NCBI GenBank assembly: GCA_030652115.1
Contig: JAUSBK010000007.1
Coordinates: 248,001 to 312,000, forward strand
Reading direction: 5' to 3'
Length of the DNA stretch: 64,000 nucleotides
From: Coriobacteriia bacterium
Lineage (GTDB): Bacteria > Actinomycetota > Coriobacteriia > Anaerosomatales > Anaerosomataceae
Shown: one piece after another, positions 1-64,000 of the stretch
Layout of the letters: each line of letters opens with the position of its first letter
How positions within the stretch are numbered: position 1 is the stretch's first letter
Notes under the pieces: model-generated
The model's input: only the letters and a program-made list of their open reading frames with translations
Database searches by the model: none
Told to the model about the DNA's origin: nothing
Program-made: the position numbers and the translations under genes

Positions 1-2
1 TC

Positions 3-110
3 GGCTATCAGCTGGACCTTCGCCGCGAGTCTCGCGGGATGTTCGAGTTCGACTGCGACCAGCGCCTCGATGGCGCGTGGGTCGCCCTCATCCGCAGGCG
101 GATCGCTTAG
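3..110 (+). CDS. C-terminal fragment of an unidentified protein
   Basis: Only the last 35 codons are present, in frame from base 3 to a TAG at 108-110. The tail reads as mixed charged and hydrophobic residues ending in a basic stretch (IRRRIA) and I do not recognise a family. It is taken as real because the frame is open from the window edge and because the neighbouring HAD gene converges on it so that the two stop codons share bases. No function is assigned. Confidence 0.45.
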   Translation, partial: GYQLDLRRESRGMFEFDCDQRLDGAWVALIRRRIA

Positions 111-799
111 ACGATGCGCGGCAGCAGGTCCGCGAGCTCGTCGAGGTCACCGCGGATGTCGGCTGCGGCAAGCGGGTCAGCTCCCACGTAGAAGGTCCGC
201 ATCCCCACATCCGCGGCCGGCAGGTCGAGCGTCTTGTCGTCGCCCACCATCATGCACTCGGAGGTCGGCACGCCGAGCAGTCCGGCCGTCTGGCGGTAGT
301 AGTCCGCGTGCGGCTTGCAGGCGCACATCTCCTCGTATGTCGTGATCGCTCCGAATTCGAGGTCGTCGAGGCCCGCCCATGCGAGGCGGTGCCGCACAGC
401 TTCGCGCGGGAAGATCGGGTTCGTGGCGATTGCGACGCGCAACCCGAGTTCGAGCGCGGTCGTCACGGCGCGCCTGGCTCCTTTGGCCGGCCCCGAGGTG
501 CCGGCGAGCGTTGGGAAGACATCGCGGTAGAAGCGCTCGTAGACGTGCCAGTGCTCGTTGAGGTCCACGCCGGTCTGGTCGAGCAGCGATTCGTAGAAGA
601 CGTCACGGTTCACGCGGCCGGGGTGGGGCTCCATCATCTGGCCGACCGCGTGGTGAAGGCTCGCCATGAACTCCCCGGCCGGCTGGCCGAAGGCAAGCGG
701 CGCTGACGCTTCGTCGAGTGCGGCAAAGTAGCGCTTGAGGAACCCGCCGAGGTCGAGGTCGAGCAGAGTCCCGTCCAAGTCGAAGAGGATTGCGCGCAC
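107..799 (-). CDS. HAD-family hydrolase (phosphatase-like)
   Basis: A 230-residue HAD-superfamily protein, probably a small-molecule phosphatase. The N-terminus gives motif I (FDLDGTLLD) directly after the start; a cap region follows (about residues 15-100), then the Thr of motif II (IATNP, after the long helix) and a motif III/IV region with the acidic pair in MVGDDKTLD. The frame stays open far upstream into the neighbouring regulator, but the GTG at 797-799 sits immediately before motif I, which is where HAD proteins begin, so the longer form is rejected. Substrate unknown. The gene is divergent from the CRP-type regulator and converges with the upstream gene, the two stops overlapping. 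Confidence 0.85.
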   Translation of the reverse strand: MRAILFDLDGTLLDLDLGGFLKRYFAALDEASAPLAFGQPAGEFMASLHHAVGQMMEPHPGRVNRDVFYESLLDQTGVDLNEHWHVYERFYRDVFPTLAGTSGPAKGARRAVTTALELGLRVAIATNPIFPREAVRHRLAWAGLDDLEFGAITTYEEMCACKPHADYYRQTAGLLGVPTSECMMVGDDKTLDLPAADVGMRTFYVGADPLAAADIRGDLDELADLLPRIV

Positions 800-831
800 G
801 TGTGACCGTTTCTGTCGGAGCAGTGACGCGG

Positions 832-840
832 GGAATGATA
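832..840 (-). promoter_or_regulatory. Possible -10 element for the HAD gene
   Basis: Read on the minus strand, bases 840-835 give TATCAT preceded by TGC, an extended -10. No convincing -35 lies 16-18 bases upstream. The same TGCTATCNT pattern recurs in front of other genes in this window, which is the main support. Confidence 0.35.
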
Positions 841-925
841 GCACGGCACATCTCATGCGCCCGAGGTGCGGCGCCGACATGGACTGTCGCCATCCATCAT
901 GTTTCACTGTAGGAGTCCTTGAACC

Positions 926-1642
926 GTGCCGATGAGTGGGAACATGGGAACGACAGCCGCCAGAGAACTGATCATCGCGCATCTTCGCAGAGACCCGGTC
1001 TTCTCCGATCTGGAGGACCAGGACCTGGATGCGCTTGTCGGCGTCATGGGTCATCGTGAGTACCCGAAGGGCGCTTTCATCATCACCAAGAACGATAAGA
1101 GCACGACCATGTATCTGCTGCTCTCCGGTCGCGTGAAGGTCTCCATCGCGTCTCCGGAGGGCAAGGAGCTCGCGTTGAGCTACCTCGATGCCCCGTCGTA
1201 CTTCGGCGAGATGGGTGCGGTCGATGCCTCGCCGCGCACTGCCGATGTCATCGCGACCACAGACGTCGAAGTCCTGAGCATCGAGGCCAAAGACCTGGCC
1301 TACGTGTTCCGTATTCGCCCCGAACTTGCGATCGCGCTCGTCAGCACGCTGTCTCGCCGGCTGGGCGAGTTGATCGTCCGGCTTGAGGGGATGGCGTTCC
1401 ACGATGCGACGCACCGCGTGATGCGCGTCTTGCTGAACGTGGCCACCGCCTCATACGAGTCGCGCGGCGTCCCTGTGATCGAGGGCCTCACGCACTACGA
1501 GATCGCCACGCTCGCGGGCACCTCGCGTGAGACCGCGAGTCGCGTCATCTCGAACCTCCAGCGCGATGGCGTGGTGGCGACCAAGGGCAGGAAGATCGTC
1601 ATCGACCTGTTCGCTCTCCGCGACCTGGTGGAGCAGGACTAG
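926..1642 (+). CDS. CRP/FNR-family transcriptional regulator
   Basis: A 238-residue one-component regulator. Residues about 22-140 form a cyclic-nucleotide-binding beta-roll; the phosphate-binding cassette keeps FGEMG (Glu95) and the Arg-Thr pair (R104-T105) that in CRP contact cAMP. A dimerisation helix (about 135-160) leads into a winged HTH at 188-225. The recognition helix has SRETASR, the same Arg-Glu-x-x-x-Arg spacing that lets CRP read TGTGA half-sites. There is no N-terminal Cys cluster as in FNR, so oxygen sensing through Fe-S is unlikely. The GTG at 926 is preceded by AGGAGT at 911-916; an ATG six bases later is the alternative. A CRP-like palindrome lies upstream of the cytochrome genes (49778-49793). 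The ligand is unknown. Confidence 0.9.
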   Translation: MPMSGNMGTTAARELIIAHLRRDPVFSDLEDQDLDALVGVMGHREYPKGAFIITKNDKSTTMYLLLSGRVKVSIASPEGKELALSYLDAPSYFGEMGAVDASPRTADVIATTDVEVLSIEAKDLAYVFRIRPELAIALVSTLSRRLGELIVRLEGMAFHDATHRVMRVLLNVATASYESRGVPVIEGLTHYEIATLAGTSRETASRVISNLQRDGVVATKGRKIVIDLFALRDLVEQD

Positions 1643-1729
1643 CCATCAGGCACCTCTTGCAGGGCTGAACCGCCGCGCGGCGCGCGGGGTATGAACCTTC
1701 TCGTGACGTCCCTACGACGAGGAGGACCC

Positions 1730-1957
1730 ATGAGGGAGTTCACGCTCGAGGATCTCAAGCAGTACAACGGTCGCGATGGCAATCCGGCGTACGTAGCGTA
1801 CGAAGGCAACGTCTACGACGTGTCCGATAGCGCGATGTGGGACGACGGTGACCACATGGGCTCGCACGAAGCGGGCGCAGACCTCACCGCCGCGCACGAC
1901 GATGCACCGCACGACGTGCACATCGTCGACTTCCCGCAGGTGGGCACGCTCGTTTAG
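1730..1957 (+). CDS. Small cytochrome b5-like heme/steroid-binding domain protein
   Basis: A 75-residue protein consisting of one cytochrome-b5-like domain: it opens with FTLEDLKQYNGRDG, then AYVAYEGNVYDVS, the typical start of this fold. A His in DDGDHMGSHEAG and a second His in HDVHIVDFP are candidates for heme ligands. Family members of this size are widespread in anaerobic Gram-positives and are usually annotated as predicted heme/steroid-binding proteins without a known reaction. The ATG at 1730 has a strong GAGGAGG upstream (1719-1725), which rules out the earlier ATG at 1691. The gene converges with the rRNA methyltransferase, with overlapping stop codons. Confidence 0.8.
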   Translation: MREFTLEDLKQYNGRDGNPAYVAYEGNVYDVSDSAMWDDGDHMGSHEAGADLTAAHDDAPHDVHIVDFPQVGTLV

Positions 1958-3252
1958 ACGCGCTCGAGCAACGCGACCGTTTCCAGGTGGTACGTCTGGG
2001 GGAAGAGGTCGACAGGCACGAACCGGGTCGCGTGATAGCCTGTCCCGACGAGTGCGGCCACGTCCCTGGCGAGCGTCGCCGGATCGCACGAGACATAGAC
2101 GATCCGAGGTATGCGGGCGCCGATGAGCGCCCGCATCGCTTTGTCGGAGATGCCCGAACGGGGAGGGTCGATCAGCGCCGCGTCCAGATGCCCGATGTCC
2201 GGCAGGGCGTACGCGGCATCACCGGGGACGATATCTGCGTCGAGGTCCGCCTGCGCGAGGTTCTCCCGCAGGTCGCCGAGCGCATATCGCGAGGCCTCGA
2301 CGGCCACGACCTCTCCGGCCGATCGGGCGAGCGGCAGCGTGAAGGTCCCGACGCCGGCGTAGAGGTCGGCTACGCGCATCGTGCCGTCCACTTCCAGCAG
2401 GCCGACGGCAGTGTCCCGAAGCGCGATCGCAGCAGCGGTGTTCACCTGGAAGAAGGAGGGCGACGAGACGGCGAACCGGTCATCGCCGAGTTTCTCGTGC
2501 CAGACCCCTGTGCCTGCGAGGACTTCCACTTGCGAGACGTCCCGGCGCTCTGCATCGCGCATGATCGTGCGCGTGAACGTTCGGGCGCCGGTGGACTCGG
2601 TGATCACGCGAGCCGCAGCCGCCCGCGGGAAAGGGCCCGGCCGCGTCCACACATCCACGGCGATCTCACCCGAGGCCGAGACCCGCACCGATGCGCGGAG
2701 GATTCCCTCGGCACCACGCGATCCGAGGAAGCGAAGCGCGCCGGTGAGTGATCGCGGCAGCCGTGATGCACGCTTCGGCAGGAGGGGGCATGCGTCGATC
2801 GCGAGCAGCTCATTTGTGTGCGCCTTAAGGAACCCGAGCGCGCGCGAGCCGTCTTCGGCGGCCGTGAGCTCGACTTTGTTGCGATAGCCGTAGGCTGACG
2901 GCGACGCAACGGTTTCTGCGACATCGGGTGAGTCGAGCTTGCCGATGCGCGTGAGGGCGTCGATGAGGGTCTGCCGCTTGGCCGCAGCTTGCGCACTGTA
3001 GGAGATGTGCTGCCACTGGCAGCCGCCGCAGGCGCCGAAGTACGGGCACGCGGGAGTCGTCCGATCAGGCGAGGCGACCTCGATCGCGTCGATCGTGGCG
3101 CGCGCCCAGCGCCCGTGATCCTCGGTCACAGTTATGGTGAGCTCGTCTCCGGGGCAGGAGTACGGCACGAACACCGTCCGCCCGTCGGGAAGCCTGCTCA
3201 CCCCGTCACCGCCGTGTGCTAGGCTCTGTATGGTGATCCGCGCCTGATCCAT
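1954..3252 (-). CDS. rlmD: Fe-S 23S rRNA (uracil-5-)-methyltransferase, RlmD/RumA family
   Basis: A 432-residue SAM-dependent m5U methyltransferase acting on 23S rRNA (exact uridine not determinable here; some relatives modify tRNA). An N-terminal TRAM domain (about 1-60) is followed by C69, C75, C78 and C155, the spacing that binds a [4Fe-4S] cluster in E. coli RumA. The SAM motif DLYAGVGTF is at 296-304, the DPPR motif at 362-365, the catalytic Cys in VSCDP at 389 and the general-base Glu in HLETV at 424. All key residues are present. The start is the ATG at 3252. TATGAT on the minus strand at 3282-3277 may be its -10. Confidence 0.92.
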   Translation of the reverse strand: MDQARITIQSLAHGGDGVSRLPDGRTVFVPYSCPGDELTITVTEDHGRWARATIDAIEVASPDRTTPACPYFGACGGCQWQHISYSAQAAAKRQTLIDALTRIGKLDSPDVAETVASPSAYGYRNKVELTAAEDGSRALGFLKAHTNELLAIDACPLLPKRASRLPRSLTGALRFLGSRGAEGILRASVRVSASGEIAVDVWTRPGPFPRAAAARVITESTGARTFTRTIMRDAERRDVSQVEVLAGTGVWHEKLGDDRFAVSSPSFFQVNTAAAIALRDTAVGLLEVDGTMRVADLYAGVGTFTLPLARSAGEVVAVEASRYALGDLRENLAQADLDADIVPGDAAYALPDIGHLDAALIDPPRSGISDKAMRALIGARIPRIVYVSCDPATLARDVAALVGTGYHATRFVPVDLFPQTYHLETVALLERV

Positions 3253-3407
3253 GCTGTCCTTTCGCCGTCACCGCCCATCATAGCGGCCTGAGGCGGGGCT
3301 GCGTGTTCAGAGTGGGGGCGAGTGTGCCGATATCAAACGGCATGTGACCCGCGAGGGATGGGGATTCGAATTCGGCGTCGCGCGCGCCGACAAGGAGGCA
3401 CGCTCAG

Positions 3408-5117
3408 GTGGAAACGACGGTTCTCATAGTCCATGACGATGCCGCGTTCTTCGAGGCCACGAAGGCCGCGCTCCTCGCAGCGCTACCGGGATGCGACGTC
3501 ATCGGGGCCATCTCGGCGCCGAGGGCGCTCGGCATGGTGCGGCAGCACAAGCCCGATGTGGTCATCGCTGACGGCGATCTCGAGGGCATGGATGGCTACG
3601 CGTTCACTGCCGAACTGAAGGGTGATGCTGAACTCTCATCGATTCCGGTGCTCATCGTCGCCAACGATCCCTCCGAGGCCAGTGCGCTGAAGGCCCGTCA
3701 GGTCGGCGCCGCCGGACACCTGCCCGTTGGGATAGACAGTCAGTCGCTCGTACAGAAGGTGGCGGCGCTCGCAGGTGCAAGCGCCGCCGCTGCGGCCGCT
3801 CCGGCACCTGCGCCCGCGCCCGCGCCGTACGCTGAGACTGCGCCCCCCGCCGCCCCCGCAGAACCACTCGGTGTGGGCGGAGCCGCGCCGGTACCGTCCG
3901 CAGCACCCGCACCCGCACCGGCGCCCGTCGCCGCCCCCGCCCCGACCCCCGGGCCTGCCGCATACGGCGCTCCGCAGGAGCTGCCTACCGGCTACGGTGC
4001 CCCTCAGCCGGCTGCCTCACCCGACGTTCGCGCGTCGGCAGCGGGCAACGCGCCGCACGTAGACGACCTTCTGCGCCTGATGATCGACTTGGGGGGTTCG
4101 GACCTCCATATCACGGTCGGCAGCGCTCCCGGCATCAGGGTTCGCGGAGAACTTGCGTCTGTCGAGAACTACAAGGTACTCACGCCGAAGGACACGCAGG
4201 AGATGCTTCTGAGTCTGCTGTCCGAGGAGCAGAGGCGCCGCTTTGAGACGGAGCTCGAGCTCGACTTCGCTTACAGCATCCCGGGTCTGTCCCGCTTCCG
4301 TACGAACATCTTCCAGCAGCGCAACTCGATGGGCGCCGTCTTCCGCGTGATCCCGCTGAAGATCCCGACACTCGACGACCTGCAGCTGCCGCGCGTGTGC
4401 AAGTTCCTCGCCGACCGTCCACGCGGCATGGTGCTTGTGACAGGGCCGACGGGTTCCGGTAAGTCCACGACGCTCGCCGCGATGATCGACCACATCAACG
4501 AGACGCGACCGGTCCACATCATGACGATGGAAGACCCGATCGAGTTCATGCACAAGAACAAGAAGGCGTTTGTGAACCAGCGCGAGGTGGGCGAGGACAC
4601 CCACTCGTTCACCTCGGCACTCAAGCGCGTCTTGCGTCAGGACCCCGACGTCATCCTCGTCGGCGAGATGCGTGACCTCGAGACGATCTCCGCGGCCCTC
4701 ACCGCCGCCGAGACCGGCCACCTCGTCCTCGCGACCCTGCACACCACCGGTGGCCCTGAGACGGTCGACCGTATCATCGACGTGTTTCCGCCGCACCAGC
4801 AGCAGCAGGTCCGCATGCAGCTCTCGACCACGCTCGAGGGCGTGCTGTCGCAGACCCTGTTGCGCTCGACCGACGGCCGAAGCCGCGTGATGGCGATGGA
4901 GATCATGCTGGGCATTCCCGCCATCGGCAACCTCATCCGCGAGGGGAAGACGCACCAGATGGCCACGATCATCCAGGGCGGCGCCTCGATGGGAATGCAA
5001 ACTTTGGATCAGCACCTGAAGGTGCTGCTCCAGTCGGGTAAGGTCACCTACGAGGAAGCGATCCAGAAGGCGAAAGAACCGCGAGAGCTCGCGCAGATGG
5101 TGGGACGCAAGATCTGA
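3408..5117 (+). CDS. pilT: Twitching ATPase PilT with N-terminal receiver-like domain
   Basis: A 569-residue hexameric ATPase that retracts type IV pili, but about 210 residues longer than ordinary PilT. Residues 4-123 form a response-regulator receiver domain with D55 at the phospho-acceptor position, yet the switch Thr is Ala85 and the conserved Lys is Val107, so it looks degenerate. A Pro/Ala-rich linker spans about 124-215. The PilT part keeps the Walker A GPTGSGKST (346-354), Asp box EDPIEF, Walker B region and the C-terminal AIxNLIREGK signature (505-514) that marks PilT rather than PilB. The GTG at 3408 has AAGGAGG at 3392-3398. No pilin genes are nearby, so the pilus must be encoded elsewhere. 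Confidence 0.93.
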   Translation: METTVLIVHDDAAFFEATKAALLAALPGCDVIGAISAPRALGMVRQHKPDVVIADGDLEGMDGYAFTAELKGDAELSSIPVLIVANDPSEASALKARQVGAAGHLPVGIDSQSLVQKVAALAGASAAAAAAPAPAPAPAPYAETAPPAAPAEPLGVGGAAPVPSAAPAPAPAPVAAPAPTPGPAAYGAPQELPTGYGAPQPAASPDVRASAAGNAPHVDDLLRLMIDLGGSDLHITVGSAPGIRVRGELASVENYKVLTPKDTQEMLLSLLSEEQRRRFETELELDFAYSIPGLSRFRTNIFQQRNSMGAVFRVIPLKIPTLDDLQLPRVCKFLADRPRGMVLVTGPTGSGKSTTLAAMIDHINETRPVHIMTMEDPIEFMHKNKKAFVNQREVGEDTHSFTSALKRVLRQDPDVILVGEMRDLETISAALTAAETGHLVLATLHTTGGPETVDRIIDVFPPHQQQQVRMQLSTTLEGVLSQTLLRSTDGRSRVMAMEIMLGIPAIGNLIREGKTHQMATIIQGGASMGMQTLDQHLKVLLQSGKVTYEEAIQKAKEPRELAQMVGRKI

Positions 5118-5140
5118 TCGTCCCTAAGGCGTGATCGTCA

Positions 5141-5168
5141 CGGGCGGGACTCAGCCGAGACCCGCCCG
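5141..5168 (+). terminator. GC-rich hairpin downstream of pilT
   Basis: CGGGCGGG at 5141-5148 pairs with CCCGCCCG at 5161-5168, with an inner CTC/GAG pair around a four-base loop. No run of T follows, so termination is inferred from position only. Confidence 0.45.
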
Positions 5169-5192
5169 CGTGCGTTGGAGAGGAGCCGCGTG

Positions 5193-5621
5193 ATGGATGT
5201 CGTCAACGTGAAGTGGAACGGCAAGCGCCGGTTCGTTGGCTGGGACGAAGCCGGACACGGTGTGGTCATGGACGCGCCGGCGGGTCCCACGGCAGATGGC
5301 AGCGGCGCGCGTCCCGTCGAACTCGTCCTGTATGCGCTCGCCGGGTGTACGGGCATGGATGTCATCTCCATCCTCGAGAAGAAGCGGCAGACGGTCACCG
5401 ACTTCAGCCTGGTCGTCCACGGCACCCAGCGCGAGGACGGCTACCCGCACATCTACAAGCGGATCGAGGTCGAGTACATCGTGACCGGCGTCGACGTCAA
5501 GCCGGAGGCGGTCGCGCGAGCGATCGAGCTTTCCGAGGAGAAGTACTGCTCGGTGCGCGGCATGTTCGGTCCTCAGGTCGAGGTCGTGACGAGCTACCGG
5601 GTCGTCGAGGCGGAACTCTAG
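5193..5621 (+). CDS. OsmC/Ohr-family peroxiredoxin-like protein
   Basis: A 142-residue OsmC-family protein. This family reduces organic hydroperoxides with two cysteines; here they appear in LAGCTGMDV (about residue 57) and in EEKYCSVRGMF (about residue 115), the usual positions. The Arg expected near the active site cannot be fixed by eye. The ATG at 5193 follows GGAGAGGA at 5177-5184; a GTG immediately before it is the alternative. It heads a compact cluster: one base separates it from the glycosyltransferase, followed by BshB1-like and BshC-like genes, which suggests a role linked to thiol chemistry (inference). Confidence 0.85.
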   Translation: MDVVNVKWNGKRRFVGWDEAGHGVVMDAPAGPTADGSGARPVELVLYALAGCTGMDVISILEKKRQTVTDFSLVVHGTQREDGYPHIYKRIEVEYIVTGVDVKPEAVARAIELSEEKYCSVRGMFGPQVEVVTSYRVVEAEL

Positions 5622-5622
5622 C

Positions 5623-6330
5623 GTGACCTCGAGCTGCCCTGACGCAGTCGTGCTGCCCGTCTACAACGAGGGCGGCACGGTCTCCAGCGTCCTGGACGCG
5701 GTGCGGCGTGTCTACGACGGCATGGTGATCGTGGTCGACGACGGCTCCGATGACGAGACGCCGCTCGTACTTGCCGAGCGCGATGACATCGTGGTGATCG
5801 CCCACGCCGCCAACGCAGGGTACGGCCGCTCGCTCATCGACGGCTTCGCTGCGGCGCTCGCCGCTGGCGCGGATGCAGTCGTGACGATGGACTGCGACGG
5901 ACAGCACGAGCCGGCCCATATCCCTGAGTTCCTGACGGCGCTCGGTGACTGCGACATTGCGTCGGGGAGCCGCTATCTGGGGGCAAGTCCCGTGGTGGGG
6001 ATGGCCCCTCCGTCGCGTCAGGACGTCAACCGCCGCGTCACTACGGCGATCAATGCGGCGACTGGCTGGTCGCTCACCGACGCCTTCTGCGGCTTCAAGG
6101 CGTATCGCGCGAGCGCGTTGCGCTCGATGCGACTCACCGAGCCGGGCTACGCCATGCCGCTCGAGCTATGGGCCGAGGCGCATCGGGCCGAGCTGTGCGT
6201 GATCGAGCTGCCTGTCGCGCGCATCTACTTCGACGGCGACCGGTCCTTCGGCCAGGACCTCGATGATCCCGACCGCCGTCTCGGGTACTATCTGCGGGTG
6301 TGGGAGCATGCCCTCGCAAGGGAGGCCTGA
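5623..6330 (+). CDS. GT2-family glycosyltransferase, DPM1-like
   Basis: A 235-residue cytoplasmic GT-A glycosyltransferase. It begins with LPVYNEGGTVSSVL, then VVDDGSDDET for nucleotide binding and DCDGQHEP carrying the metal-binding DxD-like acid, followed by SGSRYL, the order seen in dolichol/polyprenyl-phosphate mannosyltransferases. No membrane segment is evident. The GTG at 5623 begins one base after the OsmC stop; its own TGA overlaps the next start by one base. The sugar donor and acceptor are unknown. It could feed a lipid-linked sugar pathway or glycosylate the precursor used by the deacetylase downstream, but the second idea is only positional. Confidence 0.85.
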   Translation: MTSSCPDAVVLPVYNEGGTVSSVLDAVRRVYDGMVIVVDDGSDDETPLVLAERDDIVVIAHAANAGYGRSLIDGFAAALAAGADAVVTMDCDGQHEPAHIPEFLTALGDCDIASGSRYLGASPVVGMAPPSRQDVNRRVTTAINAATGWSLTDAFCGFKAYRASALRSMRLTEPGYAMPLELWAEAHRAELCVIELPVARIYFDGDRSFGQDLDDPDRRLGYYLRVWEHALAREA

Positions 6331-7010
6331 TGGCAGACGTCGTGTGCGTCGGTGCGCATCCTGACGATGTTGAGATCGGGATGGGCGGTACCGTGGCCGC
6401 GCTCGCCGCGCGGGGTGCGGATGTGCTGATCGTGGACCTCACCGACGGCGAGCCTACGCCGCACGGGACCCACGAGCGGCGGATGGCCGAGGCGGCCGAG
6501 GCCGCGCGCCTGCTCGGATGCAGGAGAGTGACGCTCGAACTCCCCAACCGATACCTGTTCGACAGCGTGGAGGCTCGCACCGCGCTTGCCGAGGTGCTGC
6601 GCGCCGAACGGCCGACGGTGTTGTTCGTCCCGTATCCGGAAGACGCCCACCCGGATCACCTCGCCGCGTCGCGGATCGCCGAGGCCGCCCGGTTCTACGC
6701 GAAGTTCACGAAGACCGACATGACCGGCGAGCCGCACTACGCCGCGCGCGTGTACCGCTATATGGCGGTCCATCTGCGGCTCGTGCGTGAGCCGTCGTTC
6801 CTCGCCGACATCACCGCCACGCTCCCTGCCAAGCTCGCTGCGCTCGGTGCGTATGGCTCACAGTTCGGCGACAACCCGGCGAACACCGGGATCGTCGAGC
6901 TGATGGAGCAGGGCGCCCGCATGTGGGGCGGCATCGGCCGGGTCGGCGCCGCCGAACCCTTCTTCGCGCTCGAGCCGCCGGTCGTGCGCTCCGTCCTCGA
7001 CCTCATCTAG
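6330..7010 (+). CDS. PIG-L/LmbE-family deacetylase, BshB1-like
   Basis: A 226-residue zinc deacetylase of the PIG-L family. AHPDDVE supplies H10 and D13, and DAHPDH supplies H110, the metal ligands in BshB1. The stretch around HLRLVREPSFLADIT and the ending resemble BshB1, which removes acetyl from N-acetylglucosaminyl-malate during bacillithiol synthesis; MshB of mycothiol synthesis is the other relative. The ATG at 6330 shares a base with the upstream TGA and has GGAGG at 6321-6325. Because a BshC-like gene follows nine bases later, a thiol-synthesis role is favoured over general polysaccharide deacetylation, but no BshA-type glycosyltransferase is in the window. Confidence 0.82.
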   Translation: MADVVCVGAHPDDVEIGMGGTVAALAARGADVLIVDLTDGEPTPHGTHERRMAEAAEAARLLGCRRVTLELPNRYLFDSVEARTALAEVLRAERPTVLFVPYPEDAHPDHLAASRIAEAARFYAKFTKTDMTGEPHYAARVYRYMAVHLRLVREPSFLADITATLPAKLAALGAYGSQFGDNPANTGIVELMEQGARMWGGIGRVGAAEPFFALEPPVVRSVLDLI

Positions 7011-7019
7011 GGGCCGGGG

Positions 7020-8570
7020 ATGACTGTCCACGAACGCCAGAAGCCGCCAGCGGGTCACGGCGAGGTGCTGTGCTCGCCTCCGTTTTCGACGTGGCACGAG
7101 CTCGTGGAGCGCAACTCAGCCGCGGTCGCCGGGTGGCCCGCTCCGCTGCGAGCCCTGCGCGAGCAGGCACGCTCGGAGACGGTTGCCGAAGCGGTCCGGT
7201 TCAGCGGCTCTATCGGCGTGTCGGGCGAATCGGCCTCGGCGGAGACCCCGATCGTGATGACCGGTCATCAGCCCGAGCTGTACCACCCGGGCGTGTGGGT
7301 CAAGGTCTTCCTCGTGGACCGGCTCGCCGAGGAGATCGGCGCGCTCGGGCTCGATCTGGTCGTCGACACCGACGCCGCCGAGCTGGTGGCGCTCCGCGTG
7401 CCGTGCCTGCGCGACGAGGTGCGCGTCTGCGAGGTGACGCTCGCCGAAGGCGGCCCGGGCGTCGCATACATGCAGACACCCGTGCCGACGGGCGAAACGC
7501 GCGCGGCCTTTCGGGAGAGCGGGATCTCCGTGCTTGAGGGGCTGCCGGCGCCGGCGCTTCGTCGGCACTTCTCGACGTTCTGTGACGCGCTCGATGCCGC
7601 TGCCCCGGACGCGACCGACCTGGGCACGCTCATGACAGCGGCGCGTCGCCGCTACGAAGCACCCGCGCAGACCGCGTACCTCGAGGTGCTCGCGTCGGCG
7701 CAGTCGCGTCTGCCGTCGTATCGCGCCTTCGCAGCCTCGTTGCTCTGCGATGCTTCCCGCTTCCGTGTGGTCATGAACGATGCGCTCTCGGAGTATCGGA
7801 CGCGCACGGGTTCGCGCTCGGCGGCGCAGCCCTTCCCGGATCTTGCGGAGCGCGACGGTCGGGTCGAGGCGCCGTTCTGGCTGCTCGACGACGGACGGCG
7901 CCGCGCGGTGAGCGTGGGTTCGGACGGCACGTTGTTCGCCGACGACGAGGCCGTGGCGGCACTCGGCGCTACGACCGATTCGGCCGCTCGCGCGCTCGAG
8001 AGACACGACCTGCTGCTGGCTCCCAAGGCGCTCACGCTCACGCTGTTCCAGCGCCTGTTCGTGGCCGATCTGTTCGTCCACGGCACCGGCGGCGGGCGCT
8101 ACGACCGCGTCACCGATGCGGTCATCGCACGCTACTACACCATCGAACCGCCGCAGTTCGCGATCGCCTCGATGACGCTGCTGCTCCCCCTCGGCGCGCA
8201 CGTCGTCTCCGACGAGGACGTGGCCGAGGCCGGGCGGCGGGTCAACCGCTTCGAGCACAATCCGGACTCGCTGCTGCCCGAGGTGGAGTTCGACTCGGCG
8301 CCGGAGCGAGTCGAGGCAGAGGCGCTTGCGGCGCGTAAGGCCGAGGCAGTGGCGGCGATCGCGGCACCGGGCGCTGACCGCAAAGAGCTCGGCAAGACCA
8401 TCCGCGACCTCAACGCGCAGCTGTCCGCGCTTCTCGAGCCGGTGGGGCAGGTGCTCCGCGAATCACTCGAACGGGTCCGCGCCGAGCGTAAGGCCTCCTC
8501 GGTGCTCACCGATCGCACGTATCCGTACTGCCTCTGGGACCCCCGCGAGGTCATGGATAAGGTGCGGTAG
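7020..8570 (+). CDS. Large BshC-like protein, possible thiol-synthesis enzyme
   Basis: A 516-residue protein. After a ~75-residue lead, TGHQPELYHPGVW matches the position and style of the TGQQ-type motif of BshC, the putative cysteine-adding enzyme of bacillithiol synthesis; a DTDAAE motif replaces the usual GEDHD stretch. Later come LFVHGTGGGRYD, and a C-terminal coiled coil (about 425-490) as in BshC. Length is close to BshC (about 540). The identity between this family and true BshC looks low by eye, so function is inferred mostly from these motifs and from the adjoining BshB1-like gene. The ATG at 7020 is preceded by a G-rich ribosome site. It is the last gene of the OsmC cluster. Confidence 0.6.
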   Translation: MTVHERQKPPAGHGEVLCSPPFSTWHELVERNSAAVAGWPAPLRALREQARSETVAEAVRFSGSIGVSGESASAETPIVMTGHQPELYHPGVWVKVFLVDRLAEEIGALGLDLVVDTDAAELVALRVPCLRDEVRVCEVTLAEGGPGVAYMQTPVPTGETRAAFRESGISVLEGLPAPALRRHFSTFCDALDAAAPDATDLGTLMTAARRRYEAPAQTAYLEVLASAQSRLPSYRAFAASLLCDASRFRVVMNDALSEYRTRTGSRSAAQPFPDLAERDGRVEAPFWLLDDGRRRAVSVGSDGTLFADDEAVAALGATTDSAARALERHDLLLAPKALTLTLFQRLFVADLFVHGTGGGRYDRVTDAVIARYYTIEPPQFAIASMTLLLPLGAHVVSDEDVAEAGRRVNRFEHNPDSLLPEVEFDSAPERVEAEALAARKAEAVAAIAAPGADRKELGKTIRDLNAQLSALLEPVGQVLRESLERVRAERKASSVLTDRTYPYCLWDPREVMDKVR

Positions 8571-8653
8571 CCCTCGCGCCAGAGGGTGTTATCATGTACG
8601 GCACCGCCCCGTGACGGGTGCGGTACGACCGTCACGTTGAAAGGATTCACATA

Positions 8654-8830
8654 ATGGGTAAGCCGGTTGTCGATCCCGATCTGTGTACCGCCTGCGGCAT
8701 CTGCGTCGATGAGTGCCCCACGAGCGCCCTCGACCTTGAGGATACGGCCATTCTCGCCCGCCCGGATGACTGCAGCGAGTGCGGGACCTGCGCTGATGTG
8801 TGCCCGAACGAGGCCATCACGCTCAAGTAG
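8654..8830 (+). CDS. 2[4Fe-4S] ferredoxin
   Basis: A 58-residue bacterial ferredoxin with two classical cluster motifs, CTACGICVDECP and CSECGTCADVCP. It carries low-potential electrons and is a plausible partner for the Rnf complex encoded at 15.8-20.8 kb. The ATG at 8654 follows GAAAGGA at 8639-8645. The gene stands alone: 83 bases after the preceding cluster, with a possible TATCAT -10 at 8590-8595 and an imperfect GTAC-bounded inverted repeat (about 8595-8625) in its leader, and a strong terminator directly behind. Confidence 0.93.
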   Translation: MGKPVVDPDLCTACGICVDECPTSALDLEDTAILARPDDCSECGTCADVCPNEAITLK

Positions 8831-8849
8831 CTCCGAAGCGGCGCAAACG

Positions 8850-8879
8850 AAGGGCCGGATCCGACGGGATCCGGCCCTT
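8850..8879 (+). terminator. Strong bidirectional terminator, ferredoxin / plsY
   Basis: A perfect 13-bp stem (8850-8862 with 8867-8879) closes a four-base GACG loop. It separates the convergent ferredoxin and plsY genes and could serve both. Short T-rich ends flank it on either side. Confidence 0.85.
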
Positions 8880-8897
8880 TCGCTTATCGGTCAGCGG

Positions 8898-9617
8898 TCA
8901 GCCCCTCGGCCCGCTGCGGTCGTTGATGTAGAACTTCGGCTCCTGGCCACGCAGCAGCCCCATGAAGCGTTTGTGGTGAGCAAGGTACACCAGCGCGCCC
9001 ATCACGAGTGCGAACCACCAGTCGGGCGAGCGAAGCACCAGCGCGGTCACCGGTAGCGTGACGGCCGCGATCACCTGGCCTGCCATCATGTAGCGCGTGA
9101 TGGCGATCGTGAGCAGTCCGACGACGACGACTGCGACGAAGTACCGCCAGTCGTACGCAAGCAAGGCGCCCGCGCCGGTAGCGAGCCCCTTGCCGGTCCG
9201 CCCGAAGCGGCGCTTGATGATCGCCATCCAGCACGAGTAGTTGTGGCCGATAACGGCGCCGGCCACCGCGCCCATCGGTATGAGCGCGAGTGAGGGATCC
9301 GGCAGTTCCGGTGCTGCAACACCGACGGGAACCAGCAGCGTGTTGAGCGCGAACCACTTCGCCACAGCCACCGGGAGAACGCCTTTGCTGATGTCCGCGA
9401 GCATCGCGACGGCGAACCAGCCCCACGACCCGGTCGTCCGCCGAACGTTCATCGCGCCCACGTTGCCCGTGCCGTGCTCGGTGACGTCCTCTCCAGTCAC
9501 GAGGTGAACGATGATGTATGCCCAGGGGATCGAGCCGAAGAGGTAGGCTCCCAGGAGCGCACCGAGCGCGATGAGCACGGTCTGGATGGTGAGGCCCTCG
9601 AGGAGTGTCGCGCTCAC
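8898..9617 (-). CDS. plsY: Glycerol-3-phosphate acyltransferase PlsY-like membrane protein
   Basis: A 239-residue polytopic membrane protein. PlsY moves an acyl group from acyl-phosphate to glycerol-3-phosphate, the first step of phospholipid synthesis. The family motifs are recognisable: SIPWAYI followed by EHGTGNVGAMNV, and a GKGLATGAG motif after the IGHNYS segment. Motif 2 is looser than in E. coli PlsY, so a divergent paralogue is possible. The GTG at 9615-9617 is preceded by GAGGAG inside the end of the lipid-kinase gene; upstream in-frame starts would overlap that gene. It forms a two-gene lipid operon with the kinase, 7 bases apart. Confidence 0.8.
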   Translation of the reverse strand: MSATLLEGLTIQTVLIALGALLGAYLFGSIPWAYIIVHLVTGEDVTEHGTGNVGAMNVRRTTGSWGWFAVAMLADISKGVLPVAVAKWFALNTLLVPVGVAAPELPDPSLALIPMGAVAGAVIGHNYSCWMAIIKRRFGRTGKGLATGAGALLAYDWRYFVAVVVVGLLTIAITRYMMAGQVIAAVTLPVTALVLRSPDWWFALVMGALVYLAHHKRFMGLLRGQEPKFYINDRSGPRG

Positions 9618-9624
9618 GAAGGGC

Positions 9625-10530
9625 TCATCTCCTCGGCACGACGCACTCGATGGCGCCCGGCAGGATCGAGATCGCGAACCGCCGGTCCACCATGACCTCT
9701 CCATCGAGCTGCGCCGGCATCGGCTCGTCGCTCTCGATCACGATCGTGCGTCGTCGCGACATCTGTACGACCTTGAACTTCGTGTGTTTGCCGAAGATCA
9801 CGAAGGGGAGCCGGACGAGCGCGCCCGGAAGGGATAGTGGGTCGATGGTGCAGACTTCGAGGAGTCCGTCGTCGGCCACCGCATCCGGAGTGATGAAGAA
9901 TCCGCCGCCGTACGTGGGGCCGATGGTCGCCGCGACGATGAGGAGGTCGTCTTCCACCGGCTCGGCGCCGTCCCAGGTCACGCGGACGTGATGCGGGTAG
10001 AGCTCGTGGAAGAGCACGTGCAGCAGAGCGGTGAGGTACAGCCAGAGTCCCGACCGCTTGGTGGTGAACTTGTACTCGACTGCCTTCGCGGTGACTCGTG
10101 CGTCGAGACCGGCCGCGAACGAGTTGTTGAAGTAGACGCCGTTGCACAGGCCGACGTCGAACCGGTGAAGCTCGCCGCGGGTGAGCGCGAGGGTCGCGTC
10201 GGCCACATCGGCGGGGATGCCGAGCGTCCGGCGCGTGTCGTTGCCGCTTCCGGTGGGGATGAGGCCGAGCGCGGGGCGATCGCCCTCGGGGCGCCGCATG
10301 ATGCCGTTCAGCACCTCGTGGACGGTGCCGTCACCGCCGACGGCGACGAGCACGTCATAGCCCCTGGCGGACTCGGCAAGCTCGGCCGCGTGACCCATAT
10401 GCGTCGTCAGGACAAGGTCGTGCGGGGCGCTCTGCAGAAGCTGCCTGATCGCGGGAACGAGCGTCTCGGTCTCGCCGTGCTTTGCGGCCGGGTTCACGAT
10501 GAGAAGCATCTTGCCGGAGGTCATCGTCAT
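9625..10530 (-). CDS. Diacylglycerol/lipid kinase family protein (YegS/DagK-like)
   Basis: A 301-residue lipid kinase. The N-terminus begins with LLIVNPAAKHG, the nucleotide-binding GGDGT is at 65-69, and PTGSGND at 92-98 completes the DAGK catalytic signature. The C-terminal beta-sandwich domain ends in a typical FAISILPGAIECVVP. It probably phosphorylates diacylglycerol and returns it to phospholipid synthesis, consistent with plsY directly downstream; a sphingosine- or undecaprenol-type substrate cannot be excluded. The ATG at 10530 is used. Confidence 0.88.
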   Translation of the reverse strand: MTMTSGKMLLIVNPAAKHGETETLVPAIRQLLQSAPHDLVLTTHMGHAAELAESARGYDVLVAVGGDGTVHEVLNGIMRRPEGDRPALGLIPTGSGNDTRRTLGIPADVADATLALTRGELHRFDVGLCNGVYFNNSFAAGLDARVTAKAVEYKFTTKRSGLWLYLTALLHVLFHELYPHHVRVTWDGAEPVEDDLLIVAATIGPTYGGGFFITPDAVADDGLLEVCTIDPLSLPGALVRLPFVIFGKHTKFKVVQMSRRRTIVIESDEPMPAQLDGEVMVDRRFAISILPGAIECVVPRR

Positions 10531-10557
10531 CGCCTGTCGTCGCGGGCCTTGGGGGCT

Positions 10558-10586
10558 AGGATAGCGGGCGCGGGAGCGGTTGGAAA
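10558..10586 (-). promoter_or_regulatory. Putative promoter of the lipid-kinase/plsY operon
   Basis: On the minus strand TTTCCA (10586-10581) and TATCCT (10563-10558) are 17 bases apart. The -35 shares its bases with the -35 of the divergent tRNA-Arg promoter. Confidence 0.45.
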
Positions 10587-10608
10587 CCGTCGGAGCGTGT
10601 GCTACTGT
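10580..10608 (+). promoter_or_regulatory. Putative tRNA-Arg promoter
   Basis: TTGGAA at 10580-10585 and TACTGT at 10603-10608 with a 17-base spacer. Transcription would begin about eight bases before the mature tRNA. Confidence 0.6.
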
Positions 10609-10622
10609 TCTCGGACGTCCCC

Positions 10623-10698
10623 GCCCTCTTAGCTCAGGGGATAGAGCGTCTGCCTCCGGAGCAGAAGGTCGTAGGTTCGAATCCTACAGAGGGCGCCA
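10623..10698 (+). tRNA. tRNA-Arg (anticodon CCG)
   Basis: A 76-base cloverleaf with encoded CCA. The acceptor arm GCCCTCT (10623-10629) pairs perfectly with AGAGGGC (10688-10694). The D arm has GCTC/GAGC, the anticodon stem TCTGC/GCAGA encloses loop CTCCGGA, giving anticodon CCG that reads CGG, and the T arm contains GTAGG-TTCGAAT-CCTAC. The discriminator is G10695. Confidence 0.97.
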
Positions 10699-10710
10699 GC
10701 ACACACACGA

Positions 10711-10742
10711 GAGACCGGTCCGCGTTCGCGGGCCGGCCTCTC
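10711..10742 (+). terminator. Hairpin between tRNA-Arg and the EF-G-like gene
   Basis: GAGA pairs with TCTC and, after a two-base bulge, CCGGTCCG pairs with CGGGCCGG around a short TTCG-containing loop. It lies between convergent genes and may end both transcripts. Confidence 0.55.
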
Positions 10743-10764
10743 GATCGCTTCTCGCAGGATCGGG

Positions 10765-12828
10765 CTAGTGCCCCTCGGCCCGTTCCTTCTGGTGATCGTC
10801 CACAAGCTTCTTCTGGATGTCCCCGGGCACCTGCTCGTAGCTGTCGATCGAGAGTGCGTACGTGCCGGTGCCACTGGTGATCGACCGCAGGTGCGGCGAG
10901 TAGTGCACGACCTCGGCGTACGGCGCCTGCGCGCGGATCGTCTGCACGCCCGCCTCGGAAGAGTCCATGCCGAGGATGCGTCCACGGATCGAGCTGATGT
11001 CGCCCATGACCGCACCGGCGTGCTCGTCGGGCACGTCGATCGTGAGCGTTGCGATCGGCTCGAGGATGACCGGTTCGGCCTTCTCGGCGGCGGCACGGAA
11101 GCCGATGCGGGCCGCGGTCTTGAACGCCATCTCGTTGCTGTCGACGGCGTGCATCGAACCGTCGTACACGGCGACCTTCACGTCCTGCACGGGGTAGCCG
11201 GCGATGGCACCTGAGGTCATCGTGTCCTGGACGCCCTTGTCGATCGCGACGATATAGGGCTTCGAGATGCGTCCGCCGACGATCTCGTCGACGAACTGGT
11301 AGCCGCCACCGGGGTTGGGTTCGAGTCTGAGCCAGCAGTCGGCGAACTGGCCGGACCCGCCGGTCTGCTTTTTGTGGCGGCCCTGTGCCTGAGCGGTCTT
11401 CCGAATGGTCTCCCGGTAGGGGATGCGCATATCGATCGTCTCGGCTTCCACGTGGAAGCGGTCGCGTAGGCGGTTGAGCAGCACGTCGATCGCGGCGTCG
11501 CCGTAGGAGGTGATGACCGTCTGATGGGTCTCCTCGTCGCGGCGCATCGTGAGCGACGGGTCCTCATCGACCATCGCCTTCAAGGCCGAGCCGAGCTTGT
11601 CCTCGTCGGCCTTCGTCTTGGCGACGATCGCGACGGGGTAGAGCGGCTCCGGCAGGGGCAGGGGAGCGAACGCGACGTCTCCCTTGGCCGAGAGCGTGTC
11701 GTTGGTGAGCGTGTCGGCGAGCTTGGTGAGCACCGCGATGTCGCCGGCGGGCGCGGCATCGATGTCGGCGGTCTCCTTGCCCATCATCTTGAACACGTGC
11801 GCCACGCGCTCCTTCTTGCCGGTGCGCGAGTTCACGAGTTCCTGACCCGGCTTGAGGGTCCCGGACACGACTTTCACGAAGTTCATCCGGCCGACGTACG
11901 GGTCCGAGAGGGTCTTGAACACATGTACGGCTACGTCGCCGGTGGTCGAGATGTGCACCTCGTTGCCGGCGGTGGTCATCAACGGGCCGTGGGCGGTGGG
12001 TTGCGGGAAGAAGGTCACGATGTCGTCCATGAGGTCCTCGACGCCCTGCATCGTGATGGCTGAGCCCACGAACACCGGGATGAACAGCGACTGGGCGATA
12101 GCCTTGTCGAGCAGGGTCTCGAGCTCTTCCTGCGTCAGTCGCTCGCCCTCGAGGTACTTCTCCATCAGCTCGTCATCGGCCTCGGCGACGAGCTCGCACA
12201 ACTTGTCGCGGGCGGCCTCGGCTGCGTCGGTCATATCTGCCGGGATATCGAGGACTTCTTCCTTGTCGTCCTCGTGGTGGTACGCCTTCATGCGGATGAT
12301 GTCCACGACGCCGCGGAAGTCGGCCTCGGCGCCAAGCGGTAGCTGCACGGCGCCCACGCGGTGTCCGAACGCCTTCACCAGGCCGTCCATCGCCGCCTGG
12401 AAGTCGGCGTGCTCCTTGTCCAAGCGGTTGATGAACACCGCTTTGGCGATGCCCATCTGAGTGGCGAGCTTCCAAAGCTTGCGCGTCTGTACCTGGGGAC
12501 CGGCGACCGCGTCCACCACGAACAGCGCCATCTCGGCGGCCTCCATGCCGGCGATCGCGTCTCCGAGGAAGTCCGCGTAGCCGGGGGTGTCGATCACGTT
12601 GATCTTGACGCCCTCGTGCTCAACCGGCGCCATCGAGAGATTGAGGGTGATCTTGCGACGGACCTCTTCGGCCTCGTAGTCGAGGTTCGAATGGCCGTCG
12701 ACAACGCTACCGAGGCGTTTGGTCTGTCCCGCCATGAAGAGCATCGCCTCGGCGAGTGATGTCTTGCCGGAATCTCCATGGCCAAGCAGGACGACGTTGC
12801 GGACGTTCTCCGTGCTGGACGCTCCCAT
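10765..12828 (-). CDS. Elongation factor G-like GTPase (FusA2-type)
   Basis: A 687-residue translational GTPase with the EF-G domain order (G, II, III, IV, V). The P-loop is GHGDSGKT (about 16-23) rather than the AHIDAGKTT of canonical EF-G; G3 is DTPGY and G4 is NRLD instead of NKxD. Domain IV (around RIPYRETIRKTAQAQGRHKKQTGG) is complete. These differences place it with the second, FusA2-like group whose exact role is unclear and which is thought to act alongside the main EF-G. The ATG at 12828 has GAGGAGG eight bases upstream; a GTG two codons earlier is too close to that site. The gene stands alone, convergent with tRNA-Arg. Confidence 0.88.
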   Translation of the reverse strand: MGASSTENVRNVVLLGHGDSGKTSLAEAMLFMAGQTKRLGSVVDGHSNLDYEAEEVRRKITLNLSMAPVEHEGVKINVIDTPGYADFLGDAIAGMEAAEMALFVVDAVAGPQVQTRKLWKLATQMGIAKAVFINRLDKEHADFQAAMDGLVKAFGHRVGAVQLPLGAEADFRGVVDIIRMKAYHHEDDKEEVLDIPADMTDAAEAARDKLCELVAEADDELMEKYLEGERLTQEELETLLDKAIAQSLFIPVFVGSAITMQGVEDLMDDIVTFFPQPTAHGPLMTTAGNEVHISTTGDVAVHVFKTLSDPYVGRMNFVKVVSGTLKPGQELVNSRTGKKERVAHVFKMMGKETADIDAAPAGDIAVLTKLADTLTNDTLSAKGDVAFAPLPLPEPLYPVAIVAKTKADEDKLGSALKAMVDEDPSLTMRRDEETHQTVITSYGDAAIDVLLNRLRDRFHVEAETIDMRIPYRETIRKTAQAQGRHKKQTGGSGQFADCWLRLEPNPGGGYQFVDEIVGGRISKPYIVAIDKGVQDTMTSGAIAGYPVQDVKVAVYDGSMHAVDSNEMAFKTAARIGFRAAAEKAEPVILEPIATLTIDVPDEHAGAVMGDISSIRGRILGMDSSEAGVQTIRAQAPYAEVVHYSPHLRSITSGTGTYALSIDSYEQVPGDIQKKLVDDHQKERAEGH

Positions 12829-12981
12829 GAGCACCGCCTCCTCGTGCGACGCGCGTCGGATACCGGACGGGCCGGTCTCGGACGGGCGCGCGTATGTCGC
12901 GGCTGAGCGCGACAGCGGTCCGACGAGGGGCCCGGTTCACGCGGTGCGCCGAGGGGCCGGGAGGCCGTCGGCGTGATGCAC

Positions 12982-13009
12982 ACGATAGCACAAGGACCGG
13001 GTGTGACAG
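12982..13009 (-). promoter_or_regulatory. Putative promoter of the EF-G-like gene
   Basis: On the minus strand CTGTCA (13009-13004) and TATCGT (12987-12982) lie 16 bases apart; TGC precedes the -10. The leader would be about 145 bases. Confidence 0.5.
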
Positions 13010-13024
13010 GGGGTTCCGGCGGCA

Positions 13025-13053
13025 CTGACGTGCGTCCCGCTCACTGTTAGAAT
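13025..13053 (+). promoter_or_regulatory. Putative promoter of the cyclophilin gene
   Basis: CTGACG at 13025-13030 and TAGAAT at 13048-13053, spacer 17. It stands back to back with the EF-G-like promoter, the two -35 boxes being 15 bases apart. Confidence 0.6.
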
Positions 13054-13109
13054 GGGACGGCCGCGGCGCGTCTCGCGGCAGAATCGTCCCGTCGTCTCGT
13101 GGAGGTCGC

Positions 13110-13796
13110 GTGAAGCAGAGAACGTCCCTCGTCATCGTGATCGCGGCGCTCGTCGTCGCAGCCGTCGTGATCGCGTTCCTGGCGACGCAGTGCGCTCCCG
13201 AAGCCACAACAGACGCTGGATCGGATCAGGTACATGACAGCGCGCTGTCGCCCTCGGAGACCTCCGAGGAAGCGGCGGCCGTCTACGAGGAGGAGCCCAT
13301 GCACGTCTCTCCCGTCCAGGTGACCGGCACGGAAACGGCCGTCATCCAGACATCCAAAGGTACTATCACGCTCGAGTTCTATCCCCAGGATGCGCCGAAC
13401 ACCGTCGCGAGCTTCATCGAGCTGACTGACGCGGGCTTCTACAACGGCCTCAAGTTCCACCGGGTGGTGCCGGGCTTCGTCGCTCAGGGTGGCGATCCGC
13501 TCACGGCCGATCTCACCGTCGAGCAGGTCAAGTCGGGTGTCGGCGGTGCCGGCACCGGCGGGCCGGGCTGGACTCAGAAGGCCGAGTTCAACGCGCGCAA
13601 GCACGAGACCGGAACGCTGGCGATGGCGCGTGCGCGCGACGTCGACTCGGCGGGTTCGCAGTTCTACATCTGCCTCGCCCCGCAGCCTTCGCTCGACGGG
13701 CAGTACACGGTGTTCGGCAGGGTCACCGAGGGGATGGACGTGGTCATGTCCATCGAAGTGGGCGACGTGATCGAGTCCGTGACCATCCAGCGCTAG
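13110..13796 (+). CDS. Membrane-anchored cyclophilin-type peptidyl-prolyl isomerase
   Basis: A 228-residue protein. Residues about 6-26 form a hydrophobic signal anchor, then an acidic, Ser-rich linker to about 70, and a cyclophilin domain to the end. The domain keeps the [15 protein letters not shown] stretch with the catalytic Arg, [14 protein letters not shown] and GSQFYICL. It should catalyse proline isomerisation outside the membrane. The Cys after the hydrophobic stretch is preceded by Gln, so a lipobox is unlikely. The GTG at 13110 has GGAGG at 13101-13105. It is 14 bases from the TPR gene and probably co-transcribed with it. Confidence 0.9.
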
Positions 13797-13810
13797 AAGG
13801 GGGAACGGTC

Positions 13811-15097
13811 TTGGACCAGACTCGTCTCGAAGTCGCTGAAGCCGCGTATGCGGCCGGGGACTGGACGACGGCGGCGCGGGAGTACCTTGGTGCAGCCGCC
13901 GGCGAGATCCAGGGAAGCGGATACGCGTTCCACCGCGCGGGCAATGCGCTCATGAAGCTCAAGCGGCTGGATGACGCCTGTGCCGTCTACGACCGGGCCC
14001 TGCAGGACGACGACTACCCCGATGCGGCGACCGTGTCGTGCAATCTCGGCACGGCGAAAGCGTCGCTCGGCACGTACGACGAGGCGGCGCGGGCCTTCCA
14101 ACGCTCGCTTGAGGCTCCCGCATACGCGGCGCGATACAAGGCGCTGCAGGGCGTCGCGGGAGCCTACTACCAGATGGGCCGGATCGAGGACGCCGCCGAG
14201 GCCTATCGTCAGGCGGCGCTCGACAGCGGCAACCCCGATCCGGGCAAGGCGCTCAACAACCTCGGCCTGTGTTTCGTGGCGCTCGACCGGCCGGAGGACG
14301 CGGTAGAGGCGTACCGGGCAGCGGTCGATCTCCCGGGTTACAAGGGCCGTGGACGCGCGGCCGCCAACCTCGGCATGGCATATGCGGCCCTCGGCATGCA
14401 CGACCGGGCGGTGGCGTCATTCGAGCGCGCCCGGGACGAGTTCGGCTTTGAGCTGTCGTCCAAGCTGGATGCTGCCTACCGGGCGAGTGCGGCGACGCTC
14501 GGCACGCAGCCGGAGACGCCAGACCGCGTGGAGGGCTGGACGACCGGGGAGATGCCGCCGGTCGTAACGTCGCGTGCCCTCAAGTTCCCCGAGGACGGCG
14601 ACGAGGAGGAGTCACGCTTCTTCACGATCACCGACGCCGAGATGAAGGTAGCGGACCGTGATGCACGGCGTCGTGAGCGTCGCGAGCGGCCGCCGAAGCG
14701 GCCAGTATGGCTGAGCGTCGTGCTCTGGCTCGCGCTCGCGGTCGTGGTGGCAGGCGCGCTCATCGGCGCGTACCTGTACGGACTCGGCTACCCGACCCAG
14801 CAGATGACGGTCAACGGAGTCCTCGAGGCGTATGCCGACGGTGACGACGTGACCTCGTACTGGGTGGCCGTGCCGTCCACCGACGTGGAGAAGGCGATGT
14901 CGAGCCTGCCCACCGAGTGGGTATCGTACGCGATCAGCGGTGTGGAGCGGTCGGCGCGTACCTCTCAGGTCGAGGTGACGGTGACGCTCGAGCGCGGGGG
15001 CGTCGTGACGTACCAGATCTCGCTTGCCCGAGAGGGCGTTGGATGGAAGGTCAACGGGGTCTCGACCTCGTTCAACTCGATGGACGGTGGCGTCTGA
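13811..15097 (+). CDS. TPR-repeat membrane protein of unknown function
   Basis: A 428-residue protein. Residues about 1-230 hold five to six tetratricopeptide repeats (for example ALNNLGLCFVALDRPEDAVEAY), which mediate protein contacts in the cytoplasm. A charged Glu/Arg-rich segment (about 255-296) precedes one transmembrane helix (about 298-322) and a ~100-residue C-terminal domain that would lie outside. The TTG at 13811 has AAGGGGGA six bases upstream and no ATG or GTG fits better. It follows the secreted cyclophilin gene, so a role in envelope protein quality control is possible but unproven. Confidence 0.75.
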   Translation: MDQTRLEVAEAAYAAGDWTTAAREYLGAAAGEIQGSGYAFHRAGNALMKLKRLDDACAVYDRALQDDDYPDAATVSCNLGTAKASLGTYDEAARAFQRSLEAPAYAARYKALQGVAGAYYQMGRIEDAAEAYRQAALDSGNPDPGKALNNLGLCFVALDRPEDAVEAYRAAVDLPGYKGRGRAAANLGMAYAALGMHDRAVASFERARDEFGFELSSKLDAAYRASAATLGTQPETPDRVEGWTTGEMPPVVTSRALKFPEDGDEEESRFFTITDAEMKVADRDARRRERRERPPKRPVWLSVVLWLALAVVVAGALIGAYLYGLGYPTQQMTVNGVLEAYADGDDVTSYWVAVPSTDVEKAMSSLPTEWVSYAISGVERSARTSQVEVTVTLERGGVVTYQISLAREGVGWKVNGVSTSFNSMDGGV

Positions 15098-15194
15098 TTC
15101 GGCCGTTCGAACGATGCGCGCCCGGGTGTTGCGTGGCGCGAAGCGTTGGGGCAGAGTGTTCCGAACCGCAGACAGTCCGTATGAAGGAGTGCGC

Positions 15195-15596
15195 GTGAGC
15201 CAGAGAACGTACTGCATGATCAAGCCGGATGCCGTTGCACGCGGCCTTGTCGGCCGCATCGTCGGCCGCTTCGAGGACGTGGGTCTGGTCGTTGAGCGTC
15301 TTGAGCTCGGCATGGTGACCCCCCAACAGGCGGCGGCCAACTACGGAGAGCACGAGGGCAAGCCGTTCTACGACGGGCTGGTCGCCTACATCACCTCAGG
15401 CCCTGTCGTGAAGATGGTCCTGTCCGGTCCCGAAGCCGTTTCGGTGGTCCGCAAGCTCATGGGAGTCACCAATCCGAAGGACGCCGCGCCGGGCACCATC
15501 CGCGGGGACTTCGGCCTCACGCTGGACGCGAACATCGTGCACGGGTCGGACTCTCCCGAGAGCGCCGAGCGCGAGATCGCGATCTTCTTCGGATAA
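15195..15596 (+). CDS. ndk: Nucleoside diphosphate kinase
   Basis: A 133-residue NDK, exchanging the terminal phosphate between nucleoside tri- and diphosphates. It starts with YCMIKPDAVARGLVG, has the RKLMGVTNP substrate loop, and the catalytic His lies in NIVHGSDS (about residue 114), with the SPESAEREI signature after it. The GTG at 15195 follows AAGGAG at 15184-15189. Length and motifs are fully typical. Confidence 0.97.
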   Translation: MSQRTYCMIKPDAVARGLVGRIVGRFEDVGLVVERLELGMVTPQQAAANYGEHEGKPFYDGLVAYITSGPVVKMVLSGPEAVSVVRKLMGVTNPKDAAPGTIRGDFGLTLDANIVHGSDSPESAEREIAIFFG

Positions 15597-15643
15597 GGAG
15601 TATTCCGGCCGCTCGGTGCGGTCATGATCGTGTGATGTTGAGC

Positions 15644-15666
15644 ACCGGCCGCGGGAAGCGGCCGGT
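15644..15666 (+). terminator. GC-rich hairpin between ndk and rnfC
   Basis: A 9-bp perfect stem, ACCGGCCGC with GCGGCCGGT, closes a GGGAA loop. No T tract follows; it is called a terminator from its position after ndk. Confidence 0.45.
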
Positions 15667-15756
15667 ACGCGTATGCAGGGAATCGCGCTTGGGCGCAGAA
15701 CTCTTGTCACTCATACGCACACGCCGGTGATTTGTCGAAGTCCGAGAGGGGTGCAC

Positions 15757-17058
15757 GTGGGAAGAGCCGTGTTCAGGGGTGGTGTACATCCACCTGGGCA
15801 CAAGGAGGCGACTGCGGGATCGGCGGTAGAGTGGGCGCCGGTACCGGCGCGTCTCGTCGTTCCGATGAGTCAGCACCTGGGGGCGCCGTGCGTCCCGACT
15901 GTCGCTGTGGGCGACCGCGTTTCGCGCGGTCAGGTGATCGGGGACATCGAGGCCATGGTCTCGGCACCCGTCCATAGCCCGGTCAACGGGACTGTCGCCG
16001 AGGTCGGCACCACGCTGACCGCCGCAGGCATGACGGTTAAGGCCGTCGTGATCGACGCAGACGAGGCGCAAGAACTTGAGTCCTTCGTCCCGGTGCCGGA
16101 CACGGGCGACGCGCGTGCGCGGGTCCGCGGAGCGGGCATCGTGGGCATGGGAGGGGCGACGTTCCCGAGCGTGGTCAAACTCACGCCGCCCAAGGACGCA
16201 GACGTGCACACGGTGATCCTGAACGGCTGCGAGTGCGAGCCGTTCCTCACCTGCGACCATCGTCTGATGCTCGAGCAGCCGGAGCGGGTGATCGCGGGCG
16301 CGAAGCACGTGCGCGAGATCATCGGGGCCAAGCGCGTGATCATCGCCCTGGAGTCGAACAAGCCGGACGCCCTCGAGGCGCTGCGCGCGGCCGCCGACGA
16401 CACCATCGAGGTCGTGGCTCTCCCCACAAGGTATCCGCAGGGTGCTGAGAAGCAACTCATCTACGCGCTGCTGAAGACGGAGGTTCCTCACGGCAAGCTT
16501 CCGTCCGCGGCCGGTGTGCTCGTGCACAACGTCGCCACAGCCGTGGCGATCGCCGATGCGCTGGAGACCGGCAAGCCGCTCACTGAACGCATCGTGACAG
16601 TGACCGGCTCGGTGGCGCGTCCCGGCAACTACCGCGTGCTTCTCGGCACGCTCGTGAGCGAGCTTATCGAGACGGCCGGCGGGCTTGTCGGCGACGTGGA
16701 GCGCGTGATCTCCGGCGGCCCGATGACGGGCATGGCGCTCGGCTCTCTCGACGTACCGGTCACGAAGGGCATGTCAGGCATTGTGGCGGTGCCGAAGGGT
16801 ATGGCGGCACCCGCGATCGCCGACGATCAGCCGTGCATGCGCTGCGGCCGCTGCCCCCAAACCTGTCCGATGGGGCTCGAGCCCTACGCGCTCGCCACGT
16901 TCGCCGACCGGCGCATGTGGGACGCGGCCGCAAAGCGCAACGTCCTCGATTGCATCGAGTGTGGCGTGTGCTCGTACGTCTGTCCGACGAAACGCCCGCT
17001 GCTGCAGCTCATCCGCCTTGCCAAGGCCGCAGCGATGGCGAAGGGGGTGAAGTCATGA
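15757..17058 (+). CDS. rnfC: Rnf electron-transport complex subunit C
   Basis: A 433-residue peripheral subunit of the Rnf complex, which oxidises ferredoxin, reduces NAD and pumps Na+ or H+. It has the flavin/NADH-binding region GAGIVGMGGATFPS and NGCECEPFLTCD typical of RnfC, an SLBB-like domain, and two [4Fe-4S] motifs near the C-terminus beginning at C360 (CMRCGRCPQTCP) and C399 (CIECGVCSYVCP). The GTG at 15757 is placed seven bases after GAGAGG; a GTG two codons earlier is possible. It is first in the order C-D-G-E-A-B, the arrangement known from clostridia. Confidence 0.94.
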   Translation: MGRAVFRGGVHPPGHKEATAGSAVEWAPVPARLVVPMSQHLGAPCVPTVAVGDRVSRGQVIGDIEAMVSAPVHSPVNGTVAEVGTTLTAAGMTVKAVVIDADEAQELESFVPVPDTGDARARVRGAGIVGMGGATFPSVVKLTPPKDADVHTVILNGCECEPFLTCDHRLMLEQPERVIAGAKHVREIIGAKRVIIALESNKPDALEALRAAADDTIEVVALPTRYPQGAEKQLIYALLKTEVPHGKLPSAAGVLVHNVATAVAIADALETGKPLTERIVTVTGSVARPGNYRVLLGTLVSELIETAGGLVGDVERVISGGPMTGMALGSLDVPVTKGMSGIVAVPKGMAAPAIADDQPCMRCGRCPQTCPMGLEPYALATFADRRMWDAAAKRNVLDCIECGVCSYVCPTKRPLLQLIRLAKAAAMAKGVKS

Positions 17059-18053
17059 GCGAACCCCTTTCCGCGCGCATCGTCGGCCCTTCGCCGCACA
17101 TCACCTCCAAGGAGACGTGCCCGGGCATCATGCTCTGGGTCGTCGCGGCGCTGGTGCCTTCGGCACTCTGGGCGATCGTGACGATGGGTCTTGTGGCCCT
17201 CCAGCTTTTCGCGGTCACCATCGGGGTCTCCCTCGTGACCGAGGCGCTCTGGAATCGGATCGCGCGCAAGCCGCAGACGCTACTCGACGGCAGCGCACTG
17301 GTGACCGGCCTCCTGCTCGCGATGAGCCTACCGCCGCGGACGCCCTGGTGGATGGCCGCAGCCGCCGCGCTCGTTGCCATCGGCCTCGGGAAGATGATCT
17401 TCGGCGGGCTTGGTCACAACCTGTTCAATCCCGCACTGGTAGGCCGCGCATTCGTGACGCTGTCGTGGGCCGGCGTGCTGGCGACAGCACCCGAGCGCGG
17501 GTGGTTCCGCGCGCTGCCGGACGTGACGGCCGAGGGATATGACGCGATCTCAGGCGCCACGAGGCTTGCGGTGGCGGCCGCGGACCGCGCGGCCTCCGGG
17601 GCGTACGGGTTCGACCTGGCCGCCCAGTACCAGCCGCTGCTGCTGAAGAACCTCGAGGGCTCGCTTGGCGAGGTCTCCGCGGTGCTGCTGATCCTCGGAG
17701 GTCTTGTACTGATCGTGAGGGGCATCATCGACTGGCGCATTCCCGCAGGCTACATCGGGACGATGGCGTTGGCGTCGTGGGCATTCGGCTCGGATCCGGT
17801 GTTCCACATCCTGGCCGGCGGGGTGATGCTCGGCGCCTTCTTCATGGCGACAGACTACGTCTCGTCTCCGATGTCGAAGACCGGGCGCCTGGTATACGGA
17901 GTCGGGTGCGGGCTGTTCAACGCGCTCGGTCGCTTCATCGGCCCCATGCCCGAGTCGACCACGTTCGCCATCCTGTTCATGAATGGGTTGGCACCGCTGA
18001 TCGATCGCGTCACGCGGCCGCGTACCTTCGGGTGGGTGAAGAGCAATGACTAG
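17055..18053 (+). CDS. rnfD: Rnf complex subunit D (covalent-FMN membrane protein)
   Basis: A 332-residue integral membrane subunit with about nine helices. In the DAISGAT motif, T169 is the expected Thr that carries FMN through a phosphodiester. The GHNLFNPALVGRAF stretch is characteristic of RnfD/NqrB. The ATG at 17055 overlaps the rnfC stop (ATGA), so the two are translationally coupled; the open frame that continues further upstream lies inside rnfC and is not used. Its end overlaps rnfG by eight bases. Confidence 0.94.
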   Translation: MSEPLSARIVGPSPHITSKETCPGIMLWVVAALVPSALWAIVTMGLVALQLFAVTIGVSLVTEALWNRIARKPQTLLDGSALVTGLLLAMSLPPRTPWWMAAAAALVAIGLGKMIFGGLGHNLFNPALVGRAFVTLSWAGVLATAPERGWFRALPDVTAEGYDAISGATRLAVAAADRAASGAYGFDLAAQYQPLLLKNLEGSLGEVSAVLLILGGLVLIVRGIIDWRIPAGYIGTMALASWAFGSDPVFHILAGGVMLGAFFMATDYVSSPMSKTGRLVYGVGCGLFNALGRFIGPMPESTTFAILFMNGLAPLIDRVTRPRTFGWVKSND

Positions 18054-18633
18054 TCCGCTGAAGCTGATCATGCCAGTGCTCGTGACCTGCATCGTGGCCG
18101 CTACGGGGCTGTCCCTCACCTACGGACTCACGGCGCCTCGCATCGCCGAGCAGGACCGGCTGGCCGAGGAGCGTGCCCTCCAAGTCGTGCAACCCGATGC
18201 AGATGGATTCGAGCGGGTCGAGGACCCGGGGCTCATCACCGCCGCAGGAGACGCGGCGGGCGAGGTCGAGGTCGTCGACATGTTCCAGGCCATCGAGGGC
18301 GACACTCCCATCGGCTGGGCAGTGAAGGTGAATTCGCGCGGTTACGGCGGCGGAATGGTCCTGGTTATAGGTCTGGATACATCGGGTTCAACTACGGGCG
18401 TCACCATCCTGTCTATGAATGAGACGCCGGGACTGGGGACCAAGGTGCAAAGCGAGAAGTGGTTCCTGGAGCAGTTCGCCGGTCTGTCGGGCGGATTCAC
18501 CGACGCTGATGTTCGCGCGCTCGACGCGATCAGCGGATCGACTCGCTCGTCCAACGGCGTTCGCAACGGTGTTGCGGCAGCGGGGCGTGTGTATGCGGAG
18601 GTCTTGAGCGACGTGGAGGGAGGGTCCGAATGA
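18046..18633 (+). CDS. rnfG: Rnf complex subunit G (covalent-FMN subunit)
   Basis: A 195-residue subunit with one N-terminal membrane helix (about 7-28) and an extracytoplasmic FMN-binding domain. DAISGST places T166 as the residue expected to be flavinylated by ApbE. ETPGLGTKV, a conserved FMN-domain stretch, precedes it. The ATG at 18046 lies within the last codons of rnfD and its own stop overlaps rnfE. Confidence 0.94.
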   Translation: MTSPLKLIMPVLVTCIVAATGLSLTYGLTAPRIAEQDRLAEERALQVVQPDADGFERVEDPGLITAAGDAAGEVEVVDMFQAIEGDTPIGWAVKVNSRGYGGGMVLVIGLDTSGSTTGVTILSMNETPGLGTKVQSEKWFLEQFAGLSGGFTDADVRALDAISGSTRSSNGVRNGVAAAGRVYAEVLSDVEGGSE

Positions 18634-19259
18634 GCGAGTGGCTGAGCGTGTTCCGCCGGGGTCTCAGCATCGAGAATCCCCTCACGGTGCTCATGATCGG
18701 ACTGTGCGCGACGCTCGCCGTCTCGACGCAGTTCCAGAATGCGCTCTTCATGGGCCTGGCCGTGATCTTCGTGCTTACGATGAGCAACGTGCTCGTATCG
18801 ATGTTCCGGCGCGCGATTCCCGATCAGGTGCGCATTCCGATCTTCATCGTGGTGATCGCGTCGTTCGTCACGATCGTGGACCTCGTCATGAAGGCGTACG
18901 TGCCGAGCGTGTATCAGGTGCTCGGCATCTGGATCCCGCTGATCGTCGTGAACTGCATCATCCTCGGTCGTGCCGAGGCATTCGCCTACCGAAACGGAGT
19001 CGGGCTTTCGATCGCCGACGGGCTCGGGATGGGCACAGGCTACTGGATCGTGATCTCGCTGCTCGCTGTCATACGCGAGCTGTTCGGCACCGGTCGAATC
19101 GTCTGGTTTGACGCGACGCTCGTGAGTCTGCCTTCCGGCTACGCTCCGCCGAGCCTCCTCCTGCTGTTCCCGGGCGCGTTCTTCGTCTTCGCGTTCATGA
19201 TCGCCGGAGCGCGATGGATCAACGACCGTTTCGAGGCCAGGAAGGAGGGGTCGGCATGA
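18630..19259 (+). CDS. rnfE: Rnf complex subunit E
   Basis: A 209-residue membrane subunit with six helices, homologous to NqrD. It opens with a short amphipathic stretch followed by ENPLTVLMIGLC and carries VNCIILGRAEAFA, the conserved Cys-bearing helix thought to hold an Fe-S centre together with RnfA. The ATG at 18630 overlaps the rnfG stop in ATGA, and its stop overlaps rnfA likewise. Confidence 0.94.
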   Translation: MSEWLSVFRRGLSIENPLTVLMIGLCATLAVSTQFQNALFMGLAVIFVLTMSNVLVSMFRRAIPDQVRIPIFIVVIASFVTIVDLVMKAYVPSVYQVLGIWIPLIVVNCIILGRAEAFAYRNGVGLSIADGLGMGTGYWIVISLLAVIRELFGTGRIVWFDATLVSLPSGYAPPSLLLLFPGAFFVFAFMIAGARWINDRFEARKEGSA

Positions 19260-19882
19260 GCACGGTCAGCCAGCTGGCGTTGCTCTTCATAGGTGCGGCC
19301 CTCGTCAACAACATCCTGCTCACACGGTTCATCGGCTTGTGCCCCTTCTTCGGCGTGTCGGGCAACATGGACACGTCGATCGGGATGAGCCTCGCGGTGG
19401 TGTTCGTCATGATGATGGCATCGAGCGCAACCTGGGCAGTGTGGGAGTTCGTCCTCCAGCCACTAGGGGTGGGCGAGTTCCTGTACATCCCCGCGTTCAT
19501 TCTCATCATCGCGTCGCTCGTGCAGTTCGTGGAGATGTACCTGCGCAAGGCGAGTCCCGTGCTCTACCGGGCGATGGGCATCTATCTGCCGCTCATCACC
19601 ACGAACTGTGCCGTTCTGGCGACCGCCACTGAGGCCGCGAAGCCGGGCTTCTTCAAGATGAACATCGCCCTCGGCGCGTCGCTCAGTCTCGGCGAGGCGC
19701 TCATCTATACGCTGGGCGTTTCTGTCGGGTTCGGGTTCGCGCTCGTGACCTTCGCGGCACTGCGCGAGCGTCTCGACCTGGCTCCCGTACCGAGGCTGTT
19801 CAAGGGAAGCCCGATCGCGTTCATCGCTGCAGGGATGCTGTCGCTTGCGTATGTTGGCATGTCCGGCTGGTTCGGTCTGTGA
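19256..19882 (+). CDS. rnfA: Rnf complex subunit A
   Basis: A 208-residue six-helix membrane subunit homologous to NqrE. NNILLTRFIGLCPFFG and TNCAVLATA hold the two half-membrane Cys residues that bind a [2Fe-2S] centre with RnfE in studied complexes. The ATG at 19256 overlaps the rnfE TGA. The longer open frame upstream is inside rnfE. Confidence 0.95.
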   Translation: MSTVSQLALLFIGAALVNNILLTRFIGLCPFFGVSGNMDTSIGMSLAVVFVMMMASSATWAVWEFVLQPLGVGEFLYIPAFILIIASLVQFVEMYLRKASPVLYRAMGIYLPLITTNCAVLATATEAAKPGFFKMNIALGASLSLGEALIYTLGVSVGFGFALVTFAALRERLDLAPVPRLFKGSPIAFIAAGMLSLAYVGMSGWFGL

Positions 19883-19891
19883 GGTAGCAAC

Positions 19892-20794
19892 GTGGACTTC
19901 ATGCTCATAGCAAAGGCGATGGGTGCACTTGCGGTTATCGGCCTGGGTACGTCCGCGGTGCTCGCGACCGCGGCGAAACGCTTCCACGTGGAAGTCGATC
20001 CTCGCGTAGAGGCGGTCGCCGCCGCGCTGCCGGGCTCGAACTGCGGCGCCTGCGGCAACGCATCGTGTTTCGCGGCCGCCGAGGGTATCGCCATGGGCGA
20101 GAAGCCCGTCAATTCGTGCGTTGCCGGCGGTCAGAAGGTGGCGGACGCCATCGCGCTGATCATAGGGGCCGAGAGTTGTGTCGCAGTCGCTGTGATCTCG
20201 GCCCGGCACTGCGGCGGCGGGACGAACGCGGTCCGGGCGTACACGTATGTCGGTGTCATGTCATGTGCCGCGGCGAACCGTCTGGCTGGCGGACCGCTCG
20301 CCTGTGCTGCCGGGTGTATCGGGTTCGGCGACTGCCAGCGTGCGTGTCCGTTCGGGGCGATTTCGATGGACGAGCGTGGGCTCCCCGTCATCGACGTGCA
20401 TCGGTGCACCGGATGCGGAATTTGCGTCAAGGAGTGTCCGCGCGGGCAGATCTCGCTGCTCGAGCTCGTTCCGGAGGCCGCGCCGGTCGTGGTGCGCTGC
20501 AACGCGCACGACAAGGTGAAGGGCCGCAAGGCCAACTGCTCGATGTGCTGCATCGCCTGCAAGAAGTGCGAGCGCGAGTGCCCGAGCGATGCGATACACG
20601 TGATCGACATGCTCGCCGTTGTCGACTACGAGAAGTGCACGGGCTGCGGGACGTGCGTGGAGGTGTGCCCACAGAAGTGCATCGACCTGTACGGGCGTGA
20701 TAGCGCGATCGACGTCAAGGCCGCCGATGGTGCAGGTCCCGGCACGACGGCCGAGTTGGCCGAACCGGCCGAGCCGGTCGAGGTGGGTGCCTGA
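19892..20794 (+). CDS. rnfB: Rnf complex subunit B (polyferredoxin)
   Basis: A 300-residue subunit that receives electrons from ferredoxin. One N-terminal membrane helix (about 4-26) is followed by the CGACGNASC cluster motif starting at C51, then several [4Fe-4S] ferredoxin motifs (CIGFGDCQRACPFG, CTGCGICVKECP, CSMCCIACKKCERECP, CTGCGTCVEVCP). A Pro/Glu-rich tail of about 25 residues lacks motifs. The GTG at 19892 begins nine bases after rnfA. It closes the six-gene Rnf operon. Confidence 0.94.
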   Translation: MDFMLIAKAMGALAVIGLGTSAVLATAAKRFHVEVDPRVEAVAAALPGSNCGACGNASCFAAAEGIAMGEKPVNSCVAGGQKVADAIALIIGAESCVAVAVISARHCGGGTNAVRAYTYVGVMSCAAANRLAGGPLACAAGCIGFGDCQRACPFGAISMDERGLPVIDVHRCTGCGICVKECPRGQISLLELVPEAAPVVVRCNAHDKVKGRKANCSMCCIACKKCERECPSDAIHVIDMLAVVDYEKCTGCGTCVEVCPQKCIDLYGRDSAIDVKAADGAGPGTTAELAEPAEPVEVGA

Positions 20795-20797
20795 CGC

Positions 20798-21160
20798 ATG
20801 ACCCGCGCGGACCGGATCGTCATCGGCATTCTGGCGCTCGTCACGGTGGCGCTCTGGCCGCTCGCTTCGGCAGCGGCGACCGACGATGCAGACCGTGTGA
20901 CGATCACCTGCCCGGCCGGCGAGACGGTCGTCTCGCTCGCCGAGGATGCGGAGTATGAGATAGCCGGTGCGACGGGCAGCGTGACCGTTCGCATCGAAAG
21001 CGGCGCGGTGAGCGTGACCGAGTCCGGTTGTCCCGATCAGACGTGCGTGCGAACGGGCGCGGTCACGGCGGCCGGCTCGGTCATCGCATGCGTTCCAAAC
21101 CGCGTCATCGTTCGAGTGGGGGGTGCCGACCGCGATGGCCTCGACGCTCGCATACGCTGA
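20798..21160 (+). CDS. NusG domain II-containing secreted/membrane protein
   Basis: A 120-residue protein with an N-terminal hydrophobic segment (about 7-27) and a beta-rich domain ending in GCPDQTCVRTG followed by VIACVPN, the signature of the small NusG-domain-II family. The three Cys are likely extracytoplasmic. Such genes commonly sit beside Rnf or ApbE genes and before a Gx-type transporter, as here. It starts three bases after rnfB and overlaps the next gene, so it belongs to the Rnf transcript. No reaction is known. Confidence 0.8.
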   Translation: MTRADRIVIGILALVTVALWPLASAAATDDADRVTITCPAGETVVSLAEDAEYEIAGATGSVTVRIESGAVSVTESGCPDQTCVRTGAVTAAGSVIACVPNRVIVRVGGADRDGLDARIR

Positions 21161-21680
21161 CGCGCCGGGCGGGATCGTCATCTCGCCTTCGCGTCGTGTA
21201 GCGGTCACTTCAGCGCTGCTCGCCTCGGCATGCGTGCTCGGCCTGGTTGAAGCAGCCCTGCCCGGTCTGCCGGTGGTGCCATGGCTTCGGCTCGGCCTCG
21301 CGAACATCGCGGTGGTCGTGGCCCTTGCGGCGCTCGGTATGCGTGCGGCGACTATCGTCAGCCTCGGCCGCGTCGGCATCGTCGGACTCGCGACCGGCAC
21401 GCTGCTCGGCCCCGCATCGCTCATGGCGGGCGCGGGAGCACTTGCGTCTCTCGCAGTCATGGGTGCGCTGTCCCGGTACGCGACAGGCACGTCCCCCGTG
21501 GGGTGGTCCGCCGCCGGCTCCGCCGCGCATGTGATCGCCCAGTTCACCATCGCCGCAGGTCTGCTTGGCTCGGGAGTCGTTCTCTCGCTCGCACCGCTGT
21601 CTGTGCTCCTCGCGCTCATCCTCGGCGCACTCGTGGGCCACCTCGCCCTGGTCGCGGTCTCCCGTCTCCGCATGGGGTAG
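21135..21680 (+). CDS. Gx transporter / heptaprenyl-diphosphate-synthase component I-like membrane protein
   Basis: About 181 residues with five to six hydrophobic helices and the PWLRLGLANIAVVVAL segment found in this family. Names in databases vary: Gx transporter family, or component I of heptaprenyl diphosphate synthase; the fold resembles ECF-transporter S components. The ATG at 21135 lies about ten bases after a G-rich ribosome site; a GTG at 21123 in the same frame is the alternative. It overlaps the NusG-II gene and is probably the last gene of the Rnf operon. The transported compound is unknown. Confidence 0.75.
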   Translation: MASTLAYADAPGGIVISPSRRVAVTSALLASACVLGLVEAALPGLPVVPWLRLGLANIAVVVALAALGMRAATIVSLGRVGIVGLATGTLLGPASLMAGAGALASLAVMGALSRYATGTSPVGWSAAGSAAHVIAQFTIAAGLLGSGVVLSLAPLSVLLALILGALVGHLALVAVSRLRMG

Positions 21681-21702
21681 GCTCGATCGGGAGGAGTGAC
21701 CG

Positions 21703-22365
21703 GTGGCACCGCGACTTGTTGCGGAGCGTTCTCACGCGCGCGATCTTGTGTTGTGCGGCCAGGCTGGTGCAGTGTCCGATGCCGCGCTCGTCGCGCTCGT
21801 CCTGGGCACCCGCGAGGACGGTATCGGCAGAGGCGTGCTGGAGCGGCATCCGATCCCCGACGGGCTGTGGCGCCTGAGTGCGGAGGACCTCGTCGGCTAC
21901 GAGGGTGTGGGTCCCGCCGGGGCCGCGCGGCTCCTGGGCTGTCTCGAGCTGAGTCGGCGCGCATCCGCCCGTGGGTCCGCGCCCCGACCGTACGTCACGC
22001 GCGCCGAGGATGTGGTCCGCCTGTGCGCGTCGCAGTTCCGCGGTTCGGACCGGGAGCACTTCTGGGCACTTGCGCTCAACACGAGGAACCAGCTCATCCG
22101 CGTCATCGAGGTGTCGGTGGGCAGTCTGAACGCCTCGATCGTGCACCCTCGGGAACTCTTCAAGGAGGCCGTAAGGCTCTCGGCGGCCTCCGTCGTTGTG
22201 GTTCACAACCACCCGAGTGGGGACCCAACCCCCTCGGGCGCCGACATCCAGCTCACGCGCCGATTGGTGAAGGCCGGAGACGTGCTTGGGATCGAGGTGC
22301 TCGACCATGTGGTCATCGGCGATTCGGGCGAGCATGCGAGCTTTCGCGACCTCGGTCTGATGTGA
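21703..22365 (+). CDS. radC: RadC/JAB-domain protein
   Basis: A 220-residue RadC-family protein. A helix-hairpin-helix region (LVGYEGVGPAGAARLLGCLEL, about 60-85) is followed by a JAMM metalloprotease-like domain with HNHPSGDPTPSGAD as metal site. Despite the historical name, a DNA-repair role is not established. The N-terminus is shorter than usual for RadC. The GTG at 21703 has GAGGAG at 21691-21696. It lies just upstream of mreB, as in many Gram-positives. Confidence 0.9.
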   Translation: MAPRLVAERSHARDLVLCGQAGAVSDAALVALVLGTREDGIGRGVLERHPIPDGLWRLSAEDLVGYEGVGPAGAARLLGCLELSRRASARGSAPRPYVTRAEDVVRLCASQFRGSDREHFWALALNTRNQLIRVIEVSVGSLNASIVHPRELFKEAVRLSAASVVVVHNHPSGDPTPSGADIQLTRRLVKAGDVLGIEVLDHVVIGDSGEHASFRDLGLM

Positions 22366-22436
22366 CCGATACCGCCCGCCACCTGCGGGGTTGCGGAACC
22401 GAAACCTCTGCAGAGGGTGCCGCGGCCTGCTCAGTC

Positions 22437-22445
22437 TGGTACACT
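22437..22445 (+). promoter_or_regulatory. Possible extended -10 upstream of mreB
   Basis: TGGTACACT, an extended -10 form, lies about 113 bases before the mreB start in the only sizeable gap of this region (22366-22557). No good -35 is seen. Confidence 0.35.
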
Positions 22446-22557
22446 TCACGCGGTGTGCGGGAGAACCGCGTCTTAGTGGCGCGCCCGCACGGACCTCGTT
22501 CTTGCCGGCGGGCGACGGGCCAATGTGCCCCGACCGCCGTTGAAGGGAGCAAGCGAC

Positions 22558-23598
22558 TTGTCGCTCATCGATATGTTCTTCGACTCGTGGGGCGGGGACA
22601 TGGCGGTCGATCTTGGCACCGCCAACACCCTCGTGTCCGTGCGCGGTCGCGGCATCGTGCTCATCGAGCCGTCGGTCGTTGCGGTCGAGCGGGATACTAA
22701 GCGTGTGCTCGCCGTAGGCGTCGACGCCAAGCGCATGCTCGGCCGCACCCCCGGCAGCATCGTCGCCATCCGGCCCCTCAAAGACGGCGTCATCGCCGAC
22801 TTCGAGGTCACCGAGGCGATGCTCCGCTACTTCATCAACAAGACTCGCGTGAAGCGTTTCCCCTGGCAGCCCAAGCCGCGCGTGGTTGTCTGCGTGCCGT
22901 CGGGCGTGACCGAGGTCGAGAAGCGCGCGGTGTTCGAAGCCACGATGCAGGCCGGCGCGCGGAGCGCGTACCTCATCGAGGAGCCGATGGCCGCTGCGAT
23001 CGGGGCGGGGCTGCCCATCCAGGAGCCGACCGGCAACATGGTGGTCGACATCGGAGGCGGCACGACCGAGGTCGCGATCATCTCGCTCGGCGGGATCGTG
23101 GTGGCGCAGTCCATCCGCATCGGCGGAGACGAATTCGACGAGGCGATCATCGCCCACATCAAGAAGGAGTACAACGTCCTCATCGGCGAGCGTACGGCCG
23201 AGGAGATCAAGTTCGAGATCGGGTCGGCGTATCCGCTCGCCGAGGAGCTCGATGTCGAAGTCCGCGGCCGCGACCTCCTGACCGGCCTGCCGAGGACGTT
23301 CCAGGTTTCTTCCGAGGAGATCCGGGTCGCGATCGAGGAGCCCACGATGGCGATCATCCAGGCCATCAAAGGTACGCTCGAGAAGACGCCGCCGGAGCTT
23401 TCGAGCGACATCATGGAGTACGGGATCGTGCTCACGGGTGGAGGAGCGCTGCTCCGCGCGCTTGACGAGCGCCTCCGCTTCGAGACCGGCATGCCTGTGC
23501 ATGTCTCCGAGAACGCGCTCATCAACGTCGTGCTCGGCTCGGCTCAGGCCCTCGAGGAGATCGACGTCCTCAAGAAGGTCCTGACCGTCTCACGGTAG
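22558..23598 (+). CDS. mreB: Rod-shape actin homologue MreB
   Basis: A 346-residue actin-fold ATPase whose filaments direct elongation-phase wall synthesis. [11 protein letters not shown] is phosphate-1, [13 protein letters not shown] is phosphate-2 and [11 protein letters not shown] is the adenosine motif. The N-terminus ([15 protein letters not shown]) gives the amphipathic membrane-binding lead. The TTG at 22558 has AAGGGAGC eight bases upstream and no better start exists. mreC follows after 17 bases. Confidence 0.95.
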
Positions 23599-23615
23599 CG
23601 GCGGAGGCCGGTCGT

Positions 23616-24473
23616 ATGCGGATAGGGCAGCCTGAGCCGAAGCGCGGTAACCCTCGATTGCTCATAGTGCTCATCGTGCTGTCCCTCGTGATGGTGACGG
23701 TGTACTTCAGAGAAGGCGACTCCGGACCGCTTCACACTGCGCGTGGCGTCACGATCGAGGTGACCGCCCCGATCGCGCGTCTCGGGACCGCGATCACCAG
23801 TCCGTTCCGGAACTTCGGCGATTGGCTCGAGGGATTCGGCGCGTCGCGCGAGCGCCTCACGGCGCTCGAGGAGCAAAACGAGGAGCTGCGTGCCCGGCTC
23901 GCCGAGCTCGAGGAGGCGCGTCAGGAAAACGAGCGGCTCCGCGAACTCGTCGCCTTCGCCGAGGGTCAGGACCTTGCCCGGCTCGGCGCGAACGTCATCC
24001 GACGCCCGGTGAGCATCTGGGAGGGCGTGATCCAGCTCGACCGCGGCTCGAACGACGGCGTGCAGCCCGGCATGCCGGTCATCGCTGCGCAGGGTCTCGT
24101 CGGCCAGGTCGCCGAGGTGTCTCCCAATGCGTGTACCGTCCGCCTCCTAACCGACCAGCAGAGCGGCGTTGCCGCGCTCGTGCAGTCGACGCGTGCCACC
24201 GGCGTGATCCGCGGCTCGGTGAGCGGGGCGTTGTCGCTGGACTTCATCGACCGGGCCCTGGTCCCGGTCGAGGGCGATGTCGTACTCACGAGCGGTCTGG
24301 GCGGCGTCTATCCGGCGGGTATCGTGGTCGGGGACATCGTCGCGGTGAGCGACAAGCGCGGCGAGCTCTATCCGGATGTCACCGTCGAGTCCCGTGTGCC
24401 GGTCGACCGTATCGAAGAGGTGCTCATCCTCGTGGGCTTTGCCGCCGATGCCGGGTCGGGTGAGGTCGAGTGA
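23616..24473 (+). CDS. mreC: Rod-shape protein MreC
   Basis: A 285-residue protein with one membrane helix (about 15-32), a coiled coil (about 77-115, rich in Glu, Arg and Leu) and a double beta-barrel domain outside the membrane. It links MreB to the RodA/PBP2 synthase. Its end overlaps mreD in a GTGA arrangement. Confidence 0.94.
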   Translation: MRIGQPEPKRGNPRLLIVLIVLSLVMVTVYFREGDSGPLHTARGVTIEVTAPIARLGTAITSPFRNFGDWLEGFGASRERLTALEEQNEELRARLAELEEARQENERLRELVAFAEGQDLARLGANVIRRPVSIWEGVIQLDRGSNDGVQPGMPVIAAQGLVGQVAEVSPNACTVRLLTDQQSGVAALVQSTRATGVIRGSVSGALSLDFIDRALVPVEGDVVLTSGLGGVYPAGIVVGDIVAVSDKRGELYPDVTVESRVPVDRIEEVLILVGFAADAGSGEVE

Positions 24474-24982
24474 AGCGCTGGTGGGCGACGATCGGCGCGC
24501 TCGCCGCGGCACTCGTGCTGCAGGTCATGCTCGCTCCGCATATCGCGATCGGGAACGTGATCCCGAACATCCTGCTTCTTGTCGTGATCACCCTGTCGTT
24601 TGTAGAGGGCCCGTCGGCCGGGGCGGTCGCTGGCTTCGTGGCAGGATTGCTTCTCGACTTCCTGTCCACTGGACCTGTTGGTGCGTGGGCGCTCGTGCTT
24701 TCGATCACCGGCTACACGGCTGGCATGCTGCAGGAGAACCTCTTTGCCGAAGGCTGGCTCGCGCCGGTCACTGTGGCGATCATCGCCGGCCTGCTCGCCG
24801 ACTTCGCCTACCTGCTGGTCGTCACCATCCTCGGTGTCGGCCCGGCCTTCTGGGCCTCGCTGGTCCAGGCCGTGCTCCCGAGAGCGGTGTACAATGCGGT
24901 CCTGGTCATGCTCGCGTATCCGTGGTTGGCGCGGTTCTTGCGCGCTGACCGCTCGATGAAGTCCTTCCGGCGCCTCGCGTAA
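24470..24982 (+). CDS. mreD: Rod-shape protein MreD
   Basis: A 170-residue membrane protein with five to six helices, in the fixed position after mreC. Sequence conservation in this family is weak; assignment rests on hydrophobicity pattern, length and synteny. The GTG at 24470 overlaps the mreC stop by four bases. Confidence 0.88.
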   Translation: MKRWWATIGALAAALVLQVMLAPHIAIGNVIPNILLLVVITLSFVEGPSAGAVAGFVAGLLLDFLSTGPVGAWALVLSITGYTAGMLQENLFAEGWLAPVTVAIIAGLLADFAYLLVVTILGVGPAFWASLVQAVLPRAVYNAVLVMLAYPWLARFLRADRSMKSFRRLA

Positions 24983-25024
24983 GCGACGGCTGCACCGTCA
25001 GTCCGTCTGGAGTAACGGCTACCT

Positions 25025-26950
25025 ATGGCAACGTACCGGCAGGAGCTCAAGAGCCGCTTCGCGACGCTCGGCATCATCGTCGTCGTGGTCCTGACCGCGC
25101 TGCTCGTACGCCTCTGGACGATGCAGGTCCTGAACGGGGAGTCGTTCGCAGCTCAGGCCGAGAACAACCGCGTGCGCGAGATCTCCATCGACGCACCGCG
25201 TGGCGAGATCTACGACCGCAACGGCGTCGCGCTCGTGACCAATCGCTCGGCGCTCGCGGTGTGCGTCGATCCTAGCGATGACGACGTGCGGGACATGATC
25301 ATCCGTGCGCAGGATTCCGACTCGGCAAACGACCCGACGCGGCACGAGACCGAGGAGCTGTTCGGCGAGTTCGCGAGCATGGTGGGGGTGACTCCCTCCG
25401 ACGTGCTGACCGCGATCTCCGACGTGAGCCAGGAGGCGCTTCGGCCGCGCGTGGTCGCAATCGACGTCCCGGGAGATGTGGTCGCCCAACTGCTCGAGCG
25501 GCAGACGGACTTCCCGTGGGTCGTGGTCGAGGAGACCTCGGTACGCGAGTATCCGTACGGTTCGCTGGGCGCGCACGTCATCGGCTACACAGGGGCGATC
25601 TCCGAGGCCGAGTACGAGCAGTCAGACGAGTACGCCGGGTACGAGCTCGGCGATATCGTGGGGAAGACCGGCGCAGAGCGACAGTTCGAAGGCGTGCTGC
25701 AGGGCGACAAGGGATGGCGCCGGATCGAGGTCAACGCATCCGGAAAGTCGCAGGGCGTGGTGAGCGAGCAGGAGCCGCGCGCCGGCAACGACATCCAGCT
25801 CACGCTCGACATCGAGGCGCAGCGCGTCGCCGAGGAGCAGCTTGCCGACGCAATCGCCGAGGCGCGGCGTCAGGGCTACGCGAGCGCGAAGGCGGGAGCC
25901 GCTGTGGTGGTCGACATCACCACAGGCGAGGTCATCGCGATGGCGAGCGCCCCCTCGTACGACCCGTCCGCGTTCCTCGGCGGGATCAGCACCGCAGAGT
26001 GGGCGTCCCTCACCGCGAAGGAGAGCGAGTATCCGCTCAACAACCGGGCTATCATGGCCGCGTACCCGCCGGCGTCGACCTTCAAGGTCGTGACCGCGAT
26101 CGCCGGCCTGGAAGCGGGCATCACCACCGAGAACACGACCTATACCTGCACGGGCCGCTGGACCGACATGGGCACGCAGTGGCCCAAGTGGTGCTGGAAG
26201 CGCGCGGGGGGACACGGAACACTCTCGCTGCGCAGCGGCATGAAGAACTCGTGCGATACCGTCTTCTACGAGATCGGCTACGAGTTCTACAAGCGCAAAC
26301 TCGAGGAGCTGCAGGCGCAGTCCCGGGCCTTCGGGCTCGGCTCCGAGACGGGCATCGACTTGCCGGGTGAAGTAGACGGGCGGGTTCCCGATGCCGCGTG
26401 GAAGAAGGCGTTCAACGAGAACTACCCCGAGTACCAGATGTGGTTGCCGGGCGACACCGTGAACATGGCCATCGGTCAGGGCGATATGCTCGCCACGCCG
26501 CTACAGATGGCGTGCCTGTACGCGGGCATCGCCAACGATGGCACCGTGATGAAGCCCTACGTGCTCAAGTCAGTGCTCGACAGTGAAGGCCAGCCAACGC
26601 GGACCACGCAGCCTTCGGTGCTCCACGATACGACGGTTTCCGATGCTTCGCTCGCCGTGATAACGCGTGCGCTCATAGACGTGACCGAGGAGGGCACCGG
26701 TGCGGGCGCGTTTGCGGGTTTCCGTGTGAATGTGGCCGGCAAGACCGGCACCGCCGAGGTCAAGGGCAAGGACGACTACGCGTGGTTCTGCGCGTACGCT
26801 CCGGCCAATGAGCCGCGGTATGCCGTCGCGGTCATCGTCGAGCAGGGCGGTCACGGCGGCTCGGTGACCGGTCCGGCAGCGCGCAACATCCTGGCCCAGC
26901 TTCTGGGCGAGCCGCTCAAGACCATTCGAACGACCGACCAGTCGAGGTAG
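25025..26950 (+). CDS. mrdA: Penicillin-binding protein 2 (elongasome transpeptidase)
   Basis: A 641-residue class B PBP that cross-links peptidoglycan during elongation. It has an N-terminal membrane helix (about 14-34), the pedestal domain starting APRGEIYDRNG, and the transpeptidase domain with the catalytic Ser351 in ASTFK, SCD at 409-411 (SxN position occupied by SxD) and KTGT at 573-576. Partner of RodA, encoded four bases downstream. Confidence 0.95.
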   Translation: MATYRQELKSRFATLGIIVVVVLTALLVRLWTMQVLNGESFAAQAENNRVREISIDAPRGEIYDRNGVALVTNRSALAVCVDPSDDDVRDMIIRAQDSDSANDPTRHETEELFGEFASMVGVTPSDVLTAISDVSQEALRPRVVAIDVPGDVVAQLLERQTDFPWVVVEETSVREYPYGSLGAHVIGYTGAISEAEYEQSDEYAGYELGDIVGKTGAERQFEGVLQGDKGWRRIEVNASGKSQGVVSEQEPRAGNDIQLTLDIEAQRVAEEQLADAIAEARRQGYASAKAGAAVVVDITTGEVIAMASAPSYDPSAFLGGISTAEWASLTAKESEYPLNNRAIMAAYPPASTFKVVTAIAGLEAGITTENTTYTCTGRWTDMGTQWPKWCWKRAGGHGTLSLRSGMKNSCDTVFYEIGYEFYKRKLEELQAQSRAFGLGSETGIDLPGEVDGRVPDAAWKKAFNENYPEYQMWLPGDTVNMAIGQGDMLATPLQMACLYAGIANDGTVMKPYVLKSVLDSEGQPTRTTQPSVLHDTTVSDASLAVITRALIDVTEEGTGAGAFAGFRVNVAGKTGTAEVKGKDDYAWFCAYAPANEPRYAVAVIVEQGGHGGSVTGPAARNILAQLLGEPLKTIRTTDQSR

Positions 26951-26954
26951 GGCG

Positions 26955-28106
26955 ATGATCCGCAAGTCACGATCGAGAAGGTTCCTGGACGCGGTCAACG
27001 TGCCGCTCGTCCTGTGGTCCCTTGCCCTGATCGGATACGGCACGATCATGGTCGCCTCGGCCACATCGGGGATGAGCGGGGGCAGCGGTATGCTGCTCCG
27101 TCATGCGGTCGGCATCGGCGTGGGGCTCGTGCCACTGGCGCTTGCCTGGGCGTTCGACTACACGCGCCTCCGTGGCTGGCAGGGGCCGCTCATCGCGCTG
27201 GCGGCGTTCCTGCTCATCAGTCCGCGGATACCCGGCCTGGGGTACGAGGCGGGCGGCGCCACCTCCTGGCTTTCTGTCTTCGGCGTGCGCTTGTTCCAGC
27301 CGTCCGAGCCGGCGAAGCTCATCTTCATCGTGGTCGTGGCCTCGGTCATCTCGTCGTTCAAAGGCCGGATCGATGAGCCGCGAGACGCGCTCAAGGTGAT
27401 GGCATACCTGAGTGGAGCGGTCGGTCTCATCTTGCTTCAGCCCGACCTGGGCACCGGACTCGTGTTCGTGGCGATCACGTTCATCATGCTCATCGCCGGT
27501 GGCATGAAAGGCCGCTACTTCCTCGTGATGCTCCTTGTGGCGGCGGTAGGGCTCGTTGGCATCGTGGCTGTCGACTCATCGCTGGACAAGCTGTTCGATA
27601 GAGATGTGGCGCTCAAGGAGTACCAGCTGAACCGGCTGCTCGTCTTCATCGATCCGGCACGCGATCCTGACGACGCCGGCTACAATCTCGCGCAGTCGAA
27701 GATCGCGATCGGGTCTGGTGGACTGGCGGGCAAGGGCCTGGGTTCGGGCACTCAGTCGAACCTGCACTTCATCCCCGAGCGGCACACGGACTTCATCTTC
27801 TCGGTCCTCGGTGAGGAGCTCGGCTTCCTCGGGGCGGTCACCCTGCTCGGCTTGTACCTCGCTCTCCTGATCACGGCGCTGGCGATCGCTACATCGTCGC
27901 GTGATCTATACGGGGCGCTTATCGCCGCAGGCGTTCTCGGCATGTGGCTGTTCCAGATCTTGGAGAACATCGGCATGACGGTGGGTATGATGCCTATCAC
28001 AGGGATTCCTCTGCCGTTCATGAGCTTCGGCAGTTCCGCAATGGTGACGAATCTTGGTGCGATCGGACTGCTCCTGTCGGTGTGGTCCAGGCGCTATGGC
28101 ACCTGA
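26955..28106 (+). CDS. rodA: Rod-shape glycosyltransferase RodA (SEDS family)
   Basis: A 383-residue polytopic membrane protein polymerising lipid II with PBP2. Family signatures are QPSEPAKLIFI, LLQPDLGTGLVF (with the essential Asp) and FIPERHTDFIFSVLGEELGFLG. About ten helices. The short FtsW-type tail is absent, in agreement with RodA and with its position directly after mrdA. Confidence 0.95.
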   Translation: MIRKSRSRRFLDAVNVPLVLWSLALIGYGTIMVASATSGMSGGSGMLLRHAVGIGVGLVPLALAWAFDYTRLRGWQGPLIALAAFLLISPRIPGLGYEAGGATSWLSVFGVRLFQPSEPAKLIFIVVVASVISSFKGRIDEPRDALKVMAYLSGAVGLILLQPDLGTGLVFVAITFIMLIAGGMKGRYFLVMLLVAAVGLVGIVAVDSSLDKLFDRDVALKEYQLNRLLVFIDPARDPDDAGYNLAQSKIAIGSGGLAGKGLGSGTQSNLHFIPERHTDFIFSVLGEELGFLGAVTLLGLYLALLITALAIATSSRDLYGALIAAGVLGMWLFQILENIGMTVGMMPITGIPLPFMSFGSSAMVTNLGAIGLLLSVWSRRYGT

Positions 28107-28124
28107 GTCAGAGGAGGGCACGAC

Positions 28125-29189
28125 ATGGCACTCCCGCTCGATGTGCGCGATGTGATGAAGTCCGGCGCCCGCTATACGGAGGAGCGCTCCCAGAACGTTT
28201 CGATCGCGGTGCTCGTGGAGGTCGACGCTTCCGACGCGCTCATCGAGGCTGTGCGTCAGCAGCTTCGCCCGGCCACGGCCGCGGTGTCGCTGCAGATCGA
28301 GGTGGCCGAACTCGGTGCGGCGCCGATGGTTCCGCAGGGCACCGATCTGGTCATCGCAATCGCCGGCACCGGCAATGTAGGGCTTCGCGAGGCGCTCGCA
28401 GGGCCGCGACAGATGCGACTTCCGCTGGTCGTCGTCTCGCTCGGCGAGGAGGACCGCGCGGGGTTGCTCGCCGGTTCGCTGCTGCAGCCCACCGGGAATC
28501 TCATCGTGCGTGCCGAACCCGAAGAGGTGGTGGCTCGCCTTGGCCTGTGGATAGCCGACAACGTCGGCAGTAAGCGCCTCGCGCTCGCGCACAACTTCGC
28601 CTTCATGCGCCGCGCAGTGGCCGAAGACGCCATGAAGACAACAGCGCTGCAGAACGGACTCATCGGAGCGGTCACGCCGATTCCCGGCGCCGACATGCCC
28701 ATCATGACCGCGAACCAGGTCAAGATGTTGCTCCAGATCGCCGCGGCGTACGGCCAGCCGCTCGGCGTGGAGCGCATCAGGGAGCTTGCCGCAGTCCTGG
28801 CAGGCGGCTACCTTCTGCGCACGATCGCGCGTCAGGCGCTCGTGGTCGTCCCGGTGCTCGGGTGGGCAATCAAGGGCGGGATCGGGTACACGGGCACGAT
28901 AGCGATGGGGCGCGCGGCGGTCAGCTACTTCGAGAGCGGCGCGGACCTGAGCCAGCTGACCGCGCACTTCCGGACCCTACGGGACAGTGCCCTCGCCAAG
29001 AGCCGGGCGTACGGCCCGCGGCTCCTGGGTCGCGCGCGCCGACGCGCACTGCCCGCGATGGAGCAGGAGGCGCTCGAGCCCGCAGGCGGGCGTCCTGTGA
29101 CCATCGTCTCCGACTCGGCGCCTGCGGAGCCTGCCCAGCCTGCCCAGCCTGTCCTGCCCTTTGCCGAGGTCGAGCCTGCTGGTGAGTGA
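28125..29189 (+). CDS. DUF697 (YcjF-like) membrane-associated protein
   Basis: A 354-residue protein. The first ~150 residues resemble a nucleotide-binding-like alpha/beta domain without a clear P-loop; residues about 175-290 form a DUF697 region with hydrophobic helices (AVTPIPGADMPIMTANQVKM is characteristic). The tail is rich in Ala-Glu-Pro. DUF697 proteins often accompany small GTPases; none is adjacent. The ATG at 28125 follows AGAGGAGGG. Its position after rodA suggests co-transcription with the elongasome genes, but a shape-related role is only a guess. Confidence 0.7.
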   Translation: MALPLDVRDVMKSGARYTEERSQNVSIAVLVEVDASDALIEAVRQQLRPATAAVSLQIEVAELGAAPMVPQGTDLVIAIAGTGNVGLREALAGPRQMRLPLVVVSLGEEDRAGLLAGSLLQPTGNLIVRAEPEEVVARLGLWIADNVGSKRLALAHNFAFMRRAVAEDAMKTTALQNGLIGAVTPIPGADMPIMTANQVKMLLQIAAAYGQPLGVERIRELAAVLAGGYLLRTIARQALVVVPVLGWAIKGGIGYTGTIAMGRAAVSYFESGADLSQLTAHFRTLRDSALAKSRAYGPRLLGRARRRALPAMEQEALEPAGGRPVTIVSDSAPAEPAQPAQPVLPFAEVEPAGE

Positions 29190-31029
29190 TCTCTGGGAGC
29201 GAGTGCAGCCGCTGCTGGCGCGAGTGGAGCGTCCTTCGCGCTACATCGATCGCGAGTGGGGGGCCGTGCACCGGCCCGACGCAGCCTACCGCGTGGCGCT
29301 CATGTATCCCGATACCTACGAGGTCGGAATGGCGAACCAGGCACTCCAGGTGCTCGCCGACCGTCTCGCTGGGCTCGACGATGTGGCATGCGAGCGCGTC
29401 TTCGTGCCCTGGACCGACATGTCGGCGGCCATGCGCGCGGCCGGTGTGCCCCTGTACACACTCGAGTCGTGCCTGCCGGTCGCCGGGTGCCAGATGCTCG
29501 GCATCACCATCCCGCATGAACTCACGTACACCAACATCCTCGAGGCGCTCGATCTCGCGGGTATCCCGCTGCGCGCCGAGGAGCGCAGCGAGGGCGATCC
29601 GCTCGTGATCGGTGGTGGTCCTTCGGCGCACAACCCCGAGCCGCTAGCGCCGTTCTTCGATGCCATTTTGATCGGCGATGGCGAGGAGGCCGTCCTCGAG
29701 ATGGTGGCCGCGCATCGGGCCGCCCGCGAGCGCTCGGCAACTCGAGCAGAGACGCTGCGCGACCTCGCGGGCATCGAGGGCGTCTACGTGCCCTCACTCT
29801 ACGTCGCTGGACCGGACGGCGCCTTGGTGGCCTCGGCGGGAACGCCTGAGCGTATCACGCGACGCGTGCTCCGAGATCTTGACGCAGTTTCGAGTCCCGT
29901 GTGCCCCGTCGTGCCCTACGCCGACGTCGTCCATGATCGCGCCACCATCGAGGTGCTCCGCGGCTGTTCGCGGGGGTGCAGATTCTGCCAGGCGGGTATG
30001 GTGTACCGCCCGGTCCGCGAGCGTCAGGCCGACGCGATCGTGCGAGATGCGATCGCGACGCTGTTCTGCACCGGGTACGAGGAGATCTCGCTCACGTCGC
30101 TGTCGACCGCCGACCACTCGCAACTCGAAGAGGTGCTCCGACGTCTATTCCGCAGGTTCGAAGACGCCGATGTGGCGATCTCGGTGCCCTCGCTCAGGGT
30201 GGACTCGTTCACGCTGTCGCTCGCGCGTCTGCTGGGCGGAGGGAAGCGCAGCGGTCTCACGTTCGCTCCCGAGGCGGGTTCACAGCGGCTGCGGGACGCC
30301 ATCAACAAGAACGTGACGGAGGACGAGCTGCTCGAGACCGTGGCGGCAGCGTTCGGGGCGGGGTGGCGCCGACTCAAGCTCTACTTCATGGTCGGGCTGC
30401 CGACAGAGACCGACGAGGACGTCGTTGCGATAGGGGGGCTCGTCTCCCGGGTGCTCGCCGTGGCGCGTGAGGCAACACCGCCTGCCGAGCGTGGCGGCCT
30501 GCGCGTGGCCGTATCTGCCTCGACATTCGTCCCGAAGGCCCATACCCCATTCCAGTGGGAAGGGCAGCTGCCCGCGGGTGAGGTCCGCCGCAGGCAGTCG
30601 CTCCTGAGGGACGCCATGCCGCGTCGTGGCGTCGAGCTCTCCTGGCACGATGCCGAGACGTCGTTCCTCGAGGCGGTGCTCGCCCGTGGCGACCGGTCCC
30701 TCGCCGATGCGATCGAGGCGGCATGGCGCGCCGGCGCCGTCTTCGACGCCTGGAGCGAGCGTTTCGAGCTTTCGCGCTGGACGGCCGCGTTCGAGTCGAC
30801 AGGCATCGACGCCGGCGCTCGTGCACATGACCCGTTCGCCGAGGACGAGACTCTGCCCTGGTCGCATATCGACAGCGGGCTCGCACGCTCGTTCCTGCTC
30901 GCAGAGCGCCATCGCGCGTACGAGGGCATCATCACCGAGGACTGCACGTTCGGCGACTGCACCGGGTGTGGCGTGTGCCCGGCGCTCTCGGCAGACGTCG
31001 TTGTCGCAGGGGGCGGTCGCCGTGGCTGA
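29182..31029 (+). CDS. B12-binding-domain radical SAM protein, TIGR03960 type
   Basis: A 615-residue radical SAM enzyme. An N-terminal B12-binding-like region (about 35-190, with PDTYEVGMANQALQVL) precedes the radical SAM motif CSRGCRFCQ (CxxxCxxC, about residue 260), then FAPEAGSQRLRD and MVGLPTETDEDV. The C-terminus has a further Cys cluster (CTFGDCTGCGVC). Members occur next to a DUF2344 protein, as here, and their substrate is unknown; tRNA or rRNA modification has been suggested from context. The GTG at 29182 overlaps the previous stop by eight bases. Confidence 0.85.
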   Translation: MSDLWERVQPLLARVERPSRYIDREWGAVHRPDAAYRVALMYPDTYEVGMANQALQVLADRLAGLDDVACERVFVPWTDMSAAMRAAGVPLYTLESCLPVAGCQMLGITIPHELTYTNILEALDLAGIPLRAEERSEGDPLVIGGGPSAHNPEPLAPFFDAILIGDGEEAVLEMVAAHRAARERSATRAETLRDLAGIEGVYVPSLYVAGPDGALVASAGTPERITRRVLRDLDAVSSPVCPVVPYADVVHDRATIEVLRGCSRGCRFCQAGMVYRPVRERQADAIVRDAIATLFCTGYEEISLTSLSTADHSQLEEVLRRLFRRFEDADVAISVPSLRVDSFTLSLARLLGGGKRSGLTFAPEAGSQRLRDAINKNVTEDELLETVAAAFGAGWRRLKLYFMVGLPTETDEDVVAIGGLVSRVLAVAREATPPAERGGLRVAVSASTFVPKAHTPFQWEGQLPAGEVRRRQSLLRDAMPRRGVELSWHDAETSFLEAVLARGDRSLADAIEAAWRAGAVFDAWSERFELSRWTAAFESTGIDAGARAHDPFAEDETLPWSHIDSGLARSFLLAERHRAYEGIITEDCTFGDCTGCGVCPALSADVVVAGGGRRG

Positions 31030-31693
31030 GGGATTCCGCCTGCGCGTCTGCCACCGCAAGTCCGGTCGGCTGCGCTTCCTTTCGCATCTCGAGGTGGTCC
31101 GCGCATGCGAACGCGCTGCGCGGCGAGCGGCGTTGCCGTATGCTGTCAGTCGAGGGTTCACGCCTCGTATGCGCATGTCGTTCGGCCCGGCGTTGCCGGT
31201 CGGCACCGCGGGGGAGCGGGAGTACTACGACCTGACGCTCACCCGCTACCTGCCGGCCGCCGAAGTGTGTGCCTCATTGACAGCGGTGACCGCCGAGGAC
31301 CTTGCTCCGCTGCAGTGCGGCTACGTGACCGCGCGGGAGCCGTCCCTGGCTGCCGCTCTAACCATAGCGATGTATGAGTTGAGCCTGGAAGGAGGGATCC
31401 CGCCCGAGGAGCTGCAAGGCTCTCTGCACGGACTGATGGGGGACGGTACGATCAGCGTCGAGCACAAGGGCAAGCAGAAGGTTTATGACCTCGCCGAAGC
31501 GCTCCCGAAGGAGCCTGAGGTGACGTCGGCAGGAGACCGCACCCTCGTCCGCCTGGCTGTCAAGATGGGTGAGCATGGGTCTCTGAGGCCTGAAGTGCTG
31601 ATACGCTCGGCACTCGGAAGAGACATCCGGGCTGTCGTGACCCGTACCGATCTGCTCATCGACGATGAGGGAGTCTGGCGCCGCCCCCTGTAG
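31022..31693 (+). CDS. DUF2344 (TIGR03936) radical-SAM-linked protein
   Basis: A 223-residue protein that begins RLRVCHRKSGRLRFLSHLEV and continues with SRGFTPRMRMSFGPALPVG, the signature of the DUF2344 family. It normally follows, or is fused to, the TIGR03960 radical SAM enzyme; here the two overlap by eight bases, so they probably form a complex. The last ~80 residues are more variable and may be a separate domain. Function unknown. Confidence 0.83.
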   Translation: MAEGFRLRVCHRKSGRLRFLSHLEVVRACERAARRAALPYAVSRGFTPRMRMSFGPALPVGTAGEREYYDLTLTRYLPAAEVCASLTAVTAEDLAPLQCGYVTAREPSLAAALTIAMYELSLEGGIPPEELQGSLHGLMGDGTISVEHKGKQKVYDLAEALPKEPEVTSAGDRTLVRLAVKMGEHGSLRPEVLIRSALGRDIRAVVTRTDLLIDDEGVWRRPL

Positions 31694-31703
31694 CGGGGAC
31701 GAG

Positions 31704-33191
31704 GTGTCTGACATCACCCGCGAGATGCTGATCTCGCATGATACCCACGAGACGCGCGTCGCGATCGTTGAAGACCGGCGGCTCGTCGAACTGTACGTCG
31801 AGCGGCCCAAGCGGAGCGTCGTCGGAAACGTCTACCTCGGCAAGGTGAAGGACGTCCTGCCGGGGATGCAGGCGGCATTCGTGGACATCGGACTCGAGAA
31901 GAACGCCTTCCTCTACGTCGACGAGGTCGTGACACCGGAGGGCGCGTCGACCTCGGCGAGCCGGGATATCCAGTCGCTGCTGCGCCCCGGACAGCAGCTC
32001 ATGGTGCAGGTGCTGAAGGACCCGATGGGCACCAAGGGAGCCCGGGTCACGACCGAGATCACCCTGCCGGGGCGCTTCCTGGTGCTCATGCCGTTCTCGC
32101 CGTTCGTGGGCCTGTCCCGCAAGCTCGCAGACGCAGAGCGAGACCGGCTCGAGCAGATCATCTCTCCGCTCGTGCCGGAGGGGGTCGGCGTCATAGTGCG
32201 TACCGCCGCAGTCGGCGCCACAGAGACGGACCTGACGGGTGATCTGGAGTTCCTGCTGCGTCTGTGGGGTCGCGTGCGGAATCAGGCGCGCGACGGTCTG
32301 GCGCCGGAGGTCGTCTACACCGAGATGGATGTGGCGCTTCGGCTGGTGCGCGATGCGTTCGGCGACGAATTCCGCCGGCTCGTGATAGACGACAAGCGGG
32401 TCTTCGAGAAGGTCACGTCGTTCCTGCGCAAGACGACGCCCAAGCTCGTGAAGCGAGTGCAGCTGTACAAGGATCGACTTCCGCTTTTCGAGACGTACGG
32501 CATGCGAGACGACATCATAGGAGCCGTGCTGCGCGAGGTGCCGCTGCCTTCGGGCGGGCACATCACGATAGACATCACCGAGGCGCTGACGGCCATAGAC
32601 GTCAACACCGGCAGCTACGTGGGCCGGAAGAACCTCGAGGACACCGTGGTCCGCACGAATCTCGAGGCCGCGGTCGAGGCCGTTCGGCAGCTGCGGCTTC
32701 GCGACATTGGCGGCATCATCGTGATCGACTTCATCGACATGGAGGACCCCGCGAATCGTCAGCTCGTGATCGACCGGCTCACGGAGGGTCTCGAGCGCGA
32801 CCGGACCAAGACCCGGGTCTCCGAGATGTCGCGGCTCGGCCTCGTGGAATTGACGCGCAAGAACGTGACGGACGGTCTCTACGGTGTGCTCACCGAGCCG
32901 TGTCCTACCTGCCACGGTGAGGGGCGGGTTCTCTCTGACGCGACGAGGCGCATCAGTGTGGAGCGTCGACTTCGCGAGATCCTGCTCTCGGGACGCTCCT
33001 CGGCATACCTGGTGGGTCTCAACCCGCAGACCTATGCGCTCGTGAGCGCACCCGGGCACAACGCGATCGCGCTTCTGCGCGCGGAGACGGGCAAGCAGCT
33101 AAGCGTCATCGCCGACCCGGACGTGGCGCCAACGGAGGTTCGAATTCTGATCGAAGGCAAAGCCGGGAGCATCGGGCTCGAGATGGACTGA
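31704..33191 (+). CDS. rng: Ribonuclease E/G family endoribonuclease (RNase G-like)
   Basis: A 495-residue single-strand endoribonuclease. It has an N-terminal S1 RNA-binding domain (about 35-120, GNVYLGKVKDVLPGMQAAFVDIG), the catalytic core with Mg ligands in AIDVNTG and VIDFIDM, and the CPTCHGEG zinc-link that joins dimers. The long C-terminal scaffold of E. coli RNase E is absent, hence RNase G-like. The GTG at 31704 lies ten bases after the preceding stop. It precedes L21-L27-Obg, a neighbourhood conserved in many bacteria. Confidence 0.93.
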   Translation: MSDITREMLISHDTHETRVAIVEDRRLVELYVERPKRSVVGNVYLGKVKDVLPGMQAAFVDIGLEKNAFLYVDEVVTPEGASTSASRDIQSLLRPGQQLMVQVLKDPMGTKGARVTTEITLPGRFLVLMPFSPFVGLSRKLADAERDRLEQIISPLVPEGVGVIVRTAAVGATETDLTGDLEFLLRLWGRVRNQARDGLAPEVVYTEMDVALRLVRDAFGDEFRRLVIDDKRVFEKVTSFLRKTTPKLVKRVQLYKDRLPLFETYGMRDDIIGAVLREVPLPSGGHITIDITEALTAIDVNTGSYVGRKNLEDTVVRTNLEAAVEAVRQLRLRDIGGIIVIDFIDMEDPANRQLVIDRLTEGLERDRTKTRVSEMSRLGLVELTRKNVTDGLYGVLTEPCPTCHGEGRVLSDATRRISVERRLREILLSGRSSAYLVGLNPQTYALVSAPGHNAIALLRAETGKQLSVIADPDVAPTEVRILIEGKAGSIGLEMD

Positions 33192-33232
33192 GAGTCGGCG
33201 CAGGTGAGCCGTCCGTTGAGCACTGTCGCGCG

Positions 33233-33262
33233 TTGACGCTCGCACGCCCGTTCTGCTAGGAT
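33233..33262 (+). promoter_or_regulatory. Putative promoter of rplU
   Basis: TTGACG at 33233-33238 and TAGGAT at 33257-33262, spacer 18, with an extended TGC before the -10. The leader would be about 35 bases. Confidence 0.65.
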
Positions 33263-33303
33263 TTGCGCTCGCGTGTATTCCCTTTATGACTGGAGCGATA
33301 CCC

Positions 33304-33930
33304 ATGTATGCAGTCGTGAACACCGGCGGCAAGCAGGCCAAAGTCGAGGTCGGCACCGTGATCGCCGTTGATAAGCTCAAGGCGAAGGTCGGCGACACCG
33401 TCTCACTGCCCGTTCTCATGATCGCCGACGGGGAGACCATCCTGGCCAAGCCGGCGGAGCTCACCGGAGCTGGCGTAACAGCCCAGGTGCTCGAGCACTT
33501 CCTTGGCGACAAGCAGATGGTGTTCAAGTTCAAGAAGCGCAAGGGCTACAAGCGCACGAGGGGTCACCGCCAGCAGCTCACGAGCATCGTGATCCTCGAT
33601 ATCGCCGCGGAGGGCGCCGCGAAGCCGAAGGCCGCCAAGGCCGCTGCCGCGAAGCCCGCAGCGCCCAAGGCCGCGAAGCCCGCAGCGCCCAAGGCCGCAA
33701 AGCCTGCTGCGCCCAAGGCCGCAAAGCCTGCTGCGCCCAAGGCCGCAAAGCCTGCTGCGCCGAAGGCCGCTGCGCCCAAGGCCGCGAAGCCCACTGCACC
33801 CAAGGCCGCGAAGCCTGCTGCACCCAAGGCTGGAGAGGCCGCGCAGTGCGCGGCCATCAAGTCCGACGGCACCCGGTGCGCGAACAAGGCGAAAGAGGGC
33901 TCCAAGTACTGCGGCGTCCATGCGAAGTAG
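33304..33930 (+). CDS. rplU: Ribosomal protein bL21 with Lys/Ala/Pro tail and Cys3His motif
   Basis: Residues 1-101 are a complete bL21 (starting MYAVVNTGGKQAKVEVG, with KRKGYKRTRGHRQ). Ordinary bL21 ends there. This one continues for 107 residues: a histone-H1-like tail of AAPKAAKP repeats (about 105-177), then C182, C192, C203 and H206 arranged CX9CX10CX2H, a likely zinc site. The ATG at 33304 follows GGAG at 33293-33296 and matches the family start; the earlier in-frame ATG is discarded. The tail probably binds RNA or DNA by charge; its role is unknown. rpmA follows after 56 bases. Confidence 0.93.
   Translation: MYAVVNTGGKQAKVEVGTVIAVDKLKAKVGDTVSLPVLMIADGETILAKPAELTGAGVTAQVLEHFLGDKQMVFKFKKRKGYKRTRGHRQQLTSIVILDIAAEGAAKPKAAKAAAAKPAAPKAAKPAAPKAAKPAAPKAAKPAAPKAAKPAAPKAAAPKAAKPTAPKAAKPAAPKAGEAAQCAAIKSDGTRCANKAKEGSKYCGVHAK
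33643..33832 (+). repeat. In-frame 24-base repeats encoding AAPKAAKP
   Basis: Tandem units of the type GCCCAAGGCCGCAAAGCC plus CTGCTGC code for the Lys/Ala/Pro tail of the L21 gene. Middle copies are almost identical at DNA level, outer ones diverged. Such a tract can expand or contract by slippage. Confidence 0.85.
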
Positions 33931-33986
33931 CTCGAAGGCTGATACACTACTCGGGCGTTGCCCGACGGATGCGAAGGTGAACTGAA

Positions 33987-34238
33987 ATGGCTCACAAGAA
34001 AGGTATGGGGTCGACCAGGAACGGTCGCGACTCCCAGTCTCAGCGCCTCGGCGTGAAGCGCTTCTCCGGTCAGGTCGTGACCGCCGGCTCGATCCTCGTG
34101 CGCCAGCGGGGCACGCGCCTGAAGCCGGGTCAGAACGTCGGCCTCGGCCGCGACGACACGCTGTTTGCGAAGATCGATGGCGTCGTTGAGTTCACGCACG
34201 GCAAAGACCGTCGCGTGCACGTGTTGCCGCAGGCCTAA
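33987..34238 (+). CDS. rpmA: Ribosomal protein bL27
   Basis: An 83-residue bL27. It starts [23 protein letters not shown] and keeps [15 protein letters not shown], so there is no N-terminal cleavable extension of the Firmicutes type. Its N-terminus reaches the peptidyl-transferase centre. A TACACT -10-like element lies at 33943-33948, but co-transcription with rplU is likely. Confidence 0.97.
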
Positions 34239-34264
34239 GCACCATACCTGCCACACAAACGCCC

Positions 34265-34296
34265 GAAGGCCTCCCGCTTGCGTGCGGGGGGCCTTC
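34265..34296 (+). terminator. Terminator after rpmA
   Basis: A 13-bp stem (34265-34277 with 34284-34296), one G-T wobble, six-base loop. It separates the L21-L27 unit from obg. Confidence 0.75.
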
Positions 34297-34319
34297 TGCA
34301 TTCCGGGGACCGGCTCGAC

Positions 34320-36759
<2,440 letters not shown>

Positions 36760-36792
36760 ACCGGGTTCGGACGAGGGAAGGGACGAAAGCAG

Positions 36793-38046
36793 ATGTCGGA
36801 GGTCCGTGATCTCGCCACCCGCGCACGTCAGGCGGCCATCGCGCTCGCGAGTACGTCGACCGACCAGCGCAATCGCGCACTCCTCGTGATGTCGCACGCC
36901 CTGGTAGCGCAGCAGGACGAGATCATGGCGGCCAACGAGGCCGACATGGCCGAGGCGCGGGCCAAGGGCACCTCTGTCTCGCTGCTCGACCGGCTCGAGC
37001 TCAGCCCGATGCGCATCAAGGCGATCTCCGAGGCGTTGAAGAGCCTGTCGGTGCTGCCCGATCCGATCGGGGAGGTTCTGACAGGCTCGCGGCTCGCAAA
37101 CGGCATCTGGCTTCAGCAGGTGCGGGTTCCCATGGGCGTCGTCGCCATCATCTACGAGGCCCGGCCGAACGTGACAGCCGATGCCGCGGGCCTGTGCGTG
37201 AAGACCGGCAATGCGGTCATCCTGCGTGGGGGTTCGCTTGCGGTGAACTCCAATCTCGCCATCACCAGGGTGCTCTCGAACGCAGCGGTGAGTGCCGGAT
37301 TGCCCGAGGGCTGCATCCAGTCGGTGGCGTCCACCGAACGCGAGGCTGCCGAGGAACTGATGGGGCTTCACGGAATGATCGACGTGCTCATCCCGCGCGG
37401 CGGTGCGGGGCTGATCAAGAGCGTGGTCGAGAACGCCAAGGTCCCGGTGATCGAGACCGGTGTGGGCAACTGCCACGTGTACGTCCACGAGAAGGCCGAT
37501 CCTCAGATGGCGAGGCGCATCGTGGTCAATGCGAAGTGTTCGCGACCGGGCGTCTGCAACGCCGCCGAGACCCTTCTCATCGATGATGCGATCTACGAAA
37601 CGGTCCTCCCGCCGATCCTCAAGGAGCTTGAGGAGGCGGGCGTCACCATCTACGCCGACGATAAGACCCGTGCTCTCGGGGCGGTCATGCGCGTGAACCC
37701 CGCCACCGAGGAGGATTGGGCGACTGAGTACCTCGACCTCAAGATTGCGTGCAAGGTGGTCTCGGGTCTCGATGAGGCGATCCGCCACATCAACACCTAC
37801 GGGACCAAGCACAGCGAGGCGATCGTGACCGAGGACTACACGGCGGCGGTGCGATTCCTGAACGAGGTGGACGCAGCCGCAGTGTACGTGAACGCGTCAA
37901 CGCGCTTCACTGATGGCGGTGAATTCGGCCTCGGCGCGGAGATCGGCATCTCGACCCAGAAGCTTCACGCGCGCGGACCCATGGGGCTCGCCGCGCTCAC
38001 GACCACCAAGTACGTCGCGATGGGAAGCGGTCAGATACGGGAGTGA
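36793..38046 (+). CDS. proA: Gamma-glutamyl phosphate reductase
   Basis: A 417-residue NADPH-dependent reductase producing glutamate-5-semialdehyde for proline. Motifs: IYEARPNVTADAAGLCVKTGNAVILRGG, and the catalytic Cys in VNAKCSRPGVCNAAE. GGEFGLGAEIGISTQKLHARGP closes the family signature. The ATG at 36793 has GAGGGAAGGGAC upstream. Its stop overlaps nadD. Confidence 0.96.
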   Translation: MSEVRDLATRARQAAIALASTSTDQRNRALLVMSHALVAQQDEIMAANEADMAEARAKGTSVSLLDRLELSPMRIKAISEALKSLSVLPDPIGEVLTGSRLANGIWLQQVRVPMGVVAIIYEARPNVTADAAGLCVKTGNAVILRGGSLAVNSNLAITRVLSNAAVSAGLPEGCIQSVASTEREAAEELMGLHGMIDVLIPRGGAGLIKSVVENAKVPVIETGVGNCHVYVHEKADPQMARRIVVNAKCSRPGVCNAAETLLIDDAIYETVLPPILKELEEAGVTIYADDKTRALGAVMRVNPATEEDWATEYLDLKIACKVVSGLDEAIRHINTYGTKHSEAIVTEDYTAAVRFLNEVDAAAVYVNASTRFTDGGEFGLGAEIGISTQKLHARGPMGLAALTTTKYVAMGSGQIRE

Positions 38047-38654
38047 GAAAGCAACTCCGGCTTGGCATCATGGGCGGCACGTTCGACCCGATCCACTACG
38101 GTCATCTCGTTGCCGCCGAAGAAGCGCTCGTCCAGTTCAGTCTGGACCGCGTGGTGTTCATGCCTACCGGCGAGCCTGCGCGCAAGTCGCACCGTCGGGT
38201 GACGTCAGCCGAACACCGCTACCTGATGACTGTCATCGCCACGGCGAGCAATCCCGACTTCACGGTCAGCCGTCTCGAGGTCGACCGCCCGGGCGTCACC
38301 TACACCGTCGACACCATGCTGGAGTTGCGCGCGGCCCACGGATCCGAGACGGAGCTCTTCTTCATCACCGGCGCAGACGCCATTCTCGACATCCTCACCT
38401 GGAAGGATTCGGCCCGCCTCGCGGGGGCATGCACGCTCATCGCGGCCACCCGTCCGGGCTACGACCTCTCGCGCATCATGACGCAACCGGGCGCCGAGGC
38501 ATTCTCGATCGAACTCATGGAGGTTCCGGCGCTCGCAATCTCCTCGACCGATATCCGCACGCGGATCGCGGCCCGTCGGCCCGTCCGCTACCTGCTGCCC
38601 GAGGCCGTGGCCACATACGTGCGCAAGAACGGCCTCTACGAGGGGACGGTCTGA
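38043..38654 (+). CDS. nadD: Nicotinate-nucleotide adenylyltransferase
   Basis: A 203-residue enzyme forming deamido-NAD from nicotinate mononucleotide and ATP. GGTFDPIHYGHL carries the HxGH nucleotidyl-transferase motif and ISSTDIRTRI the second (ISSTxxR) motif. GTG at 38043 overlaps the proA stop (GTGA). In many Gram-positives nadD-yqeK-rsfS are linked, as here. Confidence 0.95.
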   Translation: MRKQLRLGIMGGTFDPIHYGHLVAAEEALVQFSLDRVVFMPTGEPARKSHRRVTSAEHRYLMTVIATASNPDFTVSRLEVDRPGVTYTVDTMLELRAAHGSETELFFITGADAILDILTWKDSARLAGACTLIAATRPGYDLSRIMTQPGAEAFSIELMEVPALAISSTDIRTRIAARRPVRYLLPEAVATYVRKNGLYEGTV

Positions 38655-38655
38655 C

Positions 38656-39234
38656 GTGCCGGTCTCCTACGAGCAGGCGCACGCGCAGGTGAGGGCACGT
38701 CTGTCCGCAGAGGCGCTCGGCCACTCCGAGCGCGTTGCAGCCACCGCGGCGCACGTCGCCTCGCTTTACGGCTACGATCCGGAAGCCGCTCGTCTCGCGG
38801 GACTTCTTCACGACTGGCACCGGGAAACGCCCGCCGAAGACCTCGTCGGGCGGGCGCGTCGCCTCGGCCTCGACGTGACCGAGGTGGACGAGGCTGTGCC
38901 GTACCTCCTGCACGGACCGGTCGCGCAGGCGGATCTCGAGCTCGAGTTCCGCGACCTCCCCGAAGACGTGCTGACCGCCGTCGGCGCCCATACGTACGGC
39001 ATGCCGGACATGGCGCAATTGTCGATGATCGTGTACATCGCCGATGTCATCGAACCGGCGCGCCACCAACACGGCGTTGACTCACTGCGCTCCTCGGCCG
39101 GCGTGCGCCCGCTCGAAGACCTGTTCGCCGAGGCGTATGCCGCCTCACTGCATCACCTCATCGAGCGCCGGAGACGCATCCACCCACAGACGGTCTCGAC
39201 CTGGAACGACATCGCGGCGAGGAGTCACCGATGA
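38656..39234 (+). CDS. yqeK: HD-domain hydrolase YqeK (Ap4A hydrolase)
   Basis: A 192-residue HD-domain protein. HSERVAATAAHVA gives the first His, LAGLLHDWHRE the HD pair and VGAHTYG a further ligand; YIADVIEPAR is the C-terminal family motif. Characterised YqeK proteins cleave diadenosine tetraphosphate symmetrically. GTG at 38656, one base after nadD; overlaps the next gene by four bases. Confidence 0.92.
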   Translation: MPVSYEQAHAQVRARLSAEALGHSERVAATAAHVASLYGYDPEAARLAGLLHDWHRETPAEDLVGRARRLGLDVTEVDEAVPYLLHGPVAQADLELEFRDLPEDVLTAVGAHTYGMPDMAQLSMIVYIADVIEPARHQHGVDSLRSSAGVRPLEDLFAEAYAASLHHLIERRRRIHPQTVSTWNDIAARSHR

Positions 39235-40424
39235 GCGCGCGCCGACACGCAGGGCGCTCGCGTGACGACGATCGGGAGCTTCGGCCGTCCCCGGAAGCCG
39301 ACTATCCCCGGCGCCGCACGCACCACGAGCCCGAGCGGCCCCCGACCTCGAAGCCGGAGCCAGGGTGGCGCGCCACGAAACGCTCGTCCAAGCTCGGCAA
39401 GCAGGTCCGCCGTGACGCGCGGACGGAGCGGCGCAAGCAGCAGCTCAGCGAGGGCGTCCGTGCCACCAAGAGCAGCGCGATAGGGGTCATGCAGATCGCC
39501 GCCAGGGTACTCGTTGGTGCAGTGGCGCTCGTGCTCGTGCTGGCGTTGCTGGTGCTCGGCGTGAACGCTGGTGCCCGGTGGATGGCAAAGCGTCAGGCCG
39601 AGCAGGACGCGACCCCGGAGGCCCTCGCCGAGCAAGCGCGCGAGAACCTGCTGATCGTGGGCGTCACCGACACGACCGCCGAGTTCCTTGCGGTGCGCCT
39701 GGATGAGACCGACGGACAGATACTGGGCATCGCCATACCGAGCGGCGCGTTCATGGAAGTGCCGGGCCAGGGCTTCGAGCGCGTCGGCGAGAGCTACGGC
39801 TCGGGCGTGGGGGTCTCGCTCGCGGCGGTGTCGAACTACCTATCGGTGTCTTTTGCGCACTACGTGGTCGTGGACGACACGGTCTACCAGGATGCGCTGA
39901 CGAATCAGAGCCTTCGCGACGTGATGGCCAACGTGCAGGAGTCCGATCTCAGCGCCGAGGACCAGAAGCGCATCGCCGAGTTCATCGACTCGGTGGGCAG
40001 CGACCGAACGGCGCTCGTGTCACTGCCGGTCAAGCCGATCGACCTCGGCGGGCAGACGTACTACGAGCCCCAGCGCGACGATATCGCGGACCTGTTGCTC
40101 CAGTGGTGGGGCGTCAGGATTGGTGCCGAGGACTCCTCGGTGCGGGTGATAATCTACAACGGCGTCGGCACGCCGGGCATCGCGGGAGCAGCGGCACAGC
40201 AGCTCATCACCGCGGGACTGCGGGTCGTGGACACCCGGAACGCCGACAGGTTCGACTACGACACGACGATGATCGTCGTCCAGAGCGGGAGTCCCGATCA
40301 AGGGGAGCAGGTGCGTCAGGCATTGGGTGTTGGCGAGATCGTCGAACAACCCTCGGATCAGGATGTCGCCGACGTGGTGGTCATCATCGGCCGCGACTAC
40401 GTGCCGCCGGTGGCGAATCAGTGA
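39231..40424 (+). CDS. Membrane protein with degenerate LCP-like domain and LytR_C domain
   Basis: A 397-residue protein. A very basic, Pro-rich cytoplasmic part (1-82) precedes one membrane helix (about 84-112). Residues about 138-275 look like an LytR-CpsA-Psr domain, which normally attaches glycopolymers to the wall; but the catalytic IPRD-type Arg is replaced, giving AIPSGAF (S171), so enzymatic activity is doubtful. Residues about 302-395 are a LytR_C domain (VRVIIYNGVGTPGIAG). Position between yqeK and rsfS matches LCP genes in Gram-positives. Possibly a non-catalytic scaffold. Confidence 0.78.
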   Translation: MSARRHAGRSRDDDRELRPSPEADYPRRRTHHEPERPPTSKPEPGWRATKRSSKLGKQVRRDARTERRKQQLSEGVRATKSSAIGVMQIAARVLVGAVALVLVLALLVLGVNAGARWMAKRQAEQDATPEALAEQARENLLIVGVTDTTAEFLAVRLDETDGQILGIAIPSGAFMEVPGQGFERVGESYGSGVGVSLAAVSNYLSVSFAHYVVVDDTVYQDALTNQSLRDVMANVQESDLSAEDQKRIAEFIDSVGSDRTALVSLPVKPIDLGGQTYYEPQRDDIADLLLQWWGVRIGAEDSSVRVIIYNGVGTPGIAGAAAQQLITAGLRVVDTRNADRFDYDTTMIVVQSGSPDQGEQVRQALGVGEIVEQPSDQDVADVVVIIGRDYVPPVANQ

Positions 40425-40442
40425 ACGGAAGGAGCAATCACC

Positions 40443-40835
40443 CTGGAACCCCGTGAAATCGCACTGCTCGCCGCCGAGGCGGCAGCCGAGAAGAAGGCAG
40501 CGGACATCGTGGTGTTGGACGTGGCCGAGACGCTCGTCATCACCGCGTTCTTCGTGGTAGCGACGGGCTCGAGCGATCGTCAGGTGAAGAGCATCGCCGA
40601 TGAGGTCGAGGACCAGCTGCGCGAGAAGGCCGGCGTGAAGCCCATCGGCCGGGAAGGCGAGCGCGAAGGCAAGTGGGTGCTGCTGGACTTCGGCGACTTG
40701 GTCGTGCATGTGTTCCAGCCGGAGGAGCGTGACTTCTACCGGCTCGAAAAGCTGTGGTCCGACGCGCCGCGCGTGGAGCTTCCCGCGTCGGTGGCCGAGC
40801 AGACGGCGCCCCAGCCGGAGGCCGCCAACTCGTGA
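40443..40835 (+). CDS. rsfS: Ribosomal silencing factor RsfS, apparent CTG start
   Basis: A protein of about 130 residues that binds uL14 and stops subunit joining. The family core is clear: ADIVVLDVAETL, ATGSSDRQVKSIADEVED, GKWVLLDFGDLVVHVFQPEERDFYRLEKLW. The preceding stop is in the same frame at 40422-40424 and there is no ATG, GTG or TTG until 40509, which would delete the conserved first helix (about 22 residues). A CTG at 40443 lies eight bases after GGAAGGAG (40427-40434), so CTG is taken as the start. The tail ends in Pro/Ala-rich sequence and overlaps the next gene. Confidence 0.88.
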   Translation: MEPREIALLAAEAAAEKKAADIVVLDVAETLVITAFFVVATGSSDRQVKSIADEVEDQLREKAGVKPIGREGEREGKWVLLDFGDLVVHVFQPEERDFYRLEKLWSDAPRVELPASVAEQTAPQPEAANS

Positions 40836-41785
40836 AGCGGGGCCTCAGGGTCTACGGGGTTCAGCTCGCGCTCATAGCCGTGGCGGCCGTGTGGGGCGGG
40901 ACGTTCGTCGTCGTCAAGGACGCGGTGTCACAGTACCCGCTCTACGCGTTCCTGGCGCTTCGCTTCGCGATCGCCGTCGTGGCGTTCGCGGTCGTGCTCC
41001 CCTCATCACTCACCCGCCTGCGCAGAGACACGCTCGGTGTGGGGCTTCTTGCCGGGGTGTTCCTGACCGCAGGCTACGTGTTCCAGACCTGGGGCCTGCA
41101 GGGTACCAGCGCCTCCAAAGCCGCGTTCATCACAGGCATGTTCGTGGTCATCACGCCAGCGCTCCAGGCGCTCGTGCTACGGCGGGTGCCAAGGCGCACG
41201 ACGGTGCTCGGCGTGGTGCTCGCTGTTGCGGGGCTGTGGCTCCTCTCCGGTGGCGGGGAGGGCGGATGGACGGTGGGGGATACCCGTGTGCTGCTCTGCG
41301 CGGTTGCGTACTCGGCGCACATGATCGTTCTCGGGGGCCTCGGCGACCGCCACGACGTACGTCCCCTGACGCTGGTACAGCTTGCCACCGTCGCGGTCGT
41401 CTGCGGCGTGGTGTCCGTGGCGACCGAACCGATAGCGCTGCCCTCCGAAACGACGGTGTGGGTGGCCCTCGTGATCACCGGCGTGTTCGCCTCGGCGGTG
41501 GCCTTTGCCGTGCAGACCTACGCTCAGCGGTTCCTGTCGCCGAGCAAGACCGCGCTCATCCTTATCACCGAGCCGGCGTTCGGCGGTGTCTTCGGGTGGA
41601 TCGCGGGCGAGCGGCTCGGCGTGAGCGGTCTTGCGGGCAGCGCACTCATCCTCTCGGGAATGGTCGTGGCCGAGATGCTGGGCGTCGGGACCGAAGTCGG
41701 TGCCGATGCGGTCGAGTACGAGCCGAGTGTGGAGGGTCCGCCGGTTCCGCTGCTGGACGAAGGCCCGGAGACGGTGCCCGAGTAG
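40832..41785 (+). CDS. EamA/DMT-superfamily permease
   Basis: A 317-residue protein with ten predicted helices in two EamA repeats (first starts about residue 10 with IAVAAVWGGTFVVVKDAV, second about 155). These carriers export metabolites or take up small molecules; the substrate cannot be read from sequence. A 40-residue acidic tail follows the last helix. GTG at 40832 overlaps the rsfS stop (GTGA). Confidence 0.88.
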   Translation: MKRGLRVYGVQLALIAVAAVWGGTFVVVKDAVSQYPLYAFLALRFAIAVVAFAVVLPSSLTRLRRDTLGVGLLAGVFLTAGYVFQTWGLQGTSASKAAFITGMFVVITPALQALVLRRVPRRTTVLGVVLAVAGLWLLSGGGEGGWTVGDTRVLLCAVAYSAHMIVLGGLGDRHDVRPLTLVQLATVAVVCGVVSVATEPIALPSETTVWVALVITGVFASAVAFAVQTYAQRFLSPSKTALILITEPAFGGVFGWIAGERLGVSGLAGSALILSGMVVAEMLGVGTEVGADAVEYEPSVEGPPVPLLDEGPETVPE

Positions 41786-41798
41786 GGAAGCGGTCGGG

Positions 41799-41826
41799 TT
41801 GACCGGGCCGAAGCGCCTGGTATACT
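41799..41826 (+). promoter_or_regulatory. Putative tRNA-Ala promoter
   Basis: TTGACC at 41799-41804, spacer 16, then TATACT at 41821-41826 with TGG before it (extended -10). The strongest consensus match in the window. Confidence 0.75.
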
Positions 41827-41857
41827 TCCGTTTGCTGCGCGAGCAGCACCCAGACGT

Positions 41858-41933
41858 GGGGCCATAGCTCAGCTGGGAGAGCGCATGGCTGGCAGCCATG
41901 AGGTCAGGGGTTCGATCCCCCTTGGCTCCACCA
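41858..41933 (+). tRNA. tRNA-Ala (anticodon GGC)
   Basis: A 76-base cloverleaf with encoded CCA. Acceptor GGGGCCA (41858-41864) pairs with TGGCTCC (41923-41929); the third pair is G-T, the G3-U70 identity element of tRNA-Ala. D arm GCTC/GAGC; anticodon stem CATGG/CCATG with loop CTGGCAG gives GGC, reading GCC; T arm with GTTCGATCC. Discriminator A41930. Confidence 0.97.
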
Positions 41934-41945
41934 AAGACAGATGAC

Positions 41946-41974
41946 GCAAGGCCCGGAGATCCTCCGGGCCTTGC
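41946..41974 (+). terminator. Terminator after tRNA-Ala
   Basis: A perfect 13-bp stem (41946-41958 with 41962-41974) around an ATC loop. Confidence 0.85.
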
Positions 41975-42060
41975 TCGCGTTCAGTTATGCGCGAACCGCG
42001 GAGGGCGTGCTAGCGTCTCACGGGTATGAACGACGTGCAGGCATCGAGGGGGGAGTCCCG

Positions 42061-42456
42061 ATGAGACGCGCGACCATTGTGTGGGTCGTCATGACGCTCG
42101 CGATCTCGGCAGCGGCCGTGGCAGGCTGTGACGGCGATGTCCGGCTGAAAGACGACGACAACGGCACGAGCGTGACGCTCGCGAATGGCGAAGCGCTTGA
42201 GCTCGTGCTCACCTCGAATCCGACGACCGGCTACTCATGGAGTGCGGTCGAGGTCCCGGCGTGTCTCGATCAGGACGGCGAGCCGGAGTACGACTCCGAC
42301 GCGCTTCCCGGCATGGTGGGTGCGGGCGGCGAGGACACGTGGCGGTTCGTGGGGGCGGAACCCGGCGAGGGCACACTTCGGCTGGAGTACAAGAAGTCGT
42401 GGGAGGGCGAGGTCGAGGCGGTCCAGGTCTATGAGATCGACGTGACCGTGGAGTAG
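42061..42456 (+). CDS. Chagasin-family (I42) protease-inhibitor-like lipoprotein
   Basis: A 131-residue protein. An N-terminal signal ends in AAAVAGC, a good lipobox, so the mature protein should be lipid-anchored from Cys22 or so. The remainder matches the chagasin fold: SNPTTGYSW is the inhibitory NPTTG loop, then GEDTWRFVGAEPGEGTLRLEYKKSWEG. Chagasins block papain-like cysteine proteases; the target here is unknown. The ATG at 42061 has a GAGGGGGAG site upstream, and longer forms would run into the tRNA terminator. Confidence 0.85.
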   Translation: MRRATIVWVVMTLAISAAAVAGCDGDVRLKDDDNGTSVTLANGEALELVLTSNPTTGYSWSAVEVPACLDQDGEPEYDSDALPGMVGAGGEDTWRFVGAEPGEGTLRLEYKKSWEGEVEAVQVYEIDVTVE

Positions 42457-42479
42457 GCTGCTCGGCGCTCGGCTTCCGC

Positions 42480-42511
42480 TACAATGAGGCGCACCTGTCG
42501 CACCCATTGTA
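42480..42511 (+). promoter_or_regulatory. Inverted repeat over a possible leuS -10
   Basis: TACAATG (42480-42486) and CATTGTA (42505-42511) are perfect 7-base inverted arms, 18 bases apart. The left arm contains TACAAT, a -10 candidate for leuS. No good -35 is seen, so operator or hairpin function is a suggestion. Confidence 0.35.
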
Positions 42512-42528
42512 GAAGCGGAGGCACTTGC

Positions 42529-45063
42529 GTGACGCGCCCGTACGAACCGCACGCGTTCGAGGAGAAGTGGCAGGCAGTCTGGGACGCCGAGGGACTCTAC
42601 TCGGTGACGGAGGACCTGTCGCGGCCGAAGAAGTACGTCCTCGAGATGTTCCCGTACCCTTCGGGCGACATCCACATGGGTCACGTGCGCAACTACTCGA
42701 TCGGCGACGTGGTCGCCCGCTTCTCGACCATGCGTGGTTTCAACGTGCTGCATCCCATCGGCTGGGACGCATTCGGGCTGCCGGCCGAGAACGCGGCGAT
42801 CAAGAACGCCACCCACCCGGCAAAGTGGACGTACGCGAACATCGACACCCAGGCGGCGTCGTTCAGGCGCATGGGCTTCAGCTACGACTGGGACCGCACC
42901 GTCAAGTCATGCGACGTGGACTACTACCGCTGGGGTCAGTGGATCTTCCTGAAGTTCTGGGAGCGCGGCCTGGTGGAGCGCAAGAAGTCCCCGGTCAACT
43001 GGTGCCCGAGCTGCAAGACCGTGCTCGCCAACGAGCAGGTGATCGGCGACGGCGTGTGCTGGCGCTGCAAGAGCGTGGTTGAGAAGCGCGACCTCGAGCA
43101 GTGGTACTTCAAGATCACCGAGTACGCCCAGGAGCTGCTGGATGATCTGGACACGCTTCCGGGCTGGCCCGAGCGCGTGAAGACCATGCAGGCCAACTGG
43201 ATCGGCCGCAGCGAGGGCGCCGAGGTGGATTTCACGCTCTGCGATGCGAGCGGCGAGCCCACCGAGACCACGATCACCGTGTTCACCACGAGGCCGGATA
43301 CGCTCTTCGGCTGCTCGTTCTTCCTGCTGGCGCCCGAGCACGCGCTCGTGCGCGAGCTCACCGAGGGCACCGAGTACGCCGCGGCTGTGCAGGCCGTCAT
43401 CACCGCGACCGCTCGCGAGACCGCGGTCGAGCGGGCGAGCGGCGAGGCCGAGAAGGTGGGTGCGTTTACCGGGAGGTACGTGGTGAACCCGGTCAACGGC
43501 GAGAAGGTGCCGGTGTGGGTGAGCAACTACGTGCTGATGGAGTACGGCACCGGTGCGGTCATGGCCGTGCCCTCCGGCGACCAGCGCGACTTCGACTTCG
43601 CGCGCAAGTACGCGCTCCCGATCCCGCCGGTGGTGGTGGCCGAGGACGACCCGCTGCTCGAAGATCTGCGTGATGCGCGCGACCGCGTTTCGAGTGACGT
43701 GCCCTGGGCCGGGGCGTTCGACGGCTACGGCGTGATGGTGCAGTCAGGCGAGTTCACGGGCATGCGCGGCGGCAAGGCGAGCGAGGGCATGAAGGCCGTG
43801 ACGGAGTGGTTGGCCGAGCGCGGACAGGGTCGCTTCTCCATCAACTTCCGTCTGCGTGACTGGCTCATCAGCCGTCAGCGGTACTGGGGCAACCCGATCC
43901 CGGCCGTGCACTGCCCCGCGTGCGGGCTGGTCCCGGTGCCCGAGGAGCAGCTGCCGGTGGTGCTTCCTATGAACGTGGACATCACCAAGGGCGAGACGCT
44001 TGCGGATCATCCCGAGTTCTACGAGACGACATGTCCGAAGTGCGGCGGCGCGGCCAAGCGCGAGACCGACACGATGGACACGTTCACCTGCTCCTCGTGG
44101 TACTACTTCCGCTACTGCGATGCCCGCGACGACTCGGCGGCATTCGCGCGCACGAATGCCGACTACTGGATGCCGGTCGATCAGTACATCGGCGGCATCG
44201 AGCACGCGATCCTCCACCTGCTGTACTCGAGGTTCTTCACGAAGGTGTTCGCCGATCTGGAACTCACCTCGGCGCGCGAGCCGTTCACCAACCTGCTCAC
44301 GCAGGGCATGGTGAAGAAGGACGGCGAGACGATGAGCAAGTCCAGAGGCAACGTGGTGGCGCCCGAGGACATGGTGGCACGCTACGGCGCCGACGCCTTG
44401 CGCGCATTCATCCTGTTCATGGCGCCGCCCGACAAGGACCTCGACTGGAACCAGGACGGCCTTGAGGGCATGTCCCGGTTCCTCGGCCGGCTATGGCGAT
44501 ATGTCTCCGAAGTTGCCGAAGGCTCCAATGCAGGCGGTGGCGCAGGCGACGATGCCCTCGCAAAGACGCTGCGCCGCGAGCGGCATCGGGTTGTGGGTAA
44601 AGTGACGGACGACATCGAGCGGTTCGGCTTCAACACGGCCCTCTCGGCGATGATGGAGCTCCTGAACGCCGCCGGCGACTACCGTCGGACGGTAGCGTCT
44701 GACGTACGCGACGCCGCGCTCGAGCGCGAGGTCGCCCAGACGCTCGTTCTGCTGATCGCACCATACGCCCCGCACATGGCCGAGGAGTTGTGGCGCGAGG
44801 TGCTCGGACATGAAGGGTCGGTCCATCGCGAGGCATGGCCGGCGTTCGATGCGGCGCTTGCGGCTGCCGATGAGGTCGAGATCGCAGTGCAGGTGAATGG
44901 CAAGGTACGCGCCAAGCTCACGATCGCGGCCGATGCGGCCGAGGACATGGTTCGCGAAGCGGCCCTCGGCCTGCCGAAGGTCCAGGAGCACCTGGCGGGG
45001 ATGGAAGTCCGCAAGGTGGTCGTCGTCCCGGGTAAGCTCGTGAGCATCGTCGCCGCGTCCTGA
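42529..45063 (+). CDS. leuS: Leucyl-tRNA synthetase
   Basis: An 844-residue class I synthetase. The HIGH motif appears as HMGH (49-52) within FPYPSGDIHMGHVRNY; MSKS is at 602-605 (KMSKS-type, here TMSKS). The connective-peptide editing domain (about 220-410), a zinc-type CPxC pair region (VNWCPSCKTVLANEQ) and the C-terminal anticodon/VC domain are present (ending IAVQVNGKVRAKLTI...). The GTG at 42529 follows AGCGGAGGC. Bacterial type, single chain. Confidence 0.96.
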   Translation: MTRPYEPHAFEEKWQAVWDAEGLYSVTEDLSRPKKYVLEMFPYPSGDIHMGHVRNYSIGDVVARFSTMRGFNVLHPIGWDAFGLPAENAAIKNATHPAKWTYANIDTQAASFRRMGFSYDWDRTVKSCDVDYYRWGQWIFLKFWERGLVERKKSPVNWCPSCKTVLANEQVIGDGVCWRCKSVVEKRDLEQWYFKITEYAQELLDDLDTLPGWPERVKTMQANWIGRSEGAEVDFTLCDASGEPTETTITVFTTRPDTLFGCSFFLLAPEHALVRELTEGTEYAAAVQAVITATARETAVERASGEAEKVGAFTGRYVVNPVNGEKVPVWVSNYVLMEYGTGAVMAVPSGDQRDFDFARKYALPIPPVVVAEDDPLLEDLRDARDRVSSDVPWAGAFDGYGVMVQSGEFTGMRGGKASEGMKAVTEWLAERGQGRFSINFRLRDWLISRQRYWGNPIPAVHCPACGLVPVPEEQLPVVLPMNVDITKGETLADHPEFYETTCPKCGGAAKRETDTMDTFTCSSWYYFRYCDARDDSAAFARTNADYWMPVDQYIGGIEHAILHLLYSRFFTKVFADLELTSAREPFTNLLTQGMVKKDGETMSKSRGNVVAPEDMVARYGADALRAFILFMAPPDKDLDWNQDGLEGMSRFLGRLWRYVSEVAEGSNAGGGAGDDALAKTLRRERHRVVGKVTDDIERFGFNTALSAMMELLNAAGDYRRTVASDVRDAALEREVAQTLVLLIAPYAPHMAEELWREVLGHEGSVHREAWPAFDAALAAADEVEIAVQVNGKVRAKLTIAADAAEDMVREAALGLPKVQEHLAGMEVRKVVVVPGKLVSIVAAS

Positions 45064-45136
45064 AGCTTCCGTTGAGAAGCGGGTGACATCCCGCTAGGTT
45101 TGGTGCAAGGCCACCGGTGCATTCTCTAGACCGGAT

Positions 45137-45166
45137 GCCCCCTCCGTCCAGATGGATGAAGGGGGC
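45137..45166 (+). terminator. Hairpin between leuS and comEA
   Basis: GCCCCCT (45137-45143) pairs with AGGGGGC (45160-45166), followed by GTTT. The right arm includes the comEA ribosome site, so it may act both as leuS terminator and as translational control. Confidence 0.5.
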
Positions 45167-45172
45167 GTTTCT

Positions 45173-45865
45173 GTGTCTGTGCTTGAATCCGATCGCGTTC
45201 GCGGGCTGCTCGAGCGAGCCGGGCTCGGCGGACTGCAGCCACGTACGCAGTGGGCGGTGATCGCGCTGGCTGCGTGTGTCGTGGCGCTCGGCGTGTGGCG
45301 GTTCTGGCCCGCAGCGCCTGTGCCGGAAGTCGAATTCGACGAGGCCGGAGAGACTGTCGCTGCGTTACCCGAGAGCGGCGCCACCTCGGAGACCGTCGAT
45401 CCGAACGTGGTCGTGCATGTCGTAGGCGCCGTGCTGCACCCCGGCGTGTACTCGCTTGCGCCCGGCAGTCGCGTCGTGGATGCCGTGCAGGCTGCAGGCG
45501 GAGGCCTCGGCAGCGCGGCACTCGACAGCTTGAATCTTGCGCGTATCCTGACCGACGGCGAGCAGGTGTACGTGTTCACCGCCGAGGAGGTGGCGGGAGG
45601 CGCTGCGCCACCTGCAGCATCCGGAGCCACTCCGGCAGGTGGGGCTGCGGGAGGAGGCGGCGCGGCGGGGGGACTGGTGGACCTCAACACTGCCACTGCG
45701 GCCGAGCTTGACGGGCTTCCCGGCGTGGGGCCCTCTACCGCACAGAAGATCGTCGATGACCGGGAGACCAACGGGCCGTTCGCGACGCCCGAGGACCTGA
45801 TGCGTGTTACGGGAATCGGAGCGAAGAAGTTCGACGCGCTGAAGGATCTCGTGACGTGCGGATGA
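45173..45865 (+). CDS. comEA: Competence protein ComEA (DNA receptor)
   Basis: A 230-residue membrane-anchored DNA-binding protein of natural transformation. One membrane helix (about 25-43), an SLBB domain (HVVGAVLHPGVYSLAPGSRV, about 80-140), a Gly-rich linker (about 145-165) and a helix-hairpin-helix pair (VDLNTATAAELDGLPGVGPSTAQKI) at the end. GTG at 45173 is seven bases after AAGGGGG; an ATG at 45152 in frame lies inside the hairpin and lacks a site. Its TGA overlaps comEC. Confidence 0.92.
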   Translation: MSVLESDRVRGLLERAGLGGLQPRTQWAVIALAACVVALGVWRFWPAAPVPEVEFDEAGETVAALPESGATSETVDPNVVVHVVGAVLHPGVYSLAPGSRVVDAVQAAGGGLGSAALDSLNLARILTDGEQVYVFTAEEVAGGAAPPAASGATPAGGAAGGGGAAGGLVDLNTATAAELDGLPGVGPSTAQKIVDDRETNGPFATPEDLMRVTGIGAKKFDALKDLVTCG

Positions 45866-48453
45866 GCGACGCGCCTGAGAGGCCCCAGCTGCCGCCTGTG
45901 GCGTGGTTCGCGCTTGCGATGTGCGCAGGATGCATCGCCACCGAGGCCGTTGTCTGGCCGTCCGACGTTCGCGCCGGTCGTGCGGTGGTCGCGGTTGCGG
46001 TCGCGATCACAGCCATCATATGGCTCGGTCGCGAGAGGGTGCCGCGAGGAGTGCGCGCGGGGGCGCTGCTGCTGTGCGCCGGCTTCGCCGCCGGCTCGTG
46101 TGTGTGCGTGTTGCAGTCGGCGGCCTGGCTTCGTGAATCGCATATCGTGCCGGACTGCGGTGCGCGCGAGTGGACGGGCGTCGTGGAAGCCGATCCGACG
46201 GCCGGCGAGTACGGTGCGACCGCGCGGGTCCGCATCAGAGGCGGGCCGCTTGACGGTGCGGTCGTGCGGATCGGCTGGCCGGAAGGGGAGGAGGTGCCCG
46301 AGCTCGGACGCACCGTCCGCTTCTCGGCGATCCTGAAGGCGCTTCCTCTCGAGGAGTCCTGGGCGCGGCGCACGGCCCGTGCTGGCGTCTGCGCTACCGG
46401 CAACGCCTGGCGCGCGGAGTGCGGAGCATGGCGGACGGGCCCGCTCGGGGAGTTGTTCGCGTGGCGGGCCACGATGCTCGAACGAATGCACCAGGTGCCT
46501 GGCGCCGGGGCGGATCTGGCCGAAGGAATCGTGCTCGGCGACCGTCGGCGGCTGATCGGAACCGACACTGAGGAGGACTTCAGGGTACTCGGCCTCACGC
46601 ACCTGGTCGCGGTCTCGGGCTCGCACCTTGCCGCGGCATGCGCGGCGGTCGCGTTCCTGGGAACGATGCTTCGCGTGCCGAGACGGCCGCTCGTGGCCGC
46701 TACCATGCTTGCGGGTGCCGCGTACGCCGTGGTCACGGGGCTTCCCTACTCGGCGTTGCGGTCTCTGCTGATGCTCGCGGTCGGTGGAGCAGGGCAGATG
46801 ATCGGGCGGCGCGGCGATGGGATCGCATCTCTCGCAGTGGCGGTGATCGTCGTGCTCGCGCTGGAGCCCTGGGCGGTATTCGACCTGGGCTTCCAGCTTT
46901 CGGCGCTCGCAGTGTGCGGTCTGCTGGTGTTCGGCAGTCTGGCGCAGGCGTGGGCGACGAGCGGCTTCACCGGTTGGCGACGTGTTGTCGGGGATGCGCT
47001 GTCGCTGACGCTCGTGGCGCAGTTCACGACCATACCGGTTGTCGCGTCGGCGTTCGGCATGGTCTCGCTTATGGCTCCGGTCGCGAACGTGGTAGTGGGT
47101 CCGCTGGTGTCGGTGGCGATGCTGGTCGGGCTCGTCGGCGCCGTTCTTGGAACGGTGTCTCCGGCAGCCGGAACCCTCGGAGCCTCCGGAGCCGCGTCGA
47201 TCCTCGGTGCGACCGCATGGATCGCCGGTGGGATGGCCCAGGTCCCCGGCGCGGCGGTGGCGCTGGGTGGAGGTGTGCTCGTCGGGGTGGGGACGTGCGC
47301 GGGAGCGGTCGGCCTGTGGGCTTGGTGGCCGCTGCCGCGGGGGCGGCACTCGGGTACGCGCTTCATCGCCGCAGCCGTTTGCGCTTCGGTCTGTGTCGCC
47401 CTCGGTCCGGCGCCGGCGCAGCGGTGCACGATCACCGTGCTGGACGTCGGGCAGGGGGACGCGATTCTCGTGGAGGACAGCGGGCGCACGATGCTGGTGG
47501 ATACGGGACCCGACGCCCTGTCGCTGCGGCGGGCGCTTGCGCGGTGCGGGATTCGCCGGATCGATGTACTCGTGCTCACGCACGCGCATGGGGACCACAC
47601 AGGCGGGGCTCCCGGGCTCGTCGGCGTCGCCGATGTGGGCTGGATAGGCGTGCCGGGCCCGGCGACCGGTGAGGAAGCCGCGTCGGCGGGCTCGGTCCGC
47701 GACCCGATGCCTGGCTCGACATCATGGAAGGGACCTGCGAGCCCGGTGCGCTCGCTCGTGGCCGGCGACGACTGGAGGCTCGGCGGCACATCGGTGTCCG
47801 TCCAGTGGCCGACTGCCGATGCGCCCTCAGACCTGGATGCGAACGACACGAGCGTGGTGCTGCAGCTCACCAACGGGTCGTTCGACATGGTGCTCACCGG
47901 CGATGCCGAGCAGCTGGTGCAGGAGGAGCTGATCGCGTCGGGCGCGGCGAGGGAGGTCGAGGTCCTCAAGGTCCCGCACCACGGCAGCACGAACGGACTG
48001 ACCTCCGAGGGGCTTGAGGCCTGGTCGCCCCGTGACGCTATCATCAGCGTGGGTAGGGGAAACGACTTCGGTCACCCGTGCCCCGAGACGATCACGCTTC
48101 TCGAGTCCGCCGGGGTCCGAATCCTGAGGACCGACACGAGCGGCGACGTCACAGTCACGGTGCGGCGCTCGGGATACCGGACTCGCGTCTCACGGCGTGG
48201 AACGGCGGTCGTCGTTCGTGCGAGAATGCGGAAGGCCCGGACGGCGATGCTCGTGCCGGGACGTTCGCCGAGCGAAGGCGTGAGCGATGGTTCGGGTTGC
48301 GGCCAAGTCCATAGAGGATCTCAGGAGCGTCTACCTCATCTTCGGCGACGAGGAATTGTTGCTCGAGCGCGCCCTCCACCGGTTGCGAGACCGCATCGCC
48401 GAGGTCGCCGACCTCGACTTCAACTACGAAGCGTTCGACGGGGAGTCCGCTGA
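45862..48453 (+). CDS. comEC: Competence DNA channel ComEC/Rec2
   Basis: An 863-residue inner-membrane channel carrying single-stranded DNA inward. An N-terminal membrane/DUF4131 region (about 1-200), the Competence domain (about 210-480, LTHLVAVSGSHLA) and a C-terminal metallo-beta-lactamase domain (about 520-760; VLDVGQGDAILVE, LTHAHGDHTGG, KVPHHGSTNGL). The ATG overlaps the comEA stop. The last ~100 residues are basic and unlike ComEC, and the frame runs 167 bases into holA; the functional end is probably near residue 770. Confidence 0.9.
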   Translation: MSDAPERPQLPPVAWFALAMCAGCIATEAVVWPSDVRAGRAVVAVAVAITAIIWLGRERVPRGVRAGALLLCAGFAAGSCVCVLQSAAWLRESHIVPDCGAREWTGVVEADPTAGEYGATARVRIRGGPLDGAVVRIGWPEGEEVPELGRTVRFSAILKALPLEESWARRTARAGVCATGNAWRAECGAWRTGPLGELFAWRATMLERMHQVPGAGADLAEGIVLGDRRRLIGTDTEEDFRVLGLTHLVAVSGSHLAAACAAVAFLGTMLRVPRRPLVAATMLAGAAYAVVTGLPYSALRSLLMLAVGGAGQMIGRRGDGIASLAVAVIVVLALEPWAVFDLGFQLSALAVCGLLVFGSLAQAWATSGFTGWRRVVGDALSLTLVAQFTTIPVVASAFGMVSLMAPVANVVVGPLVSVAMLVGLVGAVLGTVSPAAGTLGASGAASILGATAWIAGGMAQVPGAAVALGGGVLVGVGTCAGAVGLWAWWPLPRGRHSGTRFIAAAVCASVCVALGPAPAQRCTITVLDVGQGDAILVEDSGRTMLVDTGPDALSLRRALARCGIRRIDVLVLTHAHGDHTGGAPGLVGVADVGWIGVPGPATGEEAASAGSVRDPMPGSTSWKGPASPVRSLVAGDDWRLGGTSVSVQWPTADAPSDLDANDTSVVLQLTNGSFDMVLTGDAEQLVQEELIASGAAREVEVLKVPHHGSTNGLTSEGLEAWSPRDAIISVGRGNDFGHPCPETITLLESAGVRILRTDTSGDVTVTVRRSGYRTRVSRRGTAVVVRARMRKARTAMLVPGRSPSEGVSDGSGCGQVHRGSQERLPHLRRRGIVARARPPPVARPHRRGRRPRLQLRSVRRGVR

Positions 48454-49276
48454 CGCATCAGCGGTGGTTGCCGCCGCCAACACGCTGCCGTTCGCATCCG
48501 AGCGACGCCTAGTGATCGTTCGCGACGTGGACCGCATGAACGCCGCGGGTCAGGCTGTGCTGGCTGAGTACGCGCGGGATCCGGCACCTTCGGCATGCGT
48601 GGTGCTCGTGGCGAAGCGCATGCGCAAGGACTCCAAGCTCTTCAAAGCGGTGCAGGCGCTCGGCGGCGTGTCGGAGTACCCGGCGCCCAAGCGAAGCGAG
48701 TATCCGTCCTGGGTGGTCGACCTGTTCGCAGCCAGAGGTCGTCGGATCAGCTACGACGGTGCGACGGCGCTCGTTCTAGCAGTCGGACGCGATCTGCGTC
48801 GGCTGGAGACCGAGACCGAGAAGGTGCTGGCGTACGCGGGAGAGCGTGTCGAGCTCACGCGTGACGACGTGGTGAGCGTTGTCGCCGAAACCGCACCTGT
48901 CTCCGTCTTCGACTTCCTGAACGCCGTCGGGGCGCGTGATTGTCCGGCGGCGCTCACGCTGCTCGGGGACCTGCTCGCTGACGGTCAAGACCTCATGGGC
49001 GTCCACGCGATGACCGTTCGCCAGCTGCGGACGCTCGTAAGCGCGCGCGCGCTTGTGGATCGTGGTGCTTCCCCCGGGGAGATCATGCGAGAAGTCGGGA
49101 TGGCCGAGTGGCAGGCGAAGGCCGCCATGGCGCAGGCCAGGAGGTTCACCACCGAGGAGCTGTCACGCGCGCTCAGGGACGCTGCGACGCTCGAGGGTCG
49201 GATCAAGTCGGGCCAGGGTGAGCCGCGCCTGCTGTTCGAGCTGTGGCTGACGCGAGCGTGCGCTTCGGCGTCGTAG
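48287..49276 (+). CDS. holA: DNA polymerase III subunit delta
   Basis: A 329-residue clamp-loader subunit that opens the sliding clamp. YLIFGDEELLLERALHRLRD opens the family domain; the RYDAFD-type NYEAFDGES, KRMRKDSKLFKAVQ and the C-terminal helical domain follow. The ATG at 48287 has GAAGG eight bases upstream. It begins inside the 3' part of comEC. A terminator follows. Confidence 0.92.
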   Translation: MVRVAAKSIEDLRSVYLIFGDEELLLERALHRLRDRIAEVADLDFNYEAFDGESADASAVVAAANTLPFASERRLVIVRDVDRMNAAGQAVLAEYARDPAPSACVVLVAKRMRKDSKLFKAVQALGGVSEYPAPKRSEYPSWVVDLFAARGRRISYDGATALVLAVGRDLRRLETETEKVLAYAGERVELTRDDVVSVVAETAPVSVFDFLNAVGARDCPAALTLLGDLLADGQDLMGVHAMTVRQLRTLVSARALVDRGASPGEIMREVGMAEWQAKAAMAQARRFTTEELSRALRDAATLEGRIKSGQGEPRLLFELWLTRACASAS

Positions 49277-49284
49277 GGAAGCGA

Positions 49285-49307
49285 AAGGGCCGGGAGACCC
49301 GGCCCTT
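49285..49307 (+). terminator. Bidirectional terminator, holA / rpsT
   Basis: AAGGGCCGGG and CCCGGCCCTT form a 10-bp perfect stem with an AGA loop between convergent genes. The arm core matches the ferredoxin terminator at 8850-8879. Confidence 0.85.
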
Positions 49308-49335
49308 CGAGTGGTTCTGGCGTCCAGCTCGCGAA

Positions 49336-49602
49336 TCAGCTGTCGAGTGCGTTGATCTTCGCCATGACGCCCGACTTGCGGTTCGCGGCCTGATTCTTGT
49401 GGATGACGCCTGCGCTGGCGGCCTTGTCGAGCGCGCGCGTCGCCTGACGTGCTGCCTCGGCCGCTGCGACCTTGTCACCTGCGGCCACGGCTGCATCCAC
49501 CTTCTTAGTGGTGGTCTTCAGCGCTGACTTCACGGACTTGTTGCGAACGCGCGCCTTCTCGTTGGTGAGGATGCGCTTCTTCTGGCTCTTGATGTTTGCC
49601 AC
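49336..49602 (-). CDS. rpsT: Ribosomal protein bS20
   Basis: An 88-residue bS20 starting [25 protein letters not shown], highly basic and helical. The GTG at 49600-49602 is preceded on the minus strand by GGAGG. Length and sequence are typical. It is a single gene with its own promoter. Confidence 0.97.
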
Positions 49603-49669
49603 GGTGCTCTTGTTCCTCCGTCATGAATCGGATGGTGCCCGTCGCAGTGGGGTGCAGACGAACCTCGAA

Positions 49670-49698
49670 AGGATAGCACAGGGGTAGGGCCGCGCCAA
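49670..49698 (-). promoter_or_regulatory. Putative rpsT promoter
   Basis: On the minus strand TTGGCG (49698-49693), a 17-base spacer, and TATCCT (49675-49670) with TGC before it. Leader about 60 bases. Confidence 0.65.
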
Positions 49699-49777
49699 CA
49701 CCGGGCTGTCACTGCGGATTGTCAGGTTCATACCGAGATCATCGACGCGGCGCAGGGTTTCGGCACAAAAGATGCTA

Positions 49778-49793
49778 TGTGATTTGCGGCACA
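49778..49793 (+). promoter_or_regulatory. CRP-type palindrome upstream of the cytochrome operon
   Basis: TGTGA-N6-GCACA differs from the CRP consensus TGTGA-N6-TCACA at one base. It is centred about 37 bases before the -10 candidate, and sits in the AT-richest stretch of the window. A related TTCGGCACAAAA lies at 49759-49770. Confidence 0.5.
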
Positions 49794-49798
49794 ACCAG

Positions 49799-49828
49799 TT
49801 GTTCGTGTTCTGCCGATAATGCTAATGT
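49799..49828 (+). promoter_or_regulatory. Possible promoter of the cytochrome operon
   Basis: TTGTTC at 49799-49804 and TAATGT at 49823-49828, spacer 18, in the 282-base gap before the cytochromes. The gap otherwise holds only the rpsT promoter and the CRP-type site. Confidence 0.45.
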
Positions 49829-49884
49829 GAACGTAGCTGAAAATCCGCCAGGTTCGTGGACGCATCGAAGGGACTACTCACAAC

Positions 49885-50973
49885 GTGAACCGGCGCATCA
49901 GCCCTAGCAGGCGGGGGCCGCTAGTCGCTTGCATAGTCTCGCTCGCAGCGCTGTTGTGGGCGGGTAGTGCGCTGTCCGCCTACGCGTTCGCTCCGCCGAT
50001 CGGCGGCCTCGGAACCGGGACGACCGAGCCCTTCAATCTCTTCGACTGCGACCAGTGTCACGCCGCCGACAGCCAGGCGCCGCCTGCAGACGGGAGTGGC
50101 CCGCACGGCAGTTATGCGACGACCACCTCGAAGTGCTCGGTGTGCCATGACGTGCACAACGCGCCAGCGGGCGGAATCCTACTCCTGCGCGGGGCGACGG
50201 TGAGCGCCGCCTGTCTCACGTGTCACGACGGCACGCAGAGCGGCATCGGGCCGTATGACACGATCGAGGCGCACGGCGGCGTTGTCGCCGCCGAGCACGA
50301 GACCGACGTGACGAATGTGATCCCCGGAGGGTCAGTGAACCTGACGGGTTCGTTGGGCTGCTCCGACTGCCATAGCGTTCACGGTGCCAACACGGTCGCG
50401 CCGTTCCTGCGCGACTCCGGCTTCTCCGGCACCACCTACATTGGCGGCGCGGACGCGTACGTGACGTCAGACTGTCTGCTTCGAGCGGATGTGAACGGTG
50501 CATCGGTGGCCGAGTACGGCGCGCTGTGGTGCGCCGCCTGTCACGACGAACGACACTCCGGTTCGGCGACGACGATCAACCACCCGGTGGACGACGCCAC
50601 CGACTGGGGCTACGGGGATGTCGTGTCTACGGTAACGCTGGACTCCTGGCGTGCCGGTCCGTATGACGGTTTGGGCAATGCCATCGGCATGGGGCGCACG
50701 AACGGCGGCTACATCATGGCTCCGGCGGCCGAGGACGGCGACGGGCGCGTTGTAACGCGGCGTGATCCGATGTGTCAGCAGTGTCACGAGGACGCGCGGA
50801 ACGTGACCGAGATCTTCAGCGCCGACTACACGTATCGCGGGACCGATCCGTGGAACACGCCGATCAACCCCGAGTTCGTCACCTTCCCGCACCAGACGAC
50901 CAACGCGACGATGCTGGTCGAGCAGTACGACGACCTGTGCCTCAACTGCCACCCTGTCTCTGGGCTCCCGTAG
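49885..50973 (+). CDS. Secreted heptaheme c-type cytochrome
   Basis: A 362-residue protein with a Sec signal (about 1-34, ending SAYA) and seven CxxCH heme sites starting at C55, C84, C110, C159, C216, C297 and C352. Several are followed by histidines (CHDVHNAP, CHSVHG) as in small multiheme electron carriers. No membrane helix follows the signal, so it is probably released or wall-associated. GTG at 49885 has GAAGGGA upstream. It is 43 bases before the giant cytochrome and likely passes electrons to it. No known named family was recognised; a substrate enzyme (for example nitrite reduction) cannot be excluded, but the CXXCK hallmark is absent. Confidence 0.88.
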   Translation: MNRRISPSRRGPLVACIVSLAALLWAGSALSAYAFAPPIGGLGTGTTEPFNLFDCDQCHAADSQAPPADGSGPHGSYATTTSKCSVCHDVHNAPAGGILLLRGATVSAACLTCHDGTQSGIGPYDTIEAHGGVVAAEHETDVTNVIPGGSVNLTGSLGCSDCHSVHGANTVAPFLRDSGFSGTTYIGGADAYVTSDCLLRADVNGASVAEYGALWCAACHDERHSGSATTINHPVDDATDWGYGDVVSTVTLDSWRAGPYDGLGNAIGMGRTNGGYIMAPAAEDGDGRVVTRRDPMCQQCHEDARNVTEIFSADYTYRGTDPWNTPINPEFVTFPHQTTNATMLVEQYDDLCLNCHPVSGLP

Positions 50974-51016
50974 CGGAGTCCGCGCTTCTGTAGTCCCGTT
51001 CTCACGAGGAGTTGAC

Positions 51017-54000
51017 TTGCAGATGCGTACGCGTCGCAGCCCCGGCAGGCGGTGGATCTGGCTTACAACGCTTGGCGTGGCGCTGATTGTCGCGTGCGCG
51101 ACCGTTGCGTTTGGGTGGATCACGTTCGGAGACGTTCCGACCCTGACAGGCAGAGGCTCGCTGTCAGGCCTGGGAACGGGCCACGTGAAGGACGTGCCTG
51201 GTTCCCCGGATATGGCCACGGAGTCCGCGGAAGGGCAGTCATCGAATTCCCGGGCAGGGCTCGCGCCCACACCCCCGGACGGTTCGTCATCCGAGCCTCG
51301 TGTGACCACGCAGAAGTCCGACAAGCCCAAGGACAAGGTCAAACCGCCAAAAGGCGGCAACCCCGAAGACCCGCCGGTCGACCCCGAAGATCCCCCAACC
51401 GACCCCGAGGACCCGCCGGTCGACCCCGAGGACCCGCCGGTCGAACCTGAGGACCCACCGGTAGCCGAGGCCCCCTCGGCGCCGGTCCTTGTCGCCTGTA
51501 CGTCCGGGGACATGAAGGACGTCATCACGTTCGAGCTCTCGGCTGGCGGTCCCGTGTCGTACTTCGCGCTGCTTCGCTCAGCCAGCGCCGATGGCGAGTA
51601 CTCCGTGGTGGCAACGGCGTCCGCAGAGGCTCGCGTCTTCTCGTATCCCGTGAGCGAGACGGGCGCCGCGTTCTACGTCGTGAGCGCGAGCGGCCCCGGC
51701 GGCGAGAGCGGACCGAGTGAAGCAGCCGAGAACTCGCTGGTCGCGATAGCAGAGTCGGTGTCGCCGGAAGGACGGGTGCTCGCCTCATCGAACGGCGAGG
51801 TCGTCCTGAGCCTCCCCGCGGGGGCGTTCGGCGCCACCACCGACGTCGGCGTGACCGAGGTGTCCGCTTCTCCCACGGGCGGGCTCATCAGCCTGTCGGG
51901 CGTCTACGAGATCACGCCGTCCGGTGCGCTGTCGGCGCCAGCCGTTCTCTCGGTGCGCTACACGCTTGCGGTGACCCACTACCAGGTCGTTCAGACACTC
52001 GTGAACGCCGCCGAGATCATGACCTACGATGCACCGGCGGGCGGGTGGATCGCCGGGGCGAGTGGTGTCACGGCCGACGGTACCTACCTCAGCGGTACGC
52101 TGGATCACTTCAGCTACTGGACCGGTGCGGTCGTGGAGCCTCACGGCACCGCCGAGACGACGTACTGTTCGGACGGCGGCATCTGCCACGACCTGAGCAC
52201 CTATCCCGGCTCAACCGTGCGCTACGACACGCGGGACTCGCAAGTCTGCTTCAACTGCCACGGCAACACCTCGGCAGCGCTTCCCGCAGCCGGGGCGAAC
52301 GGCCCGAACGTCGAGGGGCAGTTCTATCAGTGCGACGGCCAGACGCGGCCCGTGGGCTCGACCATTCACCCGGTCGCCACCGGTGACCTGTACTGTACGA
52401 TCTGCCATGACCCGCACGCCGACCCGGCCGCATCGCCCGGGCTGCTGCGCGCGTGGGACCCGCTGACAGGCACCTACGTTCAGGGAGGGTCGGGCTCGGG
52501 GCCGGGCGACCGGTACTGCTGGGCGTGCCACGGCACCGTCGTGAACAAGCGCACGAACTACTACGTGCCGAACTACTGGGCAAACAGCGGCGGCGACCGC
52601 AAGACCGGGTACGTGGGCACACCGCACGCGACGATCGAGACGGACAGCGACGTCACCTGCACCGCATGCCACGCGGAGCACGGCTCGGATGAGGCTGCGC
52701 TGGTACTCGATGAGTTCGAGACGCCCGGTGGCACGGTGGCGGTCTCGCGCACGAGCGACATCTGCCTCGCGTGCCACGCTGCCAACACGACGGTCTACCC
52801 GGGAAGTGAGACTGCAGGGGCACAGAAGCACGTGACCGTCACATCGTCCACGAAGGCGCTCACTCGCTATCCCGGATCGACTGCCGAAGGTCAGGGCTGC
52901 ACCGGGTGTCACGAGCCGCATGGCAAGGGCGCCGGCACGTCCTACACGTGGGTGGGTGGGCGCGATCTGTGCCTCACCTGCCACGACGCGGCCGGTCTCA
53001 CCTATGGCGCCGACTACTCTTACCAGGGCCCGTCGGCGTTCGCAGCATCGGGGCACGATGGTCTGACCGGCGCGCTCGGGTACTTGAGCATCGATGCGAC
53101 ATCAGACGATTCTGCGGCATGGCAGTCGGCGACGCTCCCCACGCCGTCGTCCCCTGGAACGCCGATCGATGCGAGCGGTCTGTCGGCGATCGAATCCGCG
53201 GACGGTGTGCTGCTCAGCACCGCCCTGCAGACGGTGACCGGCTCTTCGGACTACCAGATGTACCGATTCAAGATGCCGGCTGACAAGACCGCCGTCGCCA
53301 CCGTCTCCCTCACCTGGAAAGGCTACGGCGAGGCGGCGCCGGGATATCCGGTCACGGTATCGGCGTGGAACGAGGGCGCCGACGGATGGGACCAGATCGA
53401 CAGCCGTGTGCTCGGCTCACCGCAGCAACTTGTGCTGAATCTGACGCCCGCGAACCATATCGGCACTGACGGGTACGTGTACGTGCTCGCGCAGGCGAAG
53501 TACGTCTACGACGCGGCGATCGTCTCGGGGCCGACCGTCAGCGCTCCGTACGCGTGGAATCCGTCGCTCTACATGGTGCAGTGGACGACGGCCGGACTCG
53601 CCAGCAGCCTCGTCGACTACGGGGCGACCACGGCGTATGGCACCACGGTCGGCAGTGCCGACGAGCGGGTCACCAATCACGTGGTGTGGCTCACGATGCC
53701 CGCTGGCCTCACGCACATGCGCGTGAGGTCGGCGTCGTCTTTCGGCGAGAGCGCCGCATCGGCCGACACCATCATCACCTATCCGAAGCCGACGATCGCG
53801 TCCACGAACCCGTCCAGCCTGATCTGGTACGACGTGCCCGTCTCGACCACCCTGACGTGGAACGCGATGTCAGCCCCTGGCGGCCCGTTCCAATACCGCG
53901 TGCAGGTGCTGTTCGGCGGCTCGCAGGTGCTGATGACGGATTGGACGACGAGTCTCTCGCACGTGTTCTCCACGAGCACGCCGGGCGGCTACAGCTGGCG

Positions 54001-57000
54001 CGTGGAGGCGCGTGATGCCTCACAGACCTCGTACGGCTGGTCCGCCGCCGCCGCGTTTGGCGTGGCGGACGGCAACTACACCGGTTCGTGTCCGTTCCTG
54101 TTCACATGGGACGGCGAGAAGATGGCCTTCGAGGCGGACCTCTTCACGGCCGCCCGTATAGGCGGGCGAAGCGCCAACGGATTCCTACAGCCGAACCCGA
54201 ACGACGCCTATGTGCTGGCGCACGTGCCCGAAGCGAAGGACGGCTCCCTGGAGTTCAGTCTCGTTGAGGAGCGCTACGAGGTGAACTACCTCGACTACCT
54301 CGCGCTCTACGCGGTTGACGCGCCCGTCGGCACGACCGTCTACGCGCAGAAGGCGGTCGCGGGTACGCGGGCGTTTCCGCCGCTCGCATCGGCGATCCAT
54401 ACGGTGCGCGAGCTCACCGCGCCGGTGTCCGTGGTGCGGACTGACACCGGTGCCGATGTGAGCTTCCAGGTCGCTGCCGACGACGGGATCTGCCTGGAAC
54501 TCAGCGAGGATCGGGAAACGACATTCACCTACAAGACGATCGAACTCGATCTTGGCCCCGGAGCGGCAAGTGCCCCACAGGTGAAGATCGTGATGGACGC
54601 GGTCACCGAGTTCCCCGTGACACCCGCAGGCATCGCCCGTCGGTTCACGTTCGGCCTACCGTCCAAGCTTGAGGTGCAGAATCCCGACGGCACCTGGAGG
54701 TCGGTCCCGTCCTCGGTCGGCGCCGTGCCGGTGGCTCCCGAGTTCACGCGTCCGTACGTGTTCGATCTCACTGATGCCATGGCTGGCACCACCGGGCGCG
54801 TACGCTTCACATTCCTGTTCCGCACGCTCATCGATTCGATCGGCGTGGACCTGACCGCCGACGAGCCGGTGACGATCACGCCGGTTGAGCTCACCGGCGC
54901 CGACCTGCGATACCACGGCGTGGACGAGGAGCTCGGCACGGCTGGCGATGCGCACTTCGTCTACGGTGAAGACCTCACGGACGGGGCGTACTTCCCGGGG
55001 ATGTACACGCGCTTCGGTGACGTATCCGAGCTGCTGGCCGAGAGCGACGACAAGTTCGTGATCATGGGGCAGGGTGACAAGATCGCTCTGAACTTCGCCG
55101 TGCCGGACGAACCTGCCGAGGGTGCCGAGCGCTCGTACGTCGTGAGCGTGCTCGGCTACTACAAGGACCTCAAGACCGACGTGCCGCGCACCGTTGAGCC
55201 GCTGCCCTTCGCGGCGATGAGCAACTACCCGTACCCCGCCGAGGAACACTACCCCGACGACGCCGAACACCAGGCGTATCAGGCAGCGTACAACACGCGG
55301 GTCGACGGCAGGTCTGAGGCGATCGGCGCCACGAGCGCGCTCGGCACTATGCTGGAGGGTGCCGTCGCGGCGCTCCGGGACGCTCTGCCGCTCGCAGCGG
55401 CGTCCACCGGTGAGTCGGACCTCGTCGCGCACCGGTCGCTCAACACCGATCTGGTGACGCTCGAGGTGGCAGTGACGTCGACAAGCGGCGCCGGCGGGGA
55501 GTGTGGCGTGTGCCACGCGATGCACGGCTCAACCGAGCAGGGCCAGCCGCTCACCGGAGGCCGCATCGCCTCCGACGGCCGCACCTGCACCGCCAACGGC
55601 TCCGGCGGCTGCCACGACAACGCCGCGAACTCGGCGTCGGGCATCGACATCCGGGCCCAGTTCACCGCGAGCGCGAGCCCCACGGCTCACCACGATGTGC
55701 TGCTCGCAGACCAGGCGGCAAGCGGCGGCAAGACAGCCTGTGCGGACTGCCACAATCCACACCTGAACAACGGAACGAACAAGATATCGGACCCGGACGA
55801 TATGTCCGTCGCTCTCGGGACGTCGCTTGGATCGACGATCGCGTCGTCCGGCGAGGTGTATCTGCTTGCGGGTGCGAAGCACGACGGCAACGCGCCCGTG
55901 ATCTCGAGCGTCGTTCTGAATGGGGCAGGCGCGCAGTATGCCAGCCCGTTCATCACGTGGACGACCGACGAGCCGGCTACGTCATACATAGAGTGGGGCC
56001 TCACGACCGACTACAGCGAGACGCCCTTCGGCAACGGCACCCTGGCGGTAAGCCACTCGGTCCAGATGACGGGACTCGTGGCCGGTACCACCTACCACTA
56101 CCGGGTTCGCAGCACCGATGCCCTGCTCAACACGTCCGTCTCCGGCGACTACACCTACACGCCTGTGGCGCCGCCGCCAACGCCCACGATAACGGATCAC
56201 ACGACGTTCTCCGGCGGTGGCTATGGCCCGATCCCCATCACGATGACCGGGGGAACCGTGACCGCACCGGATGGCCACGCGGTCCAGTACCAGTTTCAGA
56301 TCAGCAACCTTGGGGCGTGGACGTCGGGATGGCTCAACACGCCCTCGTGGGACACCTCGACCTCGGGGCTGCTCTTCTACAACGGCAACTACACAGTGAA
56401 GATCCGAGCGCGCGATGCCGTCGATACGCAGGCGGTCTCCGCGTGGTCGGCGAGCGACGCGTTCAACATCACGCTCGCCGCCTATCCGCCTTCGTCGTGT
56501 CCCTTCGTGTTCGTCTGGGACGGGGACAGCTTCAGCTTCGAGGCCGACATCAGCACCACCGGCAAGCTCGCGGAGAAGACATCCACGGGGTACTCGAGGC
56601 CCGATCCGCGGGACCGCTACAAGTTGATGACGGAGCCGCAGGTCAAAGACGGCGCTCTGGAGATCAGGCTTGTCGAGGAGCGGCTGGAGATCGATTACAG
56701 CGACGAGATCGCGCTCTACGCGGTCGATCTTCCTGAAGGCGTTGACGTGTACGCAGAGAAGGGCGTCCGCGGGGCGCCCGGGCCGGTTCCACCGGAGGGC
56801 CTGCACACGGTGACTGACCTGCGCACGCCGCCGACGGTGCGGACGGACACCGGCGAGTCGGTGACGGACCTCGTGACCGAAGCTGACGGCGTGACACTCG
56901 TGCTCAACGAGGACCGAGAGAACTTCGAGTACAAGACGCTCGAGATGGACCTCGGTGACGTCCGGGACGCTTCGCAGGTGAAGATCGTCATGAACGCTCA

Positions 57001-58756
57001 GACTGCCCGGCCGCTCACCACTGCCGGCATCGCACTCCAGCGGACCTTCGCAGCTACCACGATCCTCGAGGTGCAGGACATCTCCGGGCAGTGGAGGACG
57101 GTGCCGACCACCGAGGCGACGCTCCCGAACGCCATGGAGTTCCCCCGCAGCTACGTGTTCGAGATCGGGCCGGCCATGCACAACACCACCGGGAAGGTCC
57201 GCTTCACGTTCCTCTTCAAGACGTACGTCGACATGATCGGGTTCGATACCTCGGCGGACCTGCCACTCGAGGTCACCGAGGTCCCGCTTGCGTCGGCGGA
57301 GCTTGGCTACCATGGCATCGATGGGCGCACCGGCACCGGTGAGGTCTACGACTTCGTATACGGCGACCCCGTGAACGCATTCCCGTTCCCGCCGGGCAAC
57401 TTCACCAAGTACGGCGATGTCACACCATTGCTGGACGGCGTGGACGACAAGTTCGTGATCTGGGGCCCGGGCGACGAGCTCGTGCTGCGATTCGACCCGC
57501 TTGCCGCGCCCGCCGAAGGCCTGAGCCGCGAGTACGTCCTGTTCAGCGAGACCTACTACAAGTCCCAGAAGTCAGACACGCCATTCGTGGTCGAGCCGCT
57601 GCCGTTCGCGGCGATGAGCAACTTCCCGTACCCGGCGGACGAGCACTATCCCGACGATGCCGAGCATGACGCGTATCTCGCCGAGTGGAACACGCGCGTG
57701 GACGGTGCCGGCCCGGTTTCGGCCGTCTCGAGTGCATCGTCAACCGAGTGGCTCGACTATCACGTGATCACGCCGCTCATGTATCAGGGCATGTTCTCAG
57801 TGGATACCGACTATGCGGCAGTGCGCACACTCGTGGGAACCACGGCGACCTACGTCCAGGCTGCCGCGGGCTGGCAGAGCCAGTCGGCCGAGGGCAGCAA
57901 GCCCACGCCGTCCGCGCCGGGCGCTGCCGTCTTGTCCGCGACGCTCGATGCGGCCGACAGCGACGATGGCGCCTACTGGCAGACGGACCTCACCTCGACG
58001 GACTCGGTGTGGAACTGGCAGGTGATGCGGTTCGACCTCGGCGCGGATGCGCTGAGCACGCTGAAGGCCCTCTCCGTTGTCTGGAACGGGCACGGTGAGC
58101 CCACTGCGGGTTATCCGACCGCGGTCTTCATTTGGAATCCGACCACCAGCGCGTGGGAGGAACTGGGAAGGTTCGTGTCCGGGACCGACCGCACAGTCTC
58201 CATCGAGCGACGCGCGCTGAGCGAGAGCTTCTGCCTCAGGTGCCACGACGGCGCGCCGCCAAGTGGCGTCGTGTTCCCAGCCGGGAGCAGGAACGTGGGT
58301 GCCACGTGGGGCAGCGTATCCGGTGACTTCCACGGTGCAGGCTCGGGCACGGGACTCGGCTCGGCTATCGCTGCGCCGTACGCGCGGGGTCAGGCGGCGA
58401 TCAACTGCGGTGCTTGCCATGAATCCCACGGCAGCGCGAACGTGTACCACTTCCCGACGTGGATCAATGGGACCTCGGGAATCAGCGTGCCGAGTGCGTC
58501 CGGGGCGGGTGCTGCGGCGGTGTGCGGCGCCTGTCACGTGACCGCAGGCGGGACCACCTACTCCCTCGTCGACGAGTATCACAAGGGGTGCGTGGATTGT
58601 CACAGGGCCGACCACGGCCAGTGGACATTCGTTGGAACCGACTGCCTCTCGTGCCACACGCATGGTGGCACCTGGGACCATCAGTGCAACTACGGCACGA
58701 ACTACAACGACTGGGGTTGCCACTGTGGCGTCCCGGGACCGTACAAGACGTTCTAG
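51017..58756 (+). CDS. Giant secreted multiheme cytochrome with duplicated beta modules
   Basis: A 2579-residue extracellular protein. Signal/anchor about 11-36 (with an IVAC lipobox-like site); PEDPPV-type repeats about 112-150; a ZU5-like domain about 245-375. Fourteen CxxCH sites fall in three groups: seven at 411-656, two at 1496-1579, five at 2406-2547; extra CX5CH (384), CX7CH (1524) and CX10CH (2557) occur. Two modules of about 405 residues, 1025-1432 and 1828-2231, are clear duplicates (each starts CPF-x-F-x-WDG and ends in PLPFAAMSN...NTRVDG), each after Fn3-like repeats. A second duplicated ~100-residue domain lies at about 695-815 and 2275-2400. Start: TTG 51017 or ATG 51023, site AGGAG. 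Probable extracellular electron conduit (inference). Confidence 0.85.
51355..51468 (+). repeat. PEDPPV-coding proline-rich repeat
   Basis: Roughly six units of 18-24 bases coding for Pro-Glu-Asp-Pro-Pro-Val/Thr, near the start of the giant cytochrome. It would form an extended acidic spacer crossing the cell wall. Confidence 0.8.
54089..57712 (+). repeat. Two ~1.2-kb copies of a large protein module
   Basis: Copy A spans 54089-55314 and copy B 56498-57712, with about 1.2 kb between. They share WDG...FEAD openings, a DKFVI...GD core and the EHYPDDAEH ending. Similarity is clear at protein level, weaker at DNA level, so the duplication is old. Confidence 0.85.
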
Positions 58757-58770
58757 CACCCGCCAGGTCG

Positions 58771-58802
58771 GGGACGCCTGCCTATCTCAGGGCGGGCGTC
58801 CC
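58771..58802 (+). terminator. Terminator after the giant cytochrome
   Basis: A 12-bp stem (58771-58782 with 58791-58802), one G-T wobble, eight-base loop. It separates the cytochromes from lepA. Confidence 0.65.
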
Positions 58803-58821
58803 TGCTATCCTTACGCTTCTG

Positions 58822-60624
58822 ATGACTGACCCCACACTCATACGCAACTTCTCGATCATCGCGCACATCGACCACGGGAAATCCACCCTGGCCGACCGCG
58901 TGCTGCAGCTCACCCATACTGTCGCCGACCGCGACATGCAGGAGCAGATGCTCGATTCGATGGATATCGAGCGCGAGCGCGGCATCACCATCAAGGCGCA
59001 GGCGGTGCGCGTCATGTACGACGCTGACGACGGCAAGACGTACCAGCTCAACCTGATCGACACCCCCGGCCATGTGGACTTCACCTACGAGGTCTCCCGC
59101 TCGCTGGCCGCCTGCGAGGGCGTCATCCTCGTGGTGGATGCAGCGCAGGGCGTCGAGGCGCAGACGGTTGCCAACGCGCTCATGGCGATGAACGCGCACC
59201 TCGAGATCATCCCGCTCATCAACAAGATCGACCTGCCGGCAGCCGATCCCGAACGCGTGCGTCACGAGATCGAAGAAGGTCTCGCCATCCCGGCCGACGA
59301 GGCGGTCCTCGCAAGCGGGAAGACCGGCGAGGGCGTGCGCGACGCGCTCGAGGCCGTGGTGCGCCTCGTGCCGCACCCCGTGGGCGATCCGGAGGCGCCG
59401 CTGAAGGCGCTCATCTTCGACTCCTACTTCGATGCCTACCGCGGCGTGGTTGCACTCATCCGCGTCGTTGACGGCAGCGTGACCAAAGGCATGAAGGTCA
59501 AGATGATGGCCACCTCGGTCCTGGCCGACGTCGAAGAGGTAGGCGTCCGTCGGCCCGCGAACGTGCCCGTCGATTCGCTGAGTGTGGGAGAGGTCGGGTA
59601 CCTCATCACCGGCCTCAAGGACCCGTCGCTCGTGAAGGTCGGCGACACCGTCACGCTCGCCAGGCATGGCGCTACCGAGCAGCTACCCGGCTATCGCGAG
59701 GCCAAGCCGATGGTGTTCACCGGCCTGTTCCCGATCGATGGCGACCAGTACCCCGATCTCCGGGACGCACTCGAGCGCCTCCAGCTCAACGACCCTGCGC
59801 TCCTCTGGGAGCCGGAAAGCAGCCACGCACTCGGTTTCGGCTTTCGCGTCGGATTCCTCGGTCTACTGCACATGGAGGTCGTGAAGGAGCGTCTGGAGCG
59901 CGAGTTCGGCCTCGAGCTGCTCGCCACCGCGCCGAGCGTGGAGTATCACGCCTACCGCATGAAGGGCGACATGGTCGTTGTGCACTCGCCGCAGGACATG
60001 CCCGACCCGGGACACCTCGATCGTGTCGAGGAGCCGTATCTCAAGGTGACCGTCCTGGTGCCACCGGACTACGTCGGCGCGGTCATGGAGCTCTCTGAAC
60101 AGCGGAGAGGGACGTTCAAGGACATGCAGTACCTCTCGGCCACCACGGTGGAGCTGCACTATGAGATGCCGCTTTCCGAGCTCATCATGGACTTCTTCGA
60201 CCAGCTCAAGAGCCGCACGAAGGGCTACGCGAGCCTCGACTACGAGTACATCGGCTACCGCGAGAGCCAGCTCGTGAAGCTCGACATCCTGCTCGCCGGC
60301 AAGCCGGTGGACGCGCTGTCGTTCGTCGTGCACAAGGACAAGGCGTACGCACGCGGCAAGGTGCTCACCGAGAAGCTTCGGGAGATCATCCCCCGGCAGA
60401 TGTTCGAGGTCCCCATCCAGGCGGCGATCGGCGCGAAGATCATCAGCCGCGAGACGGTCCGCGCCATGCGCAAGGACGTCATCGCGAAGTGCTACGGCGG
60501 CGACATCAGTCGCAAGCGCAAGCTCTTGGAGAAGCAGAAGGCCGGCAAGAAGCGCATGAAGTCGGTCGGCTCGGTGGACATCCCACAGGAGGCGTTCATG
60601 GCGATCCTCAAGGTCGATGAGTAG
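58822..60624 (+). CDS. lepA: Elongation factor 4 (LepA)
   Basis: A 600-residue ribosome-associated GTPase. [20 protein letters not shown] carries G1, DTPGHVDF G3 and NKIDLP G4; the LepA-specific C-terminal domain with [16 protein letters not shown] is intact. It follows the cytochrome terminator; TGCTATCCT at 58803-58811 resembles an extended -10 but lies only ten bases before the ATG. hemW overlaps its end. Confidence 0.96.
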
Positions 60625-61891
60625 CGCGGCGCCTGCGAGCCGGGGGCCCGGACCCACGGGTGGCGCAACCGCGGCGTTTCCGGACATGAGTGGATTCACG
60701 GTGCCGTGGAACGAGCCGTCGCGCGTACCGCTGCCGAAACACCTCTACGTGCATGTGCCGCTGTGCCGCTCGAAGTGCACCTACTGCGACTTCTTCTCGC
60801 GCGCCGACGACGGCTCGGTATCGCACGCTGAGCTCGTCGAGGGTACGCTCGAGTCCCTGCGCGGCTGGCTCACCCCCGAGGTGCGCCGCGTCCCGCTCGA
60901 CACCCTCTACATCGGTGGCGGTACGCCCACCGTGCTCGGAGAGGACCTCGTCACGCTCGTGCGGGAGCTCACCGCCATACTGCCGCTCGCCGAGGGCGCC
61001 GAGGTAACGGTGGAAGCGAATCCTGAGTCGCTCTCCACCGAACTCCTCGCGGGACTCGCCGAGTTTGGCGTGACGCGGGTGAGCATTGGCGTGCAGTCGC
61101 TCGACGACGCGGCACTTGCGCTGCTCGGCAGGTGCCACGACAGCGGTGCCGCGCTTGCAGCGATACGCGACGCCGTATCGGCCGGGCTGGACGTATCGGC
61201 CGACCTCATCGCCGGGATCCCCGGGGTCCCGGCGGAGTCGTGGGCCGAATCGCTCGAGGCGGTCATCGCAGCGGGCGCGGCGCACGTATCCGTGTACCCG
61301 CTCACGATCGAGGCCGGCACTCCGATGGCCGAGGCGATCGCCGCCGGCCAGACGGCGGCGCCGGACGAGGACTCGGTGGTCGACGCGATGGATGCGGCGG
61401 CAACGCTGCTGTCCGGGAACGGCTTCACGCGCTACGAGGTCGCCAACTACGCGCTGCCGGGCCACGAGTCGCGCCACAACGCAGCGTATTGGACCGGCTG
61501 GCCGTACCTCGGTATCGGCGGCGGAGCGCACGGCATGCTGAGTGGTGACCAGGCGCGCGCGCTCGGTCTCGTCCCGGAAGCGGAGCTAGGTGTCGCGCGC
61601 GTGCGGTACAGCTACGCCGCCGAGCCCTTCCCGATGCGGGCGTCGACGCCGCTGACGACCTTTGAGACCCTGACCGTTCCCGAGGCCCTTCGCGAGGACG
61701 CCATGCTCGGCATGCGCATGACGCAGGGTATCGCCGCCGAGCTCGCCGAGCTCGCGGGTGTGAACCGCGCGCTGGAATCGCTCGTGGTCGATGGGCTCGT
61801 CGTACGCGAGGGCGGGCGCTGGCGTCCGACCGAACGCGGCTGGCTGTTCGGCAACGAGGTCTTCGGGCGCATCTGGGGTGCGGTGGAATAG
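60617..61891 (+). CDS. hemW: Heme chaperone HemW (radical SAM)
   Basis: A 424-residue radical SAM protein. CxxxCxxC at C50, C54, C57 ([10 protein letters not shown]), GGGTPT, EANPE and the C-terminal HemN_C domain are present. The Cys expected of coproporphyrinogen dehydrogenase at the fourth position is absent (F follows), so HemW, which binds and delivers heme, fits better than HemN. About 42 residues precede the usual start region; ATG at 60686 or GTG at 60701 are possible later starts. A heme chaperone beside heme-rich cytochromes may be coincidence, as lepA-hemW-hrcA is a common order. Confidence 0.9.
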
Positions 61892-61903
61892 GCCGGGTGC
61901 GGT

Positions 61904-61933
61904 TTGACCCTCGGCACGCTCGCGCCCTAGAAT
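61904..61933 (+). promoter_or_regulatory. Promoter of hrcA-dnaJ
   Basis: TTGACC at 61904-61909 and TAGAAT at 61928-61933, spacer 18. The CIRCE palindrome begins four bases after the -10, where it would block the start of transcription. Confidence 0.75.
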
Positions 61934-61936
61934 CGT

Positions 61937-61963
61937 CTGGCACTCGGCACAGGTGAGTGCCAG
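61937..61963 (+). promoter_or_regulatory. CIRCE operator
   Basis: CTGGCACTC-N9-GAGTGCCAG, a perfect 9-9-9 inverted repeat; consensus CIRCE is TTAGCACTC-N9-GAGTGCTAA. HrcA should bind it and repress its own operon until heat shock. Confidence 0.93.
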
Positions 61964-61973
61964 GAGGTCATCG

Positions 61974-62996
61974 ATGCTCAACGAACGGCGGCGGACGGTA
62001 CTGTCCGCACTCGTGGACGAATACATCTCAAGCGTGCAGCCGGTGGGCTCCAAGGTGCTCGTGGAGCGCTATCACCTGGGCTGCAGCCCTGCCACCGTGC
62101 GCTCCGAGCTGGCGGCGCTCGAGGAGACAGGGCTTGTCTTCCAGCCGCACGTGTCTGCGGGGCGCATCCCCACCGACAGCGGCTACCGCGCGTACGTGAA
62201 CGACATGGTGGGCTCCGGCGCCCAGCAGCTGGGTTCGTCGGAGACCGAAGACGTCCGCCGCTACTACGCCGAACTCGAGCACGAACTCACCGACGTTCTG
62301 CGGGAGACTTCGGCGATGCTCTCGAAGCTCACCTCGTACGTGGCGGTCGTGGCGGCGCCCACGTTGCGGCGTGCGCGGATCCGGCGCGTGACCCTCGTGC
62401 CCCTTGCTGCGCGCCGTGCGCTCGTGGTGGTCGTGACCGATTCAGGTCAGGTGGCCAACCGCACTATCGAGTTCATGGATGACGTGCCTGCCGTGGCGCT
62501 TTCGAGCGTGGAGGCGTACCTCTCGCGCACGCTCGATGGCGCGATGGGCGGCGAGGCCGAGTCGGTCCGGCGCACGATCGACGGCGTGCCGGGTCACGAG
62601 GCGCACATCGCGCTTCGCGTGCTCGACGTGGTTCTCGAGTGCCTTGCCGAGGCCGATGAGGACCGCGTGCTCACTGGTGGCGTCTCCGCGCTGCTTGCAC
62701 ACCCTGAGTTCAACGACCCGGCGGCCGTCCGGCCGCTCGTCGGCTTGCTGGAAGACGGCTACTCGCTTCTCTCGGTGCTCACCGAGGTCATGCGCACAAC
62801 CGGCGTGGAGGTCCGCATCGGCAGGGAGAACCCGGCCGCCGCGCTCGAGCACACGAGCTTCGTGGCGACGCGCTACGGCGAGGGTGACTCGGGCGGCATC
62901 ATCGGTGTCATCGGGCCCACGCGCATGGACTACCGACGGGCGATGTCCGCCGTCAGGACCGTCTCGGACGCACTGACCAACGTGCTGGAATCATAG
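61974..62996 (+). CDS. hrcA: Heat-shock repressor HrcA
   Basis: A 340-residue repressor of chaperone genes. The N-terminal winged helix (RRRTVLSALVDEYISSVQPVGS...SPATVRSELAALEETG) binds CIRCE; the middle GAF-like domain and C-terminal dimer region (ending GVIGPTRMDYRRAMSAVRTVSD) are typical. The ATG at 61974 follows CAGGAGGTC directly behind the operator. dnaJ begins 15 bases after its stop. Confidence 0.95.
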   Translation: MLNERRRTVLSALVDEYISSVQPVGSKVLVERYHLGCSPATVRSELAALEETGLVFQPHVSAGRIPTDSGYRAYVNDMVGSGAQQLGSSETEDVRRYYAELEHELTDVLRETSAMLSKLTSYVAVVAAPTLRRARIRRVTLVPLAARRALVVVVTDSGQVANRTIEFMDDVPAVALSSVEAYLSRTLDGAMGGEAESVRRTIDGVPGHEAHIALRVLDVVLECLAEADEDRVLTGGVSALLAHPEFNDPAAVRPLVGLLEDGYSLLSVLTEVMRTTGVEVRIGRENPAAALEHTSFVATRYGEGDSGGIIGVIGPTRMDYRRAMSAVRTVSDALTNVLES

Positions 62997-63011
62997 GAGG
63001 ACGACACCACC

Positions 63012-64000
63012 TTGAGTGCTGTGGACTACTACGAGCTGCTTGGCGTCCCGAAAGAGGCGTCAGCCGACGACATCAAGAAAGCCTTCCGCAAGCGGGCGCG
63101 CGAGACGCACCCGGACGTCAATGACGGCCAGCATGCCGAGGAGACGTTCAAGCAGATCAACGAGGCCTACGAGGTGCTCTCGGATCCGGAGAAGCGCGCG
63201 CGCTACGACCGGTTCGGCACTGTCGACCCGCGTGCGGGTGGCGGCTACGGGGCCGACTTCAACGGCGGCGACTTCTTCGACATGAACGACTTGTTCAGCG
63301 TGTTCTTCGGCGGGGTGCGCGGTGCGGGCGGCCGTGCGGATCCGTCGGGACGCGACCTGCGCACCCAGGTGGCGGTCACGCTCGAGGACGCCGCGTCAGG
63401 CGCACCGAAGGATGTGACGATCACCCACCCGATGACGTGTGCGACGTGCTCGGGCAGTGGTGCCGCCGTAGGCGGCTCGGCACAGACGTGCACGGTCTGC
63501 TCGGGCACCGGTCAGAAGCGCACGCAACGCAGGACGATCCTCGGCGTGATGGAGTCGCAGTCGCCATGCGAGCGGTGCGGCGCCACCGGCGTGATCATCG
63601 ACAAGCCGTGTCCGGCCTGCGGTGGCCAGGGTCGCGTGAACGGGACCGAGACCGTACGGGTGCAGCTCCCCGTCGGCATCCCCGATGGCTACACGTTGCG
63701 CGTTCCCGGCAAGGGCGAGGCGGGGGTCCGAGGGGCGGCCTCGGGGGACCTGCTCGTGACGGTGCGCGTGCTGCCCCACGAGTTCCTGCATCGCGAGGGC
63801 AACGACCTGCACGTGATGGCGGGCATCAACATCGCGCAGGCGGCGCTCGGCGGCGAGATGACCGTGGCCGGCCTGTTCGACGACGTGGTGATCCCGTTCA
63901 GCGCCGGCGTGCACACCGGCGACACGGTGCGCGTGCGCGCAGAGGGCATGCCTCGCATGGACGGCGGCAAGGGCGACTTCATCGTGCACCTCGACGTTCT
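63012..64000 (+). CDS. dnaJ: Chaperone DnaJ (3' end beyond the window)
   Basis: The first 329 codons are present and no stop is reached. J domain 1-70 with HPD at 33-35, Gly/Phe-rich region about 75-105, four zinc repeats CxxCxGxG ([32 protein letters not shown]), then the peptide-binding C-terminal domain, cut at the edge. TTG at 63012 has AGGAGGA at 62995-63001; GTG at 63021 is an alternative. grpE and dnaK are not between hrcA and dnaJ. Co-partner of DnaK; regulated by CIRCE. Confidence 0.95.

Follow-up and report, generated by a model that had tools for sequence, protein, structure and literature searches.

A BshA-less candidate pathway to a bacillithiol-type thiol, built on a GT2 glycosyltransferase, a BshB1-type deacetylase and a BshC-like protein

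A 64,000-nucleotide stretch of DNA from a Coriobacteriia bacterium, here called the window, contains a run of genes that raises the question of whether a low-molecular-weight thiol can be made along bacillithiol-like lines without BshA. From the letters alone it had been suggested that the run could make a variant of bacillithiol or some other conjugate of cysteine with a sugar. The available part of a 2018 survey describes Planctomycetes and other major lineages as being without a documented or predicted low-molecular-weight thiol, and expects new thiol backbones to come from genomes in which recognised pathways are incomplete or absent (PMC6282198).

All four genes lie on the + strand in one tight run at 5193-8570 of the window. 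The upstream member encodes an OsmC-family protein of 142 aa (5193-5621), and is followed by genes for a DPM1-like GT2-type glycosyltransferase of 235 aa (5623-6330), a BshB1-type PIG-L deacetylase of 226 aa (6330-7010) and a proposed BshC-like ligase of 516 aa (7020-8570). The genes are separated, in this order, by a 1-base gap, a 1-base overlap and a 9-base gap, and their third-codon-position GC is 0.84-0.87 throughout. The same run is found in 18 of 18 actinobacterial loci as far as each contig reaches. All four genes are present in 15 of these, the BshC-like gene being cut by the contig end in one of the 15. The four-gene cluster noted in the window thus recurs, and this conservation takes the grouping beyond chance. 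Shadow frames in the GC-rich DNA partly spoil the order of neighbouring genes, and only cluster counts and a few checked neighbour positions were used.

The sequence-only reading had suggested looking for bshA or mshA elsewhere in the genome, and none of the matches examined exceeded either cut-off. The best match to BshA (TIGR03999) scores 101.3 bits against a cut-off of 273.7, and the best to MshA (TIGR03449) scores 128.3 bits against 462.5 among the six of 13 GT4 matches that were scanned. Nor does the genome contain a second PIG-L protein; the deacetylase of the run is the only one, and it scores far higher with the BshB1 model than with that of MshB.

Searches with the 516-residue BshC-like protein of the window gave no Pfam match at E<=10, not even to PF10079 (BshC), and no NCBIfam match at E<=0.001. 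PF10079 is likewise absent from 37 of 37 genomes with the BshC-like gene. Single-profile sequence searches found nothing, and the idea of resting homology to BshC on them alone was dropped. The AlphaFold model (pLDDT 95) has B. subtilis BshC (4WBD) as its first-ranked Foldseek match in the PDB (E 4.2e-14), and a VIA comparison with the same structure gives Z 27.2 over 454 aligned residues at an rmsd of 6.3. This is far closer than the comparison with MshC, where Z is about 10. When the family was compared by hhalign with canonical BshC, represented by an alignment of 15 sequences, the score was 92.6% (E 4.4e-7). Decoys consisting of the BshC alignment with its columns reversed (n=1) or shuffled (n=5), and of two other families, remained at 0.1%. 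Of 13 clusters of neighbouring ORFs, one was the BshC-like family itself (100%); the other 12 were unrelated, probably include some shadow frames, and did not exceed 2.4%. The label given to the protein from motifs is accordingly borne out by structure match and profile-profile comparison, in that the predicted model has the BshC fold and the profiles indicate distant homology to BshC.

The distribution of the genes was followed in 246 Planctomycetota genomes, which are not phylogenetically independent. Canonical BshC is found in 129 of them, the BshC-like protein in 41 and neither in 76; no genome has both. BshA (E<=1e-62) accompanies BshC in 122 of the 129 genomes and the BshC-like protein in none of the 41. 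BshB1 (E<=1e-38) is found with both, in 126/129 and 39/41 genomes, respectively, and in 0/76 of those with neither. That two mutually exclusive proteins are both accompanied by BshB1 points to the same role. The threshold used for BshB1 admits a second paralogue of 140-160 bits, and at E<=1e-48 the count among the 41 becomes 36; G421 and G369 are the two without a match at E<=1e-38. The GT2 also follows the BshC-like protein, scoring at least 275 bits in 40 of the 41 genomes (G442 is the exception), and is found in only one of the remaining 205, at 246 bits, the next score down being 152 bits. This single genome, G422, has canonical BshC and BshB1 and no BshA at E<=1e-62, as would be predicted for a GT2 that substitutes for BshA. 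Absence of BshA does not by itself imply the GT2, since of the seven canonical-BshC planctomycetes with no BshA match just one carries the GT2. The link of the GT2 to the pathway is stronger than could be known from the window alone.

Taken together, the GT2, the specialised BshB1 and the BshC-like protein probably constitute an alternative, BshA-less pathway to a bacillithiol-type low-molecular-weight thiol. In the first step the GT2 would take the place of BshA, with UDP-GlcNAc as donor of the GlcNAc and a small anion, X, as its acceptor. X may be malate, a different acid or a phosphorylated compound. The specialised BshB1 would then remove the acetyl group from GlcNAc-X, and the BshC-like ligase would attach cysteine to the amine so exposed, to form Cys-GlcN-X. 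Within the actinobacterial family of the window the three pathway genes lie behind the OsmC gene, while in planctomycetes the GT2 and ligase genes are often adjacent and the deacetylase gene is found elsewhere. Homology, fold, co-occurrence and mutual exclusion with BshA and canonical BshC are observations; the sugar, the acceptor, the cysteine and the thiol itself are inferences, with GlcNAc and cysteine assigned as substrates from homology, and no thiol has been shown. The suggestion of a bacillithiol variant or cysteine-sugar conjugate has thus gained support from the co-occurring deacetylase and the lack of bshA and mshA over cut-off among the matches examined, its chemistry remaining inferred, but OsmC as a core part is not supported.

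The deacetylase of the window matches PF02585 (E 1.1e-26) and scores 178.5 bits with the BshB1 model TIGR04001, just under the cut-off of 182.5; with the MshB model it scores 46.2 bits against a cut-off of 224.35. In a phylogenetic tree it falls in a clade with the BshB1 proteins of BshC-like planctomycetes (SH-aLRT 100). The AHPDD and HPDH catalytic motifs are kept in the deacetylases of BshC-like genomes, and R74, R121, K125 and H148 are extra basic residues fixed in 50/50 of them. Loops are also altered, at P42-T43-P44 and at N73, where canonical BshB1 has D (21/21; L087 was counted as canonical following its placement in the tree). Judged by these residues and the tree, the BshB1 proteins found in BshC-like genomes make up a distinct, co-inherited subfamily with conserved residues of their own.

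Across 37 BshC-like genomes TIGR04001 is over its cut-off in 23 and reaches at least 167 bits in 34. An occurrence of the BshC-like gene without the deacetylase, which would have counted against the original proposal, is therefore rare, as it also is in the planctomycetes. Beyond the two main groups, two genomes with the BshC-like gene have only weak matches, G017 ('Bacillota' ZC3RG07) with a best score of 116 bits and G018 (Armatimonadetes) with 38 bits, and in G029 the BshB1 gene is broken over two frames. The deacetylase gene is unlinked to the BshC-like gene in the planctomycete loci seen. The first loci had suggested that the GT2 and the BshC-like protein form the core and that the deacetylase is an addition peculiar to the actinobacteria, and this was dropped when BshB1 was found to be present but unlinked. 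Planctomycete genomes contain several PIG-L genes.

Whether the product is new is less certain than the pathway. It is quite possible, though not to be counted on, that Cys-GlcN-X is a new thiol with an aglycone or anomer unlike that of bacillithiol, a counterpart of glutathione in one actinobacterial family and several deep planctomycete lineages that arose in parallel to BshA-BshB1-BshC. As a sub-case of the same pathway, replaced or diverged enzymes could instead make ordinary bacillithiol (Cys-GlcN-malate). The pairing of the GT2 with canonical BshC in G422, which raises the possibility that canonical BshC can use what the GT2 makes, and the unchanged catalytic motifs of BshB1 keep this alternative in play. 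The separate clade of the deacetylase, with its fixed basic residues and altered loops, and the divergence of the ligase past detection by Pfam and NCBIfam suggest a changed substrate, and make it somewhat less likely than not.

The GT2 of the window matches PF00535 (E 4.3e-21), and its model (pLDDT 93.6) has a fold close to those of DPM synthase, ArnC and glucosyl-3-phosphoglycerate synthase (GpgS). D90, D92, Q94, H95, R117 and R132 are invariant in 30/30 alignment rows, the DxDxQH catalytic motif being kept, and they align with D89, D91, Q93, H94, Arg117 and Arg131 of PfDPMS. The closest relatives in the PDB by sequence are DPM synthase and ArnC, which use polyprenyl-phosphate acceptors. The enzymes might therefore act on a glycolipid or surface sugar, with the GT2 forming polyprenyl-phosphate-GlcNAc, the PIG-L protein deacetylating it and the BshC-like protein aminoacylating the glucosamine, so that no soluble thiol results. 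The invariance of the equivalents of Arg117 and Arg131, which bind the phosphate of Dol-P, fits such a role. However, the GT2 ends at residue 235, with the last helix of the model at 232, and no C-terminal membrane domain is seen (no TM predictor was run), while Ser135 of PfDPMS is replaced by Asn. GpgS is a soluble, retaining enzyme with a small anionic acceptor, and although its sequence similarity to the GT2 is low (24-26 bits), it has a fold TM-score of about 0.7, making it and the inverting DPM synthase about equally close in fold. A glycolipid also gives no account of the absence of both BshA and BshC from precisely those genomes that have the BshC-like protein and retain BshB1, and we regard it as unlikely.

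The ligase could also add an amino acid other than cysteine in a pathway of bacillithiol shape, in which case the product would not be a thiol. Proteins of class I tRNA-synthetase-like fold act on many different amino acids, and no cysteine is conserved in the BshC-like family (the best column has it in 14 of 33 alignment rows), nor was any cysteine-specific signature or assignable cysteine-binding site identified. Set against the finding that the family and BshC exclude each other and both go with BshB1, this has only a slim chance of being right. That the deacetylase serves another process, such as conjugate hydrolysis like that of Mca, beside unrelated neighbours is barely credible, for although PIG-L proteins have many roles and planctomycetes several such genes, this one is the sole PIG-L of the window's genome, shares a clade with those of BshC-like genomes and co-occurs with the ligase while unlinked (39/41 against 0/76).

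The OsmC protein of the window matches PF02566 (E 3e-16, 60.1 bits against a cut-off of 27.5), and its nearest NCBIfam model is NF008009/PRK10738, at 107.8 bits under a cut-off of 138. Its gene adjoins that of the GT2 in 15/15 actinobacterial loci holding both whole, but was not found near the BshC-like ligase outside this family in the loci compared. With linkage limited in this way it is not a core part; it is probably an accessory peroxide-reducing enzyme. The BshC-like gene has an adjacent GT2 gene in 15/30 cases. Singulisphaera acidiphila DSM 18658 and Paludisphaera soli JC670 are among the species with both the ligase and the GT2. A GNAT gene downstream of it in Isosphaeraceae is clade-specific. 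A sugar-isomerase TIM barrel (PF01261) beside the ligase in three Phycisphaerae loci was rejected as a pathway part, since among 81 loci the only other match was a weak one in L213.

If the proposal is right, a second and previously unrecognised route to bacillithiol-type thiols exists in one actinobacterial family as well as in many planctomycetes, with the GT2 as its missing glycosyltransferase. It would also give a function to a ligase family matched by no Pfam or NCBIfam model, and a candidate thiol to an actinobacterial family in which neither MshA nor MshB is detected.

Compared with known systems, the GT2 shares with DPM synthase and ArnC the fold, the D-D-Q-H motif and the two arginines of the acceptor-phosphate site, but shows no C-terminal membrane helices, lacks the serine, and has the deacetylase and the BshC-like ligase as linked partners. 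With GpgS, for which we know of no link to thiols, it has the fold in common and little of the sequence. The mycothiol pathway (MshA-MshB-MshC-MshD) is likewise found in Actinomycetota, follows a cysteinyl-glucosamine logic and has in MshC a ligase of class I synthetase fold, but the window's genome has no MshA over the cut-off among the GT4s examined and no second PIG-L. N-methyl-bacillithiol (NmbA) is a known bacillithiol variant, made, according to the available parts of the sources, by the usual BshA-B-C enzymes with the addition of a methyltransferase (PMC6282198, PMC12719100), whereas the present module is without BshA. The BshA-BshB1-BshC pathway itself differs in having a GT4 enzyme where the module has a GT2, a ligase within PF10079 and a deacetylase with other conserved residues, but the two have in common a three-step logic, a BshB1-type deacetylase and a ligase of the BshC fold.

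The four genes of the run all lie on the forward strand, with spacings of 1, -1 and 9 bases, in the order OsmC (5193-5621), GT2 glycosyltransferase (5623-6330), BshB1-type deacetylase (6330-7010) and a BshC-like protein of 516 aa (7020-8570), here called the ligase. The first three match Pfam families, and the deacetylase also scores 178.5 bits against the BshB1 model, 4 bits short of the cut-off. The ligase has no Pfam match at E<=10 and no NCBIfam match at E<=0.001. The gene immediately upstream (3408-5117, forward strand) encodes a fusion protein, in which a response-regulator receiver domain is joined to a PilT-like ATPase of the type II/IV secretion kind. The source genome (2.38 Mb, 98% complete; the window is 248001-312000 of contig C7) contains one PIG-L protein. 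PF10079, the canonical BshC family, was not found in it, all 13 GT4 matches fall under the BshA cut-off (best 101 versus 273.7), and none of the six GT4s scanned out of these 13 reaches the MshA cut-off (best 128 versus 462.5). Elsewhere in the window, a multihaem cytochrome-like protein of 2579 aa (51017-58756, forward strand), with 14 CXXCH motifs and Paired_CXXCH_1 and MtrC/MtrF-like matches, adjoins a 362-aa protein with seven such motifs (49885-50973, forward strand). This pair (49885-58756) perhaps takes part in extracellular electron transfer.

A BshC fold is predicted for the ligase. The AlphaFold model, built on an alignment of 33 sequences (mean pLDDT 95.1, pTM 0.90), has Bacillus subtilis BshC, 4WBD, as top PDB match in Foldseek (E 4.2e-14), followed by class I lysyl-tRNA synthetase (8.9e-5) and then other synthetases. 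VIA-align gave Z 27.2 to 4WBD (454 residues, rmsd 6.3) and Z 19.8 to lysyl-tRNA synthetase (269 residues), while the mycothiol ligase MshC reached only about 10. The Foldseek TM-score to 4WBD is just 0.51, and the domain arrangement of the modelled protein is for this reason probably different. Distant homology is also observed between profiles: 41 BshC-like against 15 canonical BshC sequences gave 92.6% (E 4.4e-7, 389 columns), with the TGHQPELYHPGVWVK motif of the BshC-like family facing TGQQ in canonical BshC. With only the 33-sequence alignment the values were 68.8% and 4.5e-5, and unrelated, reversed and shuffled decoys did not exceed 2.4%.

Within one sample of 246 Planctomycetota genomes, searched with five models, the two ligases are mutually exclusive. 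Canonical BshC (PF10079) was found in 129 genomes, the BshC-like ligase in 41, and both together in none (Fisher test 7e-16, kinship of genomes ignored). BshA (E<=1e-62; 125 genomes) is present in 122/129 BshC genomes versus 0/41 BshC-like genomes. BshB1 (E<=1e-38; 165 genomes) accompanies both, being found in 126/129 and 39/41 genomes, respectively, and in none of the 76 with neither ligase; at E<=1e-48 it remains in 36/41 BshC-like genomes. The cut-off of E<=1e-38 was fixed before this search, but after inspection of 37 ligase-holding genomes. None of these 37 has PF10079, and 34 have a BshB1 match of at least 167 bits. Two of the three exceptions, a 'Bacillota' and an Armatimonadetes record, reach 116 and 38 bits, respectively; in the third, a Phycisphaerae MAG, the BshB1 gene is broken across two frames. 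The GT2 profile matched 46 of the 246 genomes at E<=1e-40, five at 143-152 bits and 41 at 246 bits or more, the latter comprising 40/41 BshC-like genomes and 1/205 others (Fisher test 9e-44, kinship again ignored).

When a collection of 84,980 species genomes was scanned, 43 BshC-like loci were recovered. The same four-gene order is found in 15 of the 18 actinobacterial loci, the other three being cut by contig ends. The remaining 25 are planctomycete loci apart from two, which come from an Armatimonadetes and a 'Bacillota' record; GT2 adjoins the ligase in 23 of the 25, and tblastn found neither deacetylase nor OsmC near it in any. Four of 296 Actinomycetota genomes have the ligase, all from the window's own family, Anaerosomataceae; it was found in none of the 20 genomes listed from other families of the class. 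In a tree of 71 ligases, the 12 from Actinomycetota group together as a single clade (SH-aLRT 100). The sequence-only reading had counted OsmC towards a thiol. It adjoins the other genes only in the actinobacterial family, and since OsmC/Ohr proteins usually have a lipoyl protein as reductant, it is weak evidence for one. GT2 lies inside the 1.5-kb flank in 15/30 sampled planctomycete loci and inside the fetched region in 9/11 further ones (L162-L172). Together this makes 24 of 41 loci, and the co-occurrence of GT2 with the ligase therefore does not depend on linkage. A divergent branch of the family (110-170 bits; loci L162-L163 and L165-L170 of genomes G330, G362, G423, G439, G500, G513, G558 and G569) still has GT2 adjoining in 8/8 cases. 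Downstream of the ligase, five Isosphaeraceae-type loci (L018, L020, L022, L027, L031) have an Eis-like GNAT acetyltransferase (PF13527; identified by Pfam scan for L022 only and by NCBIfam for L022 and L027), which by analogy with MshD in mycothiol might acetylate the pathway product. Three Phycisphaerae loci (L034, L037, L040) have a sugar isomerase/epimerase-like TIM barrel (PF01261) closely downstream.

The deacetylase of BshC-like genomes is specialised. In a tree of 64 deacetylases, 43 sequences of BshC-like genomes (32 planctomycete, 11 actinobacterial) are set apart together by a branch 0.59 long (SH-aLRT 100). On the opposite side are 20/20 from canonical-BshC genomes, hand-picked from the BshB1 match list of the 246-genome sample, and L087, from the BshC-like genome G015, whose second gene above the BshB1 cut-off was left out. 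Both groups keep the zinc-site motifs AHPDD and HPDH. P42, T43, P44, N73, R74, R121, K125 and H148 are invariant in the BshC-like group (50/50); the canonical group has mainly G43, T44, D73 (21/21) and G74, and a gap at 147-149. The additional basic residues, not placed in a structure, hint at an acidic aglycone.

The observed exclusion is best explained by a functional swap, with GT2 in the place of BshA; that the ligase adds cysteine and that the product is a soluble thiol is inferred. The one exception, G422, is telling. It is the sole genome with GT2 (at least 246 bits) but no BshC-like ligase, and holds canonical BshC (301.6 bits, 15-sequence profile) and BshB1. It is also among the seven canonical-BshC genomes without a BshA match, and its GT2 keeps 28/36 invariant residues, including all catalytic ones. 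The assembly is in many contigs, and the absence of BshA may therefore be chance. The other six (G483, G349, G364, G538, G549, G551) lack both BshA (E<=1e-62) and GT2; incomplete assemblies, a diverged BshA or a third glycosyltransferase are possible. According to PMC6282198, no thiol had been documented or predicted for Planctomycetes. A literature search, with subscription literature mostly outside its reach, found no paper describing the pathway GT2, the BshC-like ligase or a planctomycete low-molecular-weight thiol (PMC6282198, PMC12719100, PMC7278568, PMC8261052 and PMC10881302 included, in their accessible parts).

Planctomycete GT2 proteins, e.g., those of L018, L027, L034 and L037, have cysteine-rich C-terminal tails (GGCC, CSCG, CGCP). 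In the GT2 alignment, 18/19 non-actinobacterial versus 3/11 actinobacterial sequences have Cys within the last 40 residues; the role of the tails is unknown, and binding of metal or thiol is possible. The GT2 model (pLDDT 93.6) is about as close to ArnC and DPM synthase as to glucosyl-3-phosphoglycerate synthase (TM-scores 0.68-0.76, query length). The donor is inferred to be UDP-GlcNAc. The DADLQH motif of Pyrococcus furiosus DPM synthase has its counterpart in D90, D92, Q94 and H95 of GT2, and its Arg117 and Arg131 are matched in the alignment by R117 and R132. In that enzyme these two arginines and Ser135 bind the acceptor phosphate (PMC5526996). In GT2, Ser135 is replaced by Asn, and no membrane helices are seen downstream. 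The simplest reading, an inference, is that GT2 is soluble and acts on a small anionic acceptor.

Follow-up and report, generated by a model that had tools for sequence, protein, structure and literature searches.

The window is the whole 64,000-nucleotide stretch of DNA that was analysed, taken from a genome of the order Anaerosomatales. It contains an open reading frame at 51017-58756 (plus strand) that encodes a giant multiheme cytochrome of 2579 aa, with TTG as the start codon and an ATG two codons further in. A gene for a smaller heptaheme cytochrome, hereafter the partner, lies upstream on the same strand, separated from the giant gene by 43 bp. The features are as follows, with the basis of each assignment in brackets.

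49885..50973, +, partner gene, 362-aa secreted heptaheme c-type cytochrome (seven CxxCH; OmcS/OmcE-like by profile)
51017..58756, +, giant multiheme cytochrome gene (ORF call; CxxCH count; orthologs)
51053..51118, +, N-terminal hydrophobic helix, residues ~13-34 (the protein's highest hydropathy windows start at residues 13-20)
51356..51466, +, acidic Pro-rich linker, residues ~114-150 (sequence; similar linkers in orthologs)
51470..52132, +, two pre-heme beta domains, Fn3-like and then unnamed, residues ~152-372 (alignment)
52142..53056, +, heme patch 1, seven CxxCH and the irregular C384-X5-C390-H391 (motif count, alignment, Pfam)
53111..53440, +, smaller beta domain copy 1, residues 699-808 (duplication)
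53459..54061, +, Fn3-like pair 1, residues ~815-1015 (part of the duplicated unit)
54086..55309, +, WDG module 1, residues 1024-1431, unnamed domain with a putative discoidin/CBM32-like core (model, alignment)
55430..55882, +, heme patch 2, CxxCH at 1496 and 1575 and CX7CH at 1524-1533 (motif count, alignment)
55889..56470, +, Fn3-like pair 2, residues ~1625-1818 (duplication; Pur_ac_phosph_N at 1643-1707, below Pfam's cut-off)
56495..57703, +, WDG module 2, residues 1827-2229, 51% identical to module 1 (module comparison)
57863..58207, +, smaller beta domain copy 2, residues 2283-2397 (duplication)
58232..58726, +, heme patch 3, five CxxCH and the irregular C2557-X10-C2568-H2569 (motif count, alignment)

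The chain starts with the hydrophobic helix, the Pro-rich linker and two beta domains, which are followed by heme patch 1 and the smaller beta domain. After this come an Fn3-like pair, WDG module 1 and heme patch 2, and then a second Fn3-like pair, WDG module 2, the smaller beta domain again and heme patch 3. The initial annotation had noticed duplicated beta modules, and these were confirmed: a large unit of ~630 residues occurs twice (815-1444 and 1608-2243, 44.5% identity, E 4e-155), and the smaller beta domain forms a second pair (699-808 and 2283-2397, 31% identity, E 1e-15). Its description of Fn3-like domains between the hemes held in part, as the duplicated segments are present but their Fn3 assignment comes from weak Pur_ac_phosph_N and fn3 matches in Pfam. 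The two pre-heme beta domains had no Pfam match and were named by eye, and the whole protein matched no PDB sequence up to E 0.1.

The N-terminal helix, which may be either a signal peptide or a membrane anchor, is the predicted export signal of the giant, and clear signal peptides were recognized by eye in the shorter orthologs. Inspection by eye recognized no wall-anchor motif in the giant. In the alignment, acidic Pro-rich linkers like that of the giant were present in L053, L054, L066, and L069; L055 and L068 had Pro-rich segments. The helix and linker, the upstream heptaheme gene and three irregular heme sites had been overlooked in the initial annotation, as had the conservation of the layout in other genera.

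Fourteen CxxCH sites were found in the giant, grouped 7/2/5, at residues 411, 460, 501, 548, 583, 628, and 652 (patch 1), 1496 and 1575 (patch 2), and 2406, 2464, 2503, 2525, and 2543 (patch 3). The patches are separated by heme-free gaps of 844 and 831 residues, in agreement with the three separate groups, about 0.75-0.85 thousand residues apart, that had been read from the sequence at first. In 20,000 shuffles of the giant protein, CxxCH occurred 0.016 times on average, with a maximum of 2. The sites were further compared in an alignment of 11 homologs, giant included, of which the other ten were 38-81% identical to the giant. All 14 canonical sites were kept, except for four lost in L068. 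Three irregular CH sites also had an invariant C and H, with an odd spacing in the giant. The site C384-X5-C390-H was CxxCH in 7/11 homologs and CX3CH in 2/11, and C1524-X7-C1532-H was CX6CH or CX7CH in 11/11. The site C2557-X10-C2568-H was CxxCH in 5/11 and CX3CH or CxCH in others, with the first Cys absent in L061.

In orthologs, the irregular sites correspond to CxxCH or to sites with a short spacing, so that the giant likely carries 8+3+6 = 17 hemes. Patch 1 contained exactly 8 further His for its 8 proposed hemes, each present in 11/11 or 10/11 homologs. For the three hemes proposed in patch 2 there were five well-conserved extra His; for the six of patch 3, five were invariant and another two were conserved in part. 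Given the irregular CX5-10CH sites, counting motifs would seem to give too low a heme number here. Pfam Paired_CXXCH_1 matched the giant at 9.7e-22, and Mtrc-MtrF_II-IV matched at 6.5e-11, above the cut-off, in patch 1 only. The structure prediction for patch 1 with the smaller beta domain had a pLDDT of 32 and was unusable; therefore, no heme geometry was taken from it.

The ~405-residue WDG module was compared with protein families. Fifteen module sequences had 33 invariant columns in common, and Asp, Glu, Gly, and Pro were frequent among the invariant residues. A profile over these 15 members found no credible family in Pfam, and no PDB sequence matched the module; weak matches to TruB_C, retinol-binding protein, and viral capsids (Pfam, PDB sequences, PDB folds) were at chance level and were rejected as relatives. 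The initial annotation had asked whether the architecture already has a name; it is absent from Pfam, NCBIfam, and PDB. No enzyme family matched the module, and no characterised protein of the same architecture was found. An AlphaFold2 model of the module reached a pLDDT of 77 and a pTM of 0.81, with residues 115-267, in its middle third, modelled as a jelly roll resembling discoidin/CBM32 (VIA Z 9-11, rmsd ~3, ~120 residues). As Foldseek gave no E below 1e-3, the discoidin/CBM32-like core, which would be of sugar-binding type, is a lead, not proof. The module was also fused to type IV pilin N-termini in Omnitrophota and to FG-GAP/UnbV-ASPIC proteins in Armatimonadota and relatives, and joined to an 11-heme protein in a Nitrospirae MAG. 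Its recurrence on diverse cell-surface proteins suggests a binding or display part rather than a catalytic one.

The two modules of one gene were 100.0% identical over 1234 nt in L054 and 99.84% identical over 1265 nt in L055, and in both genes the DNA identity fell to background at the module borders. Between L054 and L055, the modules were 18% different. The twin modules of other genes had DNA identities of 82, 79, 78, 67, and 64%, and the second module of L061 and L065 remained divergent. In the module tree, several twins paired up with the other module of the same gene; a separate old type comprised the single module of L068 together with the second modules of L061, L064, and L065. As the twins are 100% and 99.8% identical in DNA in two genera, homogenisation appears to take place within the gene, most simply by repeated gene conversion between the copies of an old duplication; alternatively, MAG assembly error may account for the identity.

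The WDG module was found in 19 of the 398 genomes of the class, all 19 in the giant's own order. Where contigs allowed reading, the cytochrome layout was present in ~15 of these, covering at least 10 genera of one actinobacterial order (Anaerosomatales, OPB41); two other members of the order carried the module in non-heme proteins only. The distribution is patchy, since 3/5 genomes of the giant's own genus were without the module. UBA6100 (83%), HGW-Actinobacteria-1 and 1MN72D_65_13 (46%), all from Actinobacteria, were among the database loci. The related records are subsurface actinobacterial MAGs.

The orthologs occur at two types of locus, both within a single neighbourhood of leuS, comEC, holA, (rpsT), lepA, hemW, and hrcA. 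The lepA-side copies (giant, L053, L054, L055, and L068) have an N-terminal extension and an adjacent heptaheme gene, and the two pre-heme beta domains are restricted to this type in the alignment. The leuS-adjacent copies (L056-L061 and L064) have a plain signal peptide followed directly by heme patch 1, with no heptaheme gene adjoining. The extension is missing from about half of the orthologs, and the mature protein of these therefore begins at heme patch 1. Two orthologs, L055 and L064, contain frame breaks.

The genome of the giant is rich in multiheme genes, with 33 Paired_CXXCH matches and ORFs with up to 50 motifs, and encodes the system II cytochrome c assembly factor ResB. Members of Anaerosomatales are found widely in the subsurface. 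This order of Coriobacteriia has been described as rich in multiheme cytochromes; its cultured members, among them one that obligately reduces Fe(III), carry 17-18 of them (PMC9686372).

The partner gene adjoins the giant gene in L053, L054, L055, and L068 and neighbours it in L067. When a profile built from nine family members was compared with PDB chains, OmcS came first (2.4e-5) and OmcE next (1.6e-4), the heme motifs adding to the score; the single partner sequence gave a chance-level match only, so the nine-member profile was needed. The alignment reaches beyond CxxCH, for example, in xCHTVH...LLxxATxSxxCLxCH and WCAxCHxxxH...HP. Because the heme motifs contribute to the profile score, the partner is called OmcS-like and not OmcS itself. 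It resembles OmcS/OmcE in its blocks of heme motifs but has seven hemes, not six or four. OmcS itself is marked by six hemes, heme ligation between subunits and the formation of filaments. A Coriobacteriales genome obtained from an anode biofilm has been reported to encode an OmcS homolog with 28% identity and all six heme sites (PMC7399161).

The partner family had matches in 70/398 genomes, with the strong ones nearly all inside the order. It is multi-copy and order-wide, and three further good copies were found in the giant's genome. In G119, the lepA-side heptaheme gene lies ~110 bp before lepA and the giant is absent, indicating that the partner does not need the giant. As, in addition, the orthologs at the leuS locus have no OmcS-like gene beside them, the two are not an obligate pair. 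Consensus promoter and terminator scans around the gene pair gave nothing useful; therefore, gene spacing is what speaks for co-transcription.

Among known systems, MtrC and OmcA, the surface decaheme cytochromes of Shewanella, also alternate beta barrels with pentaheme domains; each has two beta-barrel and two pentaheme domains with 10 hemes and is a lipoprotein on the MtrAB porin complex. The giant resembles them in alternating beta and heme domains but differs in its size (~2579 aa), three patches, duplicated Fn3+WDG units and monoderm host, and none of its neighbours that could be identified is a porin gene. Membership of the MtrC/OmcA family was rejected, given the three patches with 14-17 sites and the MtrC II/IV match in patch 1 only. 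Together with the alternating domains of MtrC and OmcA, this match means that the contrast with compact OmcS- and MtrC-type conductors drawn in the initial annotation was overstated with respect to MtrC.

The surface cytochromes of the OcwA, SmhB, and OmhA type in the Gram-positive thermophiles Thermincola and Carboxydothermus are likewise secreted multiheme cytochromes of monoderm metal reducers (PMC7829351), but no duplicated beta modules like those of the giant were found described for them. A search of the literature on Fn3, multiheme and Gram-positive found only the case of Geoalkalibacter ferrihydriticus, an iron reducer whose large cytochrome of 1,208 aa and 24 hemes has Fn3 fused to multiheme regions; there, Fn3 is N-terminal only, WDG modules are not reported, and the phylum is another (PMC12016550). 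A further layout with a WDG module, in Nitrospirae GWC2_57_9 (L006), comprises at least 11 CxxCH, a non-heme stretch that is Fn3-like by eye and then a WDG module (43% identical), but this module is single and C-terminal, and the record has a contig end and masked stretches.

According to the above results, the giant is probably a c-type cytochrome that is secreted to the cell surface and serves extracellular electron transfer, with three local heme patches and an OmcS-like partner. The heme sites and the secretion-type N-terminus support the first impression that an actinobacterium makes a multiheme cytochrome that is secreted or lies at its surface, and we regard the giant as a real and conserved kind of surface multiheme cytochrome, undescribed as far as our literature search went. 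The electron transfer would be that of an anaerobic actinobacterium, in iron-oxide respiration or similar. About 17 covalent, mostly bis-histidine hemes would be arranged in three patches (8, 3, and 6), each of which would relay or exchange electrons locally. The beta modules of the Fn3-like and WDG types would not conduct, would keep the patches away from the cell and may bind a mineral, a polymer or a partner protein. In its own genome, the giant would be held by the N-terminal helix, with the Pro-rich linker reaching through the wall, and electrons would pass between it and the OmcS-like heptaheme product of the gene immediately upstream.

Alternatively, the giant could be a base, socket or cap that tethers a filament of the polymerised OmcS-like partner to the cell or to minerals. 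The two genes lie 43 bp apart on the same strand and are neighbours in several genera, and the top PDB matches of the partner are OmcS/OmcE. Nevertheless, polymerisation of the partner is putative, the genes are not side by side in the leuS-side group, and G119 has the partner without the giant, which leaves this reading a small chance. It is just as tentative that the giant, with its twin binding modules, would serve in a monoderm actinobacterium as the base of an OmcS-like filament at the cell surface or as the end that touches minerals.

The initial annotation had proposed a beaded, wall-spanning wire in which electrons run from patch to patch along one molecule. The three patches on one chain, the monoderm host class and the Pro-rich linker of wall-spanning type would suit such a wire. 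However, hemes are absent from the only segment that looks wall-crossing (residues 13-150) and from both ~840-residue spacers, orthologs without linker or anchor exist, and no structure brings the patches together. Conduction through the chain would therefore require it to fold back, and the wire is unlikely.

A redox enzyme that acts on a defined soluble substrate, and whose hemes feed an active site in the WDG module, is very improbable: the large conserved modules with their many invariant residues would be compatible with it, but there is no enzyme family match, the module also occurs on pilins and FG-GAP/UnbV proteins, and its predicted core is of binding type. Chance motifs, a pseudogene or a misassembly, to which the TTG start and the frame breaks in L055 and L064 might point, are already refuted by conservation and can be dismissed, as the ORF is intact in several genera, the heme sites are kept down to 38% identity, and shuffles yield 0.016 motifs.

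These results indicate that the unnamed WDG module, common to pilins, FG-GAP/UnbV proteins and cytochromes, merits a family of its own. If true, the reading of the giant as a filament base would mean a way of anchoring nanowires that is so far undescribed in organisms without an outer membrane. For walled organisms of this kind, a conserved giant cytochrome encoded beside an OmcS-like gene is a concrete candidate for the export of electrons.

Near-identical intragenic copies of the WDG module, the unnamed domain of about 405 residues carried twice by the 2579-residue giant cytochrome, were found in relatives of the giant from two different genera (loci L054 and L055). DNA comparison within each gene revealed that the high identity stops sharply at the module ends, which could reflect either concerted evolution or an assembly effect.

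Twin WDG modules and other proteins with the module or a related segment
L054:7284-8517 and 9750-10983, twins in one gene, 100% DNA identity
L055, gene 4315-11250, minus strand, twins at gene nt 2965-4229 and 5419-6683, 99.84% DNA identity
L007:7329-9035, L007:5537-7324, L008:4212-5990 and L008:5996-7708, Omnitrophota pilin-like proteins with the WDG module
L071:6332-8239 and L072:6936-8921 (minus strand), ~640-aa non-heme proteins with a related WDG-like segment

In the Omnitrophota pilin-like proteins, whose genes come as neighbouring pairs (one in L007, one in L008), the module is the C-terminal domain, and there is an N-terminal methylation motif, Pfam-supported in two. The ~640-aa proteins belong to other members of the order and carry an N-terminal hydrophobic segment; Pfam gave no match for them.

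Two orthologs of the giant are split into two overlapping frames, L055 in the patch 3 region (about 4315-4627) and L064 in the patch 2 region (about 8829-8905), owing to either frameshifts or sequencing errors.

Short -TF (YKTF, DTTF, RTTF) or -W C-termini recur among the large cytochromes of this order (noted in window ORF 51017-58756, L053, L056, L061, L065, L068 and the L073/L075 multihemes); these ends may serve as a tag for sorting or for interaction.

The window's own genome (G000) contains further multiheme genes. An ORF with 50 CxxCH motifs (G000:C7:2-5581, locus L078) runs off the contig start, and in the cytochrome cluster L073 (G000:C8:82000-101000) three ORFs, carrying 14, 19 and 17 CxxCH motifs in that order, come after an OmcS-like heptaheme gene. 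ResB-type genes accompany them, and a 457-aa ORF, NHL-like as judged by eye, lies just upstream.

In the same-genus genome G119, an OmcS-like heptaheme gene (G119:C51:1427-2488) lies directly 5' of lepA with no giant cytochrome, providing a natural comparison case.
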